From the NCBI GenBank assembly GCA_021202335.1, contig JAJQDE010000024.1, forward strand, positions 62,001 to 126,000: a stretch of 64,000 nucleotides of DNA, given 5' to 3'. The notes under the pieces are model-generated. The model was not told where the DNA came from. It did not search any database and was given only the letters and a program-made list of their open reading frames with translations. The position numbers were made by a program, and so were the translations under genes. Source of the stretch: Lachnospiraceae bacterium (GTDB lineage: Bacteria > Bacillota > Clostridia > Lachnospirales > Lachnospiraceae). Of the stretch, positions 1 to 64,000 are shown in pieces; the first letter of the stretch is position 1, and the number at the start of each line of letters is the position of its first letter.

Positions 1-1071
1 TTCCTTGCGAGGGAATTTATGAGGATAGGGCATAGTGTGACGGTGCTTACCGCAGGGCTTGGCGGGCGGCAGGATGAGGAAACTACCGCCAGTGGCGCTG
101 TGATAAAAAAAGTGAAGTGCAAACGGAAAAGCGAGGCGAGCAGCAGTTTTGCAGAGATGCTTTCATTTCTCGTGTCTGCATGGAAGCAAGCAGGAAAGCT
201 CGTCAGAAAAAATAATTATGATTTTTGCATTGCTTTTTTTGGTATACCTAGCGGACCGCTTGCTCTTTATTTAAAAAAGAGATATAAGCTGCCTTACCTT
301 ATAAGGTCGGGCGGCGGAGATATTCCGGGGGCACAAAAGAGGTTTGCCGCAGTTTATAAGGTTATTGCACCGATATTGCGGAAAGTATGGAAGGAATCGG
401 AAGGCATAGTAGCAAACAGCGAAGGTCTTAAGAAGCGCGCTGCGCAGTTTGAAGACAGGTATCCTATATATGTGGTGGAAAATGGTGTCGATTCGGAATT
501 TTTTCATCCGGATGTTTCAAAACGGTATGCAAATTGCATTAATATATTGTTTGTGTCAAGGCTTATAGAGGGTAAGGGATTGCAATTTGTCATACCCAAG
601 ATTATGGACATTCAAAGGGCTGTATTTGAAAGAACAGGTAGAAGCATATGCCTTACAGTAGTTGGAGATGGTCCATACAAAGAAGATTTAGAAAGGCTTG
701 TAAGCGAATTTAAGTGCAGTGAATTGGTGAAATTTGTGGGAAAGAAAGATAAGGAACACACGGCTGACATTTATCAAGCGGCAGATTTGTTTATTCTGCC
801 TTCTCTTTCTGAAGGAATGCCAAATGTGGTCTTGGAGGCAATGTCGAGCGGACTTCCGATAATCATGACGCCGTGCGAGGGCAGCGGTGAACTGGTTACG
901 GATAACGGATATATATCAGATATTGACGGGTTTGCTGATAAGATTATAGATTTGTGCGTGAACAATGAGTTAAGGTATAAAATGGGCGAAAACAGTGTAA
1001 ATGCGGTGAAGGAGCGGTTTAATTGGCATAGAACGGCGGAGGCTTATATTAGGCTTATTCAAAAAGCCTGA
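1..1071 (+). CDS. GT4 family glycosyltransferase (5' end outside window)
   Basis: Retaining GT-B glycosyltransferase of family GT4, expected to act at the cytoplasmic face on a lipid-linked glycan. The frame is open from base 1, and the codons before the first ATG (19) still fit the family N-terminus (an aLa+eF segment just before GHSVTVLT), so the true start lies upstream. Counting from the ATG at 19, the donor-domain EX7E pair is E265 and E273 within SLSEGMPNVVLEAMSSGLP, and the linker region has VVENGVDSEFF. It ends 27 bp before the flippase gene and shares that gene's AT-rich composition. The acceptor and sugar cannot be told from sequence. Confidence 0.9.
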   Translation, partial: FLAREFMRIGHSVTVLTAGLGGRQDEETTASGAVIKKVKCKRKSEASSSFAEMLSFLVSAWKQAGKLVRKNNYDFCIAFFGIPSGPLALYLKKRYKLPYLIRSGGGDIPGAQKRFAAVYKVIAPILRKVWKESEGIVANSEGLKKRAAQFEDRYPIYVVENGVDSEFFHPDVSKRYANCINILFVSRLIEGKGLQFVIPKIMDIQRAVFERTGRSICLTVVGDGPYKEDLERLVSEFKCSELVKFVGKKDKEHTADIYQAADLFILPSLSEGMPNVVLEAMSSGLPIIMTPCEGSGELVTDNGYISDIDGFADKIIDLCVNNELRYKMGENSVNAVKERFNWHRTAEAYIRLIQKA

Positions 1072-1098
1072 CGGTGTGTGAGCTTGGAGTTGAGGAGA

Positions 1099-2517
1099 AT
1101 GAAAAGAGAAAAAGCGCTTGCGGTTAATACAATTATGCTTGGAATCGGCTATGTGGTGCCATTCGTGGTGAATATGCTGTTTTTGCCGGTGTATACGTCA
1201 AAGCTTAGTCAGGAAGAATATGGAATATATGATTTTATCAGTGTGATTTCTTCATTGCTGATTACAATTACCACGCTCCAGATAAAGCAAGCGGGTATGC
1301 GTTATCTGATGAAGTACAGAAACACAAATGAAGAAAAAGAAACGCAAAAGGTAATTACCAATGTATTATCGTTTGTGTTTGTTTCTTCTTTGCTCTTGTT
1401 CATTATAGTGCTGTTTGTACTCAGAGGATCGGATGGAGCCACAAGAGTGCTTATAGCTGTGTACTTTGCGGTACAGGTGCATGTTGATACGTTGAAACAG
1501 CTTATAAGAGGATTGGGGAAAAATAAAGAGTATGTGATAGGAGTAGTGGTACAAACACTCAGCAGCTTTCTTCTTGTAGTGGCTTTCCTTACATCTGATG
1601 GCGCAGGCTTGAATGGATTACTGTTTGCAAATGTTATTGCCTTTATTATGGCGGGTGTTTATTTAGGATATCAGGTGCCTGTCCATGTGAATTACAGTGT
1701 TAAGCTTGTTTCGGTTTCCTATATGTGCGGAATGCTTAAATTTTCTACACCTATTGTATTTAGCTCCATATCTATATGGATTGTGAAGCTATCAGACAGG
1801 CTTGTGGTAACATTCTTTTTGGGAGCGGCTTCAAACGGCATTTATTCTGTGGCTAATAAAATTCCAAACCTATTGTCGCAGGTGTTTGAGGTATTTAACC
1901 TTGCATGGCAGGAGAATGCTTCAATTACAATAGATGATAAGGATTCAGATGCTTATTATAGCAGGGTATTCAAGGCTATGTTTGCTATGCTGCTTGGCAT
2001 GGCGTGTGTGTTGGCAGGTATTATGCCGTTCATGTTTCAGTTGTTGGTTGATGATTCTTTTGATAGTGCTTATTATCAGGTGCCTATCTTAATTGCTGCT
2101 TTCTTTTTTGCAAGTCTTAATGGGTATTTTGGGAATATATACTTTGCACTGGAAAGACCGATAATAAATGCGTACTCGACTATTATCGGGGCGGTTATCA
2201 ATCTTGCGATATGTTTGGCGCTTATTAATAAAATTGGGATTTATGCGGCATCAATATCAACGCTTGTAAGTTATATGCTGATTACAGGGGTGAGATTTTT
2301 CACGGTGCTGAAATGGAAAAAAATGGATTATGATTATTTAAGCATAGTCGGAGGACTTGTAGTATTTTTTTTATTCTGCAGTGTGTGTTATGTTAGAAAT
2401 GCAGCGGTGTTAATTGTAAATGCGGCGATTGCGATTGCTTTTGCGGTTTTTATAAACAGGGAGTTTTTGCAGGAGTCAGTTAAACTGATTACAGCAAGGA
2501 TAGGGAGAAGAAAGTAA
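1099..2517 (+). CDS. Polysaccharide flippase (Wzx/MATE-like)
   Basis: A 472-residue protein made almost entirely of hydrophobic helices (roughly 12-14), of the polysaccharide biosynthesis/oligosaccharide flippase family. It would move undecaprenyl-linked repeat units across the membrane. The N-terminus (ALAVNTIMLGIGYVVPFVVN) is the typical first helix. I prefer ATG 1099 because GGAG at 1086-1089 lies 9 bases upstream; an in-frame GTG at 1078 has no ribosome site. It sits between two GT4 genes, 3 bp before the next, as expected in a Wzx/Wzy-type cluster. No Wzy polymerase is visible in the window. Confidence 0.88.
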   Translation: MKREKALAVNTIMLGIGYVVPFVVNMLFLPVYTSKLSQEEYGIYDFISVISSLLITITTLQIKQAGMRYLMKYRNTNEEKETQKVITNVLSFVFVSSLLLFIIVLFVLRGSDGATRVLIAVYFAVQVHVDTLKQLIRGLGKNKEYVIGVVVQTLSSFLLVVAFLTSDGAGLNGLLFANVIAFIMAGVYLGYQVPVHVNYSVKLVSVSYMCGMLKFSTPIVFSSISIWIVKLSDRLVVTFFLGAASNGIYSVANKIPNLLSQVFEVFNLAWQENASITIDDKDSDAYYSRVFKAMFAMLLGMACVLAGIMPFMFQLLVDDSFDSAYYQVPILIAAFFFASLNGYFGNIYFALERPIINAYSTIIGAVINLAICLALINKIGIYAASISTLVSYMLITGVRFFTVLKWKKMDYDYLSIVGGLVVFFLFCSVCYVRNAAVLIVNAAIAIAFAVFINREFLQESVKLITARIGRRK

Positions 2518-2520
2518 GCC

Positions 2521-3705
2521 ATGAAAAAAATATTATTTTTGATTTCCTCATTGCGTGGCGGCGGAGCGGAAAGGGCATTGTCTAATATTACTTTGGCTAT
2601 GCCTGATGATGTGGAGTTTGACATATTGGTAAATTTTACGACGGACAAGGATTATCCGCATAAAGGAAATGTTATTTCGCTCGATTTGCCTAAGAAAGAT
2701 AATTTCTCATTGCTATATCAAATAAGGGCATTTTTAAAAAGAATAGCAGTGCTTAGAAAAATGAAACGCAACAATAACTATGACGCGTGCATAAGTTTTA
2801 TGGACAGTGCCAATTTTGCCAATATTTTATCCGGGAAGAGGTGTTGTAAAGTAATTGTTTCAGTCAGAAACACGCTTTCGCAAAGTACGTCAGGAAAGTA
2901 CAAATATATTGTTAATCCCTTTGTACGAATACTATATCCGCATGCAGATAAGATAATAGCTTTGTCGAAAGGAACAGAATGGGATTTGGAAAAAAACTTT
3001 AAGCTGCGAAAACAAAAGCTGGGAACCATATATAACGGTTATAGCATTGCGGCAATTAAAAAAAGTACAGAGATGGAGAGCAGTGTATGGCTTGATGAAG
3101 ATTGCTTTTATTTTATTACGGTGGGAAGGCTGTGCAGGCAAAAAGGTCAATGGCATTTGATCAGAGCCTTCAGCAAGGTTGCTTCCGAGTTTCCGGAGTG
3201 CAGGCTTATCATTTGCGGACAGGGCGCTTATGAAGAAATGCTAAGAGAAACCGCAGTCAAATTTAATGTGAGTGATAAAGTGATTTTTACGGGATTTATA
3301 CGTAACACTTTTGCCGTTGCAAAAAAATGCAATGTATTTGTATTCCCATCTCTGTATGAAGGATTTGGAAATGTTATGATTGAAAACATGGCTTGCGGTT
3401 TACCGGTGATTGCTTCAGATTTCCGTTCGGGTGCAAGGGAAATTTTGGCTCCCGATACGGATTTCAGGTTTGAACAGACAGAGAGAATAGAAAAAGCTAA
3501 ATATGGAGTTATCGTGCCGGTCTGCTCCGGAAAAAAGCTTATTGATGAGCCTTTGGAAAAGGAAGAAAAGCTTTTGACCGAGGCGATGCTGGAGATGTAT
3601 GAAAATGAGGAACTGCGTAGTTATTACAGTAAAGCTTCCGTAGAGAGAGCTGAAGATTTTGATGTTTCGAAAGTTGTTTCACAATGGCTGGCGTTGTGTG
3701 AATAA
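2521..3705 (+). CDS. GT4 family glycosyltransferase
   Basis: GT-B glycosyltransferase of 394 residues. The N-terminal glycine-rich loop SSLRGGGAERAL (9-20) and the donor-site EX7E pair E280/E288 in SLYEGFGNVMIENMACGLPV mark it as GT4, of the type that adds hexose or N-acetylhexosamine to lipid-linked glycans. It starts 3 bp after the flippase stop and belongs to the same AT-rich unit. It ends at the start of a 290-base stretch without a convincing gene, so it is the last intact gene of this block. Confidence 0.9.
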   Translation: MKKILFLISSLRGGGAERALSNITLAMPDDVEFDILVNFTTDKDYPHKGNVISLDLPKKDNFSLLYQIRAFLKRIAVLRKMKRNNNYDACISFMDSANFANILSGKRCCKVIVSVRNTLSQSTSGKYKYIVNPFVRILYPHADKIIALSKGTEWDLEKNFKLRKQKLGTIYNGYSIAAIKKSTEMESSVWLDEDCFYFITVGRLCRQKGQWHLIRAFSKVASEFPECRLIICGQGAYEEMLRETAVKFNVSDKVIFTGFIRNTFAVAKKCNVFVFPSLYEGFGNVMIENMACGLPVIASDFRSGAREILAPDTDFRFEQTERIEKAKYGVIVPVCSGKKLIDEPLEKEEKLLTEAMLEMYENEELRSYYSKASVERAEDFDVSKVVSQWLALCE

Positions 3706-3998
3706 AATAGGTGTGTTGAAAAATGGATGTGTGCGGGACGATAAGGAGGAGAGGGCTAAGTTACGATGGGTAGTATCATAGAAGTACGGAGAAATTGTGG
3801 GGATAAGGGGATTGTTTTATTCATTCCATCTGTTATGGACACCCAACATGGAATATGCGATATGAAATGCCCTTAATGCCGGGAATGCCGCTATTGATTG
3901 GGGCAATGTGGTACTTATTGAAGAAAGACAATGAAGGTTAGGGAAAACGCCGCAACGATAATTTAAAGTTAAAATATCAAACAGGGAGGCGTATTAAG
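3706..3998. other. Intergenic stretch, probably decayed sequence
   Basis: No convincing gene. There is a strong purine-rich Shine-Dalgarno-like run (aaggaggagaggg, about 3742-3754) followed by a 36-codon open frame at 3766-3876 with no recognisable product. A second short frame ends around 3939 with a hydrophobic then charged tail (PLLIGAMWYLLKKDNEG). These look like remnants of a former gene. No clear terminator after the GT4 gene was found. Confidence 0.4.
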
Positions 3999-5678
3999 TT
4001 GAAGCGATTAAGACTTCCTATTGGGGTGGAGAATTTTGAGGAAATAAGGAAAGAGGAGTTGTATTATGTCGACAAAACAGGGTTGATTAAAGAGCTGTTT
4101 GAGAACTTCAGCAAGGCAACTCTTTTTACCCGTCCGAGACGTTTTGGGAAAAGCCTGAATATGAGTATGCTGAGGTGTTTTTTTGAAATCGGTACGGATA
4201 AGGGCATTTTTGACGGTTTGGCAATCTCAAGTGAGGAAAAGCTGTGTGCAAAGCATATGGGAAAGTATCCCGTAATATCCGTCAGCTTCAAGGATGTGGA
4301 AGGGGAAGATTTTGCGTCAGCCAAAGAGCAGCTGTGGATGGTCATATGGTATGAGGCGTGCAGGTTCACATGCCTTGAAACCAGTGAGAAGTTGAGCGAT
4401 GCGGAAAAAAAGGCTTATGACGGTCTGCTTTGCAAAACGGGAAATGTGGTTGAAGGACTGCGTTTGCTTTCAATGCTTCTCTGCAAGCATTACGGCAGTA
4501 AAACAGTTTTATTGATAGACGAGTATGATGTTCCGCTTGATAAGGCATACAAGAAAGGCTATTATGATGAGATGACCGGTCTGCTCCGACAGATGCTTCA
4601 TGCGGTCTTAAAAACAAACGATACGCTGCAGCTTGCCGTACTGACCGGGTGTCTGCGTATTTCAAGAGAAAGCATTTTTACCGGATTGAATAATTTAAAT
4701 GTGAATACCATTATTGACCCTCAATTCGACGAATGGTTTGGATTTACGGATGCGGAAGTCCGTTCCATGTTTGATTATTATGGATTAAATGACCACTATG
4801 CCAGAACAAAAGAGTGGTATGACGGATATCGTTTTGGGCAGGAAAATTTGTATTGCCCATGGGATGTGATTAATTGGGGCTATCATCTTTTAAGCGACTC
4901 TCAGGCGACACCTGGAAATTTTTGGGCAAATACAAGCAGCAACGATTTGATTATACGCCTGACAAAAGAAGCGGATGCGGATGCGAAGTCGGATATTGAG
5001 GCGCTTATTGCGGGAAAGACGGTATATAAATCTTTAATGCTTGACCTGACTTATCCTGAAATTGACGAGGAACCGGAATATTTGTGGAGCGTACTGTTTA
5101 CTACGGGATATCTGACTCAGCGCGGAATGAATGAGGATGGAGAATATGAGCTTGCTATTCCAAACAGGGAAATCTGCTCGATTTTTAAGGAAAAAATCGA
5201 CAAATGGTTTTCGGACAGGATAAAAAACGATACGGATGGACTTAAGGTATTTGCGGAAGCAATCATGAATGGTGATACGGCGGGAATTCAAGCATATCTG
5301 AATGACTGCATGGAAGACTCTATCAGCTTTCAGGACGGTGGAATGCTAAAGCTTCGCGAGAACTTTTATCACGGTATGCTTTTGGGGATGCTTAAAACCA
5401 ATAAATGCTGGCGTGTGCGTTCCAACCGCGAGGCGGGAGAGGGAAGATCCGATATTATTATAGAGCCTGTCCAAAAACGAAAAAACGACTATGCGGTTAT
5501 TATTGAGCTTAAGTATGCCAAAGAGGAAAAACAATTGGAGATAAAGGCTGTGGAAGCATTGGAACAGATAAAAAAGAGGCATTACGATGATTATTTTGGA
5601 GTAAATAGACCGTCAGACATCAAGCATTACGGTATCGCATTCTTCAAGAAGAAATGCAGGGTGATGCAGGGCAAATGA
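3999..5678 (+). CDS. AAA-ATPase-like / PD-(D/E)XK nuclease superfamily protein
   Basis: A 559-residue member of the family with an N-terminal AAA-ATPase-like domain and a C-terminal PDDEXK_9 domain, common in Clostridia and Bacteroidetes and of unknown function. Visible are the N-terminal ENFEEIRKEELYYVDKT signature, a P-loop-like RPRRFGKSLN (about residues 46-55), Walker B VLLIDEYD, and near the C-terminus GRSD followed by IIELKYA, the nuclease-type D...ExK pattern. A TTG start at 3999 is chosen because AGGGAGG (3982-3988) lies upstream and the first residues fit the family. Both flanks look decayed, suggesting insertion into the glycan cluster. A second family member lies at 45397. Confidence 0.85.
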   Translation: MKRLRLPIGVENFEEIRKEELYYVDKTGLIKELFENFSKATLFTRPRRFGKSLNMSMLRCFFEIGTDKGIFDGLAISSEEKLCAKHMGKYPVISVSFKDVEGEDFASAKEQLWMVIWYEACRFTCLETSEKLSDAEKKAYDGLLCKTGNVVEGLRLLSMLLCKHYGSKTVLLIDEYDVPLDKAYKKGYYDEMTGLLRQMLHAVLKTNDTLQLAVLTGCLRISRESIFTGLNNLNVNTIIDPQFDEWFGFTDAEVRSMFDYYGLNDHYARTKEWYDGYRFGQENLYCPWDVINWGYHLLSDSQATPGNFWANTSSNDLIIRLTKEADADAKSDIEALIAGKTVYKSLMLDLTYPEIDEEPEYLWSVLFTTGYLTQRGMNEDGEYELAIPNREICSIFKEKIDKWFSDRIKNDTDGLKVFAEAIMNGDTAGIQAYLNDCMEDSISFQDGGMLKLRENFYHGMLLGMLKTNKCWRVRSNREAGEGRSDIIIEPVQKRKNDYAVIIELKYAKEEKQLEIKAVEALEQIKKRHYDDYFGVNRPSDIKHYGIAFFKKKCRVMQGK

Positions 5679-5882
5679 GCAGATCGGTATAGCGTCAGAG
5701 CCGTAAGCGCCGGCGCTAACATATAATCCCGAAAACGCGTTGATGTACGCGCCGATGCTTGCATTTTATGCCGCAAGGGTTTATTATACCGAGGTAAGGA
5801 AAATGCCGGGCGGAGAGGGCTTTGCGTTCTTGCCGTTAATCAATGGCGGTACTTTTGGGAAGAATGAAATGGGGCGATTTAT
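5679..5882. other. Intergenic stretch with a possible gene remnant
   Basis: A plus-strand frame is open from about 5713 to a stop at 5895, overlapping the next gene start by 13 bases. From ATG 5743 it encodes about 50 residues (begins MYAPMLAFYAARVYY, contains GFAFLPLINGGTFGKNEMG). I recognise no family. It may be the 3' end of a gene that lost its front when the AAA-ATPase-like gene arrived, or a small protein. No promoter or terminator is evident. Confidence 0.35.
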
Positions 5883-7688
5883 ATGCAGGCTGTAATCCTG
5901 GCAGCGGGAATGGGAAAGCGGTTAAAGGAGCTGACCAGCGAGGCTGTAAAGTGTATGGTGAAGGTAAACGGCTCGGGCATGATAGACAGAATGCTGGGGT
6001 ATTTGGACAGGCTCGGGCTTTCGAGGATTGTTGTTGTGACAGGCTATGAGAGTAAAAAGCTTATGGCACATATTGACGCTCTTTCCGTATCGACTCCGAT
6101 AGAATATGTTGATAATGACATATATGACAGGACGAACAATATTTGGTCGCTGTGTCTTGCAAAGGATTATCTTCTGAAAGAGGACACGCTGCTTCTTGAG
6201 TCGGATCTTGTGTTTGAAGAGGCGGTTTTGAAAAAAATCATGGATAACCCTTATCCGAGTCTTGCGCTTGTCGACAAGTTTGAAAGCTGGATGGACGGTA
6301 CGGTGGTGACGCTTGACGAGCATGATGGCATAAAGGAATTTGTGTCAAAGCGGGAGTTTGATTTTGATAAGATTGACGAGTATTATAAGACGGTCAATAT
6401 CTATAAATTCAGCAGAGAGTTTTCAGAGCTTTATTATGTCCCGTTTTTGGAGGCGTATTGTAAGGCGATGGGGACAAACGAGTATTATGAGCAGGTTTTA
6501 AAGCTTATTGTATGCATGGACAATCCGCCGATAAAAGCAGTAAGGCTGGACGGCGAAAAATGGTATGAGATAGACGACGCACAGGATTTGGATATTGCGG
6601 AAACCGTTTTTTTGGAGGGCAGGTCAAAGCTTGAACGTTTACGGAAACGGCGCGGAGGCTATTGGCGTTATCCGAAGCTTTTGGATTATTGCAATCCCAC
6701 GAATCCCTTTTTCCCAAACAAAAGGCTTATGCATGAGCTGAAGTCGGGCTTTGAAACACTTGTTTGCCGACAGCCTTCGGGGATACAGGTTAATTCGCTT
6801 GTGGCGGCGAAAAGCTTTGGACTTAAAGAGGAGCAGACTGTCACGGGCAATGGCATTGATGAGCTTGTGAAAATTTTTATGCATATGTTTCCCGGAAAGC
6901 AGGGCGTGATTCATTCCTTCTTTGCCGGACATGACGACGCAGATACCGGGGGAGGGTGTTTGGAGTATATACCGGACAGTCCGGACTTTACATATACTGC
7001 GGATGAGATAATGAATTATTTTGAGGACAGGGAGATACAATCCCTGCTTCTTGCAAATCCTGATAAGCTTTCGGGAAATTACATTGGCAAGCCCGATTTG
7101 CTCCGCCTTGTAAAATGGGCGGCGGGGAAAGGAATAAGGCTTGTGATAGACGAGTCCTTTGCGGATTTTGCGGACGCGGCGGAGGATAAAACCCTTTTGG
7201 AGCAGGAGATTTTGAATCTCAATCCGCAGCTGCTGGTGGTAAAGAGCATATCGGATTCGTGCGGCGTGCCGGGGCTAAGGCTCGGAATTGCCGCGTCAGG
7301 GGACAGAAAGCTGATTGCGGAAATGAAAAAGGATGCGTCTATGTGGAACATAAATTCCCTTGCGGAGTTTTACATGCAGATTTTTGAGAAATATAAGGAT
7401 GCGTACCGCCGGGCGCTTTTGGAGTTTCAGGAAGTAAAGCGCAGCTTTATCGGAGAGCTTCAAAAAATTGAGTTTTTGCGCGTGCTTCCTTCACAGACGA
7501 ACTTTGTGCTGTGTAAGGTGCTTAAGCCGTACTCAAGCGGGGAGCTCGCGGTCAGACTGCTTGAGAGAAACATTTTGATAAAGGAGCTTTCGGACGATAT
7601 GGCTGTGAGCGATAAGCAGTATGTGAGGATTGCCGTCAGAAACGGGGACGATAACGAAAGGCTGCTTGACGCGCTGAAAAATCTGTAA
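5883..7688 (+). CDS. LicC/PntC-like cytidylyltransferase fused to an aminotransferase-like domain
   Basis: A 601-residue fusion. Residues 1-245 are a sugar-nucleotidyltransferase-like domain of the phosphocholine/aminoethylphosphonate cytidylyltransferase type: AVILAAGMGKRL (3-14), DRTNNIWSL (82-90), LLESDLVF (104-111), WYEIDDAQDL (227-236). Residues 258-601 are a fold-type-I aminotransferase domain of HisC/CobD type: NPTNP (271-275), DESF (423-426), GVPGLRLG (461-468). The lysine that should bind PLP is replaced by D458 (SISDSCGVPGLRLG), and the usual NPxNPSG reads NPDKLSG (392-398), so the domain is probably not a working transaminase. It would activate a phospho-alcohol or phosphonate as the CDP derivative for the next gene. 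GGGG at 5871-5874 supports ATG 5883. Confidence 0.82.
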   Translation: MQAVILAAGMGKRLKELTSEAVKCMVKVNGSGMIDRMLGYLDRLGLSRIVVVTGYESKKLMAHIDALSVSTPIEYVDNDIYDRTNNIWSLCLAKDYLLKEDTLLLESDLVFEEAVLKKIMDNPYPSLALVDKFESWMDGTVVTLDEHDGIKEFVSKREFDFDKIDEYYKTVNIYKFSREFSELYYVPFLEAYCKAMGTNEYYEQVLKLIVCMDNPPIKAVRLDGEKWYEIDDAQDLDIAETVFLEGRSKLERLRKRRGGYWRYPKLLDYCNPTNPFFPNKRLMHELKSGFETLVCRQPSGIQVNSLVAAKSFGLKEEQTVTGNGIDELVKIFMHMFPGKQGVIHSFFAGHDDADTGGGCLEYIPDSPDFTYTADEIMNYFEDREIQSLLLANPDKLSGNYIGKPDLLRLVKWAAGKGIRLVIDESFADFADAAEDKTLLEQEILNLNPQLLVVKSISDSCGVPGLRLGIAASGDRKLIAEMKKDASMWNINSLAEFYMQIFEKYKDAYRRALLEFQEVKRSFIGELQKIEFLRVLPSQTNFVLCKVLKPYSSGELAVRLLERNILIKELSDDMAVSDKQYVRIAVRNGDDNERLLDALKNL

Positions 7689-7714
7689 GGGACGATAGCA
7701 AATGGGGGTTGGCA

Positions 7715-9622
7715 ATGGATATTATATACAGCTTTTTTGAACTGGTTATGACAGGCTGTTGGATGCTTTGCAAAAATTATGGCTTGGCAATCATATTATT
7801 TACGTTTATCAGTAAGCTTGTGCTTTTGCCGGTATCCGTGTGGGTGCAAAAAAATTCAATTAAAATGGTCAGGATGCAGCCGGAACTGAATTTTATTACG
7901 GCAAAGTATTTTGGCGATAAGGATACGATTGCCGAAAAGCAGGCGGATGTTTATAAGAGAGATAAGTACCACCCGATGGCATCCATTTTCCCGCTTGTGA
8001 TACAGCTTATTCTGCTTATGTGTGTGATAGAGGTTATCAAAAGAGGGATGAGCAATCCTGCAATCGACATGGACTTTTTCGGGATTGATTTAAGCCTTGT
8101 GCCGAACGAGCAGGGGATAGGGCTGATAGGTTCTCCGATAATAGCGGGATTTTCGGCATGGCTTTTGTGCATGGCGCAAAATTCGCGCAATGTGCTGCAG
8201 TCAGAGCAGTCAAAGCTTAATCAGTATGGGCTTATGATATTTTCGGTAAGCTTATCGTTGTATTTGGGCTGGTTTGTATCCGTAGGAGTTGCGATTTACT
8301 GGACGGCAAGCAATACATTTGCAATCATACAGCTTTATATCATGAATTGGGTGATCAATCCTAAAAAATATGTGGATTATGAGGCGCTTGAGAAGAGCAA
8401 AAGGGAGCTTGAGGCTTTGGGGAACGTAGGCTCTCAAACGCGCAGGCGCTTTCACAATCCGGAGGCAAAAAGAGAGAGGCAGGACTACAAGAAATTCTTT
8501 TCGGTGGTGAACAAGCACCTTGTGTTCTATTCGGAAAGCAGCGGGTTTTATAAATATTATAAAGGGATTATAGAGTACCTTTTGGACAATACCAATCTGG
8601 TGATACATTACATAACAAGCGACCCGGATGACGCTGTTTTTGAGCTTGCAAAAGAGAAGCCCCGGATAAGACCATACTATATTGGAGAGAAAAGGCTTAT
8701 AACGCTCATGATGAAGCTGGAAGCGGATATGATGGTAATGACCATGCCGGATTTGGAGAACTTCCATATAAAGCGAAGCTATATTGATAAGGATATTGAG
8801 TACGTATATGTACCTCACGGAATGGACAGCCACAATCTCGCGATGAGAACAGGCTCGATTGACCATTATGACACGGTGTTCTGTGTTGGAAAGCATCAGA
8901 AGGAGGAAATTGAAAAGACGGAGGCGGTATATGGTCTTCCCAAAAAGAATCTGATTGAGTGGGGCTATTCTCTGCTGGATGAAATGTGTGCGGATTATGA
9001 GAAGTCGGATAAGACAGAGCATGATAAGAAACGTATTTTAATTGCGCCTTCCTGGCAGGAGGATAATATCGTGGATAGCTGCCTGGAGGAGATGCTTGAC
9101 AATTTAAAGGGGCAGGGGTATTATGTAACCGTGCGCCCGCACCCCCAGCATGTGCGCCACAGAGCTGAATTTATGGATGGCTTGAAGAAGCGATATGAAC
9201 AGGATGCGGATATTGAGATACAGACGGACTTTTCTTCCAACAGCACTGTGTTTGAGGCTGACCTTATGATTACTGACTGGTCAGGTATCGCGTATGAATA
9301 TGCGTATACGACGAAAAAGCCGGTACTGTTTATCAATACGCCGATGAAGGTGATGAATCCGGAGTATAAAAAGATTGATACGGTTCCGATTAATATTTTC
9401 CTGAGGGAAAAAATAGGATGCTCGCTCAATCCGGATGAGCTTAACAGGCTTTCGGAATGTGTGGAAATGCTCTTGAACAACCGTGATAAATATTACAGGA
9501 TAATAGAAGGCTTTGTGGACGAATATGTTTATAATCATGGAACAAGTGCGGAGGTAGGGGGAAAGTACATTGTTTCACGGATACAGGAAAAGATAGAGAA
9601 GAAAAAAAGAAAAGAGGACTGA
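7715..9622 (+). CDS. YidC/Oxa1-like membrane domain fused to CDP-glycerol glycerophosphotransferase (TagB/TagF-type)
   Basis: A 635-residue fusion. Residues 1-220 resemble the YidC/Oxa1 insertase core: LAIILFTFISKLVLLPVSV (24-42), then MQPEL and several membrane helices. K34 stands where YidC normally has its groove arginine. Residues 260-625 are a TagB/TagF-type transferase with PHGMD (H368), APSWQEDN, RPHPQ (H476) and ITDWSGIAYEYA (D521), which moves a phospho-alcohol from a CDP donor to a glycan or teichoic-type acceptor. The preceding cytidylyltransferase is the likely donor supplier. ATG 7715 is chosen (GGGGG at 7704-7708). I infer that the YidC-like part anchors the transferase to the membrane; insertase activity is unproven. 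Confidence 0.85.
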   Translation: MDIIYSFFELVMTGCWMLCKNYGLAIILFTFISKLVLLPVSVWVQKNSIKMVRMQPELNFITAKYFGDKDTIAEKQADVYKRDKYHPMASIFPLVIQLILLMCVIEVIKRGMSNPAIDMDFFGIDLSLVPNEQGIGLIGSPIIAGFSAWLLCMAQNSRNVLQSEQSKLNQYGLMIFSVSLSLYLGWFVSVGVAIYWTASNTFAIIQLYIMNWVINPKKYVDYEALEKSKRELEALGNVGSQTRRRFHNPEAKRERQDYKKFFSVVNKHLVFYSESSGFYKYYKGIIEYLLDNTNLVIHYITSDPDDAVFELAKEKPRIRPYYIGEKRLITLMMKLEADMMVMTMPDLENFHIKRSYIDKDIEYVYVPHGMDSHNLAMRTGSIDHYDTVFCVGKHQKEEIEKTEAVYGLPKKNLIEWGYSLLDEMCADYEKSDKTEHDKKRILIAPSWQEDNIVDSCLEEMLDNLKGQGYYVTVRPHPQHVRHRAEFMDGLKKRYEQDADIEIQTDFSSNSTVFEADLMITDWSGIAYEYAYTTKKPVLFINTPMKVMNPEYKKIDTVPINIFLREKIGCSLNPDELNRLSECVEMLLNNRDKYYRIIEGFVDEYVYNHGTSAEVGGKYIVSRIQEKIEKKKRKED

Positions 9623-9624
9623 CG

Positions 9625-9885
9625 ATGAAAAAAAGAATTTTAAGAGTATTTGGAGTTGTGTATCTGTGCCTGTGCGGAATGTTTTTATTCGGCGCAAATT
9701 CGCAGGCGTATATCGATCCTTCGGCGGTGACGTATGCGATTCAGGCAATCGCGGGTATTGTGATAGCAATCGGCGCGGCTGTGGGAATTTATTTCAGAAG
9801 AGCTAAGAAGAAGCTGAATGATAAGCTCGGCATTGACGAGAACAAAAATAAGGAAGTGGAATCGGACGATATTATAATAAAGTGA
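9625..9885 (+). CDS. Small membrane protein with signal peptide (AYIDPS type)
   Basis: An 86-residue protein: signal peptide (basic MKKR, hydrophobic core, likely cleavage after NSQA at about 28), then YIDPSAVTYAIQ, one transmembrane helix (about 38-56), and a basic then acidic cytoplasmic tail. Small proteins with an AYIDPG/S motif right after the signal peptide often accompany envelope glycan genes; their function is unknown. It begins 2 bp after the YidC-TagF fusion, so the three genes form one transcription unit, and it may be an accessory subunit of that transferase. A terminator follows. Confidence 0.75.
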   Translation: MKKRILRVFGVVYLCLCGMFLFGANSQAYIDPSAVTYAIQAIAGIVIAIGAAVGIYFRRAKKKLNDKLGIDENKNKEVESDDIIIK

Positions 9886-9919
9886 GCGGTAAAAAGAATG
9901 TAGAATGTGCCTTCGGCAG

Positions 9920-9942
9920 AATGTGCCAAAGGCACATTTTTT
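9920..9942. terminator. Bidirectional intrinsic terminator
   Basis: Perfect 8-bp inverted repeat AATGTGCC / GGCACATT with a 3-base loop, followed by a T run on the plus strand. It separates the plus-strand module ending at 9885 from the converging minus-strand lepB, whose stop codon lies in the T run. A second AGAATGTGCC copy sits just upstream at 9902-9911. Confidence 0.8.
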
Positions 9943-10426
9943 AATTGCCGGTGTTGTCGACGGGGAGGCGGTTCGGAATCACGCGGCCGATAATGTTTTC
10001 GCGGCTGACGCAGCCTATCTCTTCGTATCTGCTGTCCCGGCTCCGGGCAGAGTTGTCCCCCATCACAAAGAATTGGCTGTCGCCGACTAAAAGCTCATTG
10101 GAGGCAGTGCCGCCAAAATCCGTGTATTGGCACACATACGGACTCTGAACGCCGTCTACAAGCACGTTTCCGTCTGAAATAAGAACAGTCTGCCCTGGAG
10201 CTGCGATGATGCGCTTTACCATAGTGCAGTCCAAAGAGGGACAGTAAAAGACAACGACATCTCCGCATTGAAAGTCCGTACTGCGCTTGTCGATGAGAGT
10301 GAGCTGCATATTTTTGTAGGTTGGATACATGGATTCCCCCTGAATGAGATTCAACTGATACAGATTTTGAGAAACATACATGGTAAGAAAAAGTATAAAT
10401 AGTAAAAAAATCAAATTTTTTTTCAT
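9941..10426 (-). CDS. lepB: Signal peptidase I
   Basis: Membrane serine protease of 161 residues that removes signal peptides from exported proteins. One N-terminal helix (4-21) is followed by the catalytic serine box GESMYPT (30-36), the lysine box VKRIIA, and the C-terminal GDNSARSRDSR box. The length fits a Gram-positive type I enzyme with one membrane anchor. It is the only plus/minus switch in the window and diverges from the membrane protein gene at 10573. Its placement among glycan genes may be chance. Confidence 0.93.
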   Translation of the reverse strand: MKKNLIFLLFILFLTMYVSQNLYQLNLIQGESMYPTYKNMQLTLIDKRSTDFQCGDVVVFYCPSLDCTMVKRIIAAPGQTVLISDGNVLVDGVQSPYVCQYTDFGGTASNELLVGDSQFFVMGDNSARSRDSRYEEIGCVSRENIIGRVIPNRLPVDNTGN

Positions 10427-10572
10427 TGGGAGCCTTTGTTCTTTTTTTTATATTTAATAATTACATAATAGCATAAAATTGGTAAATGTAGTATAATATA
10501 TGCGGACATTATAAGTCAAGCGCCTTTAGGCAGGGCGCGCGGCGTAATTTTACTTTTTTCGAGGCGTTTTGA
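10427..10572. promoter_or_regulatory. Divergent intergenic promoter region
   Basis: AT-rich 146-bp region between divergent genes, so it should hold promoters for both. On the plus strand a perfect TATAAT lies at 10492-10497, with only a poor -35 match 17 bp upstream. No confident minus-strand promoter was resolved. GAGG at 10561-10564 is the ribosome site for the plus-strand gene. Confidence 0.5.
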
Positions 10573-12144
10573 ATGGGCATAAAAGGGTTTGGCATAAAAA
10601 ATCAGGACAATATTTTGACAGCTTTGGTATATCTGCTGTGTATCGTGACGGCTGTTTGGGTAGTTGAAACAAAGGACGATTACGAAACAGATGAGATTTT
10701 TACGTACGGACTTTCCAACCATCAGTATGCAGACACTACTGAGATGCGGGTTGTGGAAGGGCAAAAATACGAGCCTGCCGGGACGGCATGGTATGATTAT
10801 ATGGTTGTGCAGCCCGGGGAAGGCTTTGACTATGCGAATGTATGGAAAAAACAGGCGGAGGATGTGCATCCGGTTTTGTATTACGCGATTGTCCATACGA
10901 TATCGTCATTTTTCCCGGGGCAGTTCAGCAGATGGTTTGCGGGAATTGTGAACCTGATATTTTTTGTCATGACATTATATGTGGTAAGAAAAATAGTATA
11001 TGAGCTTACGAGGGACAATCGGGCGGTTTTGGCGGCAAGCGTTTGCTTTTCGCTGTGCGGCGGAAATGTTGTGGCCTTGGGACTGTTTAGGATGTATATA
11101 ATGGCAATGTTTTTTGTGACGCTTCTGACGTGGCTGCTGATGCGTTTTTATAAAGAAGGGGCGGATAAAAGGCTGTGCCTGCAGCTTGGAATTGCTTCCG
11201 TGCTCGGAGCGCTGACGCACTATTATGTAACAGTATATCTTGTGCTTGCCTGTGTGGTCTGCGGTTTTTTGCTGCCGGCAAAAAAGAAGCGGAGGGCTTT
11301 TGCAAGGCTTGCGGGCTGTATGGCTGCTGCGGCGGCGGGGGCGGTTCTTATTTTCCCTGCGATGTTAAGGCATTTTTTTGTGTCAGACAGGGGAAAGCAG
11401 TCGGTAGAGGGGCTTGTTGAAAACTCAATACAGACCTATGTCGACGACTTGCACGATTATGGGGAATTTATTAATGATTACATATTCGGCGGCATTCTTT
11501 GGCTGATATTGCTTGCGCTTGCGGCGCTGCTTATGATGAAAAGAATACGCCTTCCGGAACAAAGGCTTCCCGTGGAGGAGGGGCTGATACTTATAGTGCC
11601 TTCAATTCTTTATTTTTTGCTGATTGCAAGGATTGCGGTGTATAATACGGACAGATACATACAACCTATATATGGAGTTGTGGCGGCTGCGGGGATATGC
11701 GGGTTATATTTGATTATACATTCCCTGACGCAAGGGAGAATGGCAAACCTGCTTATGCTTGCGGCAGTTGTGGGAATGGTTGTCAGCAGTTGGTTTAACG
11801 CAAAGCTGATAAGCTTGGGAGATGATGCAGCAGACGGTGAAGAACCCATAGATTACGCGGAATATGACGCGTTGTATGTGTATCATGATGAGGAGCTGTG
11901 GAGAATACAGGCGAGCTTTTGGAAGCTTAAGGACTGCAAGAGCATTACCTTTATTTCCGACGACGGTTTTGACCTGCTGTATGAGAGCGGCATTTTGGAG
12001 AATGAGGAGCTGCTGGTGATCATACAGGACAGAATAGACGATCAGGATTTTTACCTTGCGAGCGTGACAGGATTGGGACCAAAGCTGGAAACCTATGAGG
12101 AAGCAGACCACGATGGGTATGCAACTGTCTATTATTTGAATTAA
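10573..12144 (+). CDS. GT-C-like membrane glycosyltransferase (ArnT/PMT-like)
   Basis: A 523-residue polytopic membrane protein with about 10-11 helices. The large first external loop carries TDEIFTYGLSN, the acidic pair typical of GT-C enzymes that use polyprenyl-phosphate sugars. EDVHPVLYYAIVHTISSFFP follows as the second loop motif, resembling ArnT-like family 39 proteins. The acceptor is probably a cell-envelope glycan or protein on the outer face. It starts a long same-strand run of similar proteins. Sugar specificity is unknown. Confidence 0.75.
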   Translation: MGIKGFGIKNQDNILTALVYLLCIVTAVWVVETKDDYETDEIFTYGLSNHQYADTTEMRVVEGQKYEPAGTAWYDYMVVQPGEGFDYANVWKKQAEDVHPVLYYAIVHTISSFFPGQFSRWFAGIVNLIFFVMTLYVVRKIVYELTRDNRAVLAASVCFSLCGGNVVALGLFRMYIMAMFFVTLLTWLLMRFYKEGADKRLCLQLGIASVLGALTHYYVTVYLVLACVVCGFLLPAKKKRRAFARLAGCMAAAAAGAVLIFPAMLRHFFVSDRGKQSVEGLVENSIQTYVDDLHDYGEFINDYIFGGILWLILLALAALLMMKRIRLPEQRLPVEEGLILIVPSILYFLLIARIAVYNTDRYIQPIYGVVAAAGICGLYLIIHSLTQGRMANLLMLAAVVGMVVSSWFNAKLISLGDDAADGEEPIDYAEYDALYVYHDEELWRIQASFWKLKDCKSITFISDDGFDLLYESGILENEELLVIIQDRIDDQDFYLASVTGLGPKLETYEEADHDGYATVYYLN

Positions 12145-12157
12145 AGCGAGGGCTTCT

Positions 12158-14008
12158 ATGAAAAAGTGCTTAAATGAGCTTATTGCAAATGCGGCACCAA
12201 CTGCTGTTGCATTTGTTGCCGCAATGATTACAACGGTGGCGCTGTTTGCGGATGTGGCGTCCACGGGGAATATTTCGATGGCGTTAAACGGCGACGGAAT
12301 ACCGCAGCTTGCTGCCCTTGCGGCGTTTTTTGGCGTGTACCGCAGCAGGACTGTCAAAGAAAAGCTTTTGGCTGAAACGGGCAGGAGGGAAAAGCTTTGC
12401 GGCGCGATTACCGCGTTTTGCTTCACCGGCTTTATGATTATCGGAAAGGCGCAGATTGCTGAGCCGGACTTGAAATACGGGTTGTTTGCCGTGCTGCTGT
12501 TTTTGGGATATATGCCGTTTTTTTATGTGGCAGTATTGTTTTTGATGTATCAGATTGAGGCTTTTTCAAAAAAGCATACCGGATGCAGGGCGGGCGCTCT
12601 GACGCAGTGGCTTTTTGAAAAGCATGTGACGGCAGGTGCGATGCTTGCGGTCATTATCTGCCGCCTGCCGTATTTGGCAGCGTTTTATCCGTGCTCCATG
12701 TCGTGGGACGGAGGCGCGCAGATAGCCTGTTTTTGGGGAACAGAGGCATTTACCGACCACCACCCTCCGCTGATAAGCTTTCTGTACGGGGCGATAGCCC
12801 GGTATTCACAGGAATGGGGAGTTCCAAACATTGGAATGTTTATGATTCCCGTTATCCAAACCCTGCTTTCGGCATTTGCCGTGGCAATGGTGTGCGGCTT
12901 TTATAAGCATTTCGGATTGCCCTACTGGATAAGATGGGCGAGCCTTGTCTACTATGCGGCGTTTACCGTGTGGTGTATCTTTGACTGTACGGTAATAAAG
13001 GACACGCTGTATTATCCGCTTACGCTTTTGTTTGCGCTGCAGCTGCTGTACTGCGTGATGGACGGAGATTATTTTTGGGGCAGGAAAAGCAATCCTGCGA
13101 TGCTGCTGATATCCGGAATATTGATGATGCAGACGAGAAATAATGGCGTGTTTGTACTGCTGTTTTCCATTCCGTTTGCGTTATGCTTTGTGAAGGGAAA
13201 AAGAATCCGTCTGTTTGCGATAGCGGCGGCTATGCTGCTTGCCAATGCGGCGCTGAACAACGGTCTGTATCCCGCGCTTGGCGTAACGCTTCTTGAAGCA
13301 AAGGAGGACACCTACTGCATTATGTTTCAGCAGACCGCGAAGTATGGTCAGGATTACCCTGAGGATGTGACCGAAGAGGAAAGAGAGCTGTTAGATACCG
13401 TTTTTGATTATGATGAGATGGTGGAGGTTTACAATCCGCAGCTTGCAGATTGGGTGAAGAATTGCCTTCGGCTGTCAGAGGCAAGCTCCGCAGACCATAC
13501 AAACAGCGAGTTTGCCGCACTTAAGAGCGAGTATTTCAAGGTATGGCTTGCACAGCTTATGCGCCACCCTATGTCTTATGTGAAAACCTTCCTTGAATGT
13601 TCATACGGTTATTATTACCCGGAGGCAAGGCCTTATAAGGAGGGAACCGGCTTTTATGAGGCGGAGCGGAACATGCTGACAAGCAGTATGCATGCGTACA
13701 GGCAGATAAAGCAGCTTGCGCCCGCAAGGTTTGTGCTGCAGCAGCTTAGCAAGATAGAGTATCTGCCGGGGGTCGGGCTCTTGTACCGGTGCGGTTTTTA
13801 TACATGGTGCGTGCTGTTTGCGGCGATGTATCTGATTGCAAAAAGGCGTTACTGCCTTTTGACGGCGGCCGTGCCGCCTGCGGTCAATATTTTGGTGTGC
13901 CTGATTTCGCCCGTTAATACTTGTATTCGCTATGCGATGCCGACAATGTGCATGGTTCCCGTGCTGCTTGGACTTTTGTGGTATCGGGAGGCTTGGAGAA
14001 AGGAATGA
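12158..14008 (+). CDS. Polytopic membrane protein (DUF6020-like)
   Basis: A 616-residue protein with about 12 hydrophobic helices and an external loop reading YPCSMSWDGGAQI then DHHPPLISFLYG. This matches what I recall of DUF6020 membrane proteins, which look like GT-C transferases: an acidic loop, then an HHP motif. It probably transfers a sugar outside the membrane, but no member function is established to my knowledge. The C-terminal third carries an extracytoplasmic segment before the last helices. It lies 13 bp after the preceding gene and overlaps the next by ATGA. Confidence 0.65.
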   Translation: MKKCLNELIANAAPTAVAFVAAMITTVALFADVASTGNISMALNGDGIPQLAALAAFFGVYRSRTVKEKLLAETGRREKLCGAITAFCFTGFMIIGKAQIAEPDLKYGLFAVLLFLGYMPFFYVAVLFLMYQIEAFSKKHTGCRAGALTQWLFEKHVTAGAMLAVIICRLPYLAAFYPCSMSWDGGAQIACFWGTEAFTDHHPPLISFLYGAIARYSQEWGVPNIGMFMIPVIQTLLSAFAVAMVCGFYKHFGLPYWIRWASLVYYAAFTVWCIFDCTVIKDTLYYPLTLLFALQLLYCVMDGDYFWGRKSNPAMLLISGILMMQTRNNGVFVLLFSIPFALCFVKGKRIRLFAIAAAMLLANAALNNGLYPALGVTLLEAKEDTYCIMFQQTAKYGQDYPEDVTEEERELLDTVFDYDEMVEVYNPQLADWVKNCLRLSEASSADHTNSEFAALKSEYFKVWLAQLMRHPMSYVKTFLECSYGYYYPEARPYKEGTGFYEAERNMLTSSMHAYRQIKQLAPARFVLQQLSKIEYLPGVGLLYRCGFYTWCVLFAAMYLIAKRRYCLLTAAVPPAVNILVCLISPVNTCIRYAMPTMCMVPVLLGLLWYREAWRKE

Positions 14009-15753
14009 CAAAAAAACAAGGTGCAGGGATAAATTTCAGAGCTTTTAACAGTGATGTAGCTGTCGGCGTCGCGGCAATGCTTTTGGGAGCCGTATGCTTT
14101 ATTGCGGTCTATGGAGTCTGCGTGCTTGATCCGACATACGACGACTGGCTTTTGGGGCGCGGCGACCTGACGCAGCATTATTTGGGCTGGCGCTTTTTCT
14201 GCGAGAGCGAATGGACTTTTCCGATAGGGCTGACAAACCGGCTGGCTTATCCCGACGACAGCTCGGTCATCTTTACGGATTCCATTCCGCTGTTTGCGGT
14301 GTTTTTTAAGCTTTTATCGCCCATTCTGCCTGATACCTTCCAGTATTTTGGATGGTGGGGGCTTGTGTGCTTTATGCTGCAGGGGCTGTTTGCCGCAAAA
14401 ATATTAACTGCGCTGGACGTAAAAGGAAGCCGCGCGCTTGCGGGCAGTATTTTGTTTATACTTTCGCCCGTTGTTATTGAGAAGATGTTCCGGCACACGG
14501 CGTTAGGGGGGCATTGGATTATCCTTGCGGCAATTTATCTTTTTGTGCGGCACAGGGAGCTTTACGGGAATGTCAGAAAGACATCGCTGTATTTTGGGCT
14601 TATCGGGGCGTATGTCGGCTCGGTGCATCTGTATCTGCTTCCGATGTGCGGCGCGTTTGTGTGCGGCTTTGTGCTGAGCAGCCTGCTCTGCAGCCTGTTC
14701 TGCAGTATGCTCTGTGCCCGGCGGGGCGAAAAGCCGGGCAGGGCGCCGGTCTTTGGAATAAGGGGAAAGCTTTGCATGCTGAAATATGTGCTTCCCGGGA
14801 TATCGTATGCGGTGTGCCTGCTTGCGTGTACCTGGCTGCTCGGCGGTTTTTCGACGAGGGCGGAAGCAGGGAGCAGCGATTTGGGGCAGTTCAGCTTTAA
14901 CCTGAACGGATTTTTCAATGCCAAAGGTTACTCCCGCTTTCTTTCACCGCTTAATACCTATTATGACGGGCAGTATGAGGGGTTTGCTTATTTGGGGCTT
15001 GGTGTGCTTTGCCTTTTTGTGCCGTCGCTGGTTTATATGATAAGGAGTCTTTACGGGAAACATGCCGGAAAGTGCAAAAAATCGGACGGGACGGGCGTGA
15101 TTTACGGGGTGGTATATGCGCTTATGTGCGCAGGTCTGATTGTCCTTGCCGCGTCGCCGGAGGTGACGTTTGGCGACCGGCTGCTTTTTGTGCTGACGGA
15201 CAGCAGCACGCTCACGCATTATTGGAGCATCTTCCGCTCTACCGGGAGAATGGTCTGGCCTGTGTGCTATTTAATTTATATTGGCGTGATTGTGTGCAGC
15301 GACAGGCTTTTTAGGGGAAGGCGCGCGGCGACGGCTCTGCTTGTGCTGTGCGCGGCTGTCCAAATCTTCGACATAAGCGGCAAGCTTAAATCGCAGAGGA
15401 ATACCTTTGCGGAGAAAAAGACCTACGAGTCGCCGCTGCAGAGCGAGGTTTGGCAGCAGGCAGCGGAAAACGATGCCTTGGAGCATGTCGTGTGGGTATC
15501 GCACAATATTGACAACAACGGGATTTTGCATATTGCCAAATTTGCCCTTGACAATGGGCTTACGATGAATAATTATTACTTTGCAAGGGGCATAAATGTG
15601 AATGAGAATACGAAAAAGAGCCTTGAGCACCCGTCAGAGGATTGTCTGTACATTTTCAGAAGCGACGAAACGGAGGGTATTGACGGGTACGGCCTGAATC
15701 TGTATGAGGCGGACGGATATATTTTGGGAACAGTTGAGGCGCTTGGGAATTAG
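14005..15753 (+). CDS. Polytopic membrane protein (DUF6311-like)
   Basis: A 582-residue protein with about 11-12 helices. After helix one come DLTQHYLGWRFF, a WTFPIGL segment and SSVIFTDSIPLFAVFFK, the pattern I associate with DUF6311/YfhO-like membrane proteins of the GT-C superfamily. A role in transferring lipid-carried sugars is inferred. The start is ATG 14005, overlapping the previous stop as ATGA with GGAGAAAGG upstream; the 28 codons upstream in the same frame belong to the previous gene. Its stop codon lies at the edge of a 24-base element also found at 59267. Confidence 0.65.
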   Translation: MTKKQGAGINFRAFNSDVAVGVAAMLLGAVCFIAVYGVCVLDPTYDDWLLGRGDLTQHYLGWRFFCESEWTFPIGLTNRLAYPDDSSVIFTDSIPLFAVFFKLLSPILPDTFQYFGWWGLVCFMLQGLFAAKILTALDVKGSRALAGSILFILSPVVIEKMFRHTALGGHWIILAAIYLFVRHRELYGNVRKTSLYFGLIGAYVGSVHLYLLPMCGAFVCGFVLSSLLCSLFCSMLCARRGEKPGRAPVFGIRGKLCMLKYVLPGISYAVCLLACTWLLGGFSTRAEAGSSDLGQFSFNLNGFFNAKGYSRFLSPLNTYYDGQYEGFAYLGLGVLCLFVPSLVYMIRSLYGKHAGKCKKSDGTGVIYGVVYALMCAGLIVLAASPEVTFGDRLLFVLTDSSTLTHYWSIFRSTGRMVWPVCYLIYIGVIVCSDRLFRGRRAATALLVLCAAVQIFDISGKLKSQRNTFAEKKTYESPLQSEVWQQAAENDALEHVVWVSHNIDNNGILHIAKFALDNGLTMNNYYFARGINVNENTKKSLEHPSEDCLYIFRSDETEGIDGYGLNLYEADGYILGTVEALGN

Positions 15754-15775
15754 CCACTCCCGGCGGTCGTGACAT
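15752..15775 (+). repeat. 24-base element, copy 1
   Basis: The 24 bases beginning agccactccc match 59267-59290 at 23 of 24 positions. Both copies lie just before the ribosome site of a downstream gene (here GGAGG 15776-15780 before ATG 15787). The reason for the match is unknown. Confidence 0.75.
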
Positions 15776-15786
15776 GGAGGGGACAA

Positions 15787-16908
15787 ATGAAGCTTGTGAT
15801 AGACTGCTTTAAGCTGGTAAAGGGTGCGGGGAAGAGCATCGGCATCTATAATCTTGCGCTCCGCGTGGTGCGGGAGCTTGCGGGAGAAAACGGCGCGCGG
15901 GGCGGCGCCGGCAAAAATGAGATTATTGTGCTTGGGAACGCCAAAAACAGAAAGGATTTTGACGTCGAGGGCGTAACGTTTATGGAAATCGGCAAAAATC
16001 CTTTAAATAAGCTTACCTGTATAAGATGGGAGCTGTTTGACGTGTCCGTGCTGGCAAAAAAGCTTGGAGCGGACAAGGCGCTTTTTCCGCGAGGCTATAT
16101 GTCGCTTCTGCATCTTACCCGGGAGTACGTGATTATCCACGATATGATTCCGTTTTTTTACCACGAGCATTACAGGGGATATTTTAACCGGCTTGAAAAC
16201 TTTTATATTATGTGGCGCTTAAAGGCTTCCGCAAGGCATGCGGACAGGGTGATTACCATATCGGAGGCGTCAAAGCGGGATATCATGAAGTATTCCCATA
16301 CGGATGAGGGGCGGATTGAGGTAATCCGGAACGGATATAATCCGATTGACAGGGATGCGTTTATTGCGGACGATGCTTCGGGCACGGCAGGGACGGATTA
16401 TATCGCGGCGATGACATCGCCTTTGCCGCACAAAAATGCGGAGGGCATCATTAAGGCGTATGCGGCTTACCGCAGGCTTGCAAAAAATCCTCTTCCGATG
16501 ACAGTCGTGGGCATTGACAAAGAACACGTGAAGGATTGCGAAACGCAGGGCGTCACATTTATCAGATATATAGAAAATGAAAACGAATTATACAGGCTGC
16601 TGCATAATGCAAAGGCGTTTTTGTTCCTTTCGCTTGTCGAAGGCTTCGGCTTTCCTCCGATAGAGGCAATGCAGACGGAAACTCCGGTCATATGCTCTGA
16701 TTTAAGCTCGCTTCCCGAGGTGGCGGGAGATGCGGCAATCCGGGTAAATCCGAATGACGCGGAGGCTGTGGCCAAGGCGCTTCTTAAGGTGACGACGGAC
16801 AGCGCGCTTGCAAGTGAGCTTGTAAAGAAGGGGCTTAAGAACGCGGAGCGCTTTAACAGGAAAAATATGGGTGACAGATACAGAGAGGTGCTGTTTGATG
16901 AGGTTTGA
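15787..16908 (+). CDS. GT4 family glycosyltransferase
   Basis: A 373-residue GT-B enzyme. The start region GAGKSIGIYNLALRVV (14-29) and the donor-site EX7E pair E285/E293 in LVEGFGFPPIEAMQTETPV place it in GT4, near mannosyl- and rhamnosyltransferase-like members. RVITISEASKRDI (154-166) is the usual inter-domain segment. ATG 15787 is preferred over GTG 15769 because GGAGG (15776-15780) lies 6 bases upstream. It overlaps the next gene by 11 bases, so the two are translationally coupled. Confidence 0.9.
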   Translation: MKLVIDCFKLVKGAGKSIGIYNLALRVVRELAGENGARGGAGKNEIIVLGNAKNRKDFDVEGVTFMEIGKNPLNKLTCIRWELFDVSVLAKKLGADKALFPRGYMSLLHLTREYVIIHDMIPFFYHEHYRGYFNRLENFYIMWRLKASARHADRVITISEASKRDIMKYSHTDEGRIEVIRNGYNPIDRDAFIADDASGTAGTDYIAAMTSPLPHKNAEGIIKAYAAYRRLAKNPLPMTVVGIDKEHVKDCETQGVTFIRYIENENELYRLLHNAKAFLFLSLVEGFGFPPIEAMQTETPVICSDLSSLPEVAGDAAIRVNPNDAEAVAKALLKVTTDSALASELVKKGLKNAERFNRKNMGDRYREVLFDEV

Positions 16909-18472
16909 TTTATTTGCGGCTTTAAATAAAAAAATTCCCGGGTATACAAGGATATGTTTTATCACAGGGCTTATCGCAGGCTGGATTACGCATTTCTACA
17001 TGCTGTCGCACAAGCTCGTAAACTGGGACGACGCGAACAATATGAGCGCTTATGGCAGCGGAGATTATCTTGGAAGGTGGTTTTTAAAATACATCCATCC
17101 TCTCGGAGGCGTGCACAGCATACCCGCGGTACACGGCATGCTTTTCATACTTCTGCTTGCGGTGTCGGCGTGCCTTATTCTTGAGATTACGGGCATAAGA
17201 AGCGTTACGGGCGCAATCCTTGTGCCGACCGTGCTTTTGACCTTCCCGAGCGTGGCAAGCACCATGACCTTTATGTTTATGGCGCATACCTCGGGTATCG
17301 GCATATTTATGGTATGCCTGGGAGTATACCTCATGCGCAGGTACAGATACGGTAGTATTTTGTGCGGCGTGCTCCTTCTTTTGACGCTCGGCACATATCA
17401 AAGCTACATAAGCTTTGCGATCACGCTTATGCTGATGGGAATGATCAATGACCTTATCAATCACGAGAAGGGCTTTAAGGAGGTCTTGCGGGAAGGCATT
17501 ATATGTGTGATTGTGCTCGGCGTGAGCGTGGCGCTCTACATGTGGCTTTCGCATGTGATTTATCCCAACCTTGACAACGAAACCTACGGGGGAGTGGGAA
17601 ATATGGGGCAGATTGCCCCGGCGCAGATGCCTGTGCTGATTGCGCGCTGTTATAAGCGTTTCCTTGAATTTTTCATTTGGAAGCCGTTTGCGTTTATGAC
17701 AGGTACAAAACAGGCGGCAAATATCTGCGTGTGCGTGCTGGCGGTTATCTTATTTGCGGCGCTTGTGATTAAAAAGAAAATATACAGGGACGCTTGGCGG
17801 TTTGTCCTTTTGCTTGCGGTGTGCGGTTTTGTGCCGCTTGCGGCGGCGTTTATCTATTTTATGGCTCCGGAGGCTGACTACTCCATGCTGATGCTCTATT
17901 CGTATGCGCTTATTTACGTGCTTGTGCTTGCGCTTTTGGAATACTGCCTAAAGGAGTGGGGAAGCGCGCTTTTGATGAGCGTTGCGGGAAAACGGGCATG
18001 CTGCGCGCTGACGATTGCGGTAACAGCGTCGGTGTCGGTAAGCTGCTATGCGGATTATCTTGTGACCAACAAGGCGTATTTAAGGACAGAGCTTGCGACG
18101 GAGAGGGTGTCGTCATATTTTAACCGCATCATCGCCTTTGCCGAGTCAGCCGAGGGCTTTGATGAGAGCGACGGGCTTGTGATATTGGGAGAGTTCTACT
18201 ATAAGGATAATCCGAGCAGCGTGGAGCTTGACGTGCTCGACTCGGAGGGGCTTCGCTCGCTTGACGGCGTGGCGCTTGAAAACGGACTGATAACATCGGG
18301 AGTGCGCGACAATTTCATCAGGCTGTTTGTGGGCTATGAAACAGCGCATTTGAGCGACGCCGAGAAGGAGGAAATAATGAACACTGAGGAATATAAGGCT
18401 ATGAGCGTTTATCCGTCGCAGGGCAGTGTGTGTAAAATAAACGGCGTGTGGGTGGTAAAGCTCACGGATTAG
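16898..18472 (+). CDS. GtrII-like glucosyltransferase domain membrane protein
   Basis: A 524-residue protein with about 11 helices. After the first helix the loop reads HKLVNWDDANNM, then YLGRWFLKYI, the NxDD...GRW pattern of the GtrII family that uses polyprenyl-phosphate-glucose to decorate O-antigen on the outer face. The C-terminal part is an extracytoplasmic domain of about 130 residues. The polyprenyl-phosphate-sugar synthase encoded next (18535) is the obvious donor source. The start ATG 16898 lies within the end of the GT4 gene. Confidence 0.78.
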   Translation: MRFDLFAALNKKIPGYTRICFITGLIAGWITHFYMLSHKLVNWDDANNMSAYGSGDYLGRWFLKYIHPLGGVHSIPAVHGMLFILLLAVSACLILEITGIRSVTGAILVPTVLLTFPSVASTMTFMFMAHTSGIGIFMVCLGVYLMRRYRYGSILCGVLLLLTLGTYQSYISFAITLMLMGMINDLINHEKGFKEVLREGIICVIVLGVSVALYMWLSHVIYPNLDNETYGGVGNMGQIAPAQMPVLIARCYKRFLEFFIWKPFAFMTGTKQAANICVCVLAVILFAALVIKKKIYRDAWRFVLLLAVCGFVPLAAAFIYFMAPEADYSMLMLYSYALIYVLVLALLEYCLKEWGSALLMSVAGKRACCALTIAVTASVSVSCYADYLVTNKAYLRTELATERVSSYFNRIIAFAESAEGFDESDGLVILGEFYYKDNPSSVELDVLDSEGLRSLDGVALENGLITSGVRDNFIRLFVGYETAHLSDAEKEEIMNTEEYKAMSVYPSQGSVCKINGVWVVKLTD

Positions 18473-18534
18473 CGCGCCGGCACTTGTTTTTTGGGGGCGC
18501 GGGTAGTATGATGTAAGGAGGAAAGGGAACGGCA

Positions 18535-19551
18535 ATGGAAGAAAACAGGAAGAAAGGTACGCTCTGCATCGTAGTGCCCTGCTACAATGAGGAGGAGGCG
18601 CTTTTGACCTCCGCAAGGCTCCTGCTGGAAAAGCTTGGCGGGCTGAAGGATCGTGGGATTGTGTCGGAGAAAAGCCGCATTATTTTTGTGGACGACGGCT
18701 CTAAGGATAAAACATGGGAGCTGATTGAGCAGCTATATGGAGAAAACAGGGAGATAACAGGGCTTCGCCTGGCGCATAACAGAGGACATCAGAATGCAAT
18801 CCTTGCGGGGATGATGTATGCGAAGGATTACTGCGACTACACCATCACCATAGACGCAGACCTTCAGCAGGACGTCAACGCCATGGAGCTTTTTATCAGA
18901 GAGTACGAGGAGGGCAGCGAGGTGGTTTTCGGAGTGCGCAACTCCAGAAAGACCGACGGCTTTTTAAAAAAGCTTTCCGCGACGTTCTTTTACAAGACCA
19001 TGCGCTTTATGGGAGCGAATATTTACGAAAATTCCGCCGATTACCGCCTTATGAGTGCAAAGGCGCTGGATGCCCTTTCGGAGTATGGAGAGGTCAATCT
19101 GTTCTTAAGGGGAATAATACCTGACATCGGGTTAAGGTCGTCGGTGGTACATTTTGACGTGTTCCCGCGGATGCAGGGGGAGTCAAAATATTCGCTTTCG
19201 AAGATGCTCACGCTTGCGGCGGACGGCATTACATCCTTTAGCATTAAGCCCATACGGCTGGTGTTCTGCATGGGGATTTTGGCGCTGCTTGTGGGCTTTG
19301 GCATGATTATCCATATTGTATATGAGCATTATTTCGGCTACACGTCGGATGGCTGGTCGTCCATTCTTATGTCGATATGGGTGCTGGGCGGAGCAATTCT
19401 TTTGTCGCTTGGAATTATCGGAGAATACGTAGGAAGAAATTATATGGAAACAAAGCGCAGACCACGATATTATTTTTGGCAGACGCTTTCTCATGATGAC
19501 AATTGCAAAGCTTGCAGCTGCAAGCCTTGCAGTGACGAAAAAAATACTTAA
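18535..19551 (+). CDS. Polyprenyl-phosphate glycosyltransferase (GtrB/DPM1-like GT2)
   Basis: A 338-residue enzyme that would make undecaprenyl-phosphate-sugar from a nucleotide sugar at the cytoplasmic face. The GT2 domain has VVPCYNEEE (12-20), FVDDGSKDKT, and the DAD motif in TIDADLQQD; two C-terminal helices (about 235-305) match GtrB/ArnC-type proteins. GGAGG at about 18517-18521 precedes the ATG. The last 20 residues are unusual: a cysteine cluster (CKACSCKPC). The partner flippase could be the SMR pair at 26715-27411 or GtrA at 49257. Confidence 0.9.
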   Translation: MEENRKKGTLCIVVPCYNEEEALLTSARLLLEKLGGLKDRGIVSEKSRIIFVDDGSKDKTWELIEQLYGENREITGLRLAHNRGHQNAILAGMMYAKDYCDYTITIDADLQQDVNAMELFIREYEEGSEVVFGVRNSRKTDGFLKKLSATFFYKTMRFMGANIYENSADYRLMSAKALDALSEYGEVNLFLRGIIPDIGLRSSVVHFDVFPRMQGESKYSLSKMLTLAADGITSFSIKPIRLVFCMGILALLVGFGMIIHIVYEHYFGYTSDGWSSILMSIWVLGGAILLSLGIIGEYVGRNYMETKRRPRYYFWQTLSHDDNCKACSCKPCSDEKNT

Positions 19552-19563
19552 GGAGGGGCAGCA

Positions 19564-20394
19564 ATGATAGCATTGGCAGGATATTCGGGATTCATAGGCA
19601 GCAATATCTATGCGAGGGCAAGAAACCGCATAGAGGGCGTCTTTAATACGCAGAATATAGAAAAAGCATACGGACTTGAGCCGGACGTGCTGATATATGC
19701 GGGTATGCGCCACGACAGGCAGCTTGCTCAAAAAGCGCCGTATGAGGACTACGAGCTGGTGCTTGACGCGCAGAAAACCATTCAAAGGATTCATCCCAAC
19801 AGGCTGGTGCTGATTTCGACTACGGAGGTGTACGAAAATCCCGTGGGAGTGGACGAGGAAAACTCCGTGTTTGCGGTCGGAAGCGGAAGGTCGGGAAAGA
19901 ACGGTCTTATGCCCTACGGTCTGAACAGGTATTATTTTGAGGAATGGGTGCGCAAAAATTATCCCGGATCGCTGATTGTCCGGCTTGCAGTTCCCTATGG
20001 TTTAAATCCGCGGCGCAATTATATTCAGGATATCGTGAACCTTAAAATAGGGCATACGGACCCTAAAAGCACATATCAGTTTTACCCGCTAAGCCGTCTT
20101 TGGGAGGATATTCAGACTGCGCTGATAGAAAAGCTCACGCTGGTCAATATGACCTCGGAGCCGATTTGCGTGTCGGAGCTGTACCAATGCATAACGGGAA
20201 ATAAGCTTCCGTCGGCGCAGCATCAGCCGCTGTCAAAATCGGAAAGGTCAAAAAACGTGTTTGACCCGGGGCTGCAGAACCGCAATGTAATGACGATACA
20301 CGCGCAGACCTTTGGCGGCACGGGGAATTACGTATGCAGCAAGCGCGAGATTTTGGGCAATATCAGGCAATATATTGATAAAGGTTTGGTGTGA
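19564..20394 (+). CDS. NAD-dependent epimerase/dehydratase-like (extended SDR)
   Basis: A 276-residue short-chain dehydrogenase-like protein. The Rossmann motif is GYSGFIGSNI (6-15) and LISTTEVYENP is the central serine/threonine strand. The usual YxxxK catalytic motif reads YGLNR, so the lysine is replaced by arginine. It could be a sugar-nucleotide reductase or epimerase with altered chemistry, or a degenerate member. It begins 12 bp after the GtrB gene behind AGGAGGGG. It does not look like a standard RmlD. Confidence 0.7.
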   Translation: MIALAGYSGFIGSNIYARARNRIEGVFNTQNIEKAYGLEPDVLIYAGMRHDRQLAQKAPYEDYELVLDAQKTIQRIHPNRLVLISTTEVYENPVGVDEENSVFAVGSGRSGKNGLMPYGLNRYYFEEWVRKNYPGSLIVRLAVPYGLNPRRNYIQDIVNLKIGHTDPKSTYQFYPLSRLWEDIQTALIEKLTLVNMTSEPICVSELYQCITGNKLPSAQHQPLSKSERSKNVFDPGLQNRNVMTIHAQTFGGTGNYVCSKREILGNIRQYIDKGLV

Positions 20395-20424
20395 AAAATA
20401 TTTTAAGGCAAATAAACAATGTGG

Positions 20425-20430
20425 TATTAT
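20425..20430 (+). promoter_or_regulatory. Possible extended -10 element
   Basis: TG-G-TATTAT (20422-20430) fits an extended -10; the -35 region is poor. It lies only two bases before ATG 20433. If it is real, translation of the next gene would more likely start at ATG 20460, behind AGAAG. Confidence 0.3.
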
Positions 20431-20432
20431 AA

Positions 20433-21857
20433 ATGGAAAATGTCAGAAGAAAAAATAAAATGATTGAAGCGTACAGCATATTGCTGATTGATTTGCTGTG
20501 CGTTCTCATTTCATACGGTTTTTCCGTATATATCAGGTTCCATGTAATCCGACAGGAGCAGTACCCGAGGGATTTTCATATCACGGTGGGCGCATATATC
20601 GTTGCGCTCTGCCTTTTGTACAGTCTTTTGTTTGACGCAAACAGCAACTTTTTTTACCGGGGCTGGCTCAGGGAGCTGTACTATACTGTCCGCTATACGC
20701 TGATTATCGTAGTGGGGCTTGTGGTGGTTCTGTATCTGACACAGCAGTCCTACGAATTTTCACGTCTGATATACAGCGTTTTTTTGGCGCTGAACATTGT
20801 CATTACCTATTCCGCGCATATGGCGTTCAAGAAGGTGATGTGGAAATATTACCGCGGGAGCGCGGGCAGCACGAAGATGCTGGTGGTAACTCTTGATATT
20901 ACCGCAGACGAGGTAATCGGGAGCCTGCTTCAGGGAAAGGAATGGTATTACGACATAACAGCAGCCGCCGTGTATGACGCGGACAGGGCGGGGGGCAGCA
21001 TAAGGAGCGTGCCGGTGGTGGCGTCAAAAAAGAACCTTTACGATGTTGTGGTGCAGATGCTTGTGGACGAGGTTTTTATCTGCCTGCCGGGCGTGCCGGC
21101 TCTTGAGATACGCGATATGATTCGACGCTTCGAGGAGATGGGGCTGGTGTGCCACTATAATGTGGATATTTTCAGCCGCTCCAATCCAAACACCTATGTG
21201 CAGAAGATGGCGGGCTACAGCGTGATATCCTTTGCGCTGAAAACGATGGATTCAAGGCGGCTTTTGATTAAGCGTATGATGGATATTTTCGGCGGCGCGC
21301 TGGGGCTTGCGGTAACGGGCGTGCTCACGCCGTTTGTGGCGCTTGCGATAAAGCTCGATTCTCCGGGACCGGTGTTTTTCTCGCAGATACGTATCGGGAA
21401 AAACGGCAGACGCTTTAGGATATGGAAATTCCGCTCCATGTATGTCGACGCCGAGGAGCGGAAAAAGGACCTTGAGTCCCAAAATGAGGTGAAGGGGCTG
21501 ATGTTTAAGATGGAGGACGACCCGCGCATCACGCGTGTAGGTAAGTTCATCCGCAGGACAAGCATTGACGAAACGCCGCAGTTTTTGAATATTCTTTTGG
21601 GCAACATGAGCCTTGTGGGGACGCGGCCGCCCACTGAGGACGAGTTTGAGCAGTATACAGGCTATTACCGGAGGCGCATGAGCATTACCCCCGGGCTGAC
21701 CGGCATGTGGCAGGTGAGCGGCAGAAGCGATATCCGGGATTTTGAGCAGATTGTGAAGCTTGATCTGGAATATATTGACAACTGGTCGCTCGGGCTTGAC
21801 ATAAAGATACTTTTTAAGACCGTGTTTGCGGTTCTTGGAAGAAAAGGTTCTAAATAG
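20433..21857 (+). CDS. Undecaprenyl-phosphate sugar phosphotransferase (bacterial sugar transferase)
   Basis: A 474-residue polyprenyl glycosylphosphotransferase that starts a lipid-linked glycan by moving a sugar-1-phosphate onto undecaprenyl phosphate. Four to five N-terminal helices and a cytoplasmic regulatory region precede the catalytic half: KRMMDIFGGALGLA (about 276-289), SPGPVFFSQIRIG, WKFRSMYVDAE, RRTSIDETPQFLNIL, and the end motif DLEYIDNWSLGLDI. A second initiating enzyme lies at 52206, so two lipid-linked glycans are likely. An alternative start at ATG 20460 is possible. The next gene begins 10 bp downstream. Confidence 0.92.
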   Translation: MENVRRKNKMIEAYSILLIDLLCVLISYGFSVYIRFHVIRQEQYPRDFHITVGAYIVALCLLYSLLFDANSNFFYRGWLRELYYTVRYTLIIVVGLVVVLYLTQQSYEFSRLIYSVFLALNIVITYSAHMAFKKVMWKYYRGSAGSTKMLVVTLDITADEVIGSLLQGKEWYYDITAAAVYDADRAGGSIRSVPVVASKKNLYDVVVQMLVDEVFICLPGVPALEIRDMIRRFEEMGLVCHYNVDIFSRSNPNTYVQKMAGYSVISFALKTMDSRRLLIKRMMDIFGGALGLAVTGVLTPFVALAIKLDSPGPVFFSQIRIGKNGRRFRIWKFRSMYVDAEERKKDLESQNEVKGLMFKMEDDPRITRVGKFIRRTSIDETPQFLNILLGNMSLVGTRPPTEDEFEQYTGYYRRRMSITPGLTGMWQVSGRSDIRDFEQIVKLDLEYIDNWSLGLDIKILFKTVFAVLGRKGSK

Positions 21858-21867
21858 GGTTAAAATT

Positions 21868-22599
21868 ATGGGAGAATTGCAATACTGCGAGATTTTAAAG
21901 ACTAAAATCAACGTTACGGATATGGAGCGGACGCTTGAATATCTTAAGGAGCGCTTAGACGAGCTTCGGGGGAGCTATATCTGCGTGTCAAATGTCCATA
22001 CCACGGTGACGGCGTATGAAAACAGGGATTACAGGGAGATACAGAACAGCGCGGCGATGGCGCTTCCGGACGGAGCGCCGCTTTCGGTGTATCAAAAAAA
22101 ACAGGGCTTTGCGGACGCGCGGCGCGTGACGGGGCCTGATTTGATGCTTGAGCTGCTTAATATATCCGGGTACCGGCATTTTTTTTACGGCGCGACGGAC
22201 GAAACGCTTGAGGCGATGAAAGCCGCGATTGCGGAACGCTTTCCCGGCGCGTGCGTTGCGGGAATGTATGCGCCGCCGTTTCGGAATCTGACGCCTGAGG
22301 AGGATGCGGCGGTCGTGGAGCTGATAAACGGGGCGGAGCCTGACTTCATATGGGTAGGGCTCGGCGCACCGAAGCAGGAGCAGTGGATGTATGCGCACAG
22401 GGGAATGCTTTGCGGCGTATCAATCGGCGTGGGCGCAGGCTTCGATTACCTTGCGGGCGATATCAAAAGGGCGCCCGTTCTTATGCAGAAGCTTTGCCTG
22501 GAATGGCTGTACCGGCTTTTGCAGGATCCAAAAAGGCTTTGGAAGCGGTATGTAACGACCAATTTTAAATTCCTGAAATATATTTGGAAAGAAGAGTGA
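21868..22599 (+). CDS. WecG/TagA/CpsF family glycosyltransferase
   Basis: A 243-residue GT26 enzyme that typically adds N-acetylmannosamine or another sugar to the lipid-linked first sugar. Visible motifs: VSNVHTTVTAYENRDY, LPDGAPLSVYQKK, RVTGPDLM, FYGATDETLEAM, WVGLGAPKQEQWM and GVGAGFDYLAGDI. Its position after the initiating sugar-phosphate transferase fits addition of the second sugar, as in teichoic acid linkage-unit synthesis. ATG 21868 is chosen because the upstream ATG 21826 lies inside the previous gene. Its stop codon lies inside the first hairpin of a structured region. Confidence 0.93.
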   Translation: MGELQYCEILKTKINVTDMERTLEYLKERLDELRGSYICVSNVHTTVTAYENRDYREIQNSAAMALPDGAPLSVYQKKQGFADARRVTGPDLMLELLNISGYRHFFYGATDETLEAMKAAIAERFPGACVAGMYAPPFRNLTPEEDAAVVELINGAEPDFIWVGLGAPKQEQWMYAHRGMLCGVSIGVGAGFDYLAGDIKRAPVLMQKLCLEWLYRLLQDPKRLWKRYVTTNFKFLKYIWKEE

Positions 22600-22699
22600 A
22601 AAATAAATTTTTCACAAGAACCAACTTTGTTGGTTCTGCAGGTTTGTGTCTGCGCGCTGCTTGCACAAACATTGCTTTAGGCGCAAAGAGCAGCGCAGA
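22596..22699 (+). other. Structured intergenic region A (four nested hairpin elements)
   Basis: Consecutive inverted repeats between two genes: GTGAAAAAT/ATTTTTCAC (22596-22604/22607-22615); AGAACCAAC/GTTGGTTCT (22617-22625/22629-22637); GTTTGTG/CACAAAC (22642-22648/22664-22670). In addition the loop of the third (TCTGCGCGCTGC, 22649-22660) can pair with GCAGCGCAGA downstream (22690-22699) apart from a 2-base bulge, giving a pseudoknot-like or switching arrangement. No strong T run follows, so simple termination is not obvious. Confidence 0.7.
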
Positions 22700-22723
22700 A
22701 ATGAGGAGAAAGACGTCATAAAA

Positions 22724-23629
22724 ATGGTGAATGAGAAAAATACGCAGGTTTGGTATCATGCGGATGATTTTGGAGTCAGTCCTGCCCAATCCGAAAAAAT
22801 TCTTGCGTGCTTTCGCGAAGGGGCGCTCAACAGCATAAGCATTTTGCCGAACGTACCTGATTTGAGCGGCGCGCATGCGCTTTTGGAGAGGACGGATCCC
22901 GAGCGCCGGATAAGGCGCGTGCTGCACTTGAATTTTGTGGAGGGAAGGCCGCTTGCGGGCGCGGAGCGTACCTCTCTTTTGACGGATGATAAGGGATATT
23001 TCGATAAGTCGTTTGTGAAGCTTTTTATATGGAGCCGCACATTGAACGGCAAGCGCAGGCAGGCGCTTAAAATACAGCTTTGCGCGGAGATACGCGCGCA
23101 GCTTCGCGCCGTGACCTCAGAGCATGATTTTGGGATTACGGCGGTGGACTCCCATCAGCACTATCACATGATACCGATTGTTTTCGACTGCCTTATGCAG
23201 GTGCTTGCCGAGGAGGAGTTTAAGCCGCTTACAATACGGCAGGTGCGAATTCCCGTTGACCCGCTCAAGCCTGTTTTTTCGGTGCGCGGGGGAAAAATCC
23301 GCGCCGTCAATCTTGTAAAATGGATGATTTTAAAGAGCACGGCGAAAAGGAATTGCAAAATATTGAGTAAAAAGGGGATTGAAGTTCCCGTATTTTTTGG
23401 TATATTTTATACCTGTGAAATGAAATATGAGGTTGTGAAGCGTCTGCTGCCTGCATACATAAGGTATGCGGATAAGAGTGGGGCGTCGCTGGAGCTTATG
23501 TTCCACCCGGGGAGCCTGTCGGCTGAATATGAGCTTTTGGATGGCAGACGGGGGGAGCTTTGGGAGTTTTATGCGTCAGATAACCGTTTTTTTGAGGCGG
23601 AATGTTTAAGAATGTTAAAAACAGATTGA
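22724..23629 (+). CDS. ChbG/HpnK-like carbohydrate deacetylase
   Basis: A 301-residue YdjC/ChbG-type metal-dependent deacetylase expected to remove N-acetyl groups from a saccharide or lipid-linked sugar. Metal-site motifs are visible: HADDFGVS (10-17) and VDSHQHYHMIP, plus the C-terminal LMFHPG segment. I start it at ATG 22724. AGGAG at 22704-22708 is rather far (15 bases), and the upstream in-frame ATG 22646 would drag hairpin sequence into the protein. It may deacetylate a sugar added by the enzymes upstream. Confidence 0.85.
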   Translation: MVNEKNTQVWYHADDFGVSPAQSEKILACFREGALNSISILPNVPDLSGAHALLERTDPERRIRRVLHLNFVEGRPLAGAERTSLLTDDKGYFDKSFVKLFIWSRTLNGKRRQALKIQLCAEIRAQLRAVTSEHDFGITAVDSHQHYHMIPIVFDCLMQVLAEEEFKPLTIRQVRIPVDPLKPVFSVRGGKIRAVNLVKWMILKSTAKRNCKILSKKGIEVPVFFGIFYTCEMKYEVVKRLLPAYIRYADKSGASLELMFHPGSLSAEYELLDGRRGELWEFYASDNRFFEAECLRMLKTD

Positions 23630-23643
23630 AATGGGGTATTATT

Positions 23644-24789
23644 ATGAAAAAGAACCGGGTAATTGCGTGCTTTACGGCGCTGGCAATGGCGCTGCCCATG
23701 ATGTCCTGCGGCAGCGCCGCACAGGATGTGGACGAGGAGATTATTGTGAGGGAGAGTGAACCATCAGTGCAGACAGGCTGCGTGGAGGGCTGTACATGCA
23801 GCGGCTGTATCTGCTGCGGGACGGGAAGCGCGGCTGCTGATGCATCGGCGCAGCTTCCTTCCGAATCGGAAACGCAGTCGGAGCAGGAGAGCAGCGAAAC
23901 GGCTGTTACGGAAACTGAGGCTTCCGGCGAACCTGAGATTGATGACGGCGGAATGGTCGTGGAGCTTTCCGAGGGAGAGCTGGAGGCAAGGCGCGAGCAG
24001 CAGGCAAATTTTGCCGAGGCAAGGGAAGCGCTTTATGACATGAATAATTCGCTTGACAAGACGACAAAGATAAATCAGATGGACAAACAGATTCTTGCCA
24101 ACAATGCATATGATTTTGGCGATAAGACGGTCGTATTTATCGGAGACAGCATCACGGAGGGCATCACAAGCTCGGTTGACCAAAACGGAAAGTATATCAG
24201 CTATGTAACCTATGTCAACTCATATCTTCACTTTGGAAATGTGTTAAATCATGGCGTGGGCGGAAGAATGTTTTCGGCTTACGGCGGCGATGAGCTTTCG
24301 CTTGCCATGAACTTTGAGAATGTCACAAATATCAATTCGGACATTATAGTGGTGTTTGCGGGAGTAAACGATTACCTGTGTGTGCCGGCGGACGGCAATA
24401 AGCGCTTTGGCAGTGTGGACGATACGCTCACCACGGGAAATTACTGCGGCGCGGTGAGGTATTTCATGAGCCAGCTGCAGCAGTATTACGGCGATAGGGA
24501 AATCTTTTTCGTGACGATGTACAATATCAATAAGACCGCGAACTGCACCTATGCCGACTATGACGGGCAGCCAACGCTTGGCGACTTTATGGATGTGGAG
24601 AAGGAGCTTGCACAAGAGTTCGGCTTCCATGTAATAGACCTGTACGGTACGGGCTTTATGGACTGCTCGACACAGGAAGCCTCTGACTATTATCTGAGCG
24701 ACGGGCTGCATCCGAAGGATAACGGAAGCATCGTTTTGGGAGAGCATATTGCGGCGGAGCTGTCGCTGTATTTCGGACAGAAGGACTGA
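23644..24789 (+). CDS. SGNH/GDSL-type hydrolase lipoprotein
   Basis: A 381-residue exported lipoprotein. The signal peptide ends in a lipobox-like PMMSC (C22). A cysteine cluster (C46, 50, 52, 55, 57, 58) and an acidic low-complexity linker (to about 135) follow. The hydrolase domain has the block I motif FIGDSITEG, block III GVNDY and the C-terminal DGLHP containing the Asp-His pair. Such enzymes act as O-acetylesterases or lipases on surface glycans; the substrate is not known. ATG 23644 is chosen over an upstream in-frame ATG at 23602 that lies inside the deacetylase gene. Confidence 0.85.
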   Translation: MKKNRVIACFTALAMALPMMSCGSAAQDVDEEIIVRESEPSVQTGCVEGCTCSGCICCGTGSAAADASAQLPSESETQSEQESSETAVTETEASGEPEIDDGGMVVELSEGELEARREQQANFAEAREALYDMNNSLDKTTKINQMDKQILANNAYDFGDKTVVFIGDSITEGITSSVDQNGKYISYVTYVNSYLHFGNVLNHGVGGRMFSAYGGDELSLAMNFENVTNINSDIIVVFAGVNDYLCVPADGNKRFGSVDDTLTTGNYCGAVRYFMSQLQQYYGDREIFFVTMYNINKTANCTYADYDGQPTLGDFMDVEKELAQEFGFHVIDLYGTGFMDCSTQEASDYYLSDGLHPKDNGSIVLGEHIAAELSLYFGQKD

Positions 24790-24804
24790 CAGGGAGGTGC
24801 AGCC

Positions 24805-25860
24805 GTGGGGTGGTGCGTTTTGCTTATGATTGTATTCCCGGTACCGTTTATGCTGGGCATGATACCCGTAAAATATATGAACGGCTCACAAAGGACACCC
24901 GCAATGATTTACGCTTGCGGGTGGTTTGTGAGCTTTTTTGTGTTTGAGCTGACCGCAGTGCCGTTTATTCTGCTTGAGCAGAGCTTTACCGCGCTGGTAA
25001 CAGTCTACACGGTGCTTATGGCAGTGCTTTTGCTCTGCTCGGTGTGGGCTTCGCGGGCGGTATGGAAGGATATGAAAAGAAATATGCGGGCTGCGCGGGA
25101 GCAAAGGCTTTCCGTAAAGCTTTGTTGGACGGCTGCCCTTGTTCTTATCGGAATCCAGCTTTATATGGCGGTGTTTTACGAATACTACGACGGCGACGAC
25201 GCTTACTATATTGCCACATCAGTGCTCACCGATACCTTTGACACCATGTATCTGAGGGACGCGTATACGGGATATATATATTCGCTTGACGCAAGGCACG
25301 CACTTTCGCCTACGCCGATTTATCAGGCGTGGCTTTCGAGGCTGAGCGGCGTTCATCCCGCGGTAATCGCGCACAGCGTGCTTTCCGCAGTGTGGCTTGT
25401 GCTTATGTACTGCATTTACGGGCAGATAGGCAGCAGGCTTTTGCCGGCGTCCGGAGATGACGGCATGAAAAAGAGTGATTTCCGACCTGTGTTCATGATA
25501 CTGATTGCCGTATGGTATGTCTTTGGGAATGTTTCGCTTTATACCTCGGAAACCTTTGCCATGACGAGGACGTGGCAGGGCAAGGGCATCATGGCGGGGA
25601 TAGTGCTTCCCGCGCTTTTCCTGTGTCTGCTTTATCTGTCGGAGGAACGGGTGAGCCTCGGGATTTGGATGCTTTATGAGTGCGTGCTTGTGTCGGCGGT
25701 GTTTGCAACGAGCATATCGTTCATGCTGGTGCCTACGATTACGGGAGCGGCCGCGGTGCTGACAGGCATCAGGAAGAAAAGTCTGCGCGAGGGCGCAAAA
25801 ATTTTTGTCTGCTGCGTGCCGTGCCTGCTTTTGGCAGTGTGCTATCTGGTTGTGAAATAG
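24805..25860 (+). CDS. DUF6077-like membrane protein, N-terminal part (interrupted gene)
   Basis: 351 residues from GTG 24805 behind GGGAGG (24793-24798), with about 8 helices. The first external loop reads EYYDGDDAYYIATSVL, then GYIYSLDARHALSPTPIYQAW, the pattern I associate with DUF6077, a GT-C-like family. The frame ends at TAG 25858-25860 but stays open on the other side in the same frame (through GGA GGT TTG TTT ATG), so this is the front of a single about 636-codon gene interrupted by one stop codon. Confidence 0.75.
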   Translation: MGWCVLLMIVFPVPFMLGMIPVKYMNGSQRTPAMIYACGWFVSFFVFELTAVPFILLEQSFTALVTVYTVLMAVLLLCSVWASRAVWKDMKRNMRAAREQRLSVKLCWTAALVLIGIQLYMAVFYEYYDGDDAYYIATSVLTDTFDTMYLRDAYTGYIYSLDARHALSPTPIYQAWLSRLSGVHPAVIAHSVLSAVWLVLMYCIYGQIGSRLLPASGDDGMKKSDFRPVFMILIAVWYVFGNVSLYTSETFAMTRTWQGKGIMAGIVLPALFLCLLYLSEERVSLGIWMLYECVLVSAVFATSISFMLVPTITGAAAVLTGIRKKSLREGAKIFVCCVPCLLLAVCYLVVK

Positions 25861-25872
25861 GGAGGTTTGTTT

Positions 25873-26715
25873 ATGCTTTCTGCGCTTACGGAAACCGCAG
25901 CCGCAGTGTTTGAGGACATTGCTTTATATAACGGCGACAGCTTTTTGGCGCCGCTTTTTCTGATTGCGCTATTGTTTTTGTGGGTGACGGAGCGCGACAG
26001 GCGTTTCCGGGTGGCGCTTGTCTATCTTGTAACGGCGCTCGGCGCGGTTTTCGTATGCCCGATGTATGCGTGGGTCGGCATGAAAATTGACAGCGATATA
26101 TATTACCGTGTGTTCTGGGCGCTGCCTGTGGGAGCGCTGGTCTGTTACAGTGCGGTAAAGCTGATGCTGCGCTTTAAGAGCGCCATAAGCAGAGCGCTTG
26201 TGTTTGCGCTTGCGCTGCTTGTCATTTGTCTTAACGGTGATTTGGTCTATACAAAGACGCTGCATTTTAAGTCGGTAAATCCCTATCACATGCCGCAGCA
26301 GGTCATCGACGTGGCGGAGGCGCTGCGGCTTGAAAACTATAAGCCGATAGCGGCGCTTCCGGCGGAGCTTCTGCCGTTTTTCAGGCAGTACACGGCGGAT
26401 GTGTTCACGCCCTACGGCAGAAATATTCTTGAGCCGTCGTGGAGCTTCACAAATGAGCTTTATGACGCCATGGAGGGGGACAGCGGGTATTATGACGCGG
26501 CAGAGGTCGCGCGCTGCGCACGGGACGAGCACTGCGTGTATGTGGTGCTTTCGTGTGCAAAGCAGATTCGCGGCAGCATGGAGGAGCAGAATTATTTTCT
26601 GCTGGATTTTGTGCAGGGCTACTATATTTATATGGATTACAACTATTATGACGTGCTTAAGGAGCAGGGGCTTTTGGATGCCGATGTGCTGGAAGCGGGG
26701 GAGAACAGAGAGTGA
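25873..26715 (+). CDS. DUF6077-like membrane protein, C-terminal part (possible re-initiation)
   Basis: 280 residues in the same frame as the preceding gene, beyond an in-frame TAG. About 5-6 helices are followed by an extracytoplasmic C-terminal domain of about 120 residues (PYGRNILEPSWSF; CVYVVLSCAKQI). The bases right after the stop read GGAGG (25861-25865), 7 bases before ATG 25873, so ribosomes could restart and make a two-piece protein. Alternatives are a loss-of-function nonsense mutation, or a sequencing error. It overlaps the next gene start (TGATG). Confidence 0.7.
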   Translation: MLSALTETAAAVFEDIALYNGDSFLAPLFLIALLFLWVTERDRRFRVALVYLVTALGAVFVCPMYAWVGMKIDSDIYYRVFWALPVGALVCYSAVKLMLRFKSAISRALVFALALLVICLNGDLVYTKTLHFKSVNPYHMPQQVIDVAEALRLENYKPIAALPAELLPFFRQYTADVFTPYGRNILEPSWSFTNELYDAMEGDSGYYDAAEVARCARDEHCVYVVLSCAKQIRGSMEEQNYFLLDFVQGYYIYMDYNYYDVLKEQGLLDADVLEAGENRE

Positions 26716-27080
26716 TGCAAAAAAAAATCAAAAATATTTTACTGCTGCAGGGCGCGGTGGTGATTTATACGTTTTCGGGAATTATGTCGAAGAATGTGTC
26801 GGCAAACGGGGATAATCCTCTTAAAATGCTGTTTTTTCTCGGAATGGAGTTTGTCTTTCTCGGCGTTTACGCGATTTTGTGGCAGCAGCTTATAAAACGC
26901 TTTGAGCTTTCGGTGGCGTATGCAAACCGCTCGATGGCGGTTTTGTGGTCGATGCTTTGGGCGGTTTGTTTTTTCGGTGACAGGATTACCGTAAAAAACA
27001 TGGCGGGAGTGCTGCTTGTGGCGTTTGGAACACTTATGATAAATACGGATATGGACGAAAAGGAGATAGCGGATGATTGA
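26715..27080 (+). CDS. EmrE-like (SMR/EamA) half-transporter, subunit 1
   Basis: A 121-residue protein with four hydrophobic helices. The last two helices (SVAYANRSMAVLWSMLWAVC; FGDRITVKNMAGVLLVAFG) match the EmrE-like half-transporters that pair as ArnE/ArnF-type flippases for undecaprenyl-phosphate-sugars. ATG 26715 overlaps the preceding stop. It overlaps the next, similar gene by 8 bases, so a heterodimer is likely. Together they would carry the GtrB product (or another polyprenyl-phosphate sugar) to the GT-C-like enzymes outside. Confidence 0.82.
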   Translation: MQKKIKNILLLQGAVVIYTFSGIMSKNVSANGDNPLKMLFFLGMEFVFLGVYAILWQQLIKRFELSVAYANRSMAVLWSMLWAVCFFGDRITVKNMAGVLLVAFGTLMINTDMDEKEIADD

Positions 27081-27411
27081 CAGGTATATTCCGGTGATGC
27101 TGTTGTCGGTGAGCATAGCCTCAGTTTCACAGCTTTTGCTGAAAAAGAGCGCGATGAAGCCCCATTCGTCGCTGATAGGGGAATACGTTAATCCTTATGT
27201 TGCAGGCGGCTATGTGCTTATGGTTCTGTCGGTGCTGCTTACGACATATGCTTATAGCGGTATGGATTACAAAAACGGTCCCGTAATCGAGTCGCTTGGA
27301 AATGTGCTTGTGCTTGTGCTCGGACATTTCTTCTTCCGCGAGCGGATTACGCCCAAAAGACTTTTGGGAATAGGCTGCATCATAGGGGGAATGGCAGTAT
27401 TTTACATGTAA
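27073..27411 (+). CDS. EmrE-like (SMR/EamA) half-transporter, subunit 2
   Basis: A 112-residue, four-helix protein of the same family as the preceding gene. It has SQLLLKKSAMKP after helix 1 and FFRERITPKRLLGIGCIIGG before the last helix. ATG 27073 overlaps the upstream frame and has AGGAG just before it. Paired small subunits in opposite orientation are the known arrangement for polyprenyl-phosphate-sugar flippases. It closes the long membrane-enzyme unit; a new promoter follows. Confidence 0.82.
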   Translation: MIDRYIPVMLLSVSIASVSQLLLKKSAMKPHSSLIGEYVNPYVAGGYVLMVLSVLLTTYAYSGMDYKNGPVIESLGNVLVLVLGHFFFRERITPKRLLGIGCIIGGMAVFYM

Positions 27412-27429
27412 TAAGAGGGGGCCGGGAGG

Positions 27430-27458
27430 TTGCCTAAGGGGGTAATGTCCGGTATAAT
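27430..27458 (+). promoter_or_regulatory. Sigma-A-type promoter
   Basis: TTGCCT (27430-27435), a 17-bp spacer and a perfect TATAAT (27453-27458), upstream of the large GH25 gene at 27544. The leader would be about 80 bases and contains GGAGG (27517-27521), which is unusually far (22 bases) from ATG 27544. Confidence 0.7.
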
Positions 27459-27543
27459 TATTGCGTAATGATTAAATATGTTACAGAAATGTTAAAGGAA
27501 AAATCAGCAGAGAGAAGGAGGAAGTCGGAAAGACAACAAAAGC

Positions 27544-30500
27544 ATGAAGAGGAAAAAAACATTTGGACTGTACGGCACGAATAAGAGAAAAACAGCCGGC
27601 AAAAGGGAAAGACGGCAGGCTGAACAATATACGGACGATATGTATGAGGACGATACGTATGATGAGTCGGGTCAGGAGTACGCGGAAGAGGAGTACACTG
27701 ATGAAGAAGAGTATACTGAGGAAGAGTACGCAGAAGAAGAGTACACTGAGGAAGAGTACGCAGAAGAAGAGTACGATGCGGAAGAATACGACGATGATGA
27801 GTACATAGTCGAGTACCAAAGCGGGGAAGAAGCCGGTCAGGAGTATGCAGAAGAAGAGTATGAATCGGAAGAGTACGCAGAGGAAGAGTACGCAGATGAA
27901 GAAGAGTATACTGAGGAAGAGTACGCTGATGAAGAAGAGTACGATGAGGACAGCTTCGACACTGCCTACCATGCTGAAAACAGGGAGGCTGACAGCGATG
28001 CTTTTGCCGGCGGCTGCGAGGACGATGATTATGAGGACGATGAGGTCGTTTTTGGCACTGATTTTGCCGGCAGGGCGAAGGAGCTGCTTTGCCGCATAAA
28101 GGAGCGCGCGGCGGACATGACCGCCTTTGACGCCGTTATTGCGGCGACGGGCGTGGTGCTGGTCGTGGCGGTAATCGTCATTTTGAGCATGTTTATAGGA
28201 AACAGGCGCGTAAGCGGTCAGATAGAGGCAATAGCGCCTATCGGGACGGAGCTTGCGGGGATAGGAATAGCGGGCGGCGACGGTCTTACCGCACTGACGG
28301 ACGCGGCTCTGCTTGGCAGCCTTGCCGGCGAGGCGGAGAGCGAAACTCAGACCTCGGTCGAGGGCGGCAAGGTCAGCGTAAGCTTTGTGTCGGTGGAAAA
28401 GGATTTAAAGATACGCTTTACCAACGCGGAAAGCGGCGAGCTTATTACCGGCACGGAATTTGAGGTAACGCTTGAAAATACCTCGACCGGAAACGAGCTG
28501 GTTCTGACAGACGACGATACGGACGGGATTATTTATGCCGACAATATGAAGGCGGGCGTGTATGACGCGGTGATAACGTCGACTGAGCAATACACCTTTC
28601 CGACGACGGCTCAGCAGGTCACGGTAAAGGATAAGGTTGAGTATGTGGTGATCAATGTTGAGGATGAGGTTGTGAGCGAGAAGCAGATTGACGTTTCGGC
28701 AGAGGATACGCAGCAGAATAACGCGGCAGCCGAGGAGGTTGCCCTTACCGATACAGTGGAGTGGGTGGAGTCGACCAAGACTGCCGTCAGCGGCACGGAG
28801 AGCTACCTGCTTGTGGATAAAAGCACAATCCCTGACCCCTCTGCCACTTCAAGGGCGGCGGCGAGGATGCTCTTTGACACAATCAATGTGACGCTTGATA
28901 AGTCAAGCCTTTCCCTGAAGGTGGGGGCGACGGCAAGCCTTACGGGCACATCATTTAGCAACAGCACGGACGGAAACGTGGAATATCAGTATACTGCGGA
29001 GTGGAAGTCCTCGGACGATTCCGTTGCAACAGTCAGCGGCGGCACCGTGACCGCAAAGGCGGCAGGCACTGCGACTGTGACGTATACGGTTACGCGGACG
29101 ACAATCACTACCACTTATGAGCCGGAGGAGGCGCCAGTAGAGGTTGTGGAGATAGACCTTGACACGTACAGCAGTCTGTCGTCAACAGAGAAAGCAAAAT
29201 GTACGCCGATTACGGACGATGCGGATCAGATTATCGCATATGAATACACAAAAACAATCGAGCCGGAGAAAAAGACGAGCAAAACGACTGATACTGCAAG
29301 CGCGTCATGCGCGGTTACGGTTGAGGCGGCAAAGCTTTCCTCGGCAAGCCTTACGCTGACTGCAAGCGCGGCAAGCTGTCAGGTTGGCTCGACAATCACG
29401 GTCGCGCCGTCAAAGCTGGTCTACACAAAGGACGACAACAGCACGGAAACGATTACGGACAGCTTTCCCACGGTTACATGGTCAAGCAGCGCAAAGTCGG
29501 TGGCGACCGTAAGCTCCGATGGTATAGTGACGGGCGTTAAGGCGGGAACCGCCGTGATTACGGGACAGATAAAGGGCATCAAGGGGGCCGACGGCAAGGA
29601 GCTTGACATCAGCGCGCAGGTCAGCATTACCGTCACTGCGGCAAGCAGCGTGACAGTAGCCCTTGACCGGACGCAGAATGTCTATCTTTCCGTGGGCGGA
29701 ACCACGACGCTTACCGCCACGGTAAGCAATTATGCAAGCGATTCGGGAGTTACATGGTCAAGCAGCGATACATCGGTGGCGACCGTAAGCTCATCGGGCG
29801 TTGTGACAGGTCAGGCGGCGGGAAGCGCTACGATTACCGCTTCGTCAAACGAAACGGACTCCGACGGCAATGCGGCAACTGCCTCATGCGTGGTGACGGT
29901 AAATTCAAGCGCGACGAGCGATACCACCACGAAGCTTAAGGACAGCAACGGAAATCAGGTTTACGTCAAGGACAGCGACGGGAATTATGTTGAGGCTGTT
30001 TATGCCGATTATTACACGGAATCGGAATTTTATATTAAATCTGCGGCACAATATAAATATACGGGCTGGCAGACCATAGACGGAAAGACGTATTACTACG
30101 ATAAAAACGGAATCGCAGTGACCGGCACGCAGGTAATTCAGGGCGTGACCTACAACTTCGGCTCGGACGGGGCGATTGCGACGACGGTAAACGGCTCTAC
30201 CTTCGGCATCGATGTGTCAAGGCATAACGGCACAATTAACTGGACGGCGGTAAAAGCTTCGGGCGTTGATTATGTGATTATCCGCTGCGGATACAGAGGC
30301 TCCTCAACGGGCGCGCTCATTCAGGACCAGAATTTCACTACGAATATCAAGGGCGCGACGGCGGCAGGGCTTAAGGTCGGCATTTACGTGTTCTCGCAGG
30401 CGATTAACGAGGTTGAAGCGGTCAAGGAGGCGTCGCTTGCAGTGTCATGTGCGCAGGGCTACAATCTGACCTATCCGATTTTCATTGACACGGAGTCGAG

Positions 30501-30789
30501 CGGCGGAAGGGCTGACAGCATAGACAAGGCTACGCGCACGGCAGTGGTGAACGCGTTCTGTCAGACCGTTCAGAGCGCAGGCTACACGGCGGGAATTTAC
30601 GCGTCAAAGACATGGTTTGAGGATAAGCTCAACATGAGCTCTGTCGGCAACTACCGCATATGGCTTGCACAGTACGCGGCAGCGCCCACCTACAAGGGCA
30701 AATACGACATGTGGCAGTATTCAAGCAAGGGTACGATCAGCGGAATCAGCGGAAATGTTGATTTGAACCTCAGTTACATGGGATATTAA
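27544..30789 (+). CDS. Membrane-anchored GH25 lysozyme with BIG2 domains and acidic EEY repeats
   Basis: A 1081-residue wall hydrolase. A basic start is followed by a cytoplasmic acidic region dominated by EEYxEEEY repeats (about 45-135), one membrane helix (about 196-218), a SpaA-like beta domain (about 280-375), and two or three BIG2 Ig-like domains (about 450-810, each ending near SVATVS..G.VTG..AG.A.IT). A YKYTGWQTIDGKTYYYD wall-binding-type repeat and a C-terminal GH25 muramidase (885-1081) complete it. The catalytic acids are visible as GIDVS (D890) and FIDTE (D982, E984). A protein of this shape would cut peptidoglycan from the membrane outward. A shorter paralogue lies at 32952. Confidence 0.92.
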   Translation: MKRKKTFGLYGTNKRKTAGKRERRQAEQYTDDMYEDDTYDESGQEYAEEEYTDEEEYTEEEYAEEEYTEEEYAEEEYDAEEYDDDEYIVEYQSGEEAGQEYAEEEYESEEYAEEEYADEEEYTEEEYADEEEYDEDSFDTAYHAENREADSDAFAGGCEDDDYEDDEVVFGTDFAGRAKELLCRIKERAADMTAFDAVIAATGVVLVVAVIVILSMFIGNRRVSGQIEAIAPIGTELAGIGIAGGDGLTALTDAALLGSLAGEAESETQTSVEGGKVSVSFVSVEKDLKIRFTNAESGELITGTEFEVTLENTSTGNELVLTDDDTDGIIYADNMKAGVYDAVITSTEQYTFPTTAQQVTVKDKVEYVVINVEDEVVSEKQIDVSAEDTQQNNAAAEEVALTDTVEWVESTKTAVSGTESYLLVDKSTIPDPSATSRAAARMLFDTINVTLDKSSLSLKVGATASLTGTSFSNSTDGNVEYQYTAEWKSSDDSVATVSGGTVTAKAAGTATVTYTVTRTTITTTYEPEEAPVEVVEIDLDTYSSLSSTEKAKCTPITDDADQIIAYEYTKTIEPEKKTSKTTDTASASCAVTVEAAKLSSASLTLTASAASCQVGSTITVAPSKLVYTKDDNSTETITDSFPTVTWSSSAKSVATVSSDGIVTGVKAGTAVITGQIKGIKGADGKELDISAQVSITVTAASSVTVALDRTQNVYLSVGGTTTLTATVSNYASDSGVTWSSSDTSVATVSSSGVVTGQAAGSATITASSNETDSDGNAATASCVVTVNSSATSDTTTKLKDSNGNQVYVKDSDGNYVEAVYADYYTESEFYIKSAAQYKYTGWQTIDGKTYYYDKNGIAVTGTQVIQGVTYNFGSDGAIATTVNGSTFGIDVSRHNGTINWTAVKASGVDYVIIRCGYRGSSTGALIQDQNFTTNIKGATAAGLKVGIYVFSQAINEVEAVKEASLAVSCAQGYNLTYPIFIDTESSGGRADSIDKATRTAVVNAFCQTVQSAGYTAGIYASKTWFEDKLNMSSVGNYRIWLAQYAAAPTYKGKYDMWQYSSKGTISGISGNVDLNLSYMGY
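27670..27945 (+). repeat. Tandem degenerate repeat encoding EEY units
   Basis: Repeated gaagagtacrcngaagaag-like units of 12-15 bases inside the GH25 gene, encoding (D/E)EEY(T/A/D)EEEY. The repeats could expand or shrink by slippage or recombination. Confidence 0.8.
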
Positions 30790-30807
30790 CAGTTTCGGTA
30801 TAAAGGC

Positions 30808-30836
30808 TTGCAATCTTTGCGCATTTACGATAAAAT
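30808..30836 (+). promoter_or_regulatory. Sigma-A-type promoter for rmlB
   Basis: TTGCAA (30808-30813), 17-bp spacer, TAAAAT (30831-30836). The leader of about 90 bases before ATG 30934 holds the triple 17-bp repeat described next. Confidence 0.6.
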
Positions 30837-30851
30837 TAGTCAGGAACTCTG

Positions 30852-30902
30852 TGCAGGCACTGCCCTGCTGCAGGCGTTGCCCTGTTGCAGGCGTGGCCCT
30901 GC
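30852..30902 (+). repeat. Three tandem 17-bp repeats in the rmlB leader
   Basis: Units 30852-30868, 30869-30885 and 30886-30902 all follow tgcaggc-NNN-ccctg-Y (two to three differences). Each unit is partly self-complementary, and the flanks CTCTG (30848-30852) and CAGAG (30904-30908) can close the array into one larger stem. Confidence 0.85.
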
Positions 30903-30933
30903 GCAGAGATTAAAATTCGGAGGTATATATTTA

Positions 30934-32016
30934 ATGAGAACTTATTTGGTGACAGGCGGAGCAGGCTTTATCGGCTCAAACTACATTCACTACATGCTTC
31001 GGAAATATGACAATGAAATCAGAATTATCAATGCAGATGCGCTGACCTATGCAGGCAATCTGGAGAACCTGAAGGATATCGAATCAAGAGATAACTACAC
31101 CTTTGTTAAGGCTGATATTACGGATAGAGCCGCGATTGAGAAGATTTTTGCGGAAAACGATATTGACAGAGTAGTTCATTTTGCCGCAGAGAGCCATGTT
31201 GACAGAAGTATCAGAAATCCCGAGGTGTTTGTCAGGACAAACGTGCTGGGAACGGCAGTGATGTTAAACTGCGCAAAGGCTGCGTGGGAGAATGAGGACG
31301 GCACCTTTAAGGAAGGGAAGAAATTCCTGCATGTGTCGACGGACGAGGTTTACGGCTCGCTGGAAAACGACGGAGAGTATTTTTATGAAACAACGCCCTA
31401 TGCGCCTCACAGCCCGTATTCGGCAAGCAAAGCGTCGTCGGACATGCTGGTGAAGGCATACATGGACACTTATCATTTCCCTGCAAACATTACAAACTGC
31501 TCCAATAATTACGGACCGTATCAGTTCCCGGAGAAGCTCATTCCGCTGATTATCAATAACGCGCTTCAGGGAAAGAAGCTTCCCGTGTACGGCGATGGCA
31601 AAAATGTCCGCGACTGGCTCTATGTTGAGGATCATGCAAAGGCAATCGACATGGTGCAGGAGCAGGGCAGGCTTTTTGAAACCTACAATATAGGAGGGCA
31701 CAACGAAAAGCAGAATATCGAGATTATAAATATCATCATTGAAACGCTTCAGGAGCAGCTTTCGGAGGATGACCCGAGAAAGGCGCTTGTGTCGAAGGAG
31801 CTGATAACGTATGTTGAGGACCGGAAGGGGCATGACAGGCGATATGCGATTGCGCCGGATAAGATTAAGGCGGAAATAGGCTGGGAGCCTGAAACCATGT
31901 TTAAGGATGGCATCAGGCAGACAATCAAATGGTATTTTGAGCATGAGGATTGGATGAAGAATGTCACAAGCGGCGACTATCAGAAGTATTACGAGGAAAT
32001 GTATCAAAATAAATAA
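30934..32016 (+). CDS. rmlB: dTDP-glucose 4,6-dehydratase
   Basis: A 360-residue extended SDR that converts dTDP-glucose to dTDP-4-keto-6-deoxyglucose, step two of dTDP-L-rhamnose synthesis. It has the NAD-binding VTGGAGFIGSNY (6-17), HFAAESHVDRSI, VSTDEVYG and the catalytic YSASK, with normal family length. ATG 30934 is chosen behind CGGAGG (30918-30923); the longer in-frame opening at 30808 overlaps the promoter and repeats. It is followed after a hairpin by rmlA. Confidence 0.96.
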   Translation: MRTYLVTGGAGFIGSNYIHYMLRKYDNEIRIINADALTYAGNLENLKDIESRDNYTFVKADITDRAAIEKIFAENDIDRVVHFAAESHVDRSIRNPEVFVRTNVLGTAVMLNCAKAAWENEDGTFKEGKKFLHVSTDEVYGSLENDGEYFYETTPYAPHSPYSASKASSDMLVKAYMDTYHFPANITNCSNNYGPYQFPEKLIPLIINNALQGKKLPVYGDGKNVRDWLYVEDHAKAIDMVQEQGRLFETYNIGGHNEKQNIEIINIIIETLQEQLSEDDPRKALVSKELITYVEDRKGHDRRYAIAPDKIKAEIGWEPETMFKDGIRQTIKWYFEHEDWMKNVTSGDYQKYYEEMYQNK

Positions 32017-32027
32017 TGTCAAAAGCA

Positions 32028-32059
32028 GGGAACGCCATCGCGCAAGCGCGGGCGTTCCC
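32028..32059 (+). other. Long hairpin between rmlB and rmlA
   Basis: GGGAACGCC (32028-32036) pairs with GGCGTTCCC (32051-32059), with an inner CGCGC/GCGCG stem. No T run follows, so it is more likely an RNA stability or processing element than a terminator. Confidence 0.65.
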
Positions 32060-32092
32060 GGTTTGGCGTAAAACGAAAATGGAGGACACGGC

Positions 32093-32962
32093 ATGAAAGG
32101 AATTATTTTGGCAGGCGGCTCGGGCACAAGACTTTATCCGCTCACAAAGGCAATCTCAAAGCAGATTATGCCGGTATATGATAAACCGATGATTTATTAT
32201 CCGCTCTCGACGCTCATGCTTGCGGGAATCAGGGATATTCTGATTATTTCCACACCGAGGGATTTACCCGTGTTTAAGGAGATTTTCGGAACGGGTGAGC
32301 AGCTTGGGCTGAATATGCAGTACGCGGTGCAGGAAAGTCCGAGAGGGCTTGCGGACGCCTTTATCATCGGTGCGGATTTTATCGGCAGCGACTGCGTGGC
32401 GCTGGTGCTCGGCGATAATATCTTTTACGGACAAAGCTTTTCAAAGCTGCTGCAGAAAGTGGCTGCAAGGGAAAGCGGGGCGACGATTTTCGGCTACTAC
32501 GTAAGAGATCCGAAGGAATACGGCGTGGTGGAGTTTGATGAAAGCGGCAAGGCAATCTCGATTGAGGAAAAGCCCGCCAACCCGAAGAGCAATTATGCGG
32601 TTCCGGGGCTTTATTTCTACGACAATGACGTGGTGGAAATTGCAAGGAATGTCAAGCCCTCGGCAAGAGGCGAGATAGAGATAACCAGCATCAATAACGA
32701 ATACTTAAGGCGCGGCACGCTTTCGGTGGAAACCATGGGGCGCGGCTTTGCATGGCTTGACACGGGCAATCACGATTCGCTGCTTGACGCGTCCGATTTC
32801 GTGTGCGCTTTCCAGAAAAGGCAGGGCTTATACATTTCATGCATAGAGGAGATTGCCTATAAGAGAGGCTTTATCACAAAGGAGCAGCTTTTGGAGCTTG
32901 CCGGACCTCTTATGAAAACGGAATACGGAAAATATCTGGTAGAGGTTGCCAATGGACTCTAG
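32093..32962 (+). CDS. rmlA: Glucose-1-phosphate thymidylyltransferase
   Basis: A 289-residue enzyme that makes dTDP-glucose from glucose-1-phosphate and dTTP, step one of dTDP-rhamnose synthesis. It has the signature [16 protein letters not shown] (2-17), [26 protein letters not shown] and EEKP, with full family length. ATGGAGGACACGGC precedes the start. Glucose-1-phosphate would come from the phosphoglucomutase at 47219. Its last 11 bases overlap the following GH25 gene. Confidence 0.97.
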
Positions 32963-34271
32963 GGCGAAGAAAACGGCTCTGCTTATCGTGATCTGCTCCG
33001 CAATCGTCATTATGGCGGCGGTTGCGGCGGTAAATATTAACGAGCTGCCTGACAGAAGCGCAAAAAACAGCGATGCTCAGCAGACAGCTTCCGTCAGTCA
33101 GGTGATTGAGGAGGACGGAAGAGTGAGCGGAGCCGATCTGTCTGCGTTTCTGCGCGACAGTGACTTTTTTGACAGCGATGCCGAAACTGACGGGCAGACG
33201 GAGGAAACACAGACTGACGCGGAGGAAAGCTCCGGTACGCAGCGGAAGGGTACGCTGCTTACACTGCTTGCAAGCTCCGTTGAGCGTGATATCCGTGTGA
33301 AGATTACGGATGCGGACGGCGAGCCGGTGGCAGGAGAGGAGTTCATGGTAGTGGTGGAGGACACCGGAGCGTATGTCGACGAGGACAGGGACGGTATTAT
33401 TCTGATTTCCGACGTCAAGCCGGGAGAGTACAAGGTTTCCCTGAGCGAAGCGGACGGCTACGAGGTGCCGGCAGATCCCGTGAATGTGCGCGTAAAGTCA
33501 ATCGTGTCCTATACGGTGATTGATGATATCGAATTTTTCGTACATTCGGAGGACGAGGTCGATACGGCGGCGGACGACACCGAAACAGGGCTTCTTGACA
33601 TTACGGACGAGGACGATACGCAGTACACGTCGCTGCTTGACCTTGAGGGAGAGCGTGAAAACGCCGTTTCGCTTGGCATAGACGTGTCGAAGTGGAATAA
33701 TGAAATAGATTGGGAGCTTGTGAAGGCGGAGGGCGTTGACTTTGCCATTATACGCTGCGGTTACAGAGGCTCGTCAACCGGATGGCTCATTGAGGACCCG
33801 TATTTTTATAAAAACCTTGAGGGCGCAAAAAAGGCGGGCATCAGGGTCGGAGTGTACTTTTTTTCGCAGGCGGTCGACCTGGTCGAGGCAGTGGAGGAGG
33901 CGAGTATGGTGGTAACGCTTTTGGGAGATACCGAGCTTGACTATCCTGTGTTTATAGACACGGAGAGCGCCGGCGGGAACGGCAGGGCGGACAATCTGGA
34001 CATAAACACGCGCACGGCGGTGATTAATGCTTTTTGCAGGACGATTGAAAATGCGGGGTATACGGCGGGCGTGTACGCGAGCAGGAATTGGTACTTGGGA
34101 AATATTAACATGGACGAGCTGGGAAGCTGGAAAATATGGCTTGCCGAATACCGTCAAACGCCGGAGTACGAGGGACGCTATGATTTGTGGCAGTATACCT
34201 CAAGCGGAGCGATTGCGGGTATTGAGGGGCGCGTGGATTTGAATGTGAGTTATATTGGAATGGAGGATTAA
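32952..34271 (+). CDS. Membrane-anchored GH25 lysozyme with SpaA-like domain
   Basis: A 439-residue wall hydrolase: short cytoplasmic tail, one membrane helix (about 8-30), acidic linker, SpaA-like beta domain (about 110-205), another acidic linker, and a C-terminal GH25 domain (about 240-439) with GIDVSKWN and VFIDTE carrying the catalytic acids. The catalytic domain closely resembles that of the protein at 27544 (shared [12 protein letters not shown]). It lies between rmlA and rmlC, overlapping the first by 11 bases and ending 1 bp before the second, so wall cleavage and rhamnose synthesis are co-transcribed. AGAGG (32941-32945) supports ATG 32952. Confidence 0.92.
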
Positions 34272-34272
34272 C

Positions 34273-34839
34273 ATGGGGAAAATTACTGTAGAGGAATGTA
34301 GGGCAGACGGAATGGTTATTGAGGGCTTAAAGGTTGTCATGCCGCAGGTGTTTGAGGATAACAGAGGCTATTTTATGGAAACCTACAATTATAATGATTT
34401 CAAGGCGGCAGGTATCGACAACGTGTTTGTGCAGGACAACCAGTCGGCGTCTAAAAAGGGCGTGTTGCGCGGGCTTCATTTTCAGAAGGAATTTCCGCAG
34501 GACAAGCTTGTGCGCGTGGTGCGCGGCGAAGTCTTTGACGTGGCTGTCGATTTAAGGGAAGGTTCAAAAACGTACGGAAAATGGTACGGCGTGCTTTTGA
34601 CGGAGGAAAATAAAAAGCAGTTTTTTATCCCGAAAAATTTTGCGCACGGCTTTCTCGTGCTGTCGGACTATGCGGAGTTTTGCTATAAATGCACGGACTT
34701 TTACCATCCAAACGATGAGGGCGGTCTTTTGTGGAACGACCCTGAGATTGGAGTGGAGTGGCCTGTTCCGGAGGGAATGGAGCTTACGCTGTCCGAGAAG
34801 GACAAAAAATGGGGAACCTTAAAGGAATATAAAAGATGA
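34273..34839 (+). CDS. rmlC: dTDP-4-dehydrorhamnose 3,5-epimerase
   Basis: A 188-residue cupin enzyme for step three of dTDP-L-rhamnose synthesis. It has DNRGYFMETYN, VLRGLHFQ containing the active-site histidine, VFDVAVDLREGS and FAHGFLVLSDYAEFCYKC. ATG 34273 is chosen behind TGGAGG (34261-34266). The final enzyme RmlD is not in this window. The stop overlaps the ABC permease start (ATGA), linking rhamnose supply to polymer export. Confidence 0.96.
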   Translation: MGKITVEECRADGMVIEGLKVVMPQVFEDNRGYFMETYNYNDFKAAGIDNVFVQDNQSASKKGVLRGLHFQKEFPQDKLVRVVRGEVFDVAVDLREGSKTYGKWYGVLLTEENKKQFFIPKNFAHGFLVLSDYAEFCYKCTDFYHPNDEGGLLWNDPEIGVEWPVPEGMELTLSEKDKKWGTLKEYKR

Positions 34840-35636
34840 GCTTAGGGCAGTCAGGACGGCTTATTTGGAAGCTTGCAAAAAATGATTTCAAAAACCGCTA
34901 TGCAGGCTCGTATTTTGGAAGAATTTGGGCATTTGTGCAGCCTGTCGTCACGGTTTTGCTGTATTGGTTTGTGTTCGGGCATGTCATGATGCAGGACAAG
35001 AAGGAAATTCTGACTGCGGGAGTGGAAGCGCCTTATGTGCTTTGGCTTACCGCAGGGCTGGTGCCGTGGTTTTATTTCAGCGAGGCGCTCAACAACGGCA
35101 CTACGTCATTGATGGAATACAGCTACCTTGTGAAAAAGGTGGTGTTCAGGATAAGCATTATACCTGTTGTAAAGCTTATCGCGGCATTGTTCACCCATCT
35201 CTTTTTTGTGTGTTTTTTGCTGGCAGTGTATTTCTGCTATGGCTATAAGCCGGAGATTTACCTGCTGCAGCTTCCCTACTATACACTTTGCATCTTTATG
35301 CTTGTGCTGGCGCTCAGCTACAGCACGTGCGCAATCGTGATATTTTTCAGGGACTTGCTGCAGATTATCAATATCTGCCTTCAGGCGGGCATGTGGGCGA
35401 CCCCGATTTTGTGGAACATATCGCTTTTGGGCGACGGGACGCTTCTGCAGCGCATCTTAAAATGCAATCCGCTGTTTTATATTGTGGACGGCTATCGCAA
35501 CGCCATGTTTGGCAGGAAATGGTTTTGGGAGGACATGGGTGCGACCGTGTATTTTTGGGTGGTGACGGCAGCGCTGTTTGTAATCGGCGCACATATTTTT
35601 AACAGATTAAAGGTACACTTCGCGGATGTGTTGTGA
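34836..35636 (+). CDS. Polysaccharide ABC transporter permease (Wzm/TagG/RgpC-like)
   Basis: A 266-residue ABC-2-type permease with six helices. The N-terminal cytoplasmic helix LAKNDFKNRYAGSYFGRIWA and FVQPVVTVLLYWFVFG match exporters of O-antigen, teichoic acid and rhamnose polysaccharide. It pairs with the ATPase at 35661. It would export the completed lipid-linked polymer made by the enzymes of 37001-45257. Confidence 0.95.
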   Translation: MSLGQSGRLIWKLAKNDFKNRYAGSYFGRIWAFVQPVVTVLLYWFVFGHVMMQDKKEILTAGVEAPYVLWLTAGLVPWFYFSEALNNGTTSLMEYSYLVKKVVFRISIIPVVKLIAALFTHLFFVCFLLAVYFCYGYKPEIYLLQLPYYTLCIFMLVLALSYSTCAIVIFFRDLLQIINICLQAGMWATPILWNISLLGDGTLLQRILKCNPLFYIVDGYRNAMFGRKWFWEDMGATVYFWVVTAALFVIGAHIFNRLKVHFADVL

Positions 35637-35660
35637 GACCGGTATTAAGAGGTTACGGGC

Positions 35661-36977
35661 ATGGAAGAGAACAGGGAGCATACCTTGGCTGCGGCTTCTG
35701 CGGCGATTGAGGTCAAAAATGTATCGAAGGCGTATAAGCTGTACAACAGGCAGAGGGACAGGCTGCTTGAGGCGCTCGGGCTGACAAAAAAGAAGCGCTA
35801 TGCGGAGCATTTTGCGCTTTCTGATGTGAGCTTTGACGTGAAGCAGGGCGAGTGCCTGGGGATTATCGGCACAAACGGTTCCGGAAAATCCACGATTTTA
35901 AAGATTATCACAGGCGTCTTGAATCCCACGAGCGGAACCGTGAACGTAAACGGCAGGATTTCCGCCCTGCTTGAGCTTGGCGCGGGCTTTAATCAGGAAT
36001 ACTCCGGAATGGAAAACGTTTATCTGAACGGCACCATGAACGGCTTTACGGAGCAGGAGATTAAGGCAAGGATTCCGGATATTTTGGATTTTGCGGATAT
36101 CGGCGATTATGTGTATCAGCCCGTAAAGACATATTCGAGCGGAATGTTTGTGCGTCTTGCCTTTTCCGTCGCAATCAATATCGATCCGGAGATTTTGATT
36201 GTCGATGAGGCTCTTTCCGTGGGTGATGTGTTTTTTCAGGCAAAGTGCTACCATAAATTTGAGGAGTTTAAAAAGCAGGGAAAAACCATTCTCATTGTAA
36301 GCCACGATTTGAGCAGCATTGCAAAATACTGCGACAGGGTGCTTCTGCTGAATCAGGGGATTAAGCTTGGCGAGGGTATGCCAAAGGAAATGATTGACGA
36401 TTACAAGCGCGTGCTGGTAGGGCAGTATGAGCTTCCGCCGTCCAAATCCGACCAAAGCCTTTTAAACGACAGTGAGCTTCGGGAGGCGGCAGGCAAAAAA
36501 AGCAGGGCGTCAGGAGCGGAAGGGCAAAAAACACTGGAGTATGGCACAAAGGAAGCGGAGATTGAGGAATTTTATGTGCTCGACGGGCAGGGAATACGCA
36601 CGAACACGATTCTTAAGGGCGCGGAATTCGGCATACACATGAGAGTGCGCTTCCACAGCGACATCTCTGCGCCGATTTTTGCGTTTTCGATTAAGACGGC
36701 GAGAGGAACGGAAATCACGGGCACGAATACCATGTTTGAGAAGGCGTTTTTGGAGCCGGTAAGTGCGGGGACAGTGAAAGCGGTGAGCTTTACGCAGAAA
36801 ATGTCGCTGCAGGGCGGCACATACCTCATATCCTTTGGCGTTACGGGCTACAACGGAAATGATTTTGAGGTGTATCACAGGCTTTACGACGCGCTTGACG
36901 TGACGGTGATTTCCGACAAGGACACAGTGGGCTACTACGATATGGATTCCACGGTGTCGGTGACGGACGCCACATAA
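35661..36977 (+). CDS. Polysaccharide ABC transporter ATPase with C-terminal glycan-binding domain (Wzt-like)
   Basis: A 438-residue ATPase. Walker A GTNGSGKST (70-78), the signature region TYSSGM, Walker B ILIVDEALSVGD (178-189). After a low-complexity linker (about 255-300) comes a C-terminal domain (about 300-430) like the Wzt C-terminal beta-sandwich, which in E. coli O9a-type systems reads the capped end of the glycan before export. The long form matters: RgpD/TagH-like versions usually lack this reader, and the next gene encodes a possible cap-forming enzyme. Confidence 0.93.
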   Translation: MEENREHTLAAASAAIEVKNVSKAYKLYNRQRDRLLEALGLTKKKRYAEHFALSDVSFDVKQGECLGIIGTNGSGKSTILKIITGVLNPTSGTVNVNGRISALLELGAGFNQEYSGMENVYLNGTMNGFTEQEIKARIPDILDFADIGDYVYQPVKTYSSGMFVRLAFSVAINIDPEILIVDEALSVGDVFFQAKCYHKFEEFKKQGKTILIVSHDLSSIAKYCDRVLLLNQGIKLGEGMPKEMIDDYKRVLVGQYELPPSKSDQSLLNDSELREAAGKKSRASGAEGQKTLEYGTKEAEIEEFYVLDGQGIRTNTILKGAEFGIHMRVRFHSDISAPIFAFSIKTARGTEITGTNTMFEKAFLEPVSAGTVKAVSFTQKMSLQGGTYLISFGVTGYNGNDFEVYHRLYDALDVTVISDKDTVGYYDMDSTVSVTDAT

Positions 36978-37000
36978 AACGCTCAGGAATGGAGAATTGT

Positions 37001-39094
37001 ATGCAGAACATGGAAAAGGTGGGAAAGGTCACGCTTGACCTGACTGATTACCCGGGGCAGGACTTTTATACGGACGGTGCGGTTGAGGATGAGCTGCTCG
37101 ATATTGTCAAAAATCATCAGGAATCCGAGTTTATGCGTATTATTGCGGAGAAGAAAAGCTGGCCGGTTTTCTATCATCTTTCGCCCTTCCGCACGAATAT
37201 CATAGACTGGCTTCCGTTCAAAAAGACGGATAAGGTGATTGAAATAGGCTCGGGCTGCGGCGCGATTACGGGTGCGCTTGCAAGACGCGCGGGAAGCGTT
37301 ACGTGTATCGACTTATCGAAAAAGCGGAGCCTTGTGAATGCATACAGGAACCGGGAGCAGGGCAACATTACGATAAAGGTAGGAAATTTCAGGGATATCG
37401 AGCCGCACCTTGATGATGATTTTGACTATGTGCTGCTCATCGGCGTTTTTGAGTATGGACAGGCTTATATCGGCGGCAGCGCTCCCTATGAGGATTTCAT
37501 GCGTATCTGCAGCCGCCACAGGAAGCCGGACGGCAGGCTTATCATTGCAATCGAGAATAAATTCGGCTTAAAATACTGGGCGGGCTGCCGAGAGGATCAT
37601 TTGGGAACCTATTTTTCCGGGCTTGAGGGCTACCGGGAGGGAGGGTCCGCAAGAACCTTTACAAGGCACGGGCTTGAGGCTGTTATGGAGCGCGTGGGAA
37701 TACATGAATATTCCTTTTATTATCCGTATCCTGATTATAAATTCATGACGACAATCTATTCGGACGGATATCTTCCCAAAAAGGGCGAGCTGTCCAATAA
37801 TCTTAGGAATTTTGACAGAGAGAGGCTGCTTTTGTTTGACGAAAGGCAGGTGTTTGACCAAATCGTGGAGGAAGGGGAATTCCCGCTTTTTTCAAATTCC
37901 TATCTTTTGGTTATCGGGGAAGCGCCGGATGTGCTCTACACCAAATTTTCAAATGACAGAGCGCCCGAGCGCGCGATTTTGACAAGGATGGTGAGAACCG
38001 CACAAAACGGTATTGAGGTGAGAAAGCTCCCATGTACGGAAGCAGCGTGCGGCCATGTAAAAAATATGCAGAGAGCCTGCGGACTTTTGACAAAGCGCTA
38101 TGAGGGTACTAAAATAGATATTAACAGGTGCAGCGCAAGCGGGGAAGATATTGAAAAGGGGCTTAGCTTTGAATATTGCGGCGGCGTGACGCTGGAGTCG
38201 ATGCTTGACGGCTGTCTGGAAAGAGGGGATATGCAGGGCTTCAGGTCGCTTGTCAGCGAATATATGGAGTGGCTTTCATACGGCGAAGCGGCGGGGGATG
38301 AGAACGCTGTTTCAAATATTGACTTTATTTTTCCGAATATCCTTGTGGACGGTGAAAAGTGGCATGTGATTGACTATGAGTGGACATTTGAAGAAAAAAT
38401 CCCGGCAAAGGATATAGCGTTCCGGGCATTTTATAATTATACGCTGGGCGGCGAAGCGCGGGAGGGCTGTAAGGAGCTTTTGTTTAGAGAGATTTTGGGG
38501 CTTTCCGATGAGGAGCTTGCAAGAGCGGAGCGCGCGGAGCGAGAGCTGCAAGACCGCGTAAACGCGGGGAGCGTGTCCGTAAACGGCATGCGTGAGCTGA
38601 TCGGCAACCGCGCATACGAGCTTTCGGGGATGCTGAGCCTTTGCCACTATGCGGACGCCAAATTCGTGGCGCAGCTTTACTTTGACTATGGCGGGGGATT
38701 TTGCGAGGAAAGCTCAGTCAAGCTTAGGGACTGCTATTTTGCGCAAAAGGATTTGCGCTTCTCGTATGATGTTCCGGCGGACGCGGTGCGCGTGCGCATC
38801 GATCCCTGCTCGTACATGTGTACCGTAAGCATACGCAGCATCATGCTGGGGGATAAGCTGTATGTGGGGGAGGACATGGAAACAAACGGCTTTTGGCACT
38901 CGTGCGGAAGCCTTATCTTTGACAATGAGGATCCGAATATAACGATAGATACGCCGGGCGGGGGAAGGCTCTGCGTTGATATGGAGGTTATGGAGCTGCC
39001 CGAAATTCTTGCAAAAGGGGTTGTGCAGGCAGGAAGAAGGCAGAGCGTCCCGGAAAGGGCGAAAAAATATATCAAACAAAAGCTGAAGGCTTGA
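37001..39094 (+). CDS. SAM methyltransferase / kinase-like fusion, possible glycan chain terminator (WbdD-like)
   Basis: A 697-residue protein with three parts. Residues 50-245 are a class I methyltransferase with KVIEIGSGCGAITGALA (about 78-94) and IDLSKKR. Residues 310-510 look like a small-molecule/protein kinase fold: a VRKL lysine near 342, a catalytic-loop-like IDFIFPNIL (D441, N446) and IDYEW (D458) as the metal aspartate. The last 150 residues form a beta-rich domain. E. coli WbdD, which ends polymannose chains by phosphorylation and methylation, has the same order of methyltransferase then kinase. Its place after a Wzt with a reader domain supports that role. ATG 37001 follows GGAG (36991-36994). 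Confidence 0.72.
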   Translation: MQNMEKVGKVTLDLTDYPGQDFYTDGAVEDELLDIVKNHQESEFMRIIAEKKSWPVFYHLSPFRTNIIDWLPFKKTDKVIEIGSGCGAITGALARRAGSVTCIDLSKKRSLVNAYRNREQGNITIKVGNFRDIEPHLDDDFDYVLLIGVFEYGQAYIGGSAPYEDFMRICSRHRKPDGRLIIAIENKFGLKYWAGCREDHLGTYFSGLEGYREGGSARTFTRHGLEAVMERVGIHEYSFYYPYPDYKFMTTIYSDGYLPKKGELSNNLRNFDRERLLLFDERQVFDQIVEEGEFPLFSNSYLLVIGEAPDVLYTKFSNDRAPERAILTRMVRTAQNGIEVRKLPCTEAACGHVKNMQRACGLLTKRYEGTKIDINRCSASGEDIEKGLSFEYCGGVTLESMLDGCLERGDMQGFRSLVSEYMEWLSYGEAAGDENAVSNIDFIFPNILVDGEKWHVIDYEWTFEEKIPAKDIAFRAFYNYTLGGEAREGCKELLFREILGLSDEELARAERAERELQDRVNAGSVSVNGMRELIGNRAYELSGMLSLCHYADAKFVAQLYFDYGGGFCEESSVKLRDCYFAQKDLRFSYDVPADAVRVRIDPCSYMCTVSIRSIMLGDKLYVGEDMETNGFWHSCGSLIFDNEDPNITIDTPGGGRLCVDMEVMELPEILAKGVVQAGRRQSVPERAKKYIKQKLKA

Positions 39095-39120
39095 TACCGG
39101 ATATGGGGATGGGGATAGGC

Positions 39121-41181
39121 ATGTTAGACAAAGTGAAGGGTATTTTACAGAGGAAATTGTATAAGAGATGCAGGGAAGAATATGACAGCGAGCTGCGCAG
39201 CCAGACGGATCCGTATCTTTTGTGGATTAAGGAGAATGAGAATACGGCGGGCGGGAGCGCGGAGGAGTCTTATCCGTCGCTCGGCGTGGTTTATATGGAA
39301 AATTGCGGGAGCGCTTTTTCCATTGCGGATTATAATAAGGAATTTCTCCTCTTTGTGTCGGGGGACGGAAGGATTGCGGTAAACGCCTTTCGGGAGGTTA
39401 TGCGGTATTTTGACACCCATAAGGCTGTAAACATCGTGTATGCGGACGAGGATGTCTGGCGAATCTGCAGCGATGATAAGGAACAGGATGCGGACGATGA
39501 GAACGCTCACCGCATCTTTCCGTGGACAAAACCGATGTGGTCGCCTGATACGCTGTTTTCCTTTTTTTATTTTGGAAATATTTTTGCCATAAGGAGAGAA
39601 GCCCTGACAGGCATTGAATGGCTTGGAGATGCGGATTACAGGAAAAATATCTATGATTTTATTTTAAAGGCGACGGAGAACTCCGGCAGACCCGGGCATA
39701 TAGAGAAGGTGCTTTTCCATGCATACAGGCGGGGCGAAAACCGCAGGGCTGTTGAGGAGGAGCTTATGCACTCCACGGACTTTATCGGAGCGGGACCGGG
39801 CTATGATGCAATCAGGGAGGCGGCTATGGCGCGGCGCGGGATTAAAGGGCACATGGCGGCGGATGCGCGGACGGGTATTTCATATCCGCTTTATCAGCCT
39901 GACAATGAGCCGCTTGTAAGCATCGTCATTCCCTCCAAGGACAATCAGGACGTATTGAAGCAGTGCATACGCTCCATTTATGCGCATACCGATTACAAAA
40001 GCTTTGAGATTATTGTGGTGGATAACGGCAGCACGGCGAGGGTGCGCATCGGATTGGAAAATTTTAAGCAGGAGTGCCCGTTTACGTACCTGTATGTGCC
40101 GATGGACTTTAATTTTTCGCGCATGTGCAATATCGGCGTGAGGGAGGCAAAGGGGGAGTATGTTCTTTTGCTGAACGATGATATGGAGGCGATAGATGGC
40201 AGCTGGCTTTCAAGAATGGTGGGGCAGGCGTCGCTTGCGCATGTCGGCGCGGTGGGCGCGAAGCTTTTATATCCCGGCTCCGCCAAAATACAGCATGCGG
40301 GGATTACCAACACCGTTTCGGGTCCGGGGCACAAGCTTAAGGGGCTTGATGACGGCGTTTCGTATTATTACGGCAGAAACCGCTTTGTTTATGACATGAT
40401 AGGCGTGACGGCGGCGTGCCTTTTGATGCGCAGAGATTGTTATGTGGCGCTGGGAGGTCTTTTTGAGGGGCTTGCGGTGGCATATAATGATGTGGATTTG
40501 TGTTTTCGGCTCTGCGGCAGGGGGCTTTACAATGTGCAGCGAAATGACGCGGTGCTCTATCATCATGAGTCGCTGAGCCGCGGCGACGATATGCAGGATG
40601 AAGGTAAGCTTAAGCGTCTGATGGAGGAGAAAAATCTCCTGTATAAGCGGCATAAGAAATTTTTCAGGCAGGATCCTTTTATCGGCACGCTTATGAACAG
40701 CGGCGACCCTGAGTACGCCTGCCGGTGGCTTGAGGGCTATGAGCTGGTGAACCTTTCGGACTGTGACGACAGGCTGACTGAGGGTAAGAGGCTTCCCGAC
40801 GTTGGTTCCATGAACAACGCAATCATGATTGTGGTGGAGGACTGTGGAAGGGAAAGCTTTGGAGAGGGCAGGAGAACCTACTATCTCATAAAGGGCTGGG
40901 CTTATGTGCCGGGGGCTGACAATGCGCGCTATAAATTCAAAATGCTTTTGGTAAACAGCGCGGGAAAGGTGTGGGAGCTGCCCGTGCAGAAGCGTTACCG
41001 GAAGGATGTTGCGGCAATCCTGCCGGATGAAACAAATGTGGAGCTTACGGGCTTTTGCAGTTGGATTTTTGAGGGGACGCTTGCGCCTGACACTTACGAG
41101 CTTTGGATGACAGCGAAGGACTGCTGTTCAAGGCAGCGTCTGTATAGGAATATGGAAAAGAAGCTGGTTATTGAGAAATAA
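39121..41181 (+). CDS. Large GT2 glycosyltransferase with accessory domains
   Basis: A 686-residue protein. A first region (about 20-240) looks like a worn GT2 domain: YADEDVW is kept but the nucleotide-binding front strand is not. A complete GT2 domain follows (about 260-510): SIVIPSKDN, IVVDNGS, LLLNDDME, and the AYNDVDLCFRL acceptor-side motif. A C-terminal beta domain (about 580-686; LIKGWAYVPGADNARYKF) is shared with the next gene product. These enzymes extend rhamnan- or mannan-like polymers. ATG 39121 is my choice (GGGG at 39111-39114); earlier ATGs exist at 39103 and 39109. Confidence 0.85.
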   Translation: MLDKVKGILQRKLYKRCREEYDSELRSQTDPYLLWIKENENTAGGSAEESYPSLGVVYMENCGSAFSIADYNKEFLLFVSGDGRIAVNAFREVMRYFDTHKAVNIVYADEDVWRICSDDKEQDADDENAHRIFPWTKPMWSPDTLFSFFYFGNIFAIRREALTGIEWLGDADYRKNIYDFILKATENSGRPGHIEKVLFHAYRRGENRRAVEEELMHSTDFIGAGPGYDAIREAAMARRGIKGHMAADARTGISYPLYQPDNEPLVSIVIPSKDNQDVLKQCIRSIYAHTDYKSFEIIVVDNGSTARVRIGLENFKQECPFTYLYVPMDFNFSRMCNIGVREAKGEYVLLLNDDMEAIDGSWLSRMVGQASLAHVGAVGAKLLYPGSAKIQHAGITNTVSGPGHKLKGLDDGVSYYYGRNRFVYDMIGVTAACLLMRRDCYVALGGLFEGLAVAYNDVDLCFRLCGRGLYNVQRNDAVLYHHESLSRGDDMQDEGKLKRLMEEKNLLYKRHKKFFRQDPFIGTLMNSGDPEYACRWLEGYELVNLSDCDDRLTEGKRLPDVGSMNNAIMIVVEDCGRESFGEGRRTYYLIKGWAYVPGADNARYKFKMLLVNSAGKVWELPVQKRYRKDVAAILPDETNVELTGFCSWIFEGTLAPDTYELWMTAKDCCSRQRLYRNMEKKLVIEK

Positions 41182-41215
41182 TGCAAAACCGTTATGAGCA
41201 AAGGTGATAAAAGCT

Positions 41216-43225
41216 ATGACAGACTACCAAAAAGAACTGTTTGCCCAAAAGACGCCGTATCTGCAATGGCTTCGGGGCAGGAATACCGCAGGAACCTATG
41301 CCGCTTCAGATATAGGGGAACAGCTATGCGTGTTTTCCTTTTCTTCGTGTGAGGACAGCGTGGAGGCTGTGATTGGCGCAAAGGCGGACAGGGAAAAGGA
41401 TTATTTGTTCATAAACCGGGACGGCAGACTGTGCGAGGGAGCGCGCGGGCTGATAGCCGAAAGCCTTTTAAATAACCCGCAGGCGCTTGCGGTGTATGCC
41501 GACGAGGATTACTTCGGGACGCTGCAGGAGCTTTATCATATTGATGGGGACGGGTTTGGGTCGGAGGTGACTTCGGAATATGAAAAGAGTGAGGACGGCC
41601 TTTACAGAGGAGAGCCGTGGTTCAAGCCGGATTTTTCGCCCGACACGTTGGAATCGTTTTTTTATATCGGTAATGTTTTTGCCGTAAGGGGCAGTGTAAT
41701 CGCGGATGCTTCCCCCCAAATTTCTTTTTGCGACCTTATGCGGGGCATTTCGCGCAGGATAACGGCAGAAAGCGCAGGCTCTTTTGAACACGGCAGGGAG
41801 CGGCTTTTGCATATTCCGGAGGTGCTCTACACCAACAACCGCCTTGCCAAAAAGGATGTGCTTGAGGGCTTTTGTGAAAGCGCGCCGCCATGCACTTATG
41901 CGGATATTGGAAGGTTTTCCGTGATCATTCCGTCGAAGGATAACCCAAAGGCGCTGAAGGAATGTATCGGCAGCCTTGAACGATGCTTTGCGCGGGATAA
42001 GGATGACGCTCCGGATTATGAGCTGATAGTGGTTGATAACGGCAGCATGGATGAAAACCGCGCAGAAATTGAGCGCTTTTTGAATGACAGGGGCTACGGG
42101 TACATTTTCCGCAGAATGGAGTTTAACTTTTCTGCGATGTGCAATTTAGGCGCGGTCGGGGCAACAGGGGAGCTTCTGCTGTTTTTGAATGACGATGTTA
42201 CGTGTCCGGAGGGGCAAAACGGCGCATGGCTAAAAAAAATGCTGTGTTATGCGTCGAAAGCGCATGTCGGCGCGGTCGGGATAAAGCTTCGCTATCCGGG
42301 AGGCGATTTGCTGCAGCACACCGGTATAACGAATATGGGCGTCGGCCCCGCGCATAAGCTTGGCGGCGTTTCCGATGCCGGAAATCTGTATCACGGTCAT
42401 AATCTTGCGGACGGCGATATGCTTGCGGTGACAGCGGCGTGCATGGCGATATCGCGTGAAAAATGGGAGCGCGCGGGAGGTTTTGACGAGGAGCTTGGCG
42501 TGGCGTATAACGATGTGGAGCTGTGCTTTCGCCTGTATCGCTCAGGTCTGTACAACGTGCAGGTAAACAGTGAATTTCTAATCCATCATGAGTCGTTAAG
42601 CCGGGGCGGCGACACCTCTGAGGAAAAAAGAAAGCGGCTTTTTTCGGAAATGCGGAAGTTGTATGAAAAGCATCCTTGGGCAAAGGCCTTTGACCCGTTT
42701 TACAGTCCGAATTTGGTGCAGTGGGAGAAGGATGCTTTGTATAACGTGTGCTGCCAATACCCCTTCGACAAAATCGTGAAGCCTGAGGCGCTCACGAGTA
42801 AAGAATTACACTTGTTACTTAAACAAAAAAGGCGCGAAAGCGCCGCTAAAAAAAGAGGGAAAGCGTTTGAAAGGCTTTATGATAAGCTGACGGGCGCGGG
42901 ACGCCATATGCTTACCATAGACAGCGTTGAGGTCAGCGGGAATGTGATGACGGTGACAGGCTGGCATGTGATGCGGGGAAGCGACAACGCGCGGCTTGTA
43001 AAAAGGCTTTGGCTGTACAATGCCGACAGGCTCTATGAGGCGAGGCTGCATCCTAAGCTGCGTGAGGACGCGGAGGCGCTTTTTGCGGCAGAGAGGGACA
43101 CCGTAAACACTGCGCTTTCGGGAATATGCGCAAGGCTTGATATATCAGAGCTTGCCGGTGATGAATATAAAATAGCAATCGTTGTGGAATGTGGCGGCAG
43201 GAGGAGCGTAAGCTTTGCCGATTGA
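41216..43225 (+). CDS. Large GT2 glycosyltransferase with accessory domains (paralogue)
   Basis: A 669-residue paralogue of the preceding protein with the same plan: worn front domain with VYADEDYFG, a full GT2 domain (SVIIPSKDN, IVVDNGSMDENR, LFLNDDV, AYNDVELCFRL, HHESLSRGGD) and a C-terminal beta domain beginning near TGWHVMRGSDNAR. ATG 41216 is preferred because AAAGGTG (41199-41205) acts as ribosome site; GTG 41204 overlaps it. It probably adds a different residue or linkage of the same polymer. Confidence 0.85.
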   Translation: MTDYQKELFAQKTPYLQWLRGRNTAGTYAASDIGEQLCVFSFSSCEDSVEAVIGAKADREKDYLFINRDGRLCEGARGLIAESLLNNPQALAVYADEDYFGTLQELYHIDGDGFGSEVTSEYEKSEDGLYRGEPWFKPDFSPDTLESFFYIGNVFAVRGSVIADASPQISFCDLMRGISRRITAESAGSFEHGRERLLHIPEVLYTNNRLAKKDVLEGFCESAPPCTYADIGRFSVIIPSKDNPKALKECIGSLERCFARDKDDAPDYELIVVDNGSMDENRAEIERFLNDRGYGYIFRRMEFNFSAMCNLGAVGATGELLLFLNDDVTCPEGQNGAWLKKMLCYASKAHVGAVGIKLRYPGGDLLQHTGITNMGVGPAHKLGGVSDAGNLYHGHNLADGDMLAVTAACMAISREKWERAGGFDEELGVAYNDVELCFRLYRSGLYNVQVNSEFLIHHESLSRGGDTSEEKRKRLFSEMRKLYEKHPWAKAFDPFYSPNLVQWEKDALYNVCCQYPFDKIVKPEALTSKELHLLLKQKRRESAAKKRGKAFERLYDKLTGAGRHMLTIDSVEVSGNVMTVTGWHVMRGSDNARLVKRLWLYNADRLYEARLHPKLREDAEALFAAERDTVNTALSGICARLDISELAGDEYKIAIVVECGGRRSVSFAD

Positions 43226-43283
43226 CTGCGCCCCGCGGCGTCATGCCCGGAAGCGGAAAATATAAGGAAAGGCCGGTAGGAAA

Positions 43284-45257
43284 ATGTCAAATGAAAATGA
43301 ATTAGAGTATTATAAGCGGGCGTATGAGCAGGAAAAGGTGCGTGCGGCTTCCCTTGCGGGCAGACTTGCGGACGCTAAAAACGAGGCGGACAGCCTGCGG
43401 TTTCAGCTTGACCGCATTAAAAATAATCCCATGTGGAAAGCATCAAAGCCGCTAAGGCAGGCAATGCATTGGGGGCTTCGCAATTACAGGCGGCTCCGCA
43501 ATCTTGGAGGTCCGCGGGGAATCGCGGTGAAGCTTAGGCAGAAGAAAATTGAGGCGCAGGCAAAGAGGCTGCATGGAACGGCAAGCTTTCCGACGCCGGA
43601 GGAGGCAAAACGGCAGAGGGGGGCTGTGTTTGAGCGCATGGTAAAGTTCAGCATCCTTGTGCCGGTATACAATACGCCGCTTAAATTTTTGGATGAGATG
43701 ATTGAGTCGGTGCTGGCGCAGACCTATCAAAATTGGGAGATTTGCCTTGCGGACGGCTCTGACGCGGAGCATGGCGAGGTTGGCGCGCGCTGCCTTGAGT
43801 ACGCGGAAAAGGACAGCCGCGTTAAATACAGGAAGCTTGAAAAAAACGAGGGTATTTCGGGAAATACGAACAGGTGTTACGAAATGGCGGCGGGTGATTA
43901 TATAGGGCTTTTTGACCATGACGATGTGCTTCACCCGGCGGCGCTGTATGAGTACGTGAAGGTGATAAACGGGCAGGGGGCGGATTATATCTACTGTGAT
44001 GAAACTACCTTTAAGGGAGAGAGCATCGACAATATGATTACACTGCATTTTAAGCCTGATTACGCGCCCGACAATCTGCGTGCAAACAATTACATCTGTC
44101 ATTTCAGCGTGTTTGCACGCTCGCTTTTGGAGGGCACCGAGCTGTTCCGCAGCGGCTTTGACGGGAGCCAGGACCATGATATGATACTCAGGCTTACCTC
44201 AAAGGCGAAAAATGTGGTGCATGTGCCGAAGCTTTTGTATTACTGGCGTTCGCACAAGGCAAGCACGGCAAGCGACATCAGCGCGAAGCCATACGCGATT
44301 GCGGCGGCAAAGGGCGCGGTGGCAGCGCACCTGCAAAGCTGCGGCTTTAAGAACTTCGAAATAAAGAGCACGCGGGCGTTTGAAACGATTTTTGAAATTA
44401 AGTATGAGATTGAGCGCGAGGATAAAATCTCAATTTTAATTCCGAATAAGGATCATGTTTCGGATTTGCGCCGCTGCGTGGAGTCGATTTTGGAGCGCAG
44501 CACCTATGAGAATTATGAGATTATCATTATAGAGAACAACAGCGTGCAGAGGGAAACCTTTGATTACTACAAAACGCTGGAGGGACGGGATAAGATAACA
44601 ACAGTTACCTACAAGGGCGAATTTAATTATTCCAAAATCAACAACTTCGGCGCGGGTTTTGCAAGAGGGAAATATCTGCTGTTATTGAATAACGACACTC
44701 AGGTTATCAGCATGAACTGGCTGGAGTCCATGCTGATGTACGCGCAGCGTCCGGATGTTGGAGCGGTGGGCGCAAAGCTCTATTATGGCGACAGGACGAT
44801 ACAGCACGCGGGTGTGGTAATAGGTTTGGGTGCGCACAGAACGGCAGGGCACACGCATTACAAAATCAATTACGATAATCTGGGCTATATGGGGCGGCTG
44901 TGCTATGCGCAGAATGTGTCCGCCGTGACGGGCGCGTGCCTGATGGTGAAGAAAAGTCTGTATGACGGGCTTGGCGGGCTGGACGAGAGCTTTCGCGTGG
45001 CGCTGAACGATGTGGATTTCTGCCTGCGTCTTAGGGAGAAGGGATATCTTAATGTGTTTACGCCGTTTGCGGAGCTTTATCATTTTGAGTCGGCGTCGCG
45101 CGGCAGCGATACGGCGGACGCTTCGCGGGCTGAGCGCTATGAGAGGGAGTCGGAGCATTTTAGGGAGAAATGGAAGGCTGTGCTGGAAAAGGGCGACCCC
45201 TATTACAACCCGAATTTCTCGCTTGATTACAGCGATTATACGCTTCGCGCGGATTAG
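43284..45257 (+). CDS. Tandem-domain GT2 glycosyltransferase
   Basis: A 657-residue enzyme with an N-terminal coiled-coil-like segment (about 5-50), then two GT2 domains. Domain one (about 115-340) has ILVPVYNTP, GLFDHDDV and DGSQDHDMILR. Domain two (about 370-620) has ISILIPNKDH, LLLNNDTQ and ALNDVDFCLRL. Both keep the acidic motifs, so it may form two linkages, as in bifunctional rhamnosyl- or galactosyltransferases of ABC-dependent polymers. It ends the exporter cluster; no terminator is evident, and an unrelated gene starts 139 bases later. Confidence 0.9.
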   Translation: MSNENELEYYKRAYEQEKVRAASLAGRLADAKNEADSLRFQLDRIKNNPMWKASKPLRQAMHWGLRNYRRLRNLGGPRGIAVKLRQKKIEAQAKRLHGTASFPTPEEAKRQRGAVFERMVKFSILVPVYNTPLKFLDEMIESVLAQTYQNWEICLADGSDAEHGEVGARCLEYAEKDSRVKYRKLEKNEGISGNTNRCYEMAAGDYIGLFDHDDVLHPAALYEYVKVINGQGADYIYCDETTFKGESIDNMITLHFKPDYAPDNLRANNYICHFSVFARSLLEGTELFRSGFDGSQDHDMILRLTSKAKNVVHVPKLLYYWRSHKASTASDISAKPYAIAAAKGAVAAHLQSCGFKNFEIKSTRAFETIFEIKYEIEREDKISILIPNKDHVSDLRRCVESILERSTYENYEIIIIENNSVQRETFDYYKTLEGRDKITTVTYKGEFNYSKINNFGAGFARGKYLLLLNNDTQVISMNWLESMLMYAQRPDVGAVGAKLYYGDRTIQHAGVVIGLGAHRTAGHTHYKINYDNLGYMGRLCYAQNVSAVTGACLMVKKSLYDGLGGLDESFRVALNDVDFCLRLREKGYLNVFTPFAELYHFESASRGSDTADASRAERYERESEHFREKWKAVLEKGDPYYNPNFSLDYSDYTLRAD

Positions 45258-45396
45258 CGGGTGTAAGATATCGGCATTTCTTAAAAAAAAGAGCCGACCG
45301 GTTGGAAATTTGGGATAACAGCTTGACATTTATGGTGGTTTTTGCCAGACTTTAAGAAACGGATGTGTTCTTAAGTAATTGAATGGGAGGCAGACT

Positions 45397-47013
45397 ATGG
45401 GATATTATTTGAATCCGGAGGATGTACTTGAATTATACGAGAGTGAAGTGGAAAAACCATATTTTGTGGATAAAACAGAGATGTTAGAGGAAATGATAAA
45501 GCTCATTGAGCATGGACGAAACTATATTTCTGTCACAAGAGCGCGCAGATTTGGGAAAACCATGGTTGCCGCAATGATTGGCGCTTTTTTCGGCAAGGGA
45601 GCGGATGCATCAGAGCTGTTTTCTTCTTTAAAGATTGCAAAAAATAAGGATTATGAGAAGCATTTAAATCAGCACAATTTAATTTATATTGATTTTAGCA
45701 GAGATGTAGAGGAGTGCAGGTCATACGATGAGTATATCAGCACGATAAAAATGCGCTTGTTTGACGATCTGCAGGCAGCATACCCGAACGCGAAAATCCG
45801 CAAAGAGGATGCGCTTGGGGCTACACTTCGGATTGTGTCGCTTGCCAATAAAGTAGAAAAATTTATCTTTATATTTGATGAGTGGGACTATGTTTTCCAC
45901 AAGGACTATTTCACAGAGGCGGACAGGGGGAGATTTACAGCGTTTCTTGGCGGAATGACAAAGGGCAGGGCATATGTCGAGCTTGCCTACATGACGGGTG
46001 TGCTCCCGATCAAGAAATATTCAGCGAGCGATACGATGAACCATTTCGCCGAGTTCAACATGGCAAAAAGCGATATGTACAGTGAATATTTCGGGTTTAC
46101 CGACGGGGAGGTTGACGAGCTTTATCAGCGCTACCTGAATAACTGTGCCAGTCCCGCTTTTTCGCGTCAGGATCTCGCCGACTGGTATGACGGATATGCT
46201 ATGGAAAAGGGCGGCAGTATGTATAACCCCAATTCCGTCGTGTTTGCCCTGACGCAGAATGAGCTTAAGGATTACTGGGCAAAGGCGGGGGAATATGAGG
46301 AGCTGAAAAATTATGTAACAAACGATATTGATGGCGTGAGGGAGGCTGTGATGCTGCTTGCGGCGGGCGAGCCTGTGGAGGCGGACATTACTGAATACGC
46401 GTCCACGGCGACAGTCCTGCGGCACAGGGACGAAATACTGTCCGTCATGACGGTGTACGGATATTTGAATTATTATAAAGGACGTGTGCATATTCCAAAC
46501 AAGGAGCTGCAGATGGAGTTTGACAGGATTATAAGGGAAGAACCAAGATTTAATTATATGCGCGAGCTGGAGAAGGAGTCCGAGCGGATACTTCAGGCGA
46601 CCTGTGACGGGGACGAGGAAACGGTCGGAAGGATGCTGGCAGTTGTGCATACCACGGAGTCGCCGCTAAAGGCATATAACAATGAGGCGGAGCTGTCAGG
46701 CAGCGTGAAGCTTGCCTATATCGCCGCAAGGAATAAGTATGATATGCAGCGCGAGGATCAGGCGGGAACCGGGTATGTGGATTATATATTTTATCCGCGC
46801 AATCGGGCGGACGACGGCATTATTATAGAGCTTAAGGTGGACGACAGTCCCGAAGCGGCGCTGCAGCAGATAAAGGATAAAAATTACGCCCTGAAATTTC
46901 AGGGGAAAATCGGTGAGCCGCCGCTTACCACGGGACGGATTATTTTGGTCGGCATTGCATATAGTCGAAAGGATAAGGTGCATAGGTGCAGGATTGATGT
47001 TGTGAAGTCATAG
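45397..47013 (+). CDS. AAA-ATPase-like / PD-(D/E)XK nuclease superfamily protein
   Basis: A 538-residue member of the same family as the protein at 3999 but clearly diverged. It shows EKPYFVDKTEML, P-loop-like RARRFGKTM (about 50-58), Walker B FIFIFDEWDY, and C-terminal GYVDYIFYP followed by IIIELKV, the nuclease-type D...ExK. GGGAGG (45383-45388) places the start at ATG 45397. It sits between the GT2 block and phosphoglucomutase with its own terminator, so it looks like an independent cargo gene. Function unknown. Confidence 0.85.
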   Translation: MGYYLNPEDVLELYESEVEKPYFVDKTEMLEEMIKLIEHGRNYISVTRARRFGKTMVAAMIGAFFGKGADASELFSSLKIAKNKDYEKHLNQHNLIYIDFSRDVEECRSYDEYISTIKMRLFDDLQAAYPNAKIRKEDALGATLRIVSLANKVEKFIFIFDEWDYVFHKDYFTEADRGRFTAFLGGMTKGRAYVELAYMTGVLPIKKYSASDTMNHFAEFNMAKSDMYSEYFGFTDGEVDELYQRYLNNCASPAFSRQDLADWYDGYAMEKGGSMYNPNSVVFALTQNELKDYWAKAGEYEELKNYVTNDIDGVREAVMLLAAGEPVEADITEYASTATVLRHRDEILSVMTVYGYLNYYKGRVHIPNKELQMEFDRIIREEPRFNYMRELEKESERILQATCDGDEETVGRMLAVVHTTESPLKAYNNEAELSGSVKLAYIAARNKYDMQREDQAGTGYVDYIFYPRNRADDGIIIELKVDDSPEAALQQIKDKNYALKFQGKIGEPPLTTGRIILVGIAYSRKDKVHRCRIDVVKS

Positions 47014-47073
47014 AAGAATAAATCCCAAACGTATCTCTATACTTTTTTGAAGCCTTGAATAAATTGTACACAC

Positions 47074-47108
47074 AGCCGTGCTGTTATCCCGGACAGCGCG
47101 GCTTATTT
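47074..47108 (+). terminator. Intrinsic terminator
   Basis: AGCCGTGCTGT (47074-47084) pairs with ACAGCGCGGCT (47093-47103) with one G-T pair, then TATTTT. It ends transcription of the AAA-ATPase-like gene. Confidence 0.75.
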
Positions 47109-47146
47109 TCTGCGGTAAATTTACGCTATCATTTTCACACAATTCC

Positions 47147-47175
47147 TTGAAAAAGTTCCGCTTTTTTGATTTAAT
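47147..47175 (+). promoter_or_regulatory. Sigma-A-type promoter for phosphoglucomutase
   Basis: TTGAAA (47147-47152), 17-bp spacer, TTTAAT (47170-47175). The leader of about 35 bases ends in GGAGG (47207-47211), 7 bases before ATG 47219. Confidence 0.7.
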
Positions 47176-47218
47176 AGAAATATGGAACCAAATAAAATCA
47201 TTATGTGGAGGTAGCAGT

Positions 47219-48952
47219 ATGAGTTTTATGGACGAATTTAATTTCTGGCTGAGTGACGATTACTTTGATGAGGCGACTAAGGCTGAGCTCTTAGGGATTA
47301 AGGACAACGAGAGCGAGATTGAGGAGCGCTTCTACAAGGAGCTTGAGTTTGGTACCGGCGGTCTGAGAGGCATTATCGGCGCGGGAACAAACAGAATGAA
47401 CATTTATACGGTCCGCAAGGCGACGCAGGGACTTGCAAACTACATTATGAAGCAGGGCAGCGCCGGCACATTACAGAGCGTTGCGATTGCATACGACTCA
47501 AGACGCATGAGTCCGGAGTTTGCGGATGAAACAGCGCGCTGTCTTGCAGCCAACGGAATAAAGGCGTATGTATTTGACTCATTAAGACCCACACCCGAGC
47601 TTTCATTTGCGCTGCGCAAGCTGGGCTGCATCGCAGGCGTAGTTGTTACGGCAAGCCACAATCCTCCCGAGTATAACGGCTACAAGGCATATTGGGCAGA
47701 CGGCGCGCAGGTAACGCCTCCGAATGATATCGGCATCATCGGCGAGGTAAGAGCCATCACGGATTACCATGCCGTAAAGACAATGCCGAAGGAAGAGGCA
47801 ATGTCAAAGGGACTGTATGAAATCATCGGCAGTGAAATCGACGATGCTTATATGGAGGAGCTTAAAAAGCAGATTATCCATCCTGAAATCATCAGGGAGG
47901 TATCTAAGGACATTAAGATTGTATACACGCCGTTCCACGGAACAGGAAACATTCCCGTAAGGCGCGTTTTAAAGGAGCTTGGCTTTGAGAATGTTTATGT
48001 CGTTCCCGAGCAGGAGCTGCCCGACCCCGACTTTACGACATTGGATTACCCCAATCCGGAGGATCCAAAGGCGTTTACGCTTGCCTTGAAGCTTGCAAAG
48101 GAAAAGGGTGCGGATATTGTTATGGCCACCGACCCCGACGCGGATCGTCTGGGCGTATATGCGCTTGACACAAAGAGCGGCGAATATGTGCCGTTTACCG
48201 GAAATATGTCGGGAATGTTGATTGCGGAGTATGTTCTGCGCGAGAGAAGGGCTACAAACACCATGCCGGCAAATCCGGCGCTCGTGACAACCATTGTTAC
48301 GACAAACATGACAAAGCCGATTACGGAGGCTTACAATGTCAAGCTGATAGAGGTGCTTACGGGCTTTAAGTACATAGGCGAGCAGATTAAGCTTTTCGAG
48401 CAGACAGGCTCTTATTCCTACGCCTTTGGGCTTGAGGAGAGCTATGGCTGCCTGGTCGGCACGCACGCAAGGGATAAGGATGCGATTGTCGCGGTGATGA
48501 TGCTTGCGGAGGTTGCGTCGTGGTGCAAGAAAAATAACATGACACTTTGGGATATGATGATTAATCTCTACGAAAAATACGGATACTATAAGGAAACACA
48601 GTATTCCATCACAATGAAGGGGATTGACGGAGCAAAGGAGATTGCGGCTCTGATGGATAAGTTCAGGGCAAATCCTCCGAAGGAGTTCGGCGAGCTTAAG
48701 GTGAAGGAGTTCAGGGATTACGCAAACGATGTGGTCATCGACATGGAAACAGGGGAAAAGACAACGACAGGGCTTCCCAACTCAAACGTGCTCTACTTTG
48801 ACCTCACAAACGATTCATGGTGCTGCGCAAGACCCTCCGGCACGGAGCCGAAGATTAAGTTCTACATGGGCGTGAAGGGCACAAGCCTTGAGGACGCGCA
48901 GAAAAAGGTCGAGGCTTTGACGGATGCGGTTAAGGCTGTTATTGAAAGCTGA
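47219..48952 (+). CDS. pgcA: Phosphoglucomutase/phosphomannomutase
   Basis: A 577-residue alpha-D-phosphohexomutase that interconverts glucose-6-phosphate and glucose-1-phosphate, feeding RmlA and UDP-glucose synthesis. The N-terminus has FGTGGLRG; the phosphoserine loop is VTASHNPPEYNGYK; the metal loop is TDPDADRLG; sugar binding is GLEESYGC; the phosphate-binding end motif is RPSGTEPKIKFY. Length fits the PgcA/PgmB2-like firmicute enzyme. The 47-codon upstream extension in the same frame lacks family similarity and covers the promoter. A hairpin follows the stop codon. Confidence 0.95.
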   Translation: MSFMDEFNFWLSDDYFDEATKAELLGIKDNESEIEERFYKELEFGTGGLRGIIGAGTNRMNIYTVRKATQGLANYIMKQGSAGTLQSVAIAYDSRRMSPEFADETARCLAANGIKAYVFDSLRPTPELSFALRKLGCIAGVVVTASHNPPEYNGYKAYWADGAQVTPPNDIGIIGEVRAITDYHAVKTMPKEEAMSKGLYEIIGSEIDDAYMEELKKQIIHPEIIREVSKDIKIVYTPFHGTGNIPVRRVLKELGFENVYVVPEQELPDPDFTTLDYPNPEDPKAFTLALKLAKEKGADIVMATDPDADRLGVYALDTKSGEYVPFTGNMSGMLIAEYVLRERRATNTMPANPALVTTIVTTNMTKPITEAYNVKLIEVLTGFKYIGEQIKLFEQTGSYSYAFGLEESYGCLVGTHARDKDAIVAVMMLAEVASWCKKNNMTLWDMMINLYEKYGYYKETQYSITMKGIDGAKEIAALMDKFRANPPKEFGELKVKEFRDYANDVVIDMETGEKTTTGLPNSNVLYFDLTNDSWCCARPSGTEPKIKFYMGVKGTSLEDAQKKVEALTDAVKAVIES

Positions 48953-49028
48953 CATAATGAACGCAAGGACAGCGTTCATTATATGCGCAAAGACCGCGTA
49001 TTGATAAAATAATTTTAGGAATAAAGGG

Positions 49029-49066
49029 AAAAGCAATTCGCCGCGTCAGACGGTGAATTGCTTTTC
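49029..49066 (+). terminator. Terminator-like hairpin downstream of pgcA
   Basis: An 11-bp stem extended by CCG/CGG, ending in TTTT. It is the best candidate for ending the pgcA transcript, though the T run is short. Confidence 0.5.
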
Positions 49067-49102
49067 GAGCGATAGAACAAACAAAGTTTGCGGACCTGGG
49101 CA

Positions 49103-49125
49103 GGAATGGAGATTAGTATGAAAAA
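49103..49125 (+). repeat. Direct repeat of a ribosome site and start codon, copy 1
   Basis: Exact 23-base copy of 49242-49264 (ggaatggag...atgaaaaa), which is the ribosome site and start of gtrA. Copy 1 opens a 20-codon frame (49118-49180) whose start lies within the 15-bp stem. The copies are 139 bases apart. Confidence 0.85.
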
Positions 49126-49241
49126 TAAGCTCGATAGCTTATTTTTCATACGGCTATTTGTGCCGGAGCGTCACAAATAGCTCTGATGGCAGATGAGAAA
49201 TCACATTCGTGACTTTCTCATCGCCCCGTCGCTTACGCTCC

Positions 49242-49264
49242 GGAATGGAGATTAGTATGAAAAA
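49242..49264 (+). repeat. Direct repeat of a ribosome site and start codon, copy 2 (gtrA start)
   Basis: Exact 23-base match to 49103-49125. This copy provides GGAG (49247-49250) and the ATG (49257) for the GtrA-like protein. The first two bases fall in the long-range pairing arm. Confidence 0.85.
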
Positions 49265-49709
49265 GTTATTGGAACAGATTATTAAATTCGGATTTGTCGG
49301 CATTATTTGCTTTTTGATAGATTTTGCCATATCCACGGCGCTTTTTTACCTGCTGTTTAATGCGTGGGGCGTAATGTCGAGGGGAGCTGCCACGGCGATG
49401 GGCGGCTTTTGGGGATTTACCATATCGGTAGCGCTCAACTATATTCTCAGCATGAAATTTGTGTTTGAGCGCAAAGAGAATATGAGCAGAAAAAAGGAAT
49501 TTGCGGTTTTTGTGATATTGAGTATAATAGGCTTGGGAGTAAACGAGCTGATTTTGCTCGGCTGCAACGCTGTCTACGAGAACAGCGCCTTCCTCCTTGC
49601 AACCTTTCATGATACGCTTTGGTTTGCGGCTTCAAAAATCATCGCGACGGCGATTGTGATGGTTTACAACTTCATCAGCAGGAAGATATTTTTGGAGAAA
49701 AAGGCATGA
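49257..49709 (+). CDS. GtrA-like flippase
   Basis: A 150-residue protein with four helices of the GtrA family, proposed to flip polyprenyl-phosphate-sugars. It has FGFVGIICFLIDFAISTALF (helix 1), GGFWGFTISVALNYILSMKFVF (helix 2 with the NYxxxxxWVF-like motif) and a C-terminal VYNFISRKIFLEKK. ATG 49257 is the second copy of a duplicated ribosome site; an in-frame start 16 codons upstream would run through a hairpin. It is separated by 30 kb from the GtrB/GtrII genes it could serve. Confidence 0.9.
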   Translation: MKKLLEQIIKFGFVGIICFLIDFAISTALFYLLFNAWGVMSRGAATAMGGFWGFTISVALNYILSMKFVFERKENMSRKKEFAVFVILSIIGLGVNELILLGCNAVYENSAFLLATFHDTLWFAASKIIATAIVMVYNFISRKIFLEKKA

Positions 49710-49746
49710 AAATAAAACGGACGCGGAATATCGGGGTATTGAAAGC

Positions 49747-51114
49747 ATGAGTTTGGCACAGAATATAAAAAAGACCATTAATTACAGCAGAAAGAACGGC
49801 TACTGCGAAACCTTTTTGGCGGCGTGGGAGCGCGTGACCGCAAAATACTATAAGGATTACGCTTACCGGCAGCCAAAGGAGGCTCAGCTTGCGGGGCAAA
49901 GGAACGATAAGAGCATAACTGACATCAGGTTTTCGATTCTCGTGCCTGCCTTTGAAACGCAGACAGTATATCTGACGGCGCTGATAAGCAGCTGCCTTGT
50001 GCAGACATATGAAAACTGGGAGCTTATCATCGTTGATGGGAGCAGGAGCGATATCGTAAAGCAGACCGTCGACGGCTTCTGCGATTCGCGTATAAAATAC
50101 GAAAGGCTTGCGCAAAACGGCGGCATTGCGGAGAATACCGGCAGGGCGATTGAGCTTGCGCAGGGTGATTACTGCGGCTTTTTGGACCATGACGATATGC
50201 TTACGCCCGACGCGCTGTATGAGATGGCGAATGCCATAAAGGACAAAAATGCTGAAGGCAGACCCATACTTGTGTATTCGGATGAGGATAAATGCGATTC
50301 GGCGGGGACAAGCTTTTACGACCCTCATTTTAAGCTTGATTTTAATTTGGATTTGATTTTGACAAACAATTATATCTGCCACTTTACGGTGGTGGAAACA
50401 CAGATACTCAAAAAGCTCGGTATCAGGAAGGAGTATGACGGTTCTCAGGATTATGATTTAATCCTGCGGATTGTGAGCACACTGCTTTTGAGGGAGCGTG
50501 AGAATGCGGGCGCCGTGCGCGTGGAGGAAAAAATCGCGCATGTGCCCAAGGTGCTGTATCACTGGCGCTGTCATGAAAACTCGACGGCGGACAACCCGCA
50601 GAGCAAGATGTATGCTTACGAGGCGGGCAAGAAGGCGCTGACTGATTTTGCGGACCGCATGGGCTGGAAGGGAGAGGTGCGCCACAATAAGCACCTCGGC
50701 TTTTACAGGATAGAGTACAGAAACGACGTGCTCACGCACAGACCCGATTTGGCTGCGGTCGGCGGTTATGTGGTCAGACACGGAAAGATTGTGAGCGGAA
50801 TTTACCGCGGTCAGCCGCTTGTCTATGCAGGCTATATGAACCGCATGGATCTGTATCAGAATATCGAAACCTTGGATATCAGGAACCTTGCCGTGAACAG
50901 GGAGTATCAGCCGGTTTACGAGAGCGTGACGGGACATGCCTACGAAACGACGCTTGCCACCGATGCTAAGAGTGAGCTGCCGCCGTGGATAAAGGAGCTT
51001 GAAAAGTCACAGGACAGGCATGCCGTTGAAAAGCTGAACAAACGGCTTAGCGCCGCTTTGCGCGGGGCGGGCGGCAGACTGCTTTTGGACCCTGAATATA
51101 TCAGAAAAGTGTAA
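49747..51114 (+). CDS. GT2 glycosyltransferase with reduced second domain
   Basis: A 455-residue protein. A full GT2 domain (about 60-290) has SILVPAFETQ, IIVDGSRSD, GFLDHDDML and DGSQDYDLILR. The rest (about 320-455) matches only fragments of the second domain of tandem enzymes (RPDLAAVGGYVV, AGYMNRMDLYQN), without a usable acidic motif. It resembles domain one of the enzyme at 43284, so an ancestral tandem enzyme has probably lost activity in its second half. The ribosome site is weak. The next gene starts 9 bp later. Confidence 0.85.
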   Translation: MSLAQNIKKTINYSRKNGYCETFLAAWERVTAKYYKDYAYRQPKEAQLAGQRNDKSITDIRFSILVPAFETQTVYLTALISSCLVQTYENWELIIVDGSRSDIVKQTVDGFCDSRIKYERLAQNGGIAENTGRAIELAQGDYCGFLDHDDMLTPDALYEMANAIKDKNAEGRPILVYSDEDKCDSAGTSFYDPHFKLDFNLDLILTNNYICHFTVVETQILKKLGIRKEYDGSQDYDLILRIVSTLLLRERENAGAVRVEEKIAHVPKVLYHWRCHENSTADNPQSKMYAYEAGKKALTDFADRMGWKGEVRHNKHLGFYRIEYRNDVLTHRPDLAAVGGYVVRHGKIVSGIYRGQPLVYAGYMNRMDLYQNIETLDIRNLAVNREYQPVYESVTGHAYETTLATDAKSELPPWIKELEKSQDRHAVEKLNKRLSAALRGAGGRLLLDPEYIRKV

Positions 51115-51123
51115 AGATTAAGT

Positions 51124-52107
51124 ATGAGTGCAAAATCGACGATTGTGATACCCAATTATAACGGAATAAAATATATTGAGCAGTGTCTTGAAAGCGTATA
51201 CGGGGGCACGGTGACGGATTTTGATGTGATCGTGGTGGACAACGCCTCGACGGACGGCAGCCTTGCCCTGATAGAGGAGAAATTTCCCAAGGTGCGTCTT
51301 ATCAAAAACAGTAAGAACACCGGCTTTAGCGTGGCAGTCAATCAGGGAATTGAGGCAAGCACCACACCCTATGTCATTTTGCTCAATAACGATACAAGGG
51401 TGGAGAAAACCTTCGTGCGCGAGCTTGAGCGCGTGCTTGACGAGGATAAGGATAAAAAAATATTTTCCGCTTCGGCAAAGCTTATTTCTCTTTACGACAG
51501 GGAAAAGACGGACGATGCGGGCGACTATTACTGCGCGCTCGGCTGGGCGTTTGCAAGGGGGAAGGGTAAAAATCCCGACCTGTATACAAAGGACTGCGCG
51601 ATATTTGCCGCCTGCGCCGGCGGCGCAATATACCGGCGTGAGCTTTTGGCGCCCGACAAGGTCGGAAGTTTTGACAGAGAGCATTTTGCTTATTTGGAGG
51701 ATATGGATTTGGGCTGGCGTGCCCGGATTTTCGGATACCAAAACAGCTTTGCTGCCAATGCGGTTGTGTACCATGCGGGGAGCGCCACAAGCGGTTCAAG
51801 GTATAATGCCTTTAAGGTGCGGCTTGCGGCGGGAAACAGCGTTTATATTATTTATAAGAACATGCCCCTTTTCCAGCTGCTTGTGAACCTTCCTTTTTTG
51901 GCGGCGGGCTTTTGCGTAAAGACTCTTTTTTTTGCAAGGAAGGGGCTTGGAAAGGAATATGCGGAAGGGCTTTTGAAGGGAGTGAGGCTTTCGCTGAGCG
52001 CTGAGGGAAAACGGCATAAGCAGAAATTCAGTATCGGCAGGCTTGGAAATTATATAAAAATCCAACTGGAGCTTTGGATGAACCTTGTCAGGCTTCTCAT
52101 GGGGTAA
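51124..52107 (+). CDS. GT2 glycosyltransferase (rhamnosyltransferase-like)
   Basis: A 327-residue enzyme: TIVIPNYNGIKYI (6-18), IVVDNASTDGS, ILLNNDTRV (the DXD-equivalent), and YLEDMDLGWRARI (the ED/WR acceptor motif). A C-terminal amphipathic region follows (about 235-327). This is the type that adds rhamnose or a hexose to lipid-linked glycans. It closes a two-gene unit ahead of the promoter at 52146. Confidence 0.9.
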   Translation: MSAKSTIVIPNYNGIKYIEQCLESVYGGTVTDFDVIVVDNASTDGSLALIEEKFPKVRLIKNSKNTGFSVAVNQGIEASTTPYVILLNNDTRVEKTFVRELERVLDEDKDKKIFSASAKLISLYDREKTDDAGDYYCALGWAFARGKGKNPDLYTKDCAIFAACAGGAIYRRELLAPDKVGSFDREHFAYLEDMDLGWRARIFGYQNSFAANAVVYHAGSATSGSRYNAFKVRLAAGNSVYIIYKNMPLFQLLVNLPFLAAGFCVKTLFFARKGLGKEYAEGLLKGVRLSLSAEGKRHKQKFSIGRLGNYIKIQLELWMNLVRLLMG

Positions 52108-52145
52108 GGCAGAAATGCAGTAAAGCATGTTTTTGCATAAAAATA

Positions 52146-52174
52146 TTGTACTTTTTGCCCGAATAATGTAGAAT
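52146..52174 (+). promoter_or_regulatory. Sigma-A-type promoter with extended -10
   Basis: TTGTAC (52146-52151), 17-bp spacer ending in TG, TAGAAT (52169-52174). It drives the sugar-phosphate transferase at 52206 and probably the LCP gene. Confidence 0.7.
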
Positions 52175-52205
52175 AAATAGAGCGCAGTAGAATAAGGTGA
52201 GATGA

Positions 52206-53615
52206 TTGATAAGGAATAATCAGAAATATTTCAACAGACTGCTGGTACTGCTCGACGCACTTGTTATAACAGCCTCATACTGGCTGTCATGGTTTTTGTG
52301 GATTCAGATTTATGTCGGGGAAAATAATCCCGAAACGGGTATTCTTCCCATAGAAACCTACTTTACCGCATTTATAGCGATTGTGCCGGGCTGGCTGATT
52401 TTATATAATATGTTTGACATGTATTCGTCCAAGCGCACGTCAGGGTCGATGCATGAGGTGTTGAACATTATAAAGGCAAGCACGTCGGGGCTTTTAGCCA
52501 TCATGGTAGTGCTTTTTGCAATCAACATACCTGACTTTTCACGCGGTATGGTGGGTGTGTTTTATGCAATAAATATTGTGGCGGAGTCGATGATGCGCAA
52601 GGGTGTGCGTCTGTCGCTGCGGTATATGCGCAGAAAGGGCTACAACATCAAGCACATGCTTTTGATCGGATATTCAAGAGCGGCTGAGGAATACATCAAT
52701 AAGATAAGGTCAAACCCTGAATGGGGCTATGATATATGCGGAATTCTTGACGACCGCGTGCCTGAGGGAGCAGTTTATAAGGGAGTCCGCGTAATCGGCG
52801 AAATAGACGCGCTTACGGCGATGCTTTCGGAAAATGAGCTTGACGAGATAGGGATTACGCTTTCGCTTTCGGACTATGACAGGCTTGAAGCAATCGTGAA
52901 TACGTGCGAGAAGTCGGGCGTTCACACTAAGTTTATCCCGGACTACAACAGCGTTATTCCGAGCAGACCGTATCTTGAGGATTTAGACGGGCTTTCGGTT
53001 GTGAATATCAGGCATGTACCGCTTACGAACCTGACAAACCGCGCAATCAAGCGCGCGACGGATATTTTCGGAGCGTCCGTGGCAATCGTCCTGTTTTCGC
53101 CGATAATGCTTTTGGCTGCTGTCGGAGTGAAGGCGACGAGTAAAGGACCTCTTATTTTTAAGCAGGAGCGGGTGGGGCTTCATAACAGACCCTTTAAGAT
53201 GTATAAATTCAGGAGTATGGAGGTGCAGCCCGTTGAAGATGAGAAAAAGGGCTGGACAAAGAAAAATGACCCCCGTGTAACAAAGATAGGGAGATTTTTA
53301 AGAAAGACGAGCATAGACGAGCTTCCGCAATTTTTTAATGTATTGAAGGGTGATATGAGCCTTGTGGGGCCGCGCCCCGAAAGACCTCTTTTTGTTGAAA
53401 AATTTAAGGAGGAAATACCGAGATATATGATAAAGCATCAGGTGCGCCCGGGGATAACGGGCTGGGCGCAGGTAAACGGTTACAGAGGCGACACTTCCAT
53501 CAGGAAGCGTATTGAGTACGATCTGTATTACATAGAAAACTGGTCGATGGCATTTGATTTTAAAATCCTATTCCTCACCTTTTTCAAGGGCTTTATCAAT
53601 AAAAACGCATACTGA
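52206..53615 (+). CDS. Undecaprenyl-phosphate glucose-type phosphotransferase
   Basis: A 469-residue polyprenyl glycosylphosphotransferase, the second chain-initiating enzyme of the window. It has four N-terminal helices, a CoA-binding-like regulatory domain (about 145-265; GYSRAAEEYI, GVRVIGEID), then the catalytic part: KRATDIFGASVAIVLFSPIM, KGPLIFKQERVG, YKFRSME, LRKTSIDELPQFFNVL, VGPRPERP and a YDLYYIENWS end. This fits the glucose-specific (WcaJ/CpsE-like) group better than the enzyme at 20433. TTG 52206 follows AAGGTGAG (52194-52201); a nearby ATG is out of frame. Confidence 0.93.
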   Translation: MIRNNQKYFNRLLVLLDALVITASYWLSWFLWIQIYVGENNPETGILPIETYFTAFIAIVPGWLILYNMFDMYSSKRTSGSMHEVLNIIKASTSGLLAIMVVLFAINIPDFSRGMVGVFYAINIVAESMMRKGVRLSLRYMRRKGYNIKHMLLIGYSRAAEEYINKIRSNPEWGYDICGILDDRVPEGAVYKGVRVIGEIDALTAMLSENELDEIGITLSLSDYDRLEAIVNTCEKSGVHTKFIPDYNSVIPSRPYLEDLDGLSVVNIRHVPLTNLTNRAIKRATDIFGASVAIVLFSPIMLLAAVGVKATSKGPLIFKQERVGLHNRPFKMYKFRSMEVQPVEDEKKGWTKKNDPRVTKIGRFLRKTSIDELPQFFNVLKGDMSLVGPRPERPLFVEKFKEEIPRYMIKHQVRPGITGWAQVNGYRGDTSIRKRIEYDLYYIENWSMAFDFKILFLTFFKGFINKNAY

Positions 53616-53663
53616 GCCTGACAAGGGAACCGGCGTGCGATAACAGAAAGAATGGGGAAAACG

Positions 53664-54950
53664 ATGCAGGATAATAATGATAATAAGCAAAACGATAACA
53701 GACAGGGAGTGCGCCGTCCTACAAGCGCAAACAAAGCGCGGCAGGGGCAGCAGACAGGCGGCCGGAAACGCGAAGCAGCCTCTTATGCGGGTCAGACCTC
53801 ACGCAAGGGGCAGAGCGCGGCGGGGACGGGCAGACGGCCTGCAAAAAGGAAAAAGGCAAAGCGGAAGAAGTGGAAGATAGCGCTTTTTGCGGTAGAGATA
53901 TTGATAATCTGTATTCTTGTCGGCGCGTGCTGGGCCATGTCTAAGGCAAATAAAATCCAGCATGTGGAAATAACGGATGATGAGAAAAAAGAGGAGCTTG
54001 CAATCGACGAGGGAATTGCGGAGAGCGAGGTGCTGAAGGGTTATCGCAACATTGCCCTGTTTGGCGTGGATTCCCGCGATGGGCAGCTGAGCAGCAGCAC
54101 CCGCACGGACACGATCATGATTGCCTCGATTAATCTTGACACCAAAGAGGTACAACTGGTATCCGTGTACCGCGACACATGGCTGAATCTGAGCACCGAC
54201 AGCTACAATAAGGCAAACGCGGCATATGCCCAGGGCGGCTATAAGCAGGCAATGGCGATGCTCAACATGAATATGGACCTTGACATTGAAGATTTTGTTA
54301 CCATCGGCTTCCAAGGGCTGATTGATGTGATTGACGCGGTCGGCGGAATCGAGATTGACGTCAAGGAGGCGGAAATCCCTCATATCAACAGCTATCAGAT
54401 AAGTATGGCGGGAGAGCCGGACGGTACGTTGAACGCTAATAATGAGCCTAATTATGTGGCGACGGAGGGCGTTGACTATACCGCAGTCACACACTCGGGG
54501 CTTCAGACGCTCAACGGGCTTCAGGCGACGGCATATGCGCGTGTGCGCTACGTCGGAAGCGATATTGAGCGTGCCTCAAGGCAGAGGACGGTGCTCACGA
54601 AGGTTGAGCAGAAGGCGATGACCCTTAACATTTCCACGCTGAAAAAAATTGCGGAAGCGGTATTCCCTGAGGTTATGACCTCGTTGTCGCTCTCGGAGAT
54701 TTTGGAGCTGCTCACGGACATAGCAAGCTATGAGGTAGGCGAGCAGACAGGCTTCCCGTTCGAGGGATATATCGAGGCGGCGGGACGGGTAGGAAAGGCA
54801 AGTGTGGTCGTTCCTGTCGATTTGGAGAAAAATGTGTCGCTGCTGCATGAGTTTTTGTTTGACGAAGCCGGTTATGACCCGTCAGATACCGTTAAAAAGT
54901 GCAGTGAGAAGATTGCGTCAGACACCGGAGAATATTATAATGGAGATTAG
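53664..54950 (+). CDS. LytR-CpsA-Psr (LCP) family glycan ligase
   Basis: A 428-residue membrane protein. A basic, low-complexity cytoplasmic tail (1-70), one helix (71-92), then an extracellular LCP domain (about 128-290): LFGVDSRDG (132-140), TRTDTIMIASIN (147-158), SVYRDTWLNL (168-177), later YARVRYVGSDIERASRQRT. LCP enzymes move lipid-linked polymers onto peptidoglycan, so this is the likely anchor step for a glycan made here. ATG 53664 is chosen behind GGGG (53654-53657). A hairpin terminator follows. Confidence 0.94.
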   Translation: MQDNNDNKQNDNRQGVRRPTSANKARQGQQTGGRKREAASYAGQTSRKGQSAAGTGRRPAKRKKAKRKKWKIALFAVEILIICILVGACWAMSKANKIQHVEITDDEKKEELAIDEGIAESEVLKGYRNIALFGVDSRDGQLSSSTRTDTIMIASINLDTKEVQLVSVYRDTWLNLSTDSYNKANAAYAQGGYKQAMAMLNMNMDLDIEDFVTIGFQGLIDVIDAVGGIEIDVKEAEIPHINSYQISMAGEPDGTLNANNEPNYVATEGVDYTAVTHSGLQTLNGLQATAYARVRYVGSDIERASRQRTVLTKVEQKAMTLNISTLKKIAEAVFPEVMTSLSLSEILELLTDIASYEVGEQTGFPFEGYIEAAGRVGKASVVVPVDLEKNVSLLHEFLFDEAGYDPSDTVKKCSEKIASDTGEYYNGD

Positions 54951-54959
54951 GAGCCGACG

Positions 54960-54985
54960 AAGGGGACCAAAGCAGGGTCCCTTTT
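54960..54985 (+). terminator. Probable intrinsic terminator
   Basis: AAGGGGACC pairs with GGGTCCCTT around a 6-base loop with one bulged G, followed by TTTT. It lies between the LCP gene and the next GT2 gene. Confidence 0.55.
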
Positions 54986-55019
54986 AGGCGTTATTAAGGG
55001 TCGGAATGGGGATTATCAT

Positions 55020-55955
55020 ATGCAGTACAGTGTGGACGTGATATTGCTGACCTACAAGCCGTCGCAGGAAACGCTTGAGCTTATCAGGCGGCTTGAGTCG
55101 CAGACATATTCTGTCAATAAGATTATTATAATGAATACAGAGGAGCGGTATTTTGAGAAGCTTTTTTACGGAAAGGGTTTTCTCGAGCATTATCCGAATA
55201 TTGAGGTACATCATATTTCCGCAAGGGAGTTTGACCATGCGGGAACGCGCAGAAGAGCTGTTGAAAAATATTCAAGTACGGATATTTTTGTATGCATGAC
55301 GCAGGACGCCGTGCCCGCAAATGAGAATCTGATAAGAGCACTTGTGGCGGCGCTCAAGTCGCAGGAAGACACGGCGGCGGCTTACGCGAGGCAGCTTGCG
55401 AGGGAGGATTGCCGTGAGATAGAGCGGTTCACGAGGAAATTTAACTACCCCGCGCAGCCGTCCGTAAAATCGCGGGAGGATATACAAAAGCTGGGGGTCA
55501 AAGCCTTTTTCTGCTCGAATGTCTGCGCCGCATATGACAGGCGCATTTACGACGGGCTTGGCGGCTTTGAAAAGCGCGCCGTCTTTAATGAGGATATGAT
55601 ATATGCGGGCCATGCGGTGAAGGCGGGAAAAAAAATAGCTTATGCCGCAGAGGCAAAGGTAATACATTCCCATAATTTTACCTGTATGCAGCAGCTTCGC
55701 AGGAATTTCGATCTGGGCGTGTCGCAGAGCGACCACCCGGAGGTATTCGAGGGTATTTCCTCGGAGAGCGAGGGCACGAGGCTTGTGGCAGATACGGCGA
55801 GGCACCTTTGGGAAACAAAGCATAAGAAGCTGATACCGTACCTTTTTGTGTCGAGCGGATTTAAATACGCAGGTTACAGGCTGGGAAAGGCATACAGGCG
55901 TCTTCCCGGCAGGCTGGCGGTGTGGTGCAGCTCAAACAAAAATTACTGGCAGTAA
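55020..55955 (+). CDS. Rhamnosyltransferase-like GT2
   Basis: A 311-residue enzyme resembling rhamnosyltransferases of the WbbL/RfbN type: VILLTYKPS (7-15), FDHAGTRRRAV, VCMTQDAVPANENLI, YARQLAR...RFTRKFNYP, VFNEDMIYAGHAVKAG (the ED acceptor motif). With RmlABC in the window, dTDP-rhamnose is a plausible donor. ATG 55020 follows GGGG in cggaatggggatt. It lies 15 bp before glmS. Confidence 0.88.
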   Translation: MQYSVDVILLTYKPSQETLELIRRLESQTYSVNKIIIMNTEERYFEKLFYGKGFLEHYPNIEVHHISAREFDHAGTRRRAVEKYSSTDIFVCMTQDAVPANENLIRALVAALKSQEDTAAAYARQLAREDCREIERFTRKFNYPAQPSVKSREDIQKLGVKAFFCSNVCAAYDRRIYDGLGGFEKRAVFNEDMIYAGHAVKAGKKIAYAAEAKVIHSHNFTCMQQLRRNFDLGVSQSDHPEVFEGISSESEGTRLVADTARHLWETKHKKLIPYLFVSSGFKYAGYRLGKAYRRLPGRLAVWCSSNKNYWQ

Positions 55956-55970
55956 GAAATGGAGGAAATT

Positions 55971-57797
55971 ATGTGCGGAATAGTAGGTTATATTGGAAAA
56001 CACGAGGCGGCTCCCATCATACTTGAAGGGCTTTCAAAGCTTGAATACAGAGGGTATGACTCAACGGGAATGGCTATTTTTGACGGGGAGAAAATACGGA
56101 TTAAGAAGTCGGCGGGACGCTTAAAGGTTTTGGAGGAGCTTACCCACGGCGGCGCGACCATGCCCGGAGTGGCAGGCATCGGACATACGAGGTGGGCGAC
56201 CCACGGCGTGCCGAGCGATGTGAACGCGCACCCTCACTACAACGAGGAGGAAACGATAGCGGTCGTGCACAACGGCATTATCGAAAATTATATTCCTCTG
56301 AGGGAAAAGCTTATGTCAAAGGGCTATAAATTCACATCGGACACTGATACGGAGGTGCTTGCGCACCTGATTGACTACTACTATAAGGGAAATCCGCTTG
56401 AGGCGATTACTAAGGTTATGCACCGCGTTCAGGGCTCGTATGCGCTGGGCATTATCTTTGCGGAGCATCCCGACCAGATTTTTGCGGTCAGGAAGGACAG
56501 TCCGCTGATTGTCGGGCAAAATGAGGACGGATGTTTTATCGCGTCGGATGTGCCGGCGATTTTAAAATACACAAGAAAGGTTTATTTTATAGAAAATCAG
56601 GAGGTTGTGCGCCTGCGTGCCGACCACATGCATTTCTACAATGTGGATGAGGAGGAGCTGCCAAAGGAGCCGGTCACGATAGATTGGGACGCGGACGCTG
56701 CGGAAAAGGGCGGATATGAGCATTTTATGCTCAAGGAAATGTATGAGCAGCCAAAGACCGTGACAGACACTCTGATGCCGAGGATTAAGGATAATGATAT
56801 CGTTATAGAGGAGCTTGGCATGAGCGACGAGGAAATCCGGGCAATAAGGAAAATCTTTATCGTTGCGTGCGGCTCGGCATATCATACCGGAGTGACCGCA
56901 AAGTATATTTTTGAGGGCGCTGCCCGTATTCCCGTTGAGGTGGATGTGGCAAGCGAATTCAGGTACAGAAAGCCAATTCTTGAGGAGGGCACGATGGTCA
57001 TTGTCATCAGCCAGTCCGGGGAAACGGCGGATACGCTTGCGGCATTAAGGGAGTCGCAGAAGCTCGGGCATAAGGTGCTTGGCATAGTGAACGTGGTGGG
57101 AAGCTCGATAGCAAGAGAGGCCGACAATGTGATGTATACCTGGGCGGGTCCCGAGATTGCGGTCGCCACAACGAAGGCGTACAGCGCACAGCTTATTGCC
57201 CTGTATCTGCTTGCCATGAAGTTCGGCAAGGTGCGCGGGACGCTTGCGGAGGCGGAGTTTGGCTCGATGCTGGAGGATTTGAAACGTCTCCCGGGGCAAA
57301 TTGAAAGACTTCTTGCAAATAAGGAGCGTATACAACGCTTTGCAAACCGTTATATCGGTGCGAAGGATGTATTCTTTATCGGGCGCGGCATAGATTATGC
57401 AATCTCAATGGAAGGCTCGCTGAAGCTAAAGGAAATTTCCTATATCCATTCGGAGGCGTATGCGGCGGGCGAGCTTAAGCACGGCACGATTTCGCTGATT
57501 GAGGAAGGAACGCTTGTCGCGGCGGTCGCCACGCAGGATTCGCTGTTCCAAAAGACCCTTAGCAATATGGTGGAGGTCAAGGCAAGAGGCGCATTTGTGC
57601 TGGCGGTGACAAACGAAGGGAATACGGATATCGAGAAGGCCGCGGATTACTGCATATATCTGCCCAAAACCAACCAGTGGTTCACAAATTCACTGGCAAT
57701 CATACCGCTGCAGCTTTTCGGGTATTATGTGGCGGTCGGAAAGGGCTGCGACGTTGATAAGCCCAGGAATCTTGCAAAGTCGGTAACGGTAGAATAA
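55971..57797 (+). CDS. glmS: Glutamine-fructose-6-phosphate aminotransferase
   Basis: A 608-residue enzyme that makes glucosamine-6-phosphate for peptidoglycan and amino-sugar glycans. The start is fixed by the catalytic cysteine, which must follow Met: MCGIVGYIG, behind GGAGG (55961-55965). The glutaminase domain has YRGYDSTG and GHTRWATHG. The two SIS domains have CGSAYHTG, SQSGETADT and the end motif NLAKSVTVE. No glmS ribozyme can fit in the 15-base gap upstream, so the usual firmicute feedback control is absent here. Confidence 0.98.
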   Translation: MCGIVGYIGKHEAAPIILEGLSKLEYRGYDSTGMAIFDGEKIRIKKSAGRLKVLEELTHGGATMPGVAGIGHTRWATHGVPSDVNAHPHYNEEETIAVVHNGIIENYIPLREKLMSKGYKFTSDTDTEVLAHLIDYYYKGNPLEAITKVMHRVQGSYALGIIFAEHPDQIFAVRKDSPLIVGQNEDGCFIASDVPAILKYTRKVYFIENQEVVRLRADHMHFYNVDEEELPKEPVTIDWDADAAEKGGYEHFMLKEMYEQPKTVTDTLMPRIKDNDIVIEELGMSDEEIRAIRKIFIVACGSAYHTGVTAKYIFEGAARIPVEVDVASEFRYRKPILEEGTMVIVISQSGETADTLAALRESQKLGHKVLGIVNVVGSSIAREADNVMYTWAGPEIAVATTKAYSAQLIALYLLAMKFGKVRGTLAEAEFGSMLEDLKRLPGQIERLLANKERIQRFANRYIGAKDVFFIGRGIDYAISMEGSLKLKEISYIHSEAYAAGELKHGTISLIEEGTLVAAVATQDSLFQKTLSNMVEVKARGAFVLAVTNEGNTDIEKAADYCIYLPKTNQWFTNSLAIIPLQLFGYYVAVGKGCDVDKPRNLAKSVTVE

Positions 57798-57811
57798 GGG
57801 AGATATCGGAT

Positions 57812-59227
57812 ATGGGAAACAGGAAAAAAAAGCCGTCGGTTTTTAAAAACATATTGATTGTCACGGGCTGCACGATGTTTGCGGCCCTGTATGCAATGGC
57901 AGCGCTGTATCTGTTCGTGGGAATACCGCTGACTGCATATACGGACGACATGGCGTCCGCAGAGGAAATTGAGGAAGCCTTTGGAGCGGAAAACGACTCT
58001 CTTCCCGCATGGGTCGGCAGAGTGGAAATAGAGCTTGAGCCGTCCGAAGCTTTGGAGAAAATTGAAAGCGAAGCCGAAGCAGAAACACGGATTGAGCCTC
58101 ATACCGCCGAGGAGGAGGAAACACAGGCTCCGGCGGAAGAGGACGGGGAAACCGGGGAGCCGGAAGAGAGCGCGGCGGCAGCCGTCCGTGTGGGAAATGT
58201 CCGGACCGTGCAGCAGGCGGACACTGCAAAGGCGGTGGTGACTGACGTGACAGAGGTGGTCAAGGCGGCAATGCCCTGCGTGGTGGCAATCACCAATGAG
58301 TATACGGCATATGATTACTGGTTTGGTGAGGAATATGAGGACGAAGCCAGCGCCTCGGGCATCATTATCTCGCAGAATGACGAGGAGCTTCTTATTCTCA
58401 CAAATTATCATGTGGTGGAGGATTCAAACAGCCTTTCGGTAAAGTTCATAGATAACACGGAGGCTGCGGCATATATAAAGGGAGCTGCCGCCGACGAGGA
58501 TTTGGCGGTTATAAGCGTGTTTTTGGAGGATATTTCCGAGGACACGGCAGGAGAAATTGCGCTTGCGGCGCTTGGAGATTCGGACGGGCTTGAGGTCGGT
58601 GAGCCTGCCATCGCAATCGGAAATTCTCTCGGCTATGGTCAGTCAGTGACGACAGGCGTAATCAGCGCCTTGAACTGCAGCATTTTTGACTCCGATGAGG
58701 ATATCAGCGCAGGGAGCCTTATTCAGACGGACGCGGCAATCAATCCCGGCAATTCGGGCGGCGCGCTGCTGAACATAAACGGTGAGGTTATAGGAATAAA
58801 CTCAAGCAAAATAGCGGACTATGCCATTGAAGGCATGGGATATGCCATTCCCATCAACACGGCGCGTCCAATAGTGGACGAGCTGGTCACAAAGGAAACT
58901 AAGAGAAAGGCGGATGCGGACAAGCGTGCCTTTTTGGGAGTATCGGGGACTGACGTGTCGCCGGAGGCAGCAGAGCAGTACGGAATGCCGGAGGGCGTAT
59001 ATGTGTCCGATGTTTTGGAGGATACCGCAGCGGCAGACGTCGGCATCCAAAAGGGCGATATCATAACAGCCTTGGATGGCGAAAAAATCGCTTCCATGAC
59101 GAGGCTTCAGGCTGCTTTGGAGTATTATGAGGCGGGCAGCGAAGCGGAGATTACGTTTGAGCGTATTCAGGACGGAAGCTATAAAGAAAAGACGGTGAAG
59201 GTGACATTAGGATTAAAGCAGGATTAG
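57812..59227 (+). CDS. HtrA/DegP-like membrane serine protease
   Basis: A 471-residue envelope protease for damaged or regulatory proteins. One N-terminal helix (13-38), then an acidic disordered linker (about 45-125), a trypsin-like domain with the catalytic triad H200 (TNYHVV), D230 (DEDLAVI) and S315 (NPGNSGG), and a PDZ domain (about 370-465; GVYVSDVLEDTAAADVGIQ). It starts 14 bp after glmS, so the two are probably co-transcribed. The long acidic linker resembles the acidic tracts in other membrane proteins of this window. Confidence 0.95.
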   Translation: MGNRKKKPSVFKNILIVTGCTMFAALYAMAALYLFVGIPLTAYTDDMASAEEIEEAFGAENDSLPAWVGRVEIELEPSEALEKIESEAEAETRIEPHTAEEEETQAPAEEDGETGEPEESAAAAVRVGNVRTVQQADTAKAVVTDVTEVVKAAMPCVVAITNEYTAYDYWFGEEYEDEASASGIIISQNDEELLILTNYHVVEDSNSLSVKFIDNTEAAAYIKGAAADEDLAVISVFLEDISEDTAGEIALAALGDSDGLEVGEPAIAIGNSLGYGQSVTTGVISALNCSIFDSDEDISAGSLIQTDAAINPGNSGGALLNINGEVIGINSSKIADYAIEGMGYAIPINTARPIVDELVTKETKRKADADKRAFLGVSGTDVSPEAAEQYGMPEGVYVSDVLEDTAAADVGIQKGDIITALDGEKIASMTRLQAALEYYEAGSEAEITFERIQDGSYKEKTVKVTLGLKQD

Positions 59228-59266
59228 TGCGCCGTACAGTTGCAATAGAATTTATTCGATTTAATC

Positions 59267-59290
59267 AGCCACTCCCTGCGGTCGTGACAT
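59267..59290 (+). repeat. 24-base element, copy 2
   Basis: Matches 15752-15775 at 23 of 24 positions and also ends just before a ribosome site (GAGGTGA, before ATG 59302 of clpX). Confidence 0.75.
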
Positions 59291-59301
59291 GAGGTGAAAG
59301 T

Positions 59302-60942
59302 ATGGTAAAGAAGGACGATTTGGAACTTGAGGATTTGGACGATTTAGATATGGAAATGCTTGATGTTGACGGGGATGGCAGCGCCTCGGATAAGGACGCG
59401 GACAATGGCAGCCATGATGCCGGAAGCCATGATTATGGCGGCGAGGATTACGGGGAGGATAAGGAAAGCGACTACGAGGACGTGTGCTTTATCTGCAGGC
59501 GTCCCGAAAGCAAGACGGGAAGGATGTTTAAGCTTCCAAACCATATCTCCGTGTGCTCCGACTGTATGCATAAGACGATGGATACGGTAAGCCGGTTTGA
59601 CTATCAGGGAATGCTCAATTATACGGGAATGTCCACTGACGAGGGCGACGGCAAAAACAGCAGGAAGCGCTTTCCGAACATAAGCTTTGTGAATATTGCG
59701 GATTTGCAGGGCGACGGCGGCATACCGAACCGGCAGAAGCTTAAAAAGAAAAAAGCAAAGGAAAAGAGCGGGGAAGCGGTATTTAACATCAACAACCTGC
59801 CGGCGCCGCATAAAATCAAGGCGCAGCTTGACGATTATGTGGTCGGTCAGGATTATGCCAAGAAGGTAATATCGGTGGCAGTCTACAATCATTACAAGCG
59901 CGTGGGGACAGGCACGATGGACGACATAGAGATAGAAAAGTCCAATATTCTGCTGCTGGGTCCGACCGGCTGCGGAAAGACATATATGGTAAAGACGCTT
60001 GCAAAGCTGCTCGACGTCCCCCTTGCGATTGCCGATGCCACCTCGCTTACGGAGGCAGGCTATATAGGCGACGACATTGAGTCGGTGGTTTCTAAGCTTC
60101 TTGCCGCTGCCGACAATGATGTTGACAAAGCGGAGAAGGGAATTGTGTTTATCGATGAGATAGACAAGATAGCAAAGAAGAAAAACACGACGTCGCGTGA
60201 CGTGAGCGGAGAGTCGGTGCAGCAGGGGATGCTCAAGCTCCTGGAGGGCGCGGACGTGGAGGTGCCTGTGGGGGCAAACAGCAAAAATGCTATGGTGCCG
60301 CTTACCACGATCAACACGAGGAATATTCTGTTCATCTGCGGCGGAGCGTTTCCGGATTTGGAGGATATCATAAAGCAGAGGCTTACAAAGCAGTCGTCAA
60401 TCGGCTTTAACGCTGAGCTTAAGGATGCATTTGACAAGGAAGCGAATATCCTTAAGAAGGTGACGGTTGAGGATATCAAAAAGTTTGGAATGATACCGGA
60501 GTTTATAGGGCGGCTTCCGATTATCTGCCCTATGGACGGGCTTACCGAGGAGAGCTATGTTAAGATTTTGAAGGAGCCTAAAAATGCAATACTGAAGCAG
60601 TATCAGAAGCTTTTGGCGCTGGACGAGGTGAAGCTTAATTTTGACGACAGCGCGCTGAGCGCAATCGCAAAAAAGGCGATGGAGCGCGAAACGGGCGCGA
60701 GGGCGCTCCGCGCCATTATAGAGGAATTTATGCTTGATATCATGTATGAAATTCCAAAGGATGATAACATAGGAGAGGTTACGATCACGGGGGATTATAT
60801 TAATGGCACCGGAGGACCGGTAATCGAGATACGCACGGAAAGTGTCCGGGAGGGAATACGCGCGCAGAGCGCTCCCGCGTTGGAGGAAAAGCCGGCGCCT
60901 GAAACGCCGAAAACAGAGGAGCATAACTTCTATGAGTTCTAA
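59302..60942 (+). CDS. clpX: ATP-dependent Clp protease ATP-binding subunit ClpX
   Basis: A 546-residue AAA+ unfoldase that feeds substrates to ClpP. The zinc-binding domain has C62, C65, C85 and C88; the ATPase has GPTGCGKT (Walker A), GIVFIDEIDK (Walker B), GYIGDDIE (pore loop GYVG equivalent) and the sensor region TGARALR. It is over 100 residues longer than typical ClpX because of an acidic 60-residue N-terminal extension and an extra basic linker (about 110-160). No clpP adjoins it; its neighbours are htrA and a methyltransferase gene that overlaps its last codons. Confidence 0.96.
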   Translation: MVKKDDLELEDLDDLDMEMLDVDGDGSASDKDADNGSHDAGSHDYGGEDYGEDKESDYEDVCFICRRPESKTGRMFKLPNHISVCSDCMHKTMDTVSRFDYQGMLNYTGMSTDEGDGKNSRKRFPNISFVNIADLQGDGGIPNRQKLKKKKAKEKSGEAVFNINNLPAPHKIKAQLDDYVVGQDYAKKVISVAVYNHYKRVGTGTMDDIEIEKSNILLLGPTGCGKTYMVKTLAKLLDVPLAIADATSLTEAGYIGDDIESVVSKLLAAADNDVDKAEKGIVFIDEIDKIAKKKNTTSRDVSGESVQQGMLKLLEGADVEVPVGANSKNAMVPLTTINTRNILFICGGAFPDLEDIIKQRLTKQSSIGFNAELKDAFDKEANILKKVTVEDIKKFGMIPEFIGRLPIICPMDGLTEESYVKILKEPKNAILKQYQKLLALDEVKLNFDDSALSAIAKKAMERETGARALRAIIEEFMLDIMYEIPKDDNIGEVTITGDYINGTGGPVIEIRTESVREGIRAQSAPALEEKPAPETPKTEEHNFYEF

Positions 60943-61774
60943 GCTTGTCGAATATTACAATAAATTCAACGAGGATAAGAGATTGGATTCGCGGCACGGG
61001 CAGGTGGAGCTTCGCGTTTCAATGAAATATATACATGAATATCTTGACAGGGCAGCCGCACGGCAAGGTGCGGCTGCCTTTCATGGAAATAATGAAGCAA
61101 GGGCGCAGATAAAGCTTTTGGATATCGGAGCGGGCACGGGCAGGTACAGTGTGGCGCTGGCGGACGAGGGCTATGATGTGACGGCAGTGGAGCCGGTGAA
61201 ATACAATCTCGGCATTTTAAAGAAAAAGGGAAGCTCCGTTCATGCCATGCAGGGCAACGCCCTGAACCTGAAAAAGCTTCAGGATAAAAGCTTTGATGTG
61301 ACGCTTTTGTTCGGCCCGATGTATCATTTGTTCGGGTTTGAGGATAAAAGCAGGGCGCTCGGCGAGGCAAAGCGCGTCACAAAGGAGGGCGGCGTGATTC
61401 TCGTGGCATACTGCATGAATGAGTATGGCGTGATAAGCTACGGCTTTAAGGAGCGGCATATATTGGAATGTATGCAGCAGGGGCGGCTGACGGAGGATTT
61501 TAAGACAATATCGGGTCCTGACGAGCTGTACGACTATATGCGCATAGAGGATATTGACGCCCTCAATCGCGCGCAAGGGCTGGAGCGCATCAAAATCATA
61601 TCGCCTGACGGGGCGGCAAACTATATGCGTCCGTATTTAAACAGCCTTTCGGATGAGGAATTTGAGGCATTTGTGAAGTATCAGATGTCTGTCTGCGAGC
61701 GGCAGGACTTAATCGGCGCGGGTGCGCACACGGTTGATATTTTAAAAAGGGGTATGGATGGAGGACCGGAATAA
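60932..61774 (+). CDS. Class I SAM-dependent methyltransferase
   Basis: A 280-residue methyltransferase of the small-molecule type: LLDIGAGTGRYSVALADEGY holds the SAM-binding motif, followed by VTAVEPV, a DVTLLFGPMYHL motif IV and GGVILVAYC. ATG 60932 overlaps the end of clpX by 11 bases, with GAGGAG upstream. An unusual segment before motif I (about 40-60, RAAARQGAAAF) is encoded by a perfect hairpin resembling a terminator. The substrate is unknown. It overlaps the next gene by one base (TAATG). Confidence 0.88.
   Translation: MSSKLVEYYNKFNEDKRLDSRHGQVELRVSMKYIHEYLDRAAARQGAAAFHGNNEARAQIKLLDIGAGTGRYSVALADEGYDVTAVEPVKYNLGILKKKGSSVHAMQGNALNLKKLQDKSFDVTLLFGPMYHLFGFEDKSRALGEAKRVTKEGGVILVAYCMNEYGVISYGFKERHILECMQQGRLTEDFKTISGPDELYDYMRIEDIDALNRAQGLERIKIISPDGAANYMRPYLNSLSDEEFEAFVKYQMSVCERQDLIGAGAHTVDILKRGMDGGPE
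61051..61081 (+). other. Terminator-like hairpin inside a coding region
   Basis: GGCAGCCGCA (61051-61060) and TGCGGCTGCC (61069-61078) form a perfect 10-bp GC-rich stem followed by TTT, within the methyltransferase gene. It could reduce read-through to the next gene. Confidence 0.7.
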
Positions 61775-64000
61775 TGGACATAAATCATGTGATGGAAGAA
61801 TTGGATGAGCTTTTTGCCCGGCAGCGTATGAGCGAGGTGCCAGGCTTTTTGGAACAGAACATTGAGCAGGCGAAAGCCGAGGGAGCGCGGGACGCGATGA
61901 TCACCCTTTATAATGAAAGTATAGGCTTTTACAGGGAAACGGGAGCGTATGACAAGGCAATCGACGCGTGCGGCAAGGCGTCGGAGCTTATGGAGGAAAT
62001 GGGCTTAAACGGCACGCTCCCATACGCGACGACGCTTTTAAATATGGCAAACGCCTATCGTGCCGCAGGGCTTTTGCAGGAGTCGCTTGAGCTTTATAAC
62101 CGGGTGCGCCCTGTTTATGAAGAGCTGCTCGACAAAAATGACCTTTATTTTGCGGGGCTTTACAATAATCTGAGCCTTTTATATCAGGAGATGGGCGATT
62201 TTGGCGCGGCAAAGGAGCAGCTTTTGAATGCGCTTGCAATCGTAAGCGGCGGGCAGAACGCGGAGTTTGAGGTGGCAGTGACGCAGGCGAACCTTGCCAA
62301 CACCTGCATTGAGCTTGGGCAGGACGACGAGGCAAAGGAGCGCGCCTGGGAGGCAATACGCATCTTTGAGGATATCGGCGTGGACGACGCTCATTACAGC
62401 GCGGCGCTGTCGGCGCTCGGAAGCCTTTACTATATGGATAAGGACTACCCGCACGCACTGGAAGCTATGGAAAAGAGCAGGGAGTGTGTGGCAAAATACC
62501 TCGGCACGGAAAATATTCAATATCAAAGATTAAGCGAGAATATTGAGATTATCAGGGAAAAGCTCGCAGCGGAAAAATCCGCAGAGGAAAAGCCCACAGC
62601 GGAAAAATCCGCAGAGGAAAAGCCGGAGGAGGGGAAACCGCCCATGGACGAGGCTGAGATTGACAGAATACTCGGCATTGATATTGACAATGACGGGTGG
62701 GCGTCTGTCATAAGGGCAGGTCAGGATGAGCCGGACGCCGAAAAGGAAACGGATTTTCCCCAAACGGCTGATAAAGCGCAGGAAACGGAGGTGGAGAATA
62801 TCAGACAGAGCAGTGAACAGGGAAACATAAGAACCTTTGATATCAGCTCGGCATTTGCGGATATTAAAGCCGCTGCGGAGGATAAGCTTCATAAGCAGTC
62901 CGGAGAGGAGCAGCAGAGCGGGGAAAGCGCGTCTGAAGCCAAGCCGGAGGCGGAATACGACGAGGATAAGGCGGTAGACGCCATGATTGCGGAGGTCATG
63001 GATGAGATAGCTGTTGAGGTCGAGGAAACCCTGCCGGAGGAGGAGCCTGTACTTGAGGAGAAAGCCGTGCATGAGGAGGAGCCTTTGCCGAAGGAGGAAG
63101 CCGTGCCGGAGGAAGAGCCTGTACCGGAAGAGGAGCCTTTATCTGAGGAAACGGACGATGAGGTTTACGAGGATCTGACACCGGATATCACGGGGCTTGA
63201 GCTGTGCCGCAGATATTATGAGGAGTACGGAAAGCCTATGATAGCGGAAAAGTTCGGGGAATACGAAGCCCGCATCGCCGTAGGGCTTGTGGGAAAAGGC
63301 TCCGACTGCTTTGGATTTGACGATGTTCAGTCAAGAGATCATGATTTCGGACCGCGCTTTTTGATGTGGGTGACAAAGGATGTATATGATGAGATTGGCG
63401 ATGCGCTTGAAGCTGAGTATGAAAAGCTGCCGGACGAATTTATGGGAGTAAAGCGTATCGAAACCTTTCACGGCAGGGACAGAGCGGGGGTCATGATCAT
63501 AGAGGAATTTTACGGGAAAACCATTGGCGTTGACTTAATAGGCGCTCTTACGAAGGAGAGTAAGGGGCTGGCTGTGATAAAGCTTTGGCTTGCGGCGCAT
63601 GATTATGCACTTGCGGCGGCGGTGAACGGCGAGGTGTTCAGGGACGACGAGGGCATCTTTACGTCATACAGAGAGCTTTTAAAGGGCTATTATCCAAAGG
63701 CGGTCAGATACAGAAAAATAGCGCAGGCCTGCGCGCTGTTTTCGCAGAGCGGACAGTATAATCTGCCCCGCATGAGGAAAAGAGGGCAGCTTGTGTCGGC
63801 GGAGCTTGCAAAGGCGGAGTGCGCAAAGCAGGCGATGAAGCTGAATTATCTTCTGAACAGACAGTATGCGCCGCATGACAAATGGCTGTTTAAGGGTATG
63901 CCGGATAATCCCGCAATGGTGCTTACGGAGGAGGGGATGCCGTCAAGGAGCGTGGCGGAGCTTGTCAGTGAAATCAGCCTGACAAGCGTCGACAGGGCGC
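61774..64000 (+). CDS. TPR protein with DUF4037 nucleotidyltransferase-like domain (3' end outside window)
   Basis: The frame from ATG 61774 stays open to the window end (742 codons). Residues about 1-250 are tetratricopeptide-like helix pairs (LLNMANAYRAAGLLQESLELY; LYNNLSLLYQEMGDFGAAKEQ). About 255-470 is an acidic low-complexity linker containing 10-residue repeats and EEEP runs. From about 470 comes a domain like DUF4037, a nucleotidyltransferase-fold family: LVGKGSDCFGFDDVQSRDHD with the G-S...D.D pattern. The role is unknown; TPRs suggest a protein partner. It is translationally coupled to the methyltransferase. Confidence 0.82.
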   Translation, partial: MDINHVMEELDELFARQRMSEVPGFLEQNIEQAKAEGARDAMITLYNESIGFYRETGAYDKAIDACGKASELMEEMGLNGTLPYATTLLNMANAYRAAGLLQESLELYNRVRPVYEELLDKNDLYFAGLYNNLSLLYQEMGDFGAAKEQLLNALAIVSGGQNAEFEVAVTQANLANTCIELGQDDEAKERAWEAIRIFEDIGVDDAHYSAALSALGSLYYMDKDYPHALEAMEKSRECVAKYLGTENIQYQRLSENIEIIREKLAAEKSAEEKPTAEKSAEEKPEEGKPPMDEAEIDRILGIDIDNDGWASVIRAGQDEPDAEKETDFPQTADKAQETEVENIRQSSEQGNIRTFDISSAFADIKAAAEDKLHKQSGEEQQSGESASEAKPEAEYDEDKAVDAMIAEVMDEIAVEVEETLPEEEPVLEEKAVHEEEPLPKEEAVPEEEPVPEEEPLSEETDDEVYEDLTPDITGLELCRRYYEEYGKPMIAEKFGEYEARIAVGLVGKGSDCFGFDDVQSRDHDFGPRFLMWVTKDVYDEIGDALEAEYEKLPDEFMGVKRIETFHGRDRAGVMIIEEFYGKTIGVDLIGALTKESKGLAVIKLWLAAHDYALAAAVNGEVFRDDEGIFTSYRELLKGYYPKAVRYRKIAQACALFSQSGQYNLPRMRKRGQLVSAELAKAECAKQAMKLNYLLNRQYAPHDKWLFKGMPDNPAMVLTEEGMPSRSVAELVSEISLTSVDRA
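62567..62624 (+). repeat. Two 28-base direct repeats, period 30
   Basis: 62567-62594 and 62597-62624 are identical and encode the AEKSAEEKP units in the acidic linker of the TPR-DUF4037 protein. Confidence 0.85.

Follow-up and report, generated by a model that had tools for sequence, protein, structure and literature searches.

A candidate unit for surface tailoring with interchangeable head-group supplies in a Lachnospiraceae genome

Which small molecule does a three-gene operon of a Lachnospiraceae bacterium activate with CTP, and where does the product go? The operon lies in a 64,000-nucleotide stretch of contig JAJQDE010000024.1 (hereafter, the window), and an initial annotation had read it as a self-contained pathway that activates a phospho-alcohol or phosphonate and transfers it to a surface polymer at the membrane. 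Three co-oriented open frames occupy the + strand at 5883-7688 (gene 1, 601 aa), 7709-9622 (gene 2, 637 aa), and 9625-9885 (gene 3, 86 aa), separated by 20 and 2 bases. Open frames and Pfam confirmed the adjacent cytidylyltransferase, YidC-TagF, and 86-residue AYIDPS genes named in that annotation. Its terminator at the operon end was likewise borne out by a strong hairpin 3′ of gene 3 (−23.1 kcal/mol, z −4.9) that leads into a run of U's; this hairpin was absent from the output of a consensus terminator scanner, whose matches overall were no more numerous than in shuffles, and a promoter scan gave no more matches than shuffled sequence. The features are as follows.

5883..6617, + strand: cytidylyltransferase (NT) domain of gene 1, residues 1-245, LicC/PntC-like (Pfam NTP_transferase)
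6648..7688, + strand: CobD/SMUL_1544-like PLP domain of gene 1, residues 256-601, predicted catalytically dead here (fold and alignment)
7065..7067, + strand: codon 395, Lys here and Asn in 100/101 fusions (alignment)
7254..7256, + strand: codon 458, Asp here; in 98/101 fusions this place holds the PLP Schiff-base Lys, which aligns with CobD K216 (alignment)
7715..9622, + strand: YidC-TagF fusion of gene 2, frame opening at 7709 and likely start at ATG 7715 (Pfam; start from relatives)
7778..8347, + strand: YidC/Oxa1 (60KD_IMP) domain, residues 24-213 (Pfam, TIGR03592)
8507..9337, + strand: TagF-type (Glyphos_transf) domain, residues 267-543, with HG, RPHP, and TDWSG motifs (Pfam, motifs)
9625..9885, + strand: AYIDPS small membrane protein with a signal-like start, YIDPS, and one hydrophobic stretch, judged by eye (pattern)
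9902..9942, + strand: intrinsic terminator hairpin and U-run (folding)

The data support the three genes as a conserved unit: among the six genomes of the same genus that have a full-length NT-CobD fusion (the family of gene 1), four retain the identical order (loci L103-L106), and the genes thus passed the neighbor test attached to the initial annotation. That gene 2 is a TagF-type transferase with its own YidC-like domain, as had been proposed, was borne out by matches over cut-off to 60KD_IMP (YidC; E 4e-30) and Glyphos_transf (PF04464; E 2e-14, 53.8 bits against a cut-off of 22.1); TIGR03592, the YidC C-terminal core, scored 96.9 bits, above its cut-off of 84.3. The protein resembles TagF-type CDP-glycerol glycerophosphotransferases (PF04464) in its Glyphos_transf domain and in its RPHP and [ST]D[WFY]S[GS] motifs, which occur together in 44/47 YidC-TagF relatives (HG in 27/47). 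Unlike them, its relatives are YidC-fused, and the supply encoded next to them is the NT-CobD product, AEP, or choline phosphate and not CDP-glycerol; these neighbors would argue against CDP-glycerol or CDP-ribitol as the donor. The predicted YidC-TagF structure had a pLDDT of 55 and was not used. Gene 3 gave a marginal Pfam match to Phage_Coat_B and nothing else; YIDPS occurs in 38/44 members of its family, a set defined by matches to Y[IVL]D[PA].

The N-terminal part of gene 1 matched NTP_transferase/NTP_transf_3 in Pfam, and its best solved relatives by sequence were LicC (1jyk, E 8e-12) and PntC (6pd1, E 1e-10), in keeping with the LicC/PntC-like assignment made earlier. It has the LicC-like NT fold, glycine-rich motif, and catalytic Lys of PntC, retains all of the active-site residues K23, E106, S107, D108, and W136, and is changed at only 2/81 near-invariant positions; by its sequence, the cytidylyltransferase half of the window protein is intact. 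Position 106 is Glu in 101/101 fusions and in 25/25 aligned NTs of AEP loci (25 of the 28 PEP-mutase loci entered this comparison), as against 0/4 choline-kinase-fused NTs and 0/2 NTs beside free choline kinases. Three more NTs from choline-kinase loci could be aligned, one with Glu106 (the second NT of L238) and two without, and a fourth was not alignable. The PntC study describes Glu104 of Tde-PntC, the position matching E106, as facing the AEP amine (PMC6697681).

Activation of choline to CDP-choline by a Lic pathway like that of S. pneumoniae comes to mind, as LicC is the best solved NT relative by a small margin and activates a phospho-amine with CTP for surface decoration. Against it, the acidic residue is Glu here and Asp in LicC, E106 differs from the residues of choline-kinase-fused NTs, choline use would leave a PLP half without a function, and LicC's choline-kinase partner was not found above cut-off in the window genome (best match 21.7 bits, cut-off 29). 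We consider this reading quite improbable. The initial annotation left the substrate unnamed; we narrow it to a small primary-amine phosphate, with phosphoethanolamine the likeliest.

The C-terminal half of gene 1 matched Aminotran_1_2 (E 6e-22), and its nearest solved folds were SMUL_1544 (6oux) and CobD (1lc5); TIGR01140 (CobD) scored 119.2 bits, below its curated cut-off of 290.55. This CobD-like half, which lacks its catalytic lysine, had been missed in the initial annotation. That the domain is instead an aminotransferase (HisC-like) or another PLP enzyme without decarboxylase activity seems unlikely, because the best folds are decarboxylases. SMUL_1544 and CobD differ from the window protein in being stand-alone cobamide enzymes, and the lysine is gone from the window protein. 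We take K216 of CobD to be the Schiff-base lysine and the Asn at position 395 to be the PLP O3′ ligand in the CobD-like fold. D458 and K395 are two of 17/81 near-invariant positions changed in the window PLP half, which is predicted to be dead. Alignment set A1 held 20/21 fusions and set A2 30/81 sequences; L043, truncated to 505 aa, counts among the 101 but enters neither A1 nor the near-invariant tally.

These 17 changes raise the question of whether the locus is decaying, with the window fusion a relic of a pathway that no longer works in this species. A sulfatase-like gene of L103 is also missing at the matching place in the window. Yet the cytidylyltransferase half is near-perfect, YidC-TagF is 78% identical to that of L103, and a related sulfatase is present on contig C65. 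The PLP half remains an open, constrained protein, with differences from L103 of 0.24/0.20/0.54 by codon position and no stop; as synonymous sites are near saturation, constraint is argued from this pattern and the open frame. A proposal that the PLP half alone had accelerated was dropped, since the window branch is ~2.4-fold (NT) and ~2.8-fold (PLP half) longer than that of L103, both being three-point estimates. Loss of the lysine with the NT acidic motif kept is also found in L126, L160, and G228 (L244), and for this reason NT-only use of the fusion looks recurrent. Decay of the whole locus is a minority reading, though one to be taken seriously; a fusion kept for its NT half fits better.

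What the activated molecule might be can be approached through the loci of related transferases. Every full-length YidC-TagF match except that of the window was included, giving 47 loci (three from G319). PEP mutase adjoins 28, an NT-CobD fusion 6, choline kinase 4, and a class-V aminotransferase with an NT 1; 8 have none, 3 of them cut by contig ends; L204, where the contig ends within an NT and nothing else is present, is counted with the 8. Cassette labels were confirmed on samples. No locus has two supply modules (0/47). Ppd and PhnW are both present in 24/28 PEP-mutase loci, and one or both are missing from the stretch seen in L228, L233, L240, and L242. Two partial matches were also found, one in G234 (C37, L245), where AYIDPS and the fusion accompany a TagF truncated at the contig end, and one in G223 (C49, L246) with no module in 8 kb on one side and the other side cut. 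Transferases of a single genus, sharing 73-80% identity with that of the window, adjoin the AEP set in some cases and the fusion in others, and a quick YidC-TagF tree needs at least 4 changes between fusion and other states and 6 for three states. The YidC-TagF/AYIDPS unit is therefore constant and the supply exchangeable. The co-occurrence check suggested earlier (pepM/ppd versus licA) found gene 1 replaced elsewhere by the AEP set or by a choline kinase-cytidylyltransferase protein. These replacements back the proposed logic of CTP activation followed by membrane transfer; a fully self-contained pathway is not supported for the window genome, whose gene 1 has a PLP half predicted to be dead.

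L137 and L174 were located via the fusion and for that reason are not among the 47; in L137, a single YidC-TagF has both the fusion and a choline-kinase gene in its vicinity. A PhnW-like gene of L085 was rejected as an AEP transaminase (141.9 bits against a cut-off of 360.8). Cassette exclusivity holds by locus and not by genome, as in G234 the fusion adjoins one TagF/AYIDPS locus (L245) and PEP mutase lies next to another YidC-TagF, in L224. Across genomes, PEP mutase is enriched with YidC-TagF (5/8 versus 16/192, p 4e-4) and not with the fusion (3/21 versus 18/179).

The initial annotation had allowed a phosphonate substrate, and gene 1 would then make CMP-AEP or, like FrbH, CMP-3-aminopropylphosphonate. 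Studies of the FR-900098 pathway describe FrbH as combining CTP activation and PLP decarboxylation of 2-amino-4-phosphonobutyrate in one protein (PMC6697681, PMC8007912), a compound that we infer to be an isostere of phosphoserine. FrbH, compared by description only, resembles gene 1 in having an NT and a CobD-like PLP domain in one chain, whereas its substrate is a phosphonate from a PEP-mutase pathway and, like CobD, it would use the Schiff-base lysine that the window copy lacks. PntC-AEPT of Treponema denticola (6pd1, 6pd2) also has an NT followed by a PLP domain, with Glu at position 106, but it carries a class V AEP transaminase as its PLP half and belongs to a PEP-mutase-based pathway (PMC6697681). 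It was the top whole-length Foldseek match to gene 1 (TM 0.35, rmsd 22), its domains matching in order and not in arrangement, and by sequence the match is limited to the NT half. The fusion and PEP mutase do occur together at four YidC-sulfatase loci and in one genome, G234. PEP mutase, the partner of PntC, was nevertheless absent from the window genome (G000, 99% complete) and from the other eight fusion genomes searched (9/9; including G049, with a reshuffled transferase, and G219, whose fusion is divided between two contigs), and was found in 4/4 same-genus AEP genomes. A phosphonate is therefore not supported for the window genome, and this reading is very improbable indeed. LicA, LicB, PepM, Ppd, PhnW, LicD, TagD, and sulfatase were not found in the window (single-sequence phmmer, E 1e-3), upholding the stated absence of choline kinase, PEP mutase, and CDP-glycerol synthase.

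We return to phosphoethanolamine. The three-gene unit probably activates a small phospho-amine of this kind and passes it to a surface-decorating membrane transferase. Its constant part, the YidC-TagF protein, the AYIDPS protein, and usually a nearby sulfatase-like transferase, would transfer a small CMP-activated amine onto a molecule of the envelope. In the fusion family, the PLP half would decarboxylate L-phosphoserine to phosphoethanolamine and the NT half would join this to CTP, yielding CDP-ethanolamine, an ester mimic of the CMP-AEP of sister loci. SerC, a source of phosphoserine, was matched in 8/8 genomes (7 over cut-off). As drawn, the full reaction could not run in the window, because K458 is lacking; with a dead PLP half and an intact NT half, the window copy would at most activate a phospho-amine made elsewhere. 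We hold this whole reading, an exchangeable head-group supply with the fusion leading from phosphoserine to CDP-ethanolamine and the window copy NT-only, to be marginally favored overall. The PLP half might instead act on L-phosphothreonine, as in cobamide synthesis, to give CDP-1-amino-2-propanol. The sister supply makes two-carbon AEP, better mimicked by ethanolamine, and E106 fits a small primary amine, though a methyl branch is still allowed. By analogy with AEP, phosphoserine appears preferable and phosphothreonine rather unlikely.

Transferases other than TagF may be the usual users of the fusion product, since TagF is near the fusion in just 18/80 named loci (16 from the survey plus L103 and L106), LicD is near it in 27/80 (within 100 bp on the same strand in 9/80), and the window genome has a LicD gene elsewhere, outside the locus. 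At genome level, LicD co-occurrence says little (17/21 fusion genomes versus 112/179 others, p 0.15); only adjacency is informative.

In the open-access literature, phosphoserine decarboxylation joined with CDP-ethanolamine in bacteria, CDP-ethanolamine linked with LicD, an NT-threonine-phosphate decarboxylase fusion, and YidC together with phosphonate biosynthesis were not found. The findings bear on the question of which gut anaerobes display phosphoethanolamine, phosphonates, or choline at the surface, and with what enzymes. More speculatively, NT-CobD fusions could be a so far unrecognized route from serine metabolism, via phosphoserine, to CDP-ethanolamine, dispensing with ethanolamine kinase or import and feeding a general decorating machine of the envelope in which YidC is a scramblase or lipid gate for the TagF-domain product and phosphocholine, AEP, or phosphoethanolamine is attached according to the cassette. 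The testable rule we offer is that the supply cassette adjoining YidC-TagF would predict the substituent. The fusion itself is a candidate de novo CDP-ethanolamine route that is widespread, with relatives encoded in at least 579 of 595 matched stretches of public genomes (the best 80 all near full length) and occurrences in Bacillota, Bacteroidota, Akkermansia, Actinomycetota, and Treponemataceae; in four cases, the window included, the PLP lysine is gone and the motif of the activating half is retained.

The window carries three co-directional genes at 5883-9885, separated by 20 and 2 bases and followed by a strong hairpin plus U-run, and in this the initial annotation was right.

5883-7688, + strand: gene 1, fusion of a LicC/PntC-like cytidylyltransferase (NT) and a CobD-like PLP domain (Pfam: NTP_transferase and class I/II PLP domain)
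7709-9622, + strand: gene 2 frame, YidC-TagF (Pfam: YidC and Glyphos_transf), likely starting at ATG 7715, as relatives begin there
9625-9885, + strand: gene 3, membrane protein of 86 residues with the motif AYIDPS

Running the check for this gene order elsewhere, we found the exact window order in four (G201, G216, G212, and G224; loci L103-L106) of the six same-genus genomes that, besides the window's, have a full-length NT-CobD fusion. The order in genome G234 is TagF (cut at the contig end), AYIDPS, fusion. In G228, LicD adjoins the fusion, and the genome has no YidC-TagF; in G219, the fusion is split across two contigs.

We then examined an independent sample of 47 loci found via YidC-TagF alone, with the window itself left out (full-length matches in 27 of 38 genus genomes and 21 of 397 family genomes). 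The supply within 8 kb of YidC-TagF was PEP mutase at 28 loci, NT-CobD at six, choline kinase at four, a class V aminotransferase plus NT at one, and none at eight, and no locus (0/47) combined any two of the first three. In 40 of the 47, AYIDPS was no more than 500 bp from YidC-TagF, and 34 had a sulfatase-like gene inside the 8-kb span. Labels were checked on samples: phosphonopyruvate decarboxylase (3/3), PEP mutase (1/1), and aminoethylphosphonate (AEP) transaminase (2/3, the gene of L085 falling short) exceeded cut-off, and Pfam Choline_kinase did so in 4/4 choline-kinase loci. At L085, at a contig end in genome G051, YidC-TagF and AYIDPS stand beside this class V aminotransferase and an NT; G051 has no PEP mutase match, and the pair is a possible fourth supply.

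Identity to the window's YidC-TagF was similar at the nearest same-genus AEP loci (G208, 79%; G230, 80%; G204, 79%; G214, 73%) and fusion loci (G224, 78%; G201, 79%; G212, 76%; G216, 76%), and the loci of these eight genomes were intermixed on a quick YidC-TagF tree, which required at least four changes of supply scored as fusion/other and six with three states. PEP mutase was present in all four of these AEP genomes and in none of nine fusion genomes searched, the window's included. G234, which lay outside that search, has the fusion at one TagF locus (L245) and the PEP mutase/AEP set at another YidC-TagF locus (L224), which counts against genome-wide exclusivity. Taken together, the module counts, the intermixed tree, and G234 indicate that the YidC-TagF unit is retained and that individual loci swap the supply beside it.

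The fusion itself is full or near-full length in 21 of 200 family genomes, including the window's, with the others at 37-61% identity; among the 20 other family loci, YidC-TagF lies near it in G086 only. A scan of named genomes gave at least 579 confirmed relatives, and the 80 of these that were retained include, by record title, Lachnospiraceae, other Bacillota, Bacteroidales, Akkermansia, Actinomycetaceae, and Treponemataceae, many of them metagenome assembled. In flanking sequence of at most 10 kb, and frequently less, these 80 loci had LicD near the fusion in 27, TagF in 16 (18 when L103 and L106 are added, whose YidC-TagF frame abuts the fusion end and was filtered out), YidC in 15, PEP mutase in four, and LicA in three. 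In G049 the three domains of genes 2 and 3 are rearranged, with AYIDPG fused to TagF and YidC to a sulfatase-like domain. At L135, L140, L153, and L157, NT-CobD is part of clusters with AYIDPG-TagF, a CTP_transf-PEP mutase protein, and multiple YidC-sulfatase fusions in tandem, and both supplies therefore co-occur there. Divergent fusions at L049, L050, and L052 adjoin a HAD phosphatase; L049 and L052 also have a second NTP transferase, which in L052 is fused to the HAD domain (Pfam for L052, visual inspection for the other two). Adjacent, unfused CobD-like and NT genes at L102 (8447-10231) are possibly the component parts of the fusion.

If one transferase lineage serves both CMP-AEP and the fusion product, that product should resemble CMP-AEP, from which CDP-ethanolamine is one oxygen apart. 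Fusion Glu106 aligns with Glu104 of Tde-PntC, reported to lie at the AEP amine (PMC6697681); LicC has Asp at this position. Glu occupies it in 101/101 fusions and 25/25 AEP-locus NTs, and in 0/4 choline-kinase-fused NTs and 0/2 NTs beside free choline kinases. SerC was matched in 8/8 genomes (seven over cut-off), so phosphoserine should be available. We infer decarboxylation and CDP-ethanolamine formation for the fusion family; the substrate activated with CTP is most likely a small primary-amine phosphate.

The window's own fusion has lost conserved PLP-half residues. The residue aligned to CobD K216 is Asp458 (Lys in 98/101 fusions), position 395 is Lys (Asn in 100/101), and position 350 is His (Tyr in 100/101). 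Of the near-invariant positions (at least 95% agreement among other fusions), 17 of 81 are changed in its PLP half and two of 81 in its NT half, compared with medians of 0 and 1 over other fusions and 0 and 1-2 in L103-L106. Judged by sequence, the PLP half is dead here. Its frame has no stop codon, and against L103 it differs at the three codon positions by 0.24, 0.20, and 0.54, a coding pattern, with an NG86 dN/dS of 0.12 at a dS of 2.2, close to saturation. The plain reading is that the decarboxylase was lost and the protein retained. The PLP lysine is also replaced in L126 (Blautia, 9941-11815; Gln; 10 PLP-half and 0 NT changes), L160 (Akkermansia, 336-2177; Glu; 15 and 0), and L244 (5538-7373, same-genus G228; Glu, with the Asn retained), all with the NT acidic motif intact; LicD adjoins L126 and L244. 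That the lysine repeatedly gave way to an acidic or amide residue may reflect something besides decay.

The proposal of activation by CTP followed by transfer at the membrane is largely upheld; a self-contained pathway is not supported here: the phospho-amine must come from another source. No choline/ethanolamine kinase above cut-off was found in the window genome. Its contig C45 has a stand-alone CobD-like gene beside a gene read as a cobamide gene, so aminopropanol phosphate could be supplied in trans. The product of a LicD gene on contig C48 might also draw on the activated amine.

The window TagF has the motifs HG, RPHP, and TDWSG; of 47 relatives, 44 combine RPHP with [ST]D[WFY]S[GS], and 27 have HG. 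One group of proteins fuses YidC to TagF and another fuses it to a sulfatase-like domain, YIDP(G/S) is a free protein or the membrane start of TagF, and E. coli YidC is reported to scramble lipids in vitro (PMC10491306, preprint). These observations suggest a possible lipid-carried route, in which the head group would be loaded onto lipid on the inner side, cross the membrane via the YidC domain, and be transferred outside to the final acceptor by the sulfatase-like enzyme. The window lacks a sulfatase-like gene at the L103 position, and a relative lies on contig C65. In L103 (14654-20327), a 731-aa sulfatase-like gene separates two membrane-protein genes, and in the window (12158-15753) nothing intervenes between the pair.

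Predicted AAA-ATPase/PDDEXK_9-type genes occur in several copies amid the polysaccharide genes of the window genome, in the window (3999-5678 and 45379-47013, Pfam) and in L202 and L198 (by eye). The same polysaccharide region of the window encodes a GH25 lysozyme-like protein (27544-30789) that contains a choline-binding repeat (Choline_bind_3) as well as Ig-like domains.

The interest of these loci lies in an apparently exchangeable supply and a candidate phosphoserine-to-CDP-ethanolamine route.
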